Shown here piece by piece: positions 1 through 28,513 of a stretch of DNA of 28,513 nucleotides. The DNA comes from a virus. The position numbers and the translations under genes are program-made. The stretch is from the IMG/VR virus record IMGVR_UViG_3300034104_004450, positions 1 through 28,513 of that record; one strand, written 5' to 3'. Within the stretch, counting starts at the first letter, position 1. Each line of letters starts with the position of its first letter. Under the pieces are notes generated by a model. It worked only from the letters and a program-made list of their open reading frames with translations. It was not told the DNA's origin and made no database searches.

Positions 1-39
1 GAAAAAAGACAACAAAGAGAACAAGAAAAAAAATCATAA
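1..39 (+). CDS. 3' end of an upstream gene (partial)
   Basis: Frame 1 is open from the first base and ends at a TAA at 37-39. It encodes a short, highly charged Lys/Arg/Glu/Gln-rich tail (EKRQQREQEKKS), which would suit the end of a helical protein. The other two forward frames are also open over this short span, so the assignment rests only on residue composition and on the stop falling 26 bases before the next start. No function can be given. Confidence 0.35.
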   Translation, partial: EKRQQREQEKKS

Positions 40-65
40 AATAAAAATAATTAAATTAATAAAAA

Positions 66-1925
66 ATGGATATTTCACAAAAAATATTGAGCGATATTAC
101 GGTGTATATGAAATACGCTAAATTTGTCCCTGAATTAAATAGAAGGGAAACTTGGGAAGAATTGGTGACAAGAAATAAAGAAATGCACCAAAAAAAATAC
201 CCAAACATTAAAGACCAGATAGAAGAAGTGTATAAAATGGTATACGATAAAAAAATTCTTCCATCTATGAGATCATTACAATTTGGTGGTAAACCAATTG
301 AGATTTCACCAAACAGAGTTTATAACTGCGCTTATTTACCGATAGACCACACAGACGCGTTTTCAGAAACAATGTTTTTGTTATTAGGTGGAACTGGAGT
401 TGGGTTTTCAGTACAAAGACATCACGTAGATAAACTACCAGAAATTAAAAAACCAAACCCAACAAGAACAAGAAGATACCTTATTGGCGATTCAATTGAA
501 GGATGGGCCGACGCGATTAAAGTATTAATGGAGTCTTATTTAGGTTACAAATCATCAACACCAATATTTGATTTTTCAGATATTAGACAAAAAGGGGCAA
601 ACCTTGTAACGTCTGGTGGAAAAGCACCGGGACCTCAACCATTGAAAGATTGTATCCACCACATTACAAAGGTGTTGGAAAACAAAAACGATGGTGATAA
701 ATTAACACCAATTGAAACTCACGACATTGTATGTCATATTGCCGATGCTGTATTGGCGGGTGGAATCAGAAGAGCTGCACTTATCTCATTATTCTCGGCT
801 GATGATGATGAAATGATTTCTTGTAAATCTGGAAATTGGTGGGAATCAAATCCACAAAGAGGTCGTGCAAATAATTCAGCGGTTCTATTAAGACATAAAA
901 TAACACAAGAATATTTTATGAGTCTTTGGAAACGAATTGAGTTATCTGGAGCTGGTGAACCAGGAATTTATTTATCAAACGATAAAGATTGGGGAACAAA
1001 TCCTTGTTGTGAAATCGGTTTACGTCCATACCAATTCTGTAATCTATGTGAGGTTAATGCTTCAGATATTGATTCACAAGAAGACTTTGAAAAACGAGTT
1101 AAAGGTGCTGCGTTCATCGGAACATTACAAGCTGGATATACAGACTTCCATTATTTGAGAGACGTGTGGAAAAGAACAACTGAAAAAGACGCACTTATTG
1201 GTGTTGGAATGACTGGTATTGGTTCTGGTGTTGTATTAGGTTATGATATGAAAGCAGCAGCCGAAGCCGTTAAAGAAGAAAACGAAAGAGTTGCAAACCT
1301 TATTGGAATTAATAAAGCTGCCCGTACAACAACCGTTAAACCATCTGGTACCTCATCATTAGTATTGGGAACATCATCTGGTATTCATGCTTGGCACAAT
1401 GACTTTTATTTAAGAAGAATCCGTGTCGGGAAAAATGAAGCAATTTATTCATATCTTGCGATTAATCACCCAGAATTAGTTGAAGATGAATACTTTAGAC
1501 CACACGACACTGCGGTAATTACAATTCCTCAAATGTCACCAGAAGGATCAATTTTAAGATACGAATCAGTATTCCAAATGCTTGAAAGAGTGAAAAAAGT
1601 ATCTCAAGAGTGGATTAGACCTGGACACAGAGGTGGACAAAATTCACATAACGTTTCAGCAACAGTTTCAATTAAAGAAGATGAGTGGGATTTAGTAGGT
1701 GATTGGATGTGGAAAAATAGAAAATTCTATAACGGATTGTCAGTTTTACCATACAACGGAGGAACTTACACACAAGCACCATTTGAAGATTGTACAAAAG
1801 AAGACTTTGAAAGATTATCGGCAACATTAAAAAACGTTGATCTTACAAAAGTAATTGAATTACAAGATAATACCGACTTGAGAGGCGAGGCCGCTTGTGC
1901 TGGAGGTGCTTGTGAAATAGTTTAA
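66..1925 (+). CDS. nrdJ: Class II (adenosylcobalamin-dependent) ribonucleotide reductase, NrdJ-like
   Basis: This enzyme reduces ribonucleotides to deoxyribonucleotides in the cytoplasm using a B12-derived thiyl radical. The catalytic set of the family is visible. C88 (in YNCAYLP) and C325 would be the active-site disulfide pair. The N312-P-C314-C-E316 motif supplies the radical cysteine and the glutamate, with C325 exactly 11 residues after C314, matching the 408/419 spacing I recall for the Lactobacillus enzyme. KPSGTSS at about 425-431 is the substrate phosphate loop. The C-terminal CAGGAC (C611, C616) is the mobile redox pair that is re-reduced by thioredoxin-like partners. At 619 residues it is shorter than the roughly 700-740 residues usual for monomeric forms, so parts of the allosteric regions may be reduced. 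The start follows an A-rich leader with no Shine-Dalgarno site. The next gene begins 3 bases after the stop. I am sure of the family; the class II assignment rests on the C-terminal and NPCxE motifs. Confidence 0.93.
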   Translation: MDISQKILSDITVYMKYAKFVPELNRRETWEELVTRNKEMHQKKYPNIKDQIEEVYKMVYDKKILPSMRSLQFGGKPIEISPNRVYNCAYLPIDHTDAFSETMFLLLGGTGVGFSVQRHHVDKLPEIKKPNPTRTRRYLIGDSIEGWADAIKVLMESYLGYKSSTPIFDFSDIRQKGANLVTSGGKAPGPQPLKDCIHHITKVLENKNDGDKLTPIETHDIVCHIADAVLAGGIRRAALISLFSADDDEMISCKSGNWWESNPQRGRANNSAVLLRHKITQEYFMSLWKRIELSGAGEPGIYLSNDKDWGTNPCCEIGLRPYQFCNLCEVNASDIDSQEDFEKRVKGAAFIGTLQAGYTDFHYLRDVWKRTTEKDALIGVGMTGIGSGVVLGYDMKAAAEAVKEENERVANLIGINKAARTTTVKPSGTSSLVLGTSSGIHAWHNDFYLRRIRVGKNEAIYSYLAINHPELVEDEYFRPHDTAVITIPQMSPEGSILRYESVFQMLERVKKVSQEWIRPGHRGGQNSHNVSATVSIKEDEWDLVGDWMWKNRKFYNGLSVLPYNGGTYTQAPFEDCTKEDFERLSATLKNVDLTKVIELQDNTDLRGEAACAGGACEIV

Positions 1926-1928
1926 GTT

Positions 1929-2150
1929 ATGACAGTAAATGCGTCAAAAGATTGGGTACAACAGTTATATGTTCAGGAGACAACAAAAAAATCTCCTGAA
2001 CCTGACTTTTATAAGGATGAAAACGGAAATATTGTTATGACAGAATCCTTCCATATGAAACGAGGTAAATGTTGTGGAAATAATTGTAGACATTGTCCTT
2101 ACGAACCCTTATATCAAAAAGGTAATACAAACTTAAAAAAATCACTATGA
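1929..2150 (+). CDS. Small Cys-rich DUF5522-like protein
   Basis: This is a 73-residue protein whose only conserved block is near residues 44-59: KRGKCC, then GNNCRHCPY. I recognise this as the signature of DUF5522, a family of short proteins common in Bacteroidota. The Cys spacing suggests a metal- or cluster-binding knuckle, but I know of no established function. It starts 3 bases after the reductase stop, so the two are probably co-transcribed. Its stop codon lies inside the loop of the following terminator hairpin. A redox or metal-handling accessory role next to NrdJ is possible but is inference from adjacency only. An acidic segment upstream of the motif (about 23-33) looks unstructured. 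Confidence 0.8.
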   Translation: MTVNASKDWVQQLYVQETTKKSPEPDFYKDENGNIVMTESFHMKRGKCCGNNCRHCPYEPLYQKGNTNLKKSL

Positions 2151-2166
2151 AAGTAGTGATTTTTTT
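2135..2166 (+). terminator. Intrinsic terminator after the nrdJ operon
   Basis: There is a perfect 13-bp inverted repeat. The left arm (A-run then TCACTA) is at 2135-2147, a 6-base loop at 2148-2153, and the right arm (TAGTGA then T-run) at 2154-2166. The right arm itself ends in the uridine tract, as in a classic rho-independent terminator. The TGA stop of the preceding gene forms half of the loop. It separates the nucleotide-metabolism pair from the tail cluster. Confidence 0.85.
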
Positions 2167-2203
2167 ATTTATATAAAATACCCCAATACTATATTTATTA
2201 GAT
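2167..2203 (+). promoter_or_regulatory. Probable promoter/leader of the baseplate cluster
   Basis: This 37-base AT-rich gap lies between the terminator and the gp25-like start, so a new transcript is likely to begin here. It contains ACTATATTTAT at 2188-2198 and TATTTATA at 2166-2173, resembling the ACTATTTAT motif in two other leaders (4558 and 13898). No Shine-Dalgarno site is present. The promoter call is inferred from position and motif recurrence only; in such AT-rich DNA the motif could be chance. Confidence 0.35.
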
Positions 2204-2665
2204 ATGGCAGATGGTATAACTTATGGTATTAATTTTCCTTTTGTAGATTCATACGTTGGAAAATATTTAGATGCTTCAGATACGGGAGAAGAAGAAGTTA
2301 GAAGTAATTTAGTACATTTATTACTAACTAAAAAAGGTACAAGGTATTTTCTTCCAGATTTTGGTACAAGACTTTATGAATATATTTTTGAACCGTTAGA
2401 CGGACCAACATTTTCAGAAATTGAAAGTGAAATTAGAGATTCGGTAGAGAAGTATATGCCAGGAATTTTAATCACAAACATATCAATAACAGACGCAGCA
2501 GAACAAGTTAATAGTCAAGACACGACATATGTAAACGAAAATGGGCAAAGAGAATTTAGAACACCAAATATTACAACACAAGAACATACCGCAAAAATAA
2601 AAATTGATTATAAAAACACAAACGGGGTGTTTAACTCAAGTGATTTTGTAATAATTAATATTTAA
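2204..2665 (+). CDS. Baseplate wedge protein, gp25-like (GPW/gp25 family)
   Basis: This 153-residue protein would be a small sheath-initiating component of a contractile-tail baseplate wedge, partnering the gp6-like protein encoded immediately downstream. The family core spans about residues 30-100: EVRSNLVHLLLTKKGTRYFL, then PDFGTR, LYEYIFEPLD and an amphipathic helix leading to SVEKYMPGI. The 'leading strand, KGTR, PDFGTRL' order is diagnostic of gp25-like proteins in T4-like phages, P2-like phages and contractile injection systems. The length fits the family (T4 gp25 is about 130 residues). It is the first gene after the terminator and starts at ATG without a Shine-Dalgarno site. The gp6-like gene follows 5 bases later, the same order as gene 25 and gene 6 in T4. 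Confidence 0.9.
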   Translation: MADGITYGINFPFVDSYVGKYLDASDTGEEEVRSNLVHLLLTKKGTRYFLPDFGTRLYEYIFEPLDGPTFSEIESEIRDSVEKYMPGILITNISITDAAEQVNSQDTTYVNENGQREFRTPNITTQEHTAKIKIDYKNTNGVFNSSDFVIINI

Positions 2666-2670
2666 TAAAA

Positions 2671-4509
2671 ATGGCAAATAAAAAAATATCATACACAACT
2701 AGGGATTTTCAAGGGATAAGAACCGAGTTAATAAATTTTACAAAACAGTATTATCCAGACGTTGTACAAAATTTTAACGACGCTGGGGTTTTTTCGGTCT
2801 TATTAGACCTTAACGCTGCAGTTAATGACAACCTACAATACCAAATAGATAGAAGTGTTCAAGAAACTGTTTTACAGTACGCACAACAAAAAACCTCTAT
2901 TTATAATTTAGCTAGAACCTACGGTTTAAAAATTCCAGGATCAAGACCATCTGTGACTTTAGTTGATTTTTCAATTGTAGTACCCGCAAATGCAGATAAA
3001 GAAGATTTGAGATATTGTGGAATATTAAGACGAGGTTCTCAAGTTTCTGGTGCTGGACAACCTTTTGAGACTGTTTATGACATTGATTTTTCGTCACCAG
3101 TTAACGCTGAAGGGTTTCCGAATAGACTAAAAATACCAAATTTTGATTCAAATAATAGATTATTAAACTATACAATTACAAAACGAGAAGTTGTTGTAAA
3201 TGGAACAACTAAAGTTTTTAAAAGAGTAATTAACGCAAATGACGTAAGACCTTTTTTTGAATTATTTCTCCCTGAAAGAAATGTTTTGGGTGTTACAAGT
3301 GTATTATTAAAAGATGGAACACAATATACAACAATACCACAACCTCAAGAATTTCTTGGATTAGAAAATCGTTGGTATGAAGTAAAAGCCCTTGCTGAAG
3401 ATAGGGTTTTTGTTGAGGATCCAACAAAACCATCAGACCAACCAGGTGTTAAAGTTGGTAAATATATTACGACAAACACTAAATTTATAACAGAATTTAC
3501 ACCAGAAGGGTTTTTTAAACTTACCTTTGGTGGTGGTAACACGTCAGCCGAAGAACAATTAAGAGAATTTGCTAGAAGTGGTAGTCCTATGAATCTTAAT
3601 AAGTATATGGATAATTTTGCTTTAGGTAGTTCATTAAAATCTAATTCAACAATATTCATCCAGTATAGAATTGGTGGGGGACAAGTTACAAATCTAGGTG
3701 TTGATGTGATAAATCAAATTGGTACTGTATCATTTTATGTTAATGGCCCATCACAAACAACTAATAATAGTGTTGTAAACTCATTAAAATGTACAAACGT
3801 AACGGCCGCTATTGGTGGTTCTAATCCACCAACAACAGAGGAAGTAAGACAATATGTGTCGTTTAATTTCGCGGCACAAAATAGAGCCGTAACCGTAAAC
3901 GATTATGAATCAATTATTAGAACAATGCCGTCACAATTCGGAGCCCCTGGTAAAGTGTCAATTATGGAAGAAAATAATAAAATAAAAATTAAAATGCTTT
4001 CATACGACACTAGTGGAAACTTAACAGAAATTGTCTCAAACACATTAAGAAATAATGTTGCGAATTATTTGTCAAACTATAGAATGATTAATGATTATAT
4101 TTCAGTTGAAACTGCAAATGTGATTGATTTGGGTATTGATATAACTGTTATTTTAGATAGTACACAAAGTCAAGGACAAGTTATTACAAATATTATCAAT
4201 ATTGTTAGCAACTTCTTTAGTCCTGTAAATAGGGAATTGGGTCAAAATGTTTATATTGCAGAATTAAAAAGACTTATACAAACAGAAAATGGTGTAATCT
4301 CAACATCAAATATACTGGTTTATAATAAAGTTGGAGGCGAATATTCATCTTCTCAAACATCTCAAGAATATGAGAACGCAGAAACAAGACAAATCAAATT
4401 AGTAAACGAAACAATATTTGCAGAACCAAACCAAATTTATCAAATTAGGTTTCCAAATAAAGACATTACAGTATCAGTATTAAATTATAATACAGTTAAT
4501 ATTTCTTGA
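2671..4509 (+). CDS. Baseplate wedge protein, gp6-like (Baseplate J family)
   Basis: This 612-residue protein would form the inner ring of the baseplate as a gp6/J-type wedge protein. The N-terminus (TTRDFQGIRTELINF, then a YYPD motif near 30 and NDAGVFSVLLDLNA at about 36-52) is the typical opening of T4 gp6-like proteins. A helical segment (YQIDRSVQET, about 57-66) and LARTYGLKIPGSRPS follow. The C-terminal part has the J-family elements: SFNFAAQNRAVTVNDYESII, then MPSQFGAPGKVSI (about 403-438), and a last domain starting near VIDLGIDITVIL. T4 gp6 is about 660 residues, so it is full length. It lies 5 bases after the gp25-like gene. The start has only an A-rich leader (ATAAAAATGG). The fold assignment is secure by motif and context. 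Confidence 0.88.
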   Translation: MANKKISYTTRDFQGIRTELINFTKQYYPDVVQNFNDAGVFSVLLDLNAAVNDNLQYQIDRSVQETVLQYAQQKTSIYNLARTYGLKIPGSRPSVTLVDFSIVVPANADKEDLRYCGILRRGSQVSGAGQPFETVYDIDFSSPVNAEGFPNRLKIPNFDSNNRLLNYTITKREVVVNGTTKVFKRVINANDVRPFFELFLPERNVLGVTSVLLKDGTQYTTIPQPQEFLGLENRWYEVKALAEDRVFVEDPTKPSDQPGVKVGKYITTNTKFITEFTPEGFFKLTFGGGNTSAEEQLREFARSGSPMNLNKYMDNFALGSSLKSNSTIFIQYRIGGGQVTNLGVDVINQIGTVSFYVNGPSQTTNNSVVNSLKCTNVTAAIGGSNPPTTEEVRQYVSFNFAAQNRAVTVNDYESIIRTMPSQFGAPGKVSIMEENNKIKIKMLSYDTSGNLTEIVSNTLRNNVANYLSNYRMINDYISVETANVIDLGIDITVILDSTQSQGQVITNIINIVSNFFSPVNRELGQNVYIAELKRLIQTENGVISTSNILVYNKVGGEYSSSQTSQEYENAETRQIKLVNETIFAEPNQIYQIRFPNKDITVSVLNYNTVNIS

Positions 4510-4583
4510 TAATTTATTTTTCCAATAAAAAGATTATTTTTTGAAAATAGGAAATAAACTATTTATCAAAAAAAGGAAATTTA
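4510..4583 (+). promoter_or_regulatory. Leader/possible promoter upstream of the giant tail gene
   Basis: This 74-base gap is the longest non-coding stretch within the plus-strand cluster. It has ACTATTTAT at 4558-4566, identical to the motif at 13898-13906. An AGGAAA at about 4575-4580 could act as a weak ribosome-binding site for the ATG at 4584; this is unusual here, because neighbouring genes show none. An imperfect A/T-rich inverted repeat (TTATTTTTCC near 4513 and GGAAATAA near 4550) could fold but is weak. The call is inferred. Confidence 0.3.
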
Positions 4584-7500
4584 ATGCCCAAATCATATAG
4601 AATAAAAGCAACACCCGGTGTAGACCAACGTATTGATGTTAAATTAGAACAAGACTTTGAATTTCTTGAGATACTTTCTCTTAAAATATTACAAAGTGAG
4701 ATTTACACAAGAGTTTGTTCCGATTATGGTGTTATTGTAGGTAGAGTATCTGTTAATAATGGGTATGGAGTACCAAACGCTAAAGTATCTGTTTTTATTC
4801 CACTTTCAGAGGAGGATAGTGCAAACCCAATTATAAGTGAATTATACCCTTATCAAACACTAACTGACAGAAATGAGGAAGGTTATAGGTATAATTTACT
4901 ACCAAAATCACCATCATACACAAATCACGCCGCCACTGGTAGTTTTCCAGATAAAGAACAAGCTCTTTTAGATCAATCTTGGGTTGAGGTGTATGACAAA
5001 TACTATAAATTTACCGTCAAAACAAATGATAGTGGTGATTATATGATTTTTGGTGTACCTACGGGCCCTCAAACACTTGTGATGGATGTTGATTTATCAG
5101 ACATTGGTTGTTTTTCACTAACACCACAAGATTTAATTAGAACTGGGAATGCGGTTGAAAATGACTTTAACGGTAATCAGTTTAAATCTAATTCAAATTT
5201 AGAAGAATTACCACAGATTATAAACTTCAATAGTATTATTGAAGTCACACCACTTTGGGGAGACACAAATGTATGTCAATTAGGGATTAATAGGGTTGAT
5301 TTTGATTTAACAAAAGAATACAACATAAAAATTGAACCGGTCGCTGTGTTTCTTGGATCAATTATGTCAAATACAGACGAAAACGCTCAAAAAATTAATT
5401 GTAAACCACAAAAAGATACTGGTAAATTTTGTGAGTTAATTACTGGTCCTGGACAAATTTTAGCAATTCGTCAAACAATAGATTTAGATAATCAGGGACT
5501 ACCGATTTTACAACAATATAAATTAATTAATGACGGTAAAATAATTGATGAAAATGGTACTTTTGTTGTTGACGTACCAATGAATTTAGATTATGTAACA
5601 ACAAATGAATTTGGTGAACAAGTATTATCTGTCGACCCAAAAGTAGGTATACCAACAAAAGGAAAATATAGATTTAAAATAAAATGGCAAAATGAAAACG
5701 GAAATAGTAATGATGTTATAAGAGCAAATTTCCTTGTACCAAATATTAGAGAATTTGGGTGGAATGCATCAAATGACGACCCATATGATTACCCACAATT
5801 CCAAACTTATTATTTAGTTGATGCCAATGGTATTCCAGCGGGCTCTACATCATATACAACATTTATGAATTTTTCGGGTGGACTATCTCTTGTTGAAATT
5901 ATAAATGCTGAGAATTTAACTTTAACAATTAACGGAATACCATATTATGGAACTTTTGAAAGTATCAACGTGTCTGGGTTACCAACGTTTGCTTGGACTT
6001 TTGACCCAATTGATATTACACAAAACGTTATTGTTAAATTTCAATATTTCCCACAAGACTATTTTGAATTACTAAAATCCTATGCTTTTAGTTTGGAGTG
6101 GGATGATTATGCAAACATTACTGACGCTGTTAATTGTGTAGATACTTTCTATGAATTTAATTATAACAAGGTTTATACAACGGCAATGTTTTTAGATAGG
6201 TATAAATACGGTAATGCTAGGTGGGCACATCTTGGTATAAAAGAAATTGACGATAGAACTTGTAGAAGTGAGAATAATGTGTTTCCTGTAAATGATATTA
6301 TAAGAAACCAAGATATTTGGTATCAACTTTTAATCTTTCTTCTTGGTATTTTAACATTTCCAATAATCGTTATAATAATTTTGGCACACATAGTTTATCA
6401 ATTATGGCCAATTGTAAAACTATTATTTGGAGCTCTAATTATTTTTCTAGGATACTACGCGGTATCACAAGGATACGAAATTGTCACCACATTATTTTGG
6501 ATTTCCAGTGGAATACCAGCATTACTAGGAATTACTTATACAACTTGGCAAATAACTAAATTGGTTCTTTTAGCTATTTTATATGCTGCGCTTTTAGCAT
6601 TTAGTGTATATCTATTAATACAATATTTTAAATACTTTTTACCACTAAAAACATTACCAATATCACTACCATTGCTTTCATATCCGGATTGTACAAATTG
6701 TGAATGTAGTTGTGCGGAACCAGAAATTGATGACATTACAATTGATGACATAAATCAAGGAATACAAGAGAATTATTCTCAAAATGAAATAACACTTCCA
6801 GATGGGACAACCGTACCCGCTGTTGCGACCTCAAACTCACAACTTGCCCCTTTAAATCAGGCGTCTAGTTACTTAACAGACCACCCAAATTTCCCACAAT
6901 TACCTGGGGCTAACACAACAACAGCTAGTGCTGGTTGGTTTTGGGGTGGTTCACAATATAAGTCATTAGAATATTCGGCAAATGATGATGAAATGGAAAT
7001 TAGTGTTTGCACATCCGCAGTTATAAATTTTAGAAGGTTGTTTTCTGGAAGTGACTTAATTGTTCCTGGAACAATAAATAGATTACACGCACCGCAACCA
7101 TTTTTATTTGCTGGTGATAAAAGTACTGGTGACGATGAAAGATGGTTTGGTTTTCCAGTGGATGTTACTTACCCACAAAAATTAAATGAATTTAATACTA
7201 GGTCTAAATATTTTACAAACGCATCACCATTAGGTAGTTTAAATAGAATAACAACAACCGTTAACCCATCTTTAAACAGTGATCCGTTTGATGACCAGAT
7301 AATTGTTGTTTTAGCAAAACCAGGAACAACCGGACAACTTATAAATAACCTCATTACATTTCAAGACCCTTTAGCTTCTCCATCGTACATTAATATAACT
7401 GGTGCGACTGAAAACCAATACAGTACGAATTCAATTACTGGAACAACAACTACTGGTTCGTCAATTGTAAAAATAGTAAAATGGGCAAATCCGACAGACC

Positions 7501-10154
7501 CAACGGGTGTTTTGGAGAATACATCAATAATCAAAATAAACCAAACTTCAAATAACCAACAATTTATTTATCCAAATGATATTGAGTATTACCAATTAAT
7601 TACTGGACTAACCGTTAGTTCGTTTTTAACATTATCAAATGGTTCAAACAACCCACAATTATTTCACCAAGAGTATTTAAGACACAAAATAAATTATATA
7701 ATCGCAGATAGAACGGCTGTTTCTAGTGATGTTGAAGCAAACGACCCATTCCAGACAGGTCCTGGTTTTGAGACATTTATATATAATAATCCAGTTAATA
7801 ATGAAACTTATTATAGACAAATTGGAAATTACGATTCATTAACCGCTTTATCAACATACAATTCTTACGAGTTATTATTCATAACAAGAGGTGTTGACCC
7901 ATATACTGACAAACAAGAAATCAAATATGATTTATCTAAAATATTTGGGTTTACAACACCAAATACAGTAACTTTTACTGGTGAAAGATTTTTAAATGTA
8001 CCAATACAAGCAACAAACTCCGCAAAACCAAGGTCACACAACACATCAAATAATACTGATACAAAATTATATTTTCCATCATACACTTTTACTATTACAA
8101 GTCCATATACCGCGTACACGTCATTTAATCCGTATTACTATTTATCAACGGATGATATATCGTTAAACATCACAACTGGTGGTTCGCCTGGAAATGGAGG
8201 TTCTGGCTATAGACCAACAACATTTATGCCGACATTATCCACACTATCAAACACAACAAATTTATTTTCTGGGGATAGAACATTACCTAATTATAACACC
8301 GAATACATTGGAGGTGGTTCATTTATTGGGTCTAAATTTAATAACTTAAACCAAAGTAATTGGAATAATTTTTCTGATGGGTATTTTATAGATAGAGTTA
8401 CAAGTACAGGCACTTATGGATACCCAGAAAACCTAGACTCAAATCAAGACATATACGCAGTGTATTCACCAGCATATTATAGATATACTGGAAGTACAAA
8501 CAACCCACTTTTAGGTGTAAATTTCTCTGACCAAACAAAATTAATAATGCGTTCGGATAGATTACCAACATCTGATAAAACACAAGAAAGTGAACAAGGT
8601 ACTGGATTTGCGTTACAACAAAACGACAACTTCAAAATATATGTAAACTTTGAAGGAATTGAAAGTATACCAATTAGTTTTGGACCACAAGAATCAACTG
8701 GGGAAAGTTTAGATGAAGACAGTATGATTACTGGTATTACTGAATCTTTAGAATGTAGTAATACAGTTCCACTTGAATGTTACCAAGGAACTGGCACAAA
8801 CTTATCTATAGACCAAGATTGTGTTGATAAGTATAAAAAAAATATTGTTGACGGATGTTACTGTTTCCCAACTAAAAGATCTGGTGTTTATATTTTAAAC
8901 ATACCCCGTGACGTTAAATTCTTTTTAGAATGGAAAGTTAGATTTACTGTTTTATATGCTGCATGTAGAGGGATTTTTTCACAAACATTCCAAAACAATT
9001 GGATTAATGGAAACTTATATATGTTTTCAATAAAAAAGGGTAATAAATATTTTTTAAATCCATTACAAGATACCGCTTTTGATTTTTGTGACCACAATGT
9101 AATTTATAATGAAATTAGTGATAATTTTTATTATAGGAGTTCACCTTACAATCAAACTTTTAACACGTTCATTGGTGCTGAAAGAGCAAACACATTTTTA
9201 TTCCCAACTATTTTTGATGGATCAGGAGGATTTAACGACAAACAAATCCAATTCCCAACTACAATTATGGATCTTGGACCAAGAGATAAATTTATTAGTG
9301 AAATTTGTTCTGATGATAATTTACGTGGTTATTTTGTTGACCAAGTAAAATCAACAAGTTATAGAGATACATCAGATGTTGTTAAACTAGGATTTTTATC
9401 AAGACTAGTAAATGCGAATTTTTTAAGTGCGATGAACCCAATAGATAGTACAACAACTGGATGGTTTATTGAAGGAACTGGAATATATCAATTCTTTAAT
9501 AGTACCAGAGGTGGTTATAGAATTGATGGCGATTTTGCGCAAGCTTTATCTATTAATAGTGAGTTTAAGGTAATTCCTTTTGCGACAGATACGTACCCAA
9601 ATAACTATATTTATGTTGGTCAAGACAACACATCCCCACTTGGTAAGGGACTTTTCGGTGTATTTTATTCCTCAAGTACACAAGACGTTAAGTTTAGAAG
9701 AATTTATAGTCCAGGCGTTGAAACATTTAGTCAATCACCATTAATTGAGTATAACTATGGATACCCAAACACCCAAATTGTTCCACATTATAGATGGACA
9801 GTGAAATCAAACTCAAATGTTATATTTGGAACTGAAGATAATAATTGGGACACAACACCAGATTTACCAACTGGGTTTTATACCAATGGGTATCAGGACT
9901 TAAATTATTTAACAGACCCTTATTTTAAAATTCTAGGTGGAACAAATTTAGGTTATATTACTAAATTTGATAACAATAACGTACCAGACCCATCAAATAC
10001 ATTTGTGTCTCCTGGGTTACCACCAAGTAGTGGACCATCAACTGGTGATTTATCATATGTTATTGTTGGAGCTCCATACCAATTTTACTTTGGTTTAAAA
10101 GCGGGGGCAACCGCAATAAACAGATATATACAACAATATCTAAACATAGAGTAA
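4584..10154 (+). CDS. Giant baseplate/tail structural protein with internal membrane-like segment
   Basis: This 1856-residue protein is not one I can assign to a named family; its place directly after the gp25/gp6 pair makes a baseplate or tail role likely. Residues about 48-172 look like a carboxypeptidase-regulatory/CNA-B-type beta sandwich (GVIVGRVSVNNGYGVPNAKV, then NDSGDYMIFGVPTGPQTLVM). Residues about 175-575 are beta-rich. Residues about 581-688 form a strongly hydrophobic block with about four potential membrane spans. It is followed at once by a cysteine cluster (C703, C706, C708, C710) and a very acidic stretch. The rest is Asn/Thr/Tyr-rich and beta-like. A second Cys-rich patch lies at about residues 1393-1433 and a conserved-looking end is APYQFYFGLKAGATAINRYI. 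There is no N-terminal signal peptide. T4 gp7 occupies this position but is only 1032 residues and shows no similarity I can see. The next gene starts 1 base after the stop. Confidence 0.75.
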   Translation: MPKSYRIKATPGVDQRIDVKLEQDFEFLEILSLKILQSEIYTRVCSDYGVIVGRVSVNNGYGVPNAKVSVFIPLSEEDSANPIISELYPYQTLTDRNEEGYRYNLLPKSPSYTNHAATGSFPDKEQALLDQSWVEVYDKYYKFTVKTNDSGDYMIFGVPTGPQTLVMDVDLSDIGCFSLTPQDLIRTGNAVENDFNGNQFKSNSNLEELPQIINFNSIIEVTPLWGDTNVCQLGINRVDFDLTKEYNIKIEPVAVFLGSIMSNTDENAQKINCKPQKDTGKFCELITGPGQILAIRQTIDLDNQGLPILQQYKLINDGKIIDENGTFVVDVPMNLDYVTTNEFGEQVLSVDPKVGIPTKGKYRFKIKWQNENGNSNDVIRANFLVPNIREFGWNASNDDPYDYPQFQTYYLVDANGIPAGSTSYTTFMNFSGGLSLVEIINAENLTLTINGIPYYGTFESINVSGLPTFAWTFDPIDITQNVIVKFQYFPQDYFELLKSYAFSLEWDDYANITDAVNCVDTFYEFNYNKVYTTAMFLDRYKYGNARWAHLGIKEIDDRTCRSENNVFPVNDIIRNQDIWYQLLIFLLGILTFPIIVIIILAHIVYQLWPIVKLLFGALIIFLGYYAVSQGYEIVTTLFWISSGIPALLGITYTTWQITKLVLLAILYAALLAFSVYLLIQYFKYFLPLKTLPISLPLLSYPDCTNCECSCAEPEIDDITIDDINQGIQENYSQNEITLPDGTTVPAVATSNSQLAPLNQASSYLTDHPNFPQLPGANTTTASAGWFWGGSQYKSLEYSANDDEMEISVCTSAVINFRRLFSGSDLIVPGTINRLHAPQPFLFAGDKSTGDDERWFGFPVDVTYPQKLNEFNTRSKYFTNASPLGSLNRITTTVNPSLNSDPFDDQIIVVLAKPGTTGQLINNLITFQDPLASPSYINITGATENQYSTNSITGTTTTGSSIVKIVKWANPTDPTGVLENTSIIKINQTSNNQQFIYPNDIEYYQLITGLTVSSFLTLSNGSNNPQLFHQEYLRHKINYIIADRTAVSSDVEANDPFQTGPGFETFIYNNPVNNETYYRQIGNYDSLTALSTYNSYELLFITRGVDPYTDKQEIKYDLSKIFGFTTPNTVTFTGERFLNVPIQATNSAKPRSHNTSNNTDTKLYFPSYTFTITSPYTAYTSFNPYYYLSTDDISLNITTGGSPGNGGSGYRPTTFMPTLSTLSNTTNLFSGDRTLPNYNTEYIGGGSFIGSKFNNLNQSNWNNFSDGYFIDRVTSTGTYGYPENLDSNQDIYAVYSPAYYRYTGSTNNPLLGVNFSDQTKLIMRSDRLPTSDKTQESEQGTGFALQQNDNFKIYVNFEGIESIPISFGPQESTGESLDEDSMITGITESLECSNTVPLECYQGTGTNLSIDQDCVDKYKKNIVDGCYCFPTKRSGVYILNIPRDVKFFLEWKVRFTVLYAACRGIFSQTFQNNWINGNLYMFSIKKGNKYFLNPLQDTAFDFCDHNVIYNEISDNFYYRSSPYNQTFNTFIGAERANTFLFPTIFDGSGGFNDKQIQFPTTIMDLGPRDKFISEICSDDNLRGYFVDQVKSTSYRDTSDVVKLGFLSRLVNANFLSAMNPIDSTTTGWFIEGTGIYQFFNSTRGGYRIDGDFAQALSINSEFKVIPFATDTYPNNYIYVGQDNTSPLGKGLFGVFYSSSTQDVKFRRIYSPGVETFSQSPLIEYNYGYPNTQIVPHYRWTVKSNSNVIFGTEDNNWDTTPDLPTGFYTNGYQDLNYLTDPYFKILGGTNLGYITKFDNNNVPDPSNTFVSPGLPPSSGPSTGDLSYVIVGAPYQFYFGLKAGATAINRYIQQYLNIE
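6324..6713 (+). other. Encoded multi-span hydrophobic block plus Cys cluster
   Basis: Within the 1856-residue protein, four hydrophobic runs follow each other: about 582-604 (LLIFLLGILTFPIIVIIILA), 607-627 (LWPIVKLLFGALIIFLGYYA), 633-652 (around LFWISSGIPALLGIT) and 657-687 (around LVLLAILYAALLAFSVYLLI). They are separated by only a few polar residues. CTNCECSC (codons 6690-6713) comes straight after. This is the pattern of a polytopic membrane segment and is out of place in an otherwise soluble, beta-rich virion protein. That it inserts into a membrane is inference. Confidence 0.7.
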
Positions 10155-10155
10155 A

Positions 10156-11904
10156 ATGAATATTGACCAAACAAAGATAATATTAGGTTCACAAAAAAAC
10201 CAAGTAAGTGTTGACGTTGACACTACTGTGGACATTTCATTAGAACAACAACATAAAGAATTGTTTGAGTTTGATAGAAGTGTCGATGTTGATTTGGCTT
10301 TAGTTTATAATAACGAAAGACAAAAATCAACAATATTTAGACCATCCGCTAAATTTACACTTCTTTTTGAAAATTCATATACCGGAGCCACAAAATATAC
10401 ACCATTTAAAAATAATCTTTATTATACAAATGCAATTCAAAACCAAATAACACAGATTACTGCTGCAACACCAAGTAATATTTTTTGGGACGGTTTACCA
10501 CAAGCCTGGGAGTTTGATTTTATTAGAGATGATAATAATGTTTCTGGTTATACAATAAATTCTGGTGTAACATCACCACATTTATATTTCGTAAACAAAA
10601 GTGCCACAACATACAATTGGATGTATTATTTGACATACCCCTATGAAAATGAACCAAATAAACTTATGTATGTTATAGATGATATTACAAACGCCTCTTG
10701 GTCTTGGACTGCGTCTGATGGAATACCATATATTATTACTAGAGGTAGTGATTTACTATTGAGAGAGGTTGAGTTTAGATGTCCGATGAAACACGGATTA
10801 AGTCAGTATGATTTCGTTAAATTATCAACAACCTACGACGGTGAAGAGTACTTCCAGGTCTCGTCATTAGGTGATGGTGGTTTTGATAGTGAAGAATATG
10901 TTTTTAACATATCAAATGTTGGGTATACTGGGACTACTTTTTTAACAAACAACCAAGGTACATTTAAAAGAATTATAAACCCAGAAAACCCAGAAACAAT
11001 TTCACAATATTATATAAGAAAACATAAAATATTAACAAATCTTGAGGATGCGATTGTAAATAAAACTGGTTTTGAGGAAAATATTTACAATGGAAAATAT
11101 AAAAAAGAACTTGCTGTATTAACACCAAATGGTGTTGATAGAATTTCAGTAAAAGATATATCAAGAACATATAATTTGAGTTTTAATACTGATGTAGATA
11201 TTTCAGAATTACTTGACAACCAAAAAAGACCACTCTCCAAGTTGTATTTTACTGTTTTATGGAAAGGATATTTTGGGTGGACAAACAAACTTAAAGAAGG
11301 TTGGGAATTTAATCAACCACTTTATTTGGGTCAACCAAACCCTTGGTGGGCAATTAGTGCGTCACAAACTCCGTATACAACAACATCTTATTTTAGTAAC
11401 ACATCACCACCACAAGGGCCTTTTACATATACAAATAATTTTGTTTCTGGAAACACAATATATGGGGATTATTGTGAGTGGAATGATTATGAACAATTAG
11501 AAAGAGAAATATCTAGATATAATCATAAAATTACATTTAATCCTAGTTGGTTTGATTTAAAGTTTGGAACAAACCCTAACAATAAATTCGGGTACTTCTA
11601 TTTTCCACACTACCCCCTAACAATAAAAGTATTTTCAACCTATATTGAGACATATGTTACGGACGGAATTTATAACATACCTAGTTATTCTTTTTTCTCT
11701 GATTTGTCTAATGGGTTTTTATGGAGAGATATTTATGATTATGGGTTTTTTGATGATTTAGGTCGGGGAGTTGATTATCCATTTGTGAATGACGCACATT
11801 ATCCTTATGATAATTACGTATTTAGAATAATACCAGAAGGATCAAACATTAATTTCCCTAACATAACAACAATTGTAGAACCAACAGTAGATGAGTGTGA
11901 ATAA
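10156..11904 (+). CDS. Tail/baseplate structural protein, unassigned
   Basis: I do not recognise a named family for this 582-residue protein. It is rich in Asn, Tyr, Phe and Thr with many short predicted beta strands, as expected for a virion protein. It has no signal peptide, membrane span or enzyme motif. The N-terminus has alternating acidic/hydrophobic strands (VSVDVDTTVDISLEQQHKEL). A block at about residues 300-380 (IVNKTGFEENIYNGKYKKEL, then TPNGVDRISVKD, then SFNTDVDISELLDNQKRPL and LYFTVLWKGYFGW) looks like the conserved core. The gene starts 1 base after the giant protein's stop. It ends inside the next gene with a 14-base overlap, implying translational coupling. A structural role in the baseplate is inferred from context. 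Confidence 0.7.
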   Translation: MNIDQTKIILGSQKNQVSVDVDTTVDISLEQQHKELFEFDRSVDVDLALVYNNERQKSTIFRPSAKFTLLFENSYTGATKYTPFKNNLYYTNAIQNQITQITAATPSNIFWDGLPQAWEFDFIRDDNNVSGYTINSGVTSPHLYFVNKSATTYNWMYYLTYPYENEPNKLMYVIDDITNASWSWTASDGIPYIITRGSDLLLREVEFRCPMKHGLSQYDFVKLSTTYDGEEYFQVSSLGDGGFDSEEYVFNISNVGYTGTTFLTNNQGTFKRIINPENPETISQYYIRKHKILTNLEDAIVNKTGFEENIYNGKYKKELAVLTPNGVDRISVKDISRTYNLSFNTDVDISELLDNQKRPLSKLYFTVLWKGYFGWTNKLKEGWEFNQPLYLGQPNPWWAISASQTPYTTTSYFSNTSPPQGPFTYTNNFVSGNTIYGDYCEWNDYEQLEREISRYNHKITFNPSWFDLKFGTNPNNKFGYFYFPHYPLTIKVFSTYIETYVTDGIYNIPSYSFFSDLSNGFLWRDIYDYGFFDDLGRGVDYPFVNDAHYPYDNYVFRIIPEGSNINFPNITTIVEPTVDECE

Positions 11905-12718
11905 ATTCAAAATAGTACCAAATGGTAATCAAAAATACCTTAACATTCCAATAGAAATTAAATGGGATTTTACTGGTAAAGACGATAGTGTTGACGAATA
12001 TGAAAAAACCGTTTTAGAAGAAATTATTGGCACCGCTAATGACTTTGAAATTTGTAGGTTTACTCATCAAGAATATTTAGATGTCAATCAAAGAACTAAA
12101 ACAAACATAAATTATCAATTTAATTTTTATGACAATGTTTCGCCTATTACGGCTTCCACCGTTACAACGGCAAATTGGGATGATACCTATTTAAATCTTG
12201 GGTTTACAACCGACGACATTTATTTCTTTAGAAAACCATTCACAAAATCGTTTTTTAAACTTGACTTTTACAACACACAAAGCGAGGTAACGCAAAATAT
12301 ATATTTTACAATAATATTACCTGTTCAACAAGGAAACACACAAACTGTAAACTTATCTAGTTATATTACTAACGTTGATATACGAAAACCAGAATTTAAA
12401 CTAGATTTTCTAGGTGATAAGGAAGGGTTTTTTATTTATTGGCTTAGAGATAGAAATTATATTGATATTAGTGAATTTTATATGAGTGCTAAGTTTTTTA
12501 ATGCTAGAACTGGTTCTTTTATAAGAATGATGAATAGACCACAAATACCACCATTCACTCCAACATTATTTACGTTTAACACAGACGATTACTTTTATTA
12601 TAAGGTAAAATTAGATTATAACACTAAAACATATCAAGTATATAGTACAATAAACCCTACTCAAATTGTTGGTGTTGAAGGAACACCAATTGTTTGGTAT
12701 CAATATGTAAACCCATAA
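11891..12718 (+). CDS. Tail/baseplate structural protein, unassigned
   Basis: This 275-residue protein of unknown family opens with KFKIVPNGNQKYLNIPIEIK and an acidic helix-like stretch (DDSVDEYEKTVLEEII). It continues as beta-rich sequence with an aromatic core (FFIYWLRDRNYIDISEFYMS, about 183-202). There are no membrane segments or catalytic motifs. The chosen ATG overlaps the previous gene by 14 bases; a GTG at 11897 is an alternative start that would remove only two residues. The next gene begins 1 base after the stop in the TAAAATGG arrangement also seen at 10152. Membership of the same structural operon is clear; the precise role is not. Confidence 0.68.
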   Translation: MSVNKFKIVPNGNQKYLNIPIEIKWDFTGKDDSVDEYEKTVLEEIIGTANDFEICRFTHQEYLDVNQRTKTNINYQFNFYDNVSPITASTVTTANWDDTYLNLGFTTDDIYFFRKPFTKSFFKLDFYNTQSEVTQNIYFTIILPVQQGNTQTVNLSSYITNVDIRKPEFKLDFLGDKEGFFIYWLRDRNYIDISEFYMSAKFFNARTGSFIRMMNRPQIPPFTPTLFTFNTDDYFYYKVKLDYNTKTYQVYSTINPTQIVGVEGTPIVWYQYVNP

Positions 12719-12719
12719 A

Positions 12720-13898
12720 ATGGAAGAACAAAGATATTATTTTAAAATATCACCAGAAAATCTTTTATCCGATTTGGTACGAGTACCTTATACGGCAGGG
12801 ACAAATACGTATTATGAGGTTGACCCTTGTTGTCCAATTACAGCAACAACAACAGAAACCCTTACTGGTACAACTGGGGTTTATACAGGACTTACTTATT
12901 TATTAACAGGTGGTACAGATGGTACATCATTATTAACGGGTCTTACAATCCCAATTTTATTTACAGAGACAGCAATAGATATTGGTTATTATTCTGTTTT
13001 TGATGGTGCGGTTTTACAATCATCATTAATGAAAAACTTTTTGTTTAGTGCCGACACAACTTCACCATACACTTATTTTTTTTATAACACCTCTCAAACA
13101 GAATTTTTAAAATTTTTAGGTCTTACAATTTATAAAATAGATTGGGGTGATGGTTCACCACAACAAATTGTAACATCACCAGCACCTATTGCACATACCT
13201 ACCCATTATCATCAGCACAATATGAAATAACTTTTATTGCTAATTCACCTTGGGGAAACTCAACAATAACAAAAACAATAACTGTACCTTTTACTAATGT
13301 GTCAATTTTTAACCCACAAGGTACGGCTTATTTTACACCAAATACAGGAAGTTGGACTGGTACACCAGTTAGTTATGATTATATTTTTACTGGTGACTCA
13401 AACACAAACTTACAAGATTTTTTCTCATCTGGTTACACAACAACACCATTTGTTGTTTCTGGATATACACAATCGGCAATAAATGATTTAGTACAATATG
13501 GGCCGAAGTATACACTTTTAGGTGGTAAATTTAAAGTCGGTGTTCCAGTTACCGGTACTTCTGGATGTGTTGGAATTGTTTACACACCAAACCCATCTTT
13601 CCCATATACCGCATATACAATAGATAATATTGATTATTATGATTACGATAATGGAACAACAATATATATCGTAAATTCTTCTGGATTTACAAGTGAAAAT
13701 TTAATTATGACGGCCATAACAAAAAATGAGGCCCTTATGAATATGATTGATCAACCTCAAATCATTAGTAACGTGTTTATTGAACGAGGTAAAGTTTCTG
13801 TCTTTGAGTCGTTTGAGAGGATTGGTGAAGTAGATAATTTAGGTGATTTACAAAAATATGGATATAAGTTTTTTAAAGTCCAAAAAAATAACCTTTAA
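12720..13898 (+). CDS. PKD-domain virion protein
   Basis: This 392-residue protein has a PKD-type immunoglobulin-like domain at about residues 108-191. The hallmarks are IYKIDWGDGSPQQIV (about 137-151), IAHTYP (157-162) and a final strand pair ending in TITKTITVPF. PKD domains usually mediate protein or glycan contacts and are common on phage tails. The N-terminal 100 residues are Thr/Gly/Leu-rich and low in complexity. The C-terminus (about 336-388: NEALMNMIDQPQIISNVFIE, RGKVSVFESFERIGEV, DNLGDLQKYGYKFF) has helices and a charged pattern that I think is a conserved assembly region in phage baseplate-associated proteins, though I cannot name it. A related WGDG domain occurs in the adhesin encoded at 17864-20812. 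Confidence 0.75.
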   Translation: MEEQRYYFKISPENLLSDLVRVPYTAGTNTYYEVDPCCPITATTTETLTGTTGVYTGLTYLLTGGTDGTSLLTGLTIPILFTETAIDIGYYSVFDGAVLQSSLMKNFLFSADTTSPYTYFFYNTSQTEFLKFLGLTIYKIDWGDGSPQQIVTSPAPIAHTYPLSSAQYEITFIANSPWGNSTITKTITVPFTNVSIFNPQGTAYFTPNTGSWTGTPVSYDYIFTGDSNTNLQDFFSSGYTTTPFVVSGYTQSAINDLVQYGPKYTLLGGKFKVGVPVTGTSGCVGIVYTPNPSFPYTAYTIDNIDYYDYDNGTTIYIVNSSGFTSENLIMTAITKNEALMNMIDQPQIISNVFIERGKVSVFESFERIGEVDNLGDLQKYGYKFFKVQKNNL

Positions 13899-13935
13899 CT
13901 ATTTATAATAAAATAAAAATACTAAATATTAATTT
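13898..13935 (+). promoter_or_regulatory. Probable promoter/leader with ACTATTTAT motif
   Basis: This AT-only gap contains ACTATTTAT (13898-13906) followed by AATAAAAT. The nine-base motif is shared with the 4510-4583 leader, and both precede a gene that is not coupled to its upstream neighbour. No Shine-Dalgarno site precedes the GTG start at 13936. Promoter function is inference; chance occurrence is possible. Confidence 0.33.
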
Positions 13936-14844
13936 GTGGCAACAGGAAATTACGGTACAATAAGACCTTCAGATGTGAGTCCAGATGATGTGGAAATTAT
14001 ATTAAATTATACACCATCTAGAGACGAAACAACTGACTTTATACTCACAAAATTGGATGCAACAACTTTGTTACGTCCTTATTTTCACAATGATGAAACT
14101 GGGGGAAATAGTGGTGTAGAGATACTTGGTGGTCTATACAATTTAAGACTACCTGTTGACCAGTTTAATAAGTTAGGTATATATACACTTTATATAAGAC
14201 CGGCGGAAATTAGAACAACAATAACCGATTGTGGTGTTCTATTGGCACTACCAAATGTAAAAGGAATTATTATTGATTTGAATAATGTCCCAACACAGTT
14301 TCAAAACAAGTTTACAAATCAAGGTCTTGTTGGGTTTAGAGTTGAATATTTAAATGGGGATGGGTCTAAAATACCAAATTTCTTTAGAATTATAACATCA
14401 TCTTTTTATTGTGAACCAGTAACAACAAATGTAACAAACAGTATACAACAAACGATTAGATATAGATATGTTGAAAGTCAAACAAATTTATTGTTTTGTA
14501 CTCTTTCACCATCATCGTCACCAACCAACAAACCTAACGCAACACCTTATATTGGTCAACCAAACCAGAATATTATTATTACAAATACATATTTTAATCC
14601 AATCACAACGGAAATAGAAATTGTTGAACACGATATATCAACTCTTGCAATTGCACTTTATGGTAATCAAACCAAGTCAATTGATGATGGTATTTATACA
14701 ATTTACGATAGTGATAATAACATTTACAAACAATACAATCTATACGAAATTAGAGACCAATTTAATGATTTATTATATGAGGTTAGACAAGATAGAGGGG
14801 ATAATATAGACTTTAGTAAAAACTTTACAAACATAACAGGATAA
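13936..14844 (+). CDS. Tail/baseplate structural protein, unassigned (GTG start)
   Basis: This 302-residue protein comes from no family I can name. The GTG start is well supported: an in-frame TAA lies at 13930-13932 and there is no earlier ATG, while the encoded ATGNYGTIRPSDVSPDDVEI runs directly into confident beta-rich sequence. The N-terminal 160 residues look like one beta domain (RPYFHNDETGG, GLYNLRLPVDQFNKLGIYTL, YIRPAEIRTTITDCGVLLAL). A Ser/Pro/Thr/Asn linker is at about 192-206. The C-terminal 90 residues contain helical sequence (YNLYEIRDQFNDLLYEVRQD). The stop overlaps the next ATG by one base (TAATG), so it is translationally coupled to the gp7/tail-protein-I-like gene, which suggests the two act together in the wedge. 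Confidence 0.72.
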   Translation: MATGNYGTIRPSDVSPDDVEIILNYTPSRDETTDFILTKLDATTLLRPYFHNDETGGNSGVEILGGLYNLRLPVDQFNKLGIYTLYIRPAEIRTTITDCGVLLALPNVKGIIIDLNNVPTQFQNKFTNQGLVGFRVEYLNGDGSKIPNFFRIITSSFYCEPVTTNVTNSIQQTIRYRYVESQTNLLFCTLSPSSSPTNKPNATPYIGQPNQNIIITNTYFNPITTEIEIVEHDISTLAIALYGNQTKSIDDGIYTIYDSDNNIYKQYNLYEIRDQFNDLLYEVRQDRGDNIDFSKNFTNITG

Positions 14845-17800
14845 TGGCAATTGTAAAATACACATGCCCACCACAAGCTAGCGGTCAGGGGTCTTTTTCG
14901 GACAACCTAGTTGGGTTTCAAATTGTTGATGGTGGAGGTTTTACTCAAGGAAACTTCCAGTTTACAACAGCAATTACAGAAAAAACAAATAGGACTTTCA
15001 ATATCGGAACGTTTTCAGACCCAATAAGTTTGGACACAATGAATGTTGATAGTCTACTCCAAAGTCGTATTGATAGTGCAAAAAACCTTAAAGTTTATCC
15101 TAATTTTGATTTAAGTGAGGTTACAAATTTTACTTTATTTGGTTCGCTTAGTAAAAGATTATCTGTTTCTGTAACAAGAATTATTAATTTTTTTCCGGCA
15201 GCAATAGATGTTAGAAGTTTGTATCCTAATTTTCTTACCGGTACAACCGCAAATAATATATCTTATGACCAAGTTAATAACGAAACCTATTTAGAAATAG
15301 ATTTAGGAATACTTTATAACCCATTTGATATTGATTATACAGTAAATGCAACACGAAATTTAGAACTAAAAGAAATTGAAGTTTCTTATCTTAGAAATTT
15401 TACAAAAGAATATAAAAAATACTCTTTATTTGTAAATTCGGTTGAATACCCAATAACGTTTTTTTCGGGAGTTGAACCTAACGAAACTGTTTTAAGTTTT
15501 TACGTTCAAGGTAGACCATTTGGTATAAATCAATCAACATATGAAACATTAATAATTAGACCAAATGATTTATATGTGAATGAAACTTTTTCTAATTCAT
15601 TAGATGAGGTTGAAAGGTTTTTGTTAAATAGAGATGTAATACCAAAATACACCGCTTCATTTCAAAAAACAGTGGAAGATGAATCTGGAAAATTTATCTT
15701 CATAAATCAAAATGTAACATTTCCACTAAACGGAGAATGGAATTTAGATATATCAACAACATTTTTTGACCAGTATTTGAACACGTTGAATGAAATTGGA
15801 GCTAGTGTTGATAATTATAGAACTAATTTAATTTCTAGATTTTTAACAACTGGTGCATTAAAAGAATTTGACACCCCAGATCAAAAAATAGAAAAAGTTT
15901 TACAACTTTACGGAAGAAGTTTTGATGAAACAAGGAAGTTTATAATTTCCTTGGCTAATATGAATTCCGTACACTACAATGTTGGTGACGACATACCATC
16001 ACAATTATTAAAAAACTTAGCACAAACTTTGGGTTGGAATACAAACATTTCACCAATTAGTGATGAAGAATTACTTACATCATTATTTAGTAGAAGTGAA
16101 AGTTTATTTGAGGGAGTTTCTGTCGGACCAACACCAGACGAATTAAATTATCAATTTTATAGAAATTTAATATTAAATTCAGCATTCCTTTTTAAATCAA
16201 AAGGAACAAGAAAGTCAATTGAAATATTATTAAGATTAGTTGGTGCTCCAGAAGCCCTTGTTGATTTTAATGAATATGTATATATTGCTGACCAAAAAAT
16301 TAACTTAAATGAATTTGAAACGAGATTTGCAAAAATTTCTGCAGGGACTTATGTTGACCAAGTATCAATCATAGACCCAACAGATGTTTATACAATATTT
16401 GGCGTACCATACACCGCATTTACAACATCACCAATAATAGAAGACGTTACAACCTTGAGAAGTGATTATCCAATTGATTATTTTGGTTACCCTAGTATGC
16501 CAAGAGAAACTGAAGATTATTATTATCAGATAGGTGGTGGTTGGTTTGAATCAACACCACAACATAGGATGCCTGAAGTAATTGATGTCACTGGAAGTGT
16601 TTTTACGGGTGAAAACCCTAACTATCAAACAGTACTACAACCCGCAAATTATGGAGAAGAATACTTAAATAGGTATAGAAATTTTCCATATATTGATATG
16701 GGCTTCAAGATAAGAAAAATTGCTGACAATAAAAAAAGTTGGTCTGATAATGAAATTGGTTTAAGACGAAATAGTGACGGAAATTTTAACGCTTACTATA
16801 GGGTGGATGATGAAAATTTGACAATTAACGTTAAAAATGTTGATATATTTTTAAATCCAGGACAAGGCTTAGCTTATGATGTTTGGAGTATGTCTGTTAA
16901 TTACAACTTCCCAATACCAGAACAAGGACTTAATTATGTCCCACCAACAAAATGTAACCCAAATCCATATACACCATACCCACAAAGGGGTGGTATTGAT
17001 TGGACAGAATCTATACCAAAACCAAGAGAAAAATCTTTTTTTGAGTTCGCTCAAACTTTTTGGCATAATACAATAAATGTAAGAAATAGACAATTTATTA
17101 CAGATGGTAAAACAGGTGGATACCCAACACTACAATCTATTTTTTGGAAATATTTAGAATCTGATTTATATGTGAATATACCAAATGATCAATTCACTTA
17201 TCAAAAAATGATTGACTATGTAAATGGTTTGGGTGATTACTGGATTAGACTTGTGGAACAAATGGTTCCAGCAACAACTTTATGGAATACTGGGGTTAGA
17301 TTTGAAAATTCAATTTTCCACAGACAAAAATTTGTGTGGAGAAGACAGTGTGGTTGTCAAATAATACCAATACCTTGTAAACCTTGTTCTTTTACAGCAC
17401 AAATACTACCATATGACTGTCCAATACAAGTTGTTGAGTGTGATTTGTTCCCTTGGGCTCAAGACCCAAAAATAACCACTTTTGGCGATATAATGGCAAA
17501 ACTACTAGATGGGTATCTTTTAAGTCTAGGTAATGTTACGAATTGTCAATATAATACAATGGTTTCTACTTGGTATGTTGATATTAGAATTGATGGTGTG
17601 GTAGCAACATCGTTTGAATTTTTTACTGGGTATGGTTACTCAAATCCAGTGTTTAGTATACCAAGTGAAGACTTGTGGCGTACAGCAGTAAATGGTGCAT
17701 TAGCCGAGTTATTTACATATGGACTATCATATAATATCTTTGGTGATAAGGTTTATGTTTACAATAATAATTGTGAACCGATAGAAGTTTCACAACTTTT

Positions 17801-17864
17801 TGAATTAAACGTGGGTATAGATTTTGACATTCTATGTGCCCTTTTAGATACAGAACTTGGATAA
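14844..17864 (+). CDS. Baseplate protein with gp7/tail-protein-I-like core
   Basis: This 1006-residue protein probably joins the wedge to peripheral fibres. The first 300 residues are beta-rich. Residues about 305-475 are helical. They include YLNTLNEIGASVDNYRTNLI, a KVLQLYGRSFDETRKFI segment, a LAQTLGW motif and FLFKSKGTRKSIEILLRLVG (about 449-468). This last pattern matches the 'F-x-SKGT-x-x-x-I-x-x-L' element I recall at the C-terminal end of T4 gp7 and in P2-type tail protein I. Residues 833-866 form a cysteine-rich knot (C836, C838 and further cysteines in QIIPIPCKPCSF). The last ~120 residues are a separate domain that resembles one in the next protein. The start and stop are both in one-base TAATG overlaps with neighbours. 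The tail-protein-I-like call is by motif; the name gp7 is a functional analogy. Confidence 0.75.
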   Translation: MAIVKYTCPPQASGQGSFSDNLVGFQIVDGGGFTQGNFQFTTAITEKTNRTFNIGTFSDPISLDTMNVDSLLQSRIDSAKNLKVYPNFDLSEVTNFTLFGSLSKRLSVSVTRIINFFPAAIDVRSLYPNFLTGTTANNISYDQVNNETYLEIDLGILYNPFDIDYTVNATRNLELKEIEVSYLRNFTKEYKKYSLFVNSVEYPITFFSGVEPNETVLSFYVQGRPFGINQSTYETLIIRPNDLYVNETFSNSLDEVERFLLNRDVIPKYTASFQKTVEDESGKFIFINQNVTFPLNGEWNLDISTTFFDQYLNTLNEIGASVDNYRTNLISRFLTTGALKEFDTPDQKIEKVLQLYGRSFDETRKFIISLANMNSVHYNVGDDIPSQLLKNLAQTLGWNTNISPISDEELLTSLFSRSESLFEGVSVGPTPDELNYQFYRNLILNSAFLFKSKGTRKSIEILLRLVGAPEALVDFNEYVYIADQKINLNEFETRFAKISAGTYVDQVSIIDPTDVYTIFGVPYTAFTTSPIIEDVTTLRSDYPIDYFGYPSMPRETEDYYYQIGGGWFESTPQHRMPEVIDVTGSVFTGENPNYQTVLQPANYGEEYLNRYRNFPYIDMGFKIRKIADNKKSWSDNEIGLRRNSDGNFNAYYRVDDENLTINVKNVDIFLNPGQGLAYDVWSMSVNYNFPIPEQGLNYVPPTKCNPNPYTPYPQRGGIDWTESIPKPREKSFFEFAQTFWHNTINVRNRQFITDGKTGGYPTLQSIFWKYLESDLYVNIPNDQFTYQKMIDYVNGLGDYWIRLVEQMVPATTLWNTGVRFENSIFHRQKFVWRRQCGCQIIPIPCKPCSFTAQILPYDCPIQVVECDLFPWAQDPKITTFGDIMAKLLDGYLLSLGNVTNCQYNTMVSTWYVDIRIDGVVATSFEFFTGYGYSNPVFSIPSEDLWRTAVNGALAELFTYGLSYNIFGDKVYVYNNNCEPIEVSQLFELNVGIDFDILCALLDTELG

Positions 17865-20812
17865 TGGGATGTGGATTTATAAATTATGAACTTTTTATAA
17901 CTGGAGACTGTACAAGCTCTGGGGTTGGTGAGGTATATATTGAAATTACCGGTGGAACACCACCATATACTGTTACAGAAAGTACTACGTCTGGTTTATT
18001 ACCGACTTCTGCTGGTACACTTACTTACTATTTTAGTGGTCTTACAGCCGGGACTTATGTGTTAGAAATACAAGATAGTTGTCTTTCGCCCGCACCAACC
18101 GTTACTTACCTCAACATTCCAATATCTTCTGGAACTACAATCCAAATAAATGATATAACACACACAACCTGTGGTGATAATAACGGAATTATTGATTTTG
18201 AATTTAATCCTTTTTATGGTAGTGGTTATTATGAACTTTATGAGACTACATTAGGTTATATATCTAGTGGTCAAACAGCAATAGCAACAAATTCAGTTGG
18301 TCCACTTACTGCTGGTACATATTATTTTATCGGTGATGATGGTGGTGGTTGTACAGGGTCTAGCGCCACGGCAATTGTATTAAGTTCAAACACTTTAGAC
18401 TATGGCTTTTATGTCGTAAACGACGCTAGTTGTGTTGTTGGTACTGGTGCTGGAAAAATATTTATCACCGGTGAAACCGGTACACCACCATACACATATC
18501 TTTGGACGACTAGTGCAACAACAGATAATATAACTGGTTTAACGGCTGGTAGTTATGGTGTAACGGTTACAGATTCTGATGGTTGTTCTTTATCTAAAAC
18601 AGTTAATGTTAATTATGTACAACCTGTGGGCATCGGAAGTGTTACAGGTGTACAACCATCTTGTTTTTCTAGTGATGGTGAAATAACTTTAATTGTAACT
18701 GGAGGTACGGCACCTTATTATTATTCGGGATCAAATGGGTCTGTTGAAATTTCATTTTCCGACACACACACCTTTAGTGGGTTACCGTCTGGAAATTTTT
18801 ATTACCTAGTAACAGACGCAGGACTTTGTACAACAAGTGGTAATACGTTACTTATAACACCAAATTCATTTTCTTTTGGGTCTGTTACAACAACGAATTC
18901 AAATTGTAGCGGTTCTGATGGAACAATAACCATAACAGTAAACGGCGGCTCGCCAGTTGGTACTTTTACCTATGTTTTAATTGATAATTCTGGCAACACA
19001 GTTCAGAGTATAGTTACAGCAACAAACACAACATTTAATAACGTCTCATCAGGTGTTTATACTTTTACAATAGACAATGGAAGTGGTTGTGGATACACAG
19101 GAACAACAACCGTCACTAATACAGATAAATTTATAATAACAGGCTTAACAACAACTGGAACAACCTGTGGATTGTGTAATGGAAGCGTACAAGTAACAGT
19201 TTCTTCTGGTGGTACACTACCGTATTCCTATCAAATTGATGGTTTCCCATCGTCTCAAGTCACAACTTATAATAATTTGTGTCCTGGTTTCTATACAGTG
19301 GTTGTTACAGACGCAGACGGTTGTCAACAAACAGATACTTTTGTTATAACACAATCTAACAAGGTTGATTTTATACCATACATAACACAACCAATATTTG
19401 GAAATGATGGGGATATTAAACTTTTTATAACCCAAGGTAGACCACCATTTACATATAACTGGAGTCCAAATGTAAACGGACAAATCGGTGCTGGAGTTAC
19501 TGGGCTTACAGCCGGAACTTATGTTATTGAAGTTGTTGATAGTACTTCTTGTTCAACAACGAAAACAGCTAAATTAAAAGGAACAAAACAAGTTACCAGT
19601 TATCAAATATATAAAGTATGTGAAGGAAATTTTGAAACAAATGGGTTAATTGGTGAAAGATCAATTTTTCAGTTATATAATGAAGGATATTATTCTTTAA
19701 CAACAAATGATTTTAATTGTATATTAAACAATGCAACATTTATAGCAGAAACAATTGTTGACGGTGTCACAAAACAAGAACCTTTCTACACCTCAATTAA
19801 TATAGGTGACTACCCAACAACACAAGATTGGGTAAACGTGGTTACAAATTTATTAAATCAATACGAACAAATTGGTGATGTAATTTTTGATATAACAAAT
19901 AACACTGTAACCATATATAATTTTTGTAAACAAACACAAGACTGTGAACCAAAAACTTATAACGAACTTACAAATTCATTGGTTATTGTAAATTTAATAA
20001 TAAATTACGATATTGCATGCGTTGAATGTGACATACCGCCAACACCGACACCAACAACAACAAAACCGTCAACACCGACACCAACACCTACATTAACACC
20101 AACACCATCACCAGGAGTATTAAAAGTATATACTATGACTTGGGATACAAATTTAACAGGTTTTGGTACTACAAACATCTACAACGTTAGACTACCATTT
20201 AAATCAACTGGAACATATTCTAATGGTACGATTAATTGGGGTGACGGAAATACTAGTCCATTGGCTTATGCAAATAGACAACATATTTATGTAACCCCTG
20301 GTATATATACAATTACAATTAGTTTAAATTCTGGTGGTATTTTGAATGGTTGGGATTTTGGACCAGGTAACCCAAATTCCATAGATAGGAAAAAAATAAC
20401 TTCAATTACAAGTTGGGGACAAATTGAATTTGTAAATAATGATAATTTCTATCAGTGTATCAATCTTACTTTGAATACAGTGACTGATACTCCAGACATT
20501 TCATCAATGACAAGTTTAAATTTCTTCTTGTTTGGTTGTACAGGACTCACTTCAGTAAATAATATTGGAAACTGGGACGTTTCAAATATAACGTCAATGT
20601 CAGAATTTTTGGGTGGAGGAGTAATACTTAATACATCAAATTACAATAGTCTATTACAAGGTTGGGCATCTCTAGGCTCTTCTTTACAAAATACAGTAAT
20701 ATTTGACGCTCAAACAACATATTATAGTACAGCACCAAGTGCTGGTGCTACAGCAAGAAACTATCTTGTAAGTACAAAAGGTTGGGTAATTGATGATGCT
20801 GGACCAATATAA
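17864..20812 (+). CDS. SprB-repeat tail fibre/adhesin with PKD and DUF285-like C-terminus
   Basis: This is a 982-residue modular surface protein, likely a receptor-binding fibre. I chose the ATG at 17864, which overlaps the previous stop by one base like the junction at 14844. An in-frame ATG 30 bases upstream would add ten residues read from the end of the neighbouring gene and is less likely. Residues about 14-570 are about seven SprB-type repeats ('GGTPPYTYLW' start, 'GLTAGTYxVxVxDxxGC' end), as in the flavobacterial gliding adhesin SprB. Residues about 580-723 are a distinct domain also found at the end of the upstream protein. A Pro/Thr linker (725-750) leads to a PKD-like domain (NWGDGNTSPL at about 791-800). 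Last comes a DUF285/BspA-type region (WDVSNITSMSEFL, 904-916). There is no signal peptide, which fits virion assembly rather than secretion. Confidence 0.82.
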   Translation: MGCGFINYELFITGDCTSSGVGEVYIEITGGTPPYTVTESTTSGLLPTSAGTLTYYFSGLTAGTYVLEIQDSCLSPAPTVTYLNIPISSGTTIQINDITHTTCGDNNGIIDFEFNPFYGSGYYELYETTLGYISSGQTAIATNSVGPLTAGTYYFIGDDGGGCTGSSATAIVLSSNTLDYGFYVVNDASCVVGTGAGKIFITGETGTPPYTYLWTTSATTDNITGLTAGSYGVTVTDSDGCSLSKTVNVNYVQPVGIGSVTGVQPSCFSSDGEITLIVTGGTAPYYYSGSNGSVEISFSDTHTFSGLPSGNFYYLVTDAGLCTTSGNTLLITPNSFSFGSVTTTNSNCSGSDGTITITVNGGSPVGTFTYVLIDNSGNTVQSIVTATNTTFNNVSSGVYTFTIDNGSGCGYTGTTTVTNTDKFIITGLTTTGTTCGLCNGSVQVTVSSGGTLPYSYQIDGFPSSQVTTYNNLCPGFYTVVVTDADGCQQTDTFVITQSNKVDFIPYITQPIFGNDGDIKLFITQGRPPFTYNWSPNVNGQIGAGVTGLTAGTYVIEVVDSTSCSTTKTAKLKGTKQVTSYQIYKVCEGNFETNGLIGERSIFQLYNEGYYSLTTNDFNCILNNATFIAETIVDGVTKQEPFYTSINIGDYPTTQDWVNVVTNLLNQYEQIGDVIFDITNNTVTIYNFCKQTQDCEPKTYNELTNSLVIVNLIINYDIACVECDIPPTPTPTTTKPSTPTPTPTLTPTPSPGVLKVYTMTWDTNLTGFGTTNIYNVRLPFKSTGTYSNGTINWGDGNTSPLAYANRQHIYVTPGIYTITISLNSGGILNGWDFGPGNPNSIDRKKITSITSWGQIEFVNNDNFYQCINLTLNTVTDTPDISSMTSLNFFLFGCTGLTSVNNIGNWDVSNITSMSEFLGGGVILNTSNYNSLLQGWASLGSSLQNTVIFDAQTTYYSTAPSAGATARNYLVSTKGWVIDDAGPI
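17903..19573 (+). repeat. Tandem SprB-type repeat units (coding)
   Basis: About seven divergent units of roughly 75-80 codons each end in a Gly-aromatic-x-hydrophobic-x-Asp/Gly-Cys pattern. The closers read GLTAGTYVLEIQDS, PLTAGTYYFIGDDGGGC, GLTAGSYGVTVTDSDGC, GLPSGNFYYLVTDAGLC, NVSSGVYTFTIDNGSGC, NLCPGFYTVVVTDADGC and GLTAGTYVIEVVDSTSC. The units are clear at protein level but diverged at DNA level, so recent tandem amplification is not indicated. Confidence 0.8.
20036..20113 (+). repeat. Low-complexity Pro/Thr linker (ACACCN microsatellite-like)
   Basis: This is a CCA/ACA/CCG/ACC-rich tract encoding a Thr-Pro linker (PPTPTPTTTKPS and onward) between the shared domain and the PKD-like domain. 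The alternating TP composition predicts an extended, stiff spacer. The repetitive DNA could shorten or lengthen by slippage. Confidence 0.85.
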
Positions 20813-20840
20813 AAAAATATCGTCTAAAAAGACGATATTT
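20811..20840. terminator. Hairpin terminator between convergent clusters
   Basis: A perfect 10-bp stem (AAATATCGTC at 20815-20824 and GACGATATTT at 20831-20840) encloses a 6-base loop. Read on the minus strand it is followed by seven T residues (complement of the A-run at 20811-20817), a canonical intrinsic terminator for the leftward operon. Read on the plus strand only three T residues end the arm, so rightward termination would be weaker. It lies immediately after the plus-strand stop (20812) and 25 bases past the minus-strand stop (20866). Confidence 0.8.
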
Positions 20841-20865
20841 CAGATTATCGGTATTTTAAACGATA

Positions 20866-21474
20866 TTAAGTCCAGATTTCTTTTGACCGCATATATCCTA
20901 ATACACAAGTATAAGCATCGGTTTGGTCAAAATTTTCTTTTTTGAGTGTGTTATTTTTTGTGTAATGCCAAGTAATTTGTGGTTCTCTTTTGGCGACTTT
21001 TTCCCAAACTAACATTTTTTTATCAACATCTTTTGGTAGTCCACCAAATAATACGTGTTTACCTTTATTGTTTTCTTGAACTAAATCAGGCCAAGCAAAT
21101 TTTCTAGAATTATAGGTTGAAATAAAATCTGGTATAATCCCTAATATATCATAAACCTCTTTACAAATTAGAGTATTAAACCTTAAAAGCGTTTGTATTG
21201 TATATACATTATTTGAATTTAAAAGAGGTTCTTCAATGACAACTTTTAAGACACCTAAATCTCTATATTGTAAAAGTTTAGTTCTAAATACCTCACTTTT
21301 TAAAATAAGTTCTTTCATTTTACAATCACCAACATCTATTGGTTTAGGCCTAGGTGAAACGTGTGTTAATTCTAAAAGCTCTTGACTACCAATATCAAAT
21401 AAAGCCCAACCAATGGTTTTTGTTGAAACGTCTAAACCGAGAACTTTTGGTGAATTTTTAATTGTTTTTGACAT
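20866..21474 (-). CDS. RuvC-like Holliday-junction resolvase/nuclease
   Basis: This 202-residue protein has the RuvC/RNase H-like nuclease fold, expected to cut branched DNA with two metal ions. Phages use such enzymes to resolve recombination and replication intermediates before packaging. The acidic residues fall in the expected order. D15 is on the first strand (VLGLDVSTKTIGWALFD). E81 is in VVIEEPLL. D183 and D186 are in NFDQTDAYTCVLGY, with the three-residue spacing of the last two RuvC carboxylates. The length is slightly more than bacterial RuvC (about 173). It is the last gene of the minus-strand cluster and the only one there that looks like a DNA-processing enzyme. It begins with ATG after an AT-only leader. 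Family confidence is high; exact substrate (four-way junction versus other branches) is not shown. Confidence 0.85.
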   Translation of the reverse strand: MSKTIKNSPKVLGLDVSTKTIGWALFDIGSQELLELTHVSPRPKPIDVGDCKMKELILKSEVFRTKLLQYRDLGVLKVVIEEPLLNSNNVYTIQTLLRFNTLICKEVYDILGIIPDFISTYNSRKFAWPDLVQENNKGKHVLFGGLPKDVDKKMLVWEKVAKREPQITWHYTKNNTLKKENFDQTDAYTCVLGYMRSKEIWT

Positions 21475-21520
21475 ATTTTTTTATTTAATAATATAGTCCG
21501 TTAAAATTAAAAATGTAGGT
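21475..21520 (-). promoter_or_regulatory. AT-rich leader of the resolvase gene
   Basis: This 46-base gap, read on the minus strand, contains ACTATATTATTAAAT followed by an A-run up to the ATG. It resembles the ACTAT(A)TTTAT motif of the plus-strand leaders and is the largest gap between minus-strand genes here. It could carry a separate promoter for the resolvase. The evidence is motif similarity only. Confidence 0.28.
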
Positions 21521-24142
21521 TTAGAAGTCTAATTTTACAACAAACTGTTGAATACCCTGTCTCTGTACCGGAGATTGTAATTTAGAAATTACTAAAACAT
21601 CTTTATCAGAGTCCAACAAAGCAATTTCGGTGATATAAGATTTAGTACCTGCAGACCAACTTGGATTGGTTGTATTTTTAAATTCATTCACACTCAAATT
21701 AATTTTATATTTCATTTCATAAATTGTTGCCTGAATATCAGTCTCTAATGAACCATAGAAATAATACTCGTCCCCAAAGTTAAGTTGAGAACCGGTAAGA
21801 CTTATAGGTGTTAAAGGAACATAGTCATTTAAGTTATAGTATGGTGCTGAGTTATAATTGTCTGGTGAGACAATAAAAGTTGAACCAGTTAAAGATTCTT
21901 CAGTGACATAACCATTTATAAATTGGTCTTCTATTTGTGTTGTAAAATCAATTATTCTCCATTGTGCTGGATCTGGTCTTTCTCCAGTATTAACAAGTTG
22001 AGCTAAAACTTGAAATTTGGTTGCAACAAAACCTCTAAAGACATCACAAGATGGACAATATGTTGTTGAAGTCATATTTTTCATTGAACCATAATAACTT
22101 GCAGTTTGATAGAAGTCATTAATATTTGGTGATAATAATAAATCTGGGTCATCACACCAAATTAAGTTGTCTAAATTTTCTGTTAAAAGTTCTAACGTAT
22201 CTTCTGTTAGAATAAAACAAGTTTCTTGAAAAGGAAATGAGGTTGTTGTTGTTGTAACTGGAAAATCATAAGGTTGAACCAAACAACCAAATTCGCCACC
22301 AAATCGTACTGCAACATTTTTACTATCACCAGTAATACAATCATTATATGATATTTGTTGATAGTAGTTACAATGTAGTGAATTTGTAAAACACACATCA
22401 TTACTTAATCTATATGTAACATATAATGTTTGATTAGAACCAGTTAAAAGACCAATTGGACTAGTTTGGGTGTCACAAACATTTGGTGTTGTAAGAGAAA
22501 CTTGTGGGGCAGTTAAAGTCCAGTTTCTGTTTGATTTATAGGACATCGCTGCCAAAATTTCTTCATCGTCAATAATAACAACTTTACTATCTGGAAATAC
22601 CTTACCAATTCTACTTGGGTATCCATCATCATTTGCGTGTGTATCCCATAAATGATAATACCTAATTCCAGGGTTGTTCATATCTTCATTTTTTGTTGAT
22701 TTAAGATAATGAACGGTAAATAAATTTAAATCATCAAATCCTGCGGGATCAACATAAAAAGTATCACCAAAACAACATTCTGGGTTTTTATGCCACATAA
22801 TCCAAGGGATATGTAATTTGAAGTTTCTAGCTTGACCAGATGTGTTATTTGGGTTTGTTGGGTCGTATGGTTCTAGTGCGAATTTTTCACCATAGAAAAA
22901 GTCTACGGTTTGGTTGGTATAGTGAATTATAGCGACCGCTTTTTGTTCTTCTGGTGTAACTATTATTTTTTGGTCAAAAGAATTGTAGTAATATACACTA
23001 CTTGTGTCTGTTTGACCAGAACTTGAGTTATAACCAAAATATTCTTTACTGCCAATATAATTTATAGAACCAAATTGTGTGTAATCTTTATAGAACGTAG
23101 ATAGCAACCCAGCCGGACTTTCTGTCCAAGGAATATTCATATTCCAAATTTTAACATCAAACTCATCAATATCACAAACAGTTTCAAAATTAATCACATC
23201 ATCACACCAATGCGGTCTTGGGGTAAAACTATCATAAAGTTGTGTCATACTAGAAGGATAAATAATAACTCTAGCAAAACAATCAAATAAATAACAACTA
23301 AAATCTGGTGTTGGCCTATCTAAAGTTACAACATTACCACAAACAGCAACAATTCTATAAGTCAATATAGGAAAACAACTATACATAGACATATTACAAT
23401 CTATTGGTGGTGGTGCAGGACACACAGCACTAGAAGACGGTGTTACACAAGGCGTTGATGTTGGTGTTGGAGTTGGGGAAGGTGTAAGACAAGGTGGCAC
23501 TAAAGCACTTGAACTAGGTGTTGGTGTTAGTGTTGGTGTTGAATTAGGTGAAGATGTTGGAGTTGGGGTTGGTAAATTAACACAACCACAGTTATATTTT
23601 GCGTAACCATCGTAATATATTGTAATAATATCACCAACAGAAGGTCTATTTGTGTTCGTATGGTTACAACCAGAATAAATTAACTCAATATCTTTAGAAC
23701 CATCTAATGTTAATAAATCAACAACATAGTTTGAACTTACAACATAATTATTAGTTGTAATTGCACTCCAGGTAATTGTTGAAGCTGTAGTATTACCAGT
23801 AAAAAAACCTCTTAGCGGTGCACGATTAAAAACAGGGTCGGCCGTTGAATCGTTAAATGGTATACCATAGGTGTTTCCAGTTACACCATCAACAAAATAA
23901 GGATATTTCACACTTTGTTTATTTGATTGTGGAACCCCAAAACTATTTTGTTGATTAAAAGCTGGTTCTAAAACAAAACTATTTGTTTGATTATAAGAAT
24001 TTGGAAGCTTATCATATGAAACCTCACTATCACCAACTTGAAAATAAGAAATATTGAAATTTCCTTGAGATAGTTTTTGTCTACCAGTGTCAGTAACTCT
24101 TGTATTAACTAAACCCGAAGTATTTTTAATTATGTATGCCAT
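21521..24142 (-). CDS. Fibre-like virion protein with split collar-type domain and Thr/Pro linker
   Basis: This is an 873-residue tail-fibre-like protein. The N-terminus (IIKNTSGLVNTRVTDTGRQK, then QGNFNISYFQVGDSEVSYD) resembles the opening of phage tail-collar-type fibre domains, where a 'GL...G...I..F.VGD' pattern is usual. The C-terminus (KSYITEIALLDSDKDVLVIS, then KLQSPVQR) resembles the closing strands of the same domain type. This suggests one domain whose two halves are split by ~750 residues of insertions. A Thr/Pro/Ser linker (191-247) sits in what looks like a surface loop, and a poly-Thr run is at about 630-634. Many cysteines lie in the middle. There is no signal peptide or membrane span. 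The split-domain reading is inference. It is 12 bases downstream of the 756-residue protein's gene in the same operon. Confidence 0.7.
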   Translation of the reverse strand: MAYIIKNTSGLVNTRVTDTGRQKLSQGNFNISYFQVGDSEVSYDKLPNSYNQTNSFVLEPAFNQQNSFGVPQSNKQSVKYPYFVDGVTGNTYGIPFNDSTADPVFNRAPLRGFFTGNTTASTITWSAITTNNYVVSSNYVVDLLTLDGSKDIELIYSGCNHTNTNRPSVGDIITIYYDGYAKYNCGCVNLPTPTPTSSPNSTPTLTPTPSSSALVPPCLTPSPTPTPTSTPCVTPSSSAVCPAPPPIDCNMSMYSCFPILTYRIVAVCGNVVTLDRPTPDFSCYLFDCFARVIIYPSSMTQLYDSFTPRPHWCDDVINFETVCDIDEFDVKIWNMNIPWTESPAGLLSTFYKDYTQFGSINYIGSKEYFGYNSSSGQTDTSSVYYYNSFDQKIIVTPEEQKAVAIIHYTNQTVDFFYGEKFALEPYDPTNPNNTSGQARNFKLHIPWIMWHKNPECCFGDTFYVDPAGFDDLNLFTVHYLKSTKNEDMNNPGIRYYHLWDTHANDDGYPSRIGKVFPDSKVVIIDDEEILAAMSYKSNRNWTLTAPQVSLTTPNVCDTQTSPIGLLTGSNQTLYVTYRLSNDVCFTNSLHCNYYQQISYNDCITGDSKNVAVRFGGEFGCLVQPYDFPVTTTTTSFPFQETCFILTEDTLELLTENLDNLIWCDDPDLLLSPNINDFYQTASYYGSMKNMTSTTYCPSCDVFRGFVATKFQVLAQLVNTGERPDPAQWRIIDFTTQIEDQFINGYVTEESLTGSTFIVSPDNYNSAPYYNLNDYVPLTPISLTGSQLNFGDEYYFYGSLETDIQATIYEMKYKINLSVNEFKNTTNPSWSAGTKSYITEIALLDSDKDVLVISKLQSPVQRQGIQQFVVKLDF
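23402..23572 (-). repeat. Low-complexity Thr/Pro/Ser linker tract (coding)
   Basis: On the plus strand this is a GGTGTTG/GGAGTTGG-rich microsatellite-like tract. On the coding strand it encodes about 57 residues of PTPTPTSSPNSTPTLTPTPS type, with scattered cysteines. It interrupts the 873-residue protein between IITIYYDG and ILTYRIVAVCGN, which read like neighbouring strands of one domain. Confidence 0.85.
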
Positions 24143-24154
24143 TTAATATAAATA

Positions 24155-26425
24155 TTAGTCAACGAAAATTATATCATCTGTTGATGAAATTCTAAATTTT
24201 GGATTTATCACAACAAGTTCACAACAATCACAACCATTAATTTTTGCCTGATCTATATAAATACCAAAATCACCACTAGCGGTATTACAAGAAGATGGTG
24301 ATGTAAACGCTAATGAATTTGTAAAACCACCATTAATAATTGTTGTGTTATTATAGGTGACGTTCCATTTAAAATATGAATTAGTTGTAAATCTATATGA
24401 ACTTTCACAAGGGTATGGAAGTGGTAATTGTGAATTGAAAAAATATGTAATATCATACGGAGTTGGTAAACTTGGAGGATTGAAATAAACCGTTAATGCA
24501 TTAGAATAAGTAGCACTATTTTGATTTGGTCCTCTATTAAATAACTTATTATGAACTAAATCAAATGAAATTGAAATACCATTTGGTAAACTAGGCGAAA
24601 CAACAATTTCAAATGTCTCTGTCTGGGAATCAATTAGTAATTCAAGATCATATCTTGTAATTTGAGGACCATTTGTTAATGTAATTTGAGATGTTGCTGT
24701 TAACCCAGAAGAATCAAGTATCTTGACAGGAAATAAACCAGAACATAAATTATTAAATACTGGGATTGCACTATATGTATTACCACCATTTATAGAATAT
24801 TGATATGGTGGGCTACCCAATTGTGGTATTAATACAACCGAACCATCACAACCACAAGTTGGGTCTGTTTTAAGTACGTCTAAATCAATTACAGGAATGT
24901 TGCTACAAAAACCAGTATAAATATAAACACCATTAATATTAAATGGTGGTTGAAAACCAATTACCTGCCAACCAGTCAAGGGTGGATTACTTGGATTCAT
25001 ATTGACTATTTGACCTAACGTCAACCCAGAGATTAGCCACATATCGGCAGTATCATCCCAAACTATTTGTAAATTATCTGGTGGATTACTTTGCCAATAA
25101 GATTTATTGTTGTAATATCCCGCAAATGTAAAATTAATAAATCTATCTTGTGCTGATTGATTAGCAAAATCAACATACAGACATAAATGTTCTACAATAT
25201 TTGGTGTTGGTGGTAAAATTGTTGTTGTGGTAGTAGTTGTTGTTGAACTTAAAACACAAGTTGTTGTTGCGGTAAAATCACCATAATAATCAACAACTGT
25301 TGCCGTGTATGACCCAAAAGTTAGATTATCTAAAGATTGTGAAATACTTCCAGTATCCCAGTATACGGTATATGGGGGTGTACCGCCAGTAATAATTAAA
25401 GAAACAGCACCATCAAAGGAAAACCTACTTGTCGGTAAATCATTTACACACTCAACATAAAGAGGAAACAATGTTAATACATCACACTCGTTTACTGGTT
25501 GAATGTTTGGTGTAACAATTTCAGGACAGTTATTATTTACACAATAACCACCTAATTTATATCCTATTGGTAATTGAGAATTGAATCTTGGTTTTATTTT
25601 ACTACAAATACGTACATTGTTATTTGATTCAAAATTAACAATATTAAATTCATTATCACAAGTTACATATGTTGTTTCCAAATCATTACTTAATGTATTG
25701 AATTGGTAACATAAACAATTACAATCACATTCTGTGTCTTCACTTAATTTTAGTTCATAAGTTTCAACACAACTTTGAACACCAATATATGTAACATAAA
25801 AACAGATATTTTTACCAGAAACAGAAGGTGTTAAAACGTCTAAACTAACAAAACCATCTGTATATCCAGATAAATCCGATAATTTACTTATAACATTTGT
25901 GAAAGATCCATCACAACTATATAAACTATAACAATCTGTTGGACAAGGATGTGTCGTTAAACAATTTTGACACGGAGCCACAGAAGTGTAATAAGTATCA
26001 ATATGTAAAACAGACATATAAGGTTCTGTATAACCAGTCACTAAACTAATATCATTTTCTATATTTGCAATTTTAAAACAACCAGATTTAGATTCTATTG
26101 TATTATCAGAAGGTATTACTTGACTAAAATATATAACATCACCAACTTCTAAAATTGATTCAGAACTTAAAAACGTGTAAAAAGCGTTTGATTTAGAGCA
26201 ACAATCTTCAAAGGTAAAAATTGACAAAGAAATACTTTCTGTTTGAAAATCAATATTTTCACCACTTAACGGAAAATCACCACAATAATTTATATAGTAA
26301 GAATCACTAGGATTAACATAAATTTCAACTGTAGAACCACTACAATCAATAAAGTTTACAACAGATTGGGTTTCACCAGTATTTGTAATTAAAACAAGAT
26401 CACAATTAGTATAACAAGTACTCAT
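24155..26425 (-). CDS. Cys-rich virion protein with SprB-like domains
   Basis: This 756-residue protein is of no family I can name as a whole. It has more than 30 cysteines, some in tight clusters (CDCNCLC at 233-239, GCDCC at 731-735). Residues about 335-395 (SLIITGGTPPYTVYWDTGSI, then LTFGSYTATVVD) and about 520-590 (CGCDGSVVLIPQLGSPPYQY, then LCSGLFPVKILDSSG) are SprB-like repeats related to those of the plus-strand adhesin. A run of eight threonines followed by a Pro-rich spacer (395-408) separates the two, as in a hinge. The rest is beta-rich. There is no signal peptide. It lies 12 bases upstream of the 873-residue fibre-like gene and 30 bases downstream of the glycosyltransferase gene. 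An adhesin or decoration role is inferred from domain type and context. Confidence 0.7.
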   Translation of the reverse strand: MSTCYTNCDLVLITNTGETQSVVNFIDCSGSTVEIYVNPSDSYYINYCGDFPLSGENIDFQTESISLSIFTFEDCCSKSNAFYTFLSSESILEVGDVIYFSQVIPSDNTIESKSGCFKIANIENDISLVTGYTEPYMSVLHIDTYYTSVAPCQNCLTTHPCPTDCYSLYSCDGSFTNVISKLSDLSGYTDGFVSLDVLTPSVSGKNICFYVTYIGVQSCVETYELKLSEDTECDCNCLCYQFNTLSNDLETTYVTCDNEFNIVNFESNNNVRICSKIKPRFNSQLPIGYKLGGYCVNNNCPEIVTPNIQPVNECDVLTLFPLYVECVNDLPTSRFSFDGAVSLIITGGTPPYTVYWDTGSISQSLDNLTFGSYTATVVDYYGDFTATTTCVLSSTTTTTTTTILPPTPNIVEHLCLYVDFANQSAQDRFINFTFAGYYNNKSYWQSNPPDNLQIVWDDTADMWLISGLTLGQIVNMNPSNPPLTGWQVIGFQPPFNINGVYIYTGFCSNIPVIDLDVLKTDPTCGCDGSVVLIPQLGSPPYQYSINGGNTYSAIPVFNNLCSGLFPVKILDSSGLTATSQITLTNGPQITRYDLELLIDSQTETFEIVVSPSLPNGISISFDLVHNKLFNRGPNQNSATYSNALTVYFNPPSLPTPYDITYFFNSQLPLPYPCESSYRFTTNSYFKWNVTYNNTTIINGGFTNSLAFTSPSSCNTASGDFGIYIDQAKINGCDCCELVVINPKFRISSTDDIIFVD

Positions 26426-26455
26426 TAATATTTGATATTATATTTAATAAATAAT

Positions 26456-27433
26456 TCATTTTTTGTTTTTTATAAAAGATTTTATAACATCAATATACTT
26501 TATTGTTGAACTATCTTCCTTAATATAGTCAAAATGAGTTGGATTTGAACGCAAAGCCTCAATTGGGTCTAGATTAATATATTCTCCTTTAAAAAATTTT
26601 TTTTCTTTTTGGTTTTCAGTAACACCAGCCATATGTAAAATAGGTTTTGTGTTATATTTTTCTAAATTATCCGTAGCCCAAGAAAAATCTAAAAGAGGTG
26701 TAATTTTAGTTTGATAACCAAATAACCATAAATTCCAAAGTAGTGACCACATTTCGGCTGTCCAGAATTGTATTTGACCAGGATTTATTGGAAATCTTCT
26801 TTGATAGTTTAACATTTGTTTATAAAGTGGTGTACAGTCTTCATAAATTTTTTGCCAAATTTTATAATCGGTATTTTTAATAATGTATTGACCACCACCA
26901 GAACTATCTTGATTTGTTTTTATAAGTTCTGTGTCAATACCAATAATAGAAGTCATTTCATTTAGTAATTGGTTTTTTTCGGATGTTGGGTGTTGTCTTT
27001 CATATCTCCTACAACAGTCAATAATATAGTTATAACCAATATAACCGATAGTATCTGACAAATAACAAATATCATCATTTAAAAGTGTTTTAAAGTCTGG
27101 TAACTCCCTAAAAATTATATCGGCATCGTGAAGAAAAAAACAATCACCATATTCTGGTGAGTTTTTTAACCATTGAGAGATTAAATAAGGTTTTATACTA
27201 GGTATATATGTTTTTTTAATTCTATCATCTTTGTAAAAATGAATATTAACACCTAAATCTAGTAATTCTAAACCACCAGATGTTGGTTCTGTTTTTCCGT
27301 GAACCATACCAAGAATAACGTGTATTTGACTAGGATTAATACCTTTCTCAATAAAATTATGTACGTACAATTTAATTTGCCAATGAAAATATGGAACATC
27401 CGGTTGTGCTGTTACAAATACAATATCTTTCAT
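26456..27433 (-). CDS. Glycosyltransferase, GT-A-like (DxD motif)
   Basis: This 325-residue protein has the layout of a nucleotide-sugar-dependent GT-A glycosyltransferase. It starts with a hydrophobic strand, KDIVFVTAQPD, followed by YFHWQIKLYVHNFIEKG. The predicted metal-binding DAD is at 103-105 in CFFLHDADIIF. A Gly-rich SSGGGQYIIK is at about 177-186. An acceptor-side TAEMWSLLWNLWLFG is at 225-239, and a late His at 267 (ILHMAGV) could ligate the metal. The FHWQ and TAE(M/H)W elements remind me of the Ser/hydroxyproline O-galactosyltransferase group, but this is a weak match. No membrane segment or signal is present, so it would act in the cytoplasm. It lies between virion-protein genes, so a virion protein is a plausible acceptor; DNA or host surface sugars are alternatives. 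Confidence 0.72.
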   Translation of the reverse strand: MKDIVFVTAQPDVPYFHWQIKLYVHNFIEKGINPSQIHVILGMVHGKTEPTSGGLELLDLGVNIHFYKDDRIKKTYIPSIKPYLISQWLKNSPEYGDCFFLHDADIIFRELPDFKTLLNDDICYLSDTIGYIGYNYIIDCCRRYERQHPTSEKNQLLNEMTSIIGIDTELIKTNQDSSGGGQYIIKNTDYKIWQKIYEDCTPLYKQMLNYQRRFPINPGQIQFWTAEMWSLLWNLWLFGYQTKITPLLDFSWATDNLEKYNTKPILHMAGVTENQKEKKFFKGEYINLDPIEALRSNPTHFDYIKEDSSTIKYIDVIKSFIKNKK

Positions 27434-27478
27434 ATTGAAAATATATCGTTAAAATTTTTAAAGTGAATTTAATATATC

Positions 27479-28513
27479 TTATAAATAATATAATACTTCC
27501 GCAGTACCTAAAAATGTTGCTGAGTTGCTTAGTGGTGTTATACACACCCACATTTCGTCAAGTGTTCCGTTAACATTAGAACCAACCCTAATTTGATTAT
27601 CATCCACCTTAATTGTTGTAAGTGCGGATGTTCCTGATTCACCAATAAGTGATGACATAATGTGTCCTGGTGATGTTATTGTTGTTGTGACAGTCCCATT
27701 ATATACCGAGTATTGAAATGGTGAATTTGGTATGTCAGCCCAACTTGGGGTTGCGGATAATGTAGGGTTATATTCAATGGTTACTAAGTAATTATCATTT
27801 GAGGTGTTTAAAATGGATAAACTACTATATTGTGATGTCACTGATTTATAACTTTCTTTAAGCCTATAACCAATATACGGATATTTTGTACCTAAAGTTC
27901 CTAAATCTGCGGTTGTTGAGTTTATAACACCAACGGTTGAGTAAAGTCCGTTTAACGCGCCTTCTGTTGATACTTGACTACATAACATATCAAAGTATCC
28001 TGAACCAACACCTACTTGTCTTATTTCATACCTAATTGGTTGATTTGGTGATGACATGTAAACGGTAGGTATATTATTTGCCGCAGTATAGTCTAAAAAA
28101 TAAAATGTTTGACCAGATAATACCATTCCAAACCTCATCCTACCAACACCTAACCATTGATAATCTACTGTCATTAGATTTGTGTTACTCCAATCAAAAT
28201 TGTTTACATCAAAGTCTGTATTATTCCAAGTTGTTGTATCGGCACTATAAGTACAAGAACCACTTAAATAAATGTTAAATGTTATAGCACTTGTTACACC
28301 ATTACTTTCTAAAAAGAACCCATCAAATACCGAATTGTACGTGGATGCCGTTGTTGATGTGAAACATCCAATTCGTTTAATTATATTTGTTTCTATTTGG
28401 AAGTTTGAAAAACTGCCTTCAAATAGTTGACTTTTACCTGGTTGATAAATTGGGTGTGTTTTAGTTTGTCTAATAACCAAATCATTATTTGCTGATGTTG
28501 ACATTCTAACTCT
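27479..28513 (-). CDS. Viral structural (fibre/decoration) protein, 5' end outside window
   Basis: At least 341 residues are visible, counted from an ATG at 28504. The three codons before it (AGA GTT AGA) contain no stop and run off the window. The resulting R-V-R-M-S junction reads like the interior of this protein type, so the true start is probably beyond 28513. Conserved-looking blocks are YQPGKSQL (20-27 from that ATG), YQWLGVGRMRFGMVLSGQ (115-132), PNQPIRYEIR (153-162) and CSQVSTEG (175-182). I recognise this block order from proteins of many environmental viruses and large phages, without a settled function. The protein is beta-rich with no membrane segment. It is upstream of the glycosyltransferase by 45 bases, in the same direction. 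A head or tail decoration role is inferred. Confidence 0.7.
   Translation of the reverse strand, partial: RVRMSTSANNDLVIRQTKTHPIYQPGKSQLFEGSFSNFQIETNIIKRIGCFTSTTASTYNSVFDGFFLESNGVTSAITFNIYLSGSCTYSADTTTWNNTDFDVNNFDWSNTNLMTVDYQWLGVGRMRFGMVLSGQTFYFLDYTAANNIPTVYMSSPNQPIRYEIRQVGVGSGYFDMLCSQVSTEGALNGLYSTVGVINSTTADLGTLGTKYPYIGYRLKESYKSVTSQYSSLSILNTSNDNYLVTIEYNPTLSATPSWADIPNSPFQYSVYNGTVTTTITSPGHIMSSLIGESGTSALTTIKVDDNQIRVGSNVNGTLDEMWVCITPLSNSATFLGTAEVLYYL

Follow-up and report, generated by a model that had tools for sequence, protein, structure and literature searches.

An internal hydrophobic block in a giant baseplate-region protein of contractile-tailed jumbo phages and its possible role in membrane docking

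A 1856-residue protein encoded beside the baseplate wedge genes of an uncultivated phage, here denoted P2, carries within a soluble body a long hydrophobic element that is conserved in position and hydrophobicity across three clades of relatives; in the two sister clades, a separate small membrane protein is encoded directly upstream. Whereas T6SS and membrane-bound CIS dock to membranes, the usual assumption for phage tails is that they assemble freely in the cytoplasm. Our leading, still tentative, interpretation is that the P2 block is a lipid-inserting docking module, acting most likely at the inner membrane of the producing cell during assembly. If this is correct, the conserved membrane element and the partner gene of the sister clades would link phage tails to the docking T6SS and CIS, and the question of whether membrane docking arose or persisted in phages would become testable.

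RESULTS

The P2 locus and its phage family

The window, that is, the whole analyzed stretch of 28,513 nucleotides (IMG/VR record IMGVR_UViG_3300034104_004450, positions 1 to 28,513), encodes P2, the giant protein of its baseplate region, as an intact ORF. The adjoining upstream genes match the gp25 and gp6 families of Pfam (Table 1), so the location originally predicted, right after gp25/gp6, is confirmed. The five genes past P2, which are syntenic in related loci, probably encode baseplate or fibre proteins. The N-terminal part of P2 (residues 1 to 390) is its most conserved portion; in the model of a relative, residues 49 to 250 compare with transthyretin/carboxypeptidase-regulatory-like folds at Z-scores of 5 to 7, the level of a common fold. 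P2 gave no family match, and nothing of use, against Pfam, PHROGs, and PDB sequences, in agreement with the earlier statement that no described baseplate component has this layout. PDB fold searches (Foldseek/VIA) returned just common beta-sandwich folds, and we found no literature on a phage wedge protein with such a hydrophobic block.

Several other features of the window were recorded. Directly upstream of the baseplate genes lies a ribonucleotide reductase gene (66-1925, +) with a match to the class II (B12-type) insertion domain (PF21995), a neighbor that is also present in many loci of the window's clade. Alternative-frame ORFs within the baseplate genes (11213-11500, 6317-6559, 3345-3659; -) are probably spurious. 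SprB repeats (PF13573) occur in two large proteins (17834-20812, +, and 24155-26425, -), in the second just below the curated cutoff, and suggest, by inference from sequence, a Bacteroidota host. Host assignment from the MAG bins of three relatives (L080 to L082; Wolfebacteria, Mycoplasmatota, and Bacteroidota) was dropped because the bins disagree.

P2 as the query retrieved 78 loci in one scan, and an alignment retrieved at least 597 stretches; two more clades came within reach when divergent members were used as queries. Family counts refer to the matches listed, up to 80 loci per collection scan. We denoted the window's clade A; clade B is typified by L081 and clade C by L313 to L367. Several loci from the clade-C scan (e.g., L369 and L383 to L392) carry an A-type motif, and the tree shows L080, L315, and L082 as basal relatives standing apart. 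The P2 family is shared by a large group of contractile-tailed jumbo phages, most of them uncultivated. Contigs carrying relatives reach 412 kb, and a contractile sheath was found in 10 of 10 clade-A records and in 5 of 8 large clade-B or clade-C records. P2 is a hallmark protein of this widespread group, for which four tblastn queries found no relatives in the 50,697 annotated phage records searched (INPHARED). The single family member in BFVD, the uncharacterised A0A8S5LA66 (Myoviridae sp. ctPuP5), shares 41% identity with the clade-B core at a TM-score of about 0.8. The check proposed originally, whether the block is conserved together with gp25/gp6 neighbors, gave a positive answer: among the matches listed, the gp25-gp6-P2 order holds in 277 of the 285 loci with enough upstream sequence. 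A first check found no gp25 or gp6 match upstream of L082.

Some records of the family encode very large tail sheaths of about 1100 to 1480 aa (G003:C1:231684-235034, G010:C1:21777-25112, and G013:C1:121321-125757), the C-terminal part of which matches known sheaths where tested.

Table 1. Coordinates of P2, its neighbors, and the elements of the hydrophobic block in the window
Feature	Position	Strand	Basis or remark
gp25-like baseplate wedge/sheath initiator	2204..2665	+	PF04965 1.1e-11
gp6-like (Baseplate_J) wedge protein	2671..4509	+	PF04865 2.4e-7; phrog_219 1.4e-19
gp6-P2 gap, 74 nt, empty in the window	4510..4583	.	Small membrane gene sits here in sister clades
P2, giant baseplate-region protein with the block	4584..10154	+	Intact ORF; relatives in three clades
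Conserved N-terminal part of P2, residues 1-390, including a transthyretin/carboxypeptidase-regulatory-like beta sandwich	4584..5753	+	PF13620 weak; relative's model
C560, invariant Cys ahead of the hydrophobic block in the window clade	6261..6263	+	28/28 aligned
Hydrophobic helix 1, residues 578-606, family-wide element, including H602	6315..6401	+	AF2 helix
Hydrophobic helix 2, residues 608-642, window clade	6405..6509	+	AF2 helix, block pLDDT 56-82; KD peaks 2.01, 1.64
Hydrophobic helix 3, residues 650-685, missing from some window-clade members	6531..6638	+	AF2 helix; KD peak 2.66
C703-x2-C706-x-C708 of the LP(M/L)xxYP(D/E)CxxCxC motif	6690..6707	+	Invariant 28/28
C710, last Cys of the originally described cluster; unconserved	6711..6713	+	Alignment
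Downstream syntenic genes, 582, 275, 392, 302, and 1006 aa; none hydrophobic	10156..17864	+	Order kept in related loci; KD maxima <=1.44

The hydrophobic block of P2

The feature that drew attention to P2 spans residues 581 to 710 (6324-6713, +) and had been described as four hydrophobic runs followed by CxxCxCxC and an acidic stretch within an otherwise soluble protein. Both halves of this description hold. Residues 578 to 690 form four very hydrophobic, nearly charge-free runs ahead of the Cys cluster and acidic stretch, with 19-residue Kyte-Doolittle (KD) peaks of 3.23 (residue 582), 2.01 (610), 1.64 (633), and 2.66 (661), all within residues 582 to 679, and no value above 1.6 occurs in the rest of P2; in the remaining proteins of the window, the peaks are at most 1.62. 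Membrane calls throughout this work are based on hydropathy scales. The runs have a low helical moment (0.06 to 0.22) and at most one charged residue per 19 to 21, and a 34-residue stretch from residue 578 is devoid of D, E, K, and R. The hydrophobic stretch, with a core of roughly 46 residues, suffices for two transmembrane helices. Chance hydrophobicity is ruled out by P2 shuffles, none of 2000 of which reached 3.23 (highest, 3.11; mean of maxima, 1.84), and by the presence of the segment in register across relatives.

The hydrophobic segment was found within residues 430 to 790 in all 250 distinct relatives of at least 800 aa among the matches listed, in all three clades, and in 17 of these 250 another such segment occurs elsewhere. 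In every clade, the block starts shortly past an N..P.N motif. The number of hydrophobic peaks ranges from 1 to 4. The polytopic four-run layout, although real in the window, is clade-specific, and the common element is a single long helix of about 30 to 36 residues with a conserved His or Asn (residues 578 to 606 in the window model). The invariant or near-invariant polar residue is H602 in clade A (96% conserved), N479 of L302 in clade B, and N508 of L333 in clade C, and a polar stripe with a period of 3.5 to 3.6 residues runs coherently over 36 to 38 residues of the helix in all clades. HHalign comparison of the blocks gave probabilities of 96.9% for clade A against clade C and 57% for clade A against clade B, both exceeding all shuffles. 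Within clade A, helix 3 is missing in L032, L036, L051, L055, and L057.

Strongly hydrophobic residues make up 72% of the clade-A block and charged ones 7%, and the sequence conservation of the block is 0.53 versus 0.72 for the N-terminal part. Such retention of hydrophobicity while the sequence varies is the usual sign of lipid-facing helices and suggests that this block may face lipid as well. The clade-B helix is more amphipathic, and the case for a membrane role is therefore weaker there. Helices of the rumen clade often contain 1 to 3 basic residues (mean, 1.3 charged per 19), and 26 of 52 fall below an <H> of 0.68.

AF2 modeling of P2 residues 1 to 790 from 28 sequences resolved only local helices (pLDDT 50.6). 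Therefore, a second model was built for the 942-aa relative L302 from 114 sequences (pTM 0.84). The body of this protein is mostly beta, the common helix (residues 459 to 488) has a pLDDT of about 82 to 95, and the module starts from and returns to a single beta-rich body. In the model, this arrangement is compatible with a re-entrant anchor or with an even number of membrane passes.

The confident modeling of the L302 helix, as if packed on the body, speaks in favor of a different reading, in which the block serves as a helix of an oligomer interface or of the core in the assembled baseplate and never meets lipid. The polar periodicity with its invariant Asn or His fits a buried helix with one exposed edge, the clade-B helix contains charged residues, and contractile baseplates possess a (gp6)2-gp7 core helical bundle (PMC10457771). 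However, the core-bundle helices of XM1 are N-terminal in gp17/gp7, whereas the P2 helix is internal. Also at odds with burial are the retention of hydrophobicity despite sequence variation and the low moment and almost chargeless character of the helix in the window clade. A buried helix, moreover, leaves the small membrane protein adjacent to P2 (see below) unexplained, and the block is missing from two relatives. We consider this reading unlikely. The membrane role envisaged in the original prediction accordingly keeps part of its footing: it is favored by the retained hydrophobicity, by the adjacent small membrane protein, and by the lack of other polytopic proteins in two clade-A structural blocks, and is weakened by the confidently modeled helix of L302 and the basic residues of the rumen clade.

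The two relatives in question, L080 (2870-5110) and L315 (from 7998), have short loops where the module would be and no hydrophobic block; thus, the module behaves as an insertion. Homologs lacking hydrophobicity in this region, which had been named as evidence against a membrane function, accordingly exist next to the 250 hydrophobic ones. Because the contig ends within L315, and L082 matches only remotely and in part, L080 is the only complete close case without the block. The tree fits both loss of the block in these lineages and gain elsewhere.

The cysteine motif

The hydrophobic block of the window clade is bracketed by cysteines. C560, C703, C706, and C708 are invariant in all 28 aligned window-clade proteins, whereas C710 is not, so that the cluster first described as CxxCxCxC is conserved only as CxxCxC. 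In the window, AEPEIDDITIDDI follows C703, C706, C708, and C710. The YPxCxxCxC motif was detected in 117 of 136 clade-A proteins among the matches listed, and the set C560...C703xxC706xC708 is, like the extra helices, a feature of this clade. By its sequence pattern, the quartet is probably a four-Cys site and a candidate for metal binding.

A small membrane protein gene in the gp6-P2 interval

In clades B and C, the interval between gp6 and P2, which is empty in the window, is occupied by an unannotated gene for a small membrane protein of about 60 to 170 aa (e.g., upstream of 7998 in L333 and of 7989 in L248). The protein carries M-x-C-x(1-2)-C at its N-terminal end, a single segment of 29 uncharged residues with a Pro at the center, and a strongly basic C-terminal side; the C-x(1-2)-C is present in 92 to 95% of the proteins and the central Pro in 98 to 100%. 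The clade-B and clade-C versions are homologous (HHalign 97.7%; 0 of 60 shuffles). Among the matches listed, a profile places the gene upstream of P2 in 75 of 79 clade-B and 53 of 58 clade-C loci, and hydropathy identifies a small membrane ORF there in 0 of 175 loci of query group A, 69 of 75 of query group B, and 55 of 75 of query group C; these loci are related, and the co-occurrence counts are not independent. The few profile matches in window-type loci were attributed to chance, being clade-C proteins misclassified by the regular expression. The exceptions in clade B are L239 and three loci (L233, L234, and L246) in which an inserted gene widens the gap and the membrane ORF is still found by hydropathy. 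Those in clade C are L359, with an A-like LPLTVYPICEEC motif, two truncated loci, and the block-less L080 and L315, which lack the small protein too. Thus, the combination of a Cys cluster and a hydrophobic element occurs in P2 or in its small neighbor, and L080 and L315 have neither version; the pattern is strong but does not amount to proof of a partnership.

The inserted ORFs of L234 and L246, about 300 aa each, contain Cys-rich HGxGC(P/R)xC repeats and resemble, by eye, homing-endonuclease-associated proteins.

Two further candidate relationships were examined and rejected. A partner-like match in the clade-A genome G003 (L409:15089, E 9e-4) proved on inspection to be a chance ORF. Derivation of the P2 block from the small protein by fusion was suggested by the register, but the similarity was not significant (6.9%; 1 of 60 shuffles) and the Cys-transmembrane order of the small protein is reversed relative to P2.

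The small gene could have an unrelated function at this spot, such as that of a holin or a superinfection gene, with the P2 helix being a separate matter. Small proteins with one transmembrane segment are common in phages, and no Pfam, PHROG, or PDB family could be assigned to this one above the cutoff. Yet its presence or absence tracks the P2 type almost perfectly, down to the block-less L080 and L315, and two deep clades have retained its position and N-terminal Cys motif. No match to holin families was found in Pfam and PHROGs at E <= 0.1, and the gene lies inside the baseplate operon as opposed to the lysis module expected of a holin. An unrelated function therefore appears improbable.

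Other hydrophobic proteins of the tail clusters

We scanned the tail clusters for further polytopic proteins, in records that may be incomplete. In the structural blocks of two clade-A records, the 257-kb G003 and a 60-kb stretch of G010, P2 is the only polytopic protein; the G003 sheath shows one marginal hydropathy peak (1.64). In the clade-B cluster, a tail protein of 1069 aa has a segment with a KD value of 2.05, and there are several small hydrophobic ORFs whose standing is uncertain; the clade-C cluster contains the small partner and single segments in two other proteins.

These observations bear on the possibility that the module acts during infection, as a helix or hairpin that is stored in the virion baseplate until the latter opens or the sheath contracts and that then enters the target membrane to seal or line the DNA path. 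The T5 tape measure protein pb2 contains a 46-residue hydrophobic stretch in which two transmembrane helices are possible and which has been suggested to enter the outer membrane next to the baseplate hub (PMC10038345); its length is close to that of the P2 core. The lack of another polytopic protein in the G003 and G010 structural blocks agrees with such a function, and the polar stripe could face a lumen or a helix-helix interface. P2, however, belongs by gene position to the wedge rather than to the tube or tape measure, the small integral membrane protein made separately in the sister clades is more readily accounted for in the producing cell than inside a virion, and clade B has the segment with a KD value of 2.05 in another long tail protein as well. 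Insertion at infection thus seems rather unlikely to us.

DISCUSSION

A possible baseplate-membrane adaptor

In the model that we tentatively favor, a membrane-inserting module is set into the soluble, beta-rich body of P2 in the baseplate wedge region. The long hydrophobic helix of the module, which in the window clade usually has a Pro hinge, would dip into the bilayer and hold the baseplate there. Anchoring in the window clade would be achieved in cis, by this helix and up to three more, with the base closed by the probable four-Cys site; in the sister clades, P2 would contribute a single helix and the small CxC/CxxC integral membrane protein would supply the rest in trans. The module would thereby dock the baseplate on the cytoplasmic face of the inner membrane of the producing cell as a platform for tail assembly, by a logic comparable to that of T6SS baseplate recruitment. 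Some members of the window clade have one hydrophobic peak and no small partner, so cis/trans complementarity is inexact.

Such an assembly-time tether is slightly preferred over T5-like insertion at infection, and a buried structural helix ranks below both; the residual probability goes to functions not listed here. An unrelated role of the small gene concerns the partner only and overlaps with the other readings. Taken further, it is possible, and we hold this with more reserve than docking itself, that in a large group of contractile jumbo phages tails are built or docked on a host membrane through a phage-encoded baseplate-membrane adaptor, swapped in evolution between cis (extra P2 helices and Cys cluster) and trans (small CxC protein), a T6SS-like step in a free phage.

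Comparison with known systems

Among wedge components, T4 gp7 and XM1 gp17 are large proteins located next to gp6/gp25, and their N-terminal helix-turn-helix forms the core bundle with the gp6 dimer (PMC10457771). P2 shares with them the place next to gp6/gp25 and the large size but no detectable sequence match; residues 1 to 50 of the L302 model, which are of low confidence, show no helix-turn-helix. The features described for XM1 gp17 do not include an internal hydrophobic block (PMC10457771). T5 pb2 differs in type: P2 follows gp6, is beta-rich, and has a low share of helix-forming residues (0.27 to 0.28), unlike helix-rich tape measure proteins.

Membrane recruitment of contractile machines takes several forms. 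In T6SS, recruitment of a baseplate resembling that of phages to the inner membrane (TssEFGK to TssJLM, through TssG-TssM) provides the platform for tube and sheath assembly (PMC4604203). The T6SS baseplate proteins are soluble and depend for anchoring on a distinct membrane complex (PMC4604203), whereas P2 itself carries the hydrophobic module and its owner is a phage. In Streptomyces, the CIS gene cluster includes a membrane protein, CisA, for which a role in bringing the CIS to the membrane has been proposed (PMC12237407). The small partner, likewise a membrane protein encoded in such a cluster, has one transmembrane-length segment and a basic C-terminal side. CisA is bitopic with a periplasmic domain (residues 310 to 468; PMC12237407), whereas the partner has an N-terminal CxC/CxxC and, at about 60 to 170 aa without a Pfam domain above the cutoff, no C-terminal periplasmic domain resembling substrate-binding domains. 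In the thylakoid-anchored CIS, baseplate-associated parts with a membrane-binding element (Cis12/Cis13) position the contractile machine at the membrane (PMC8894136). The anchor of Cis13 is a C-terminal transmembrane helix of a trimeric fibre (PMC8894136), whereas the block of P2 is internal, at residues 578 to 690 of 1856.
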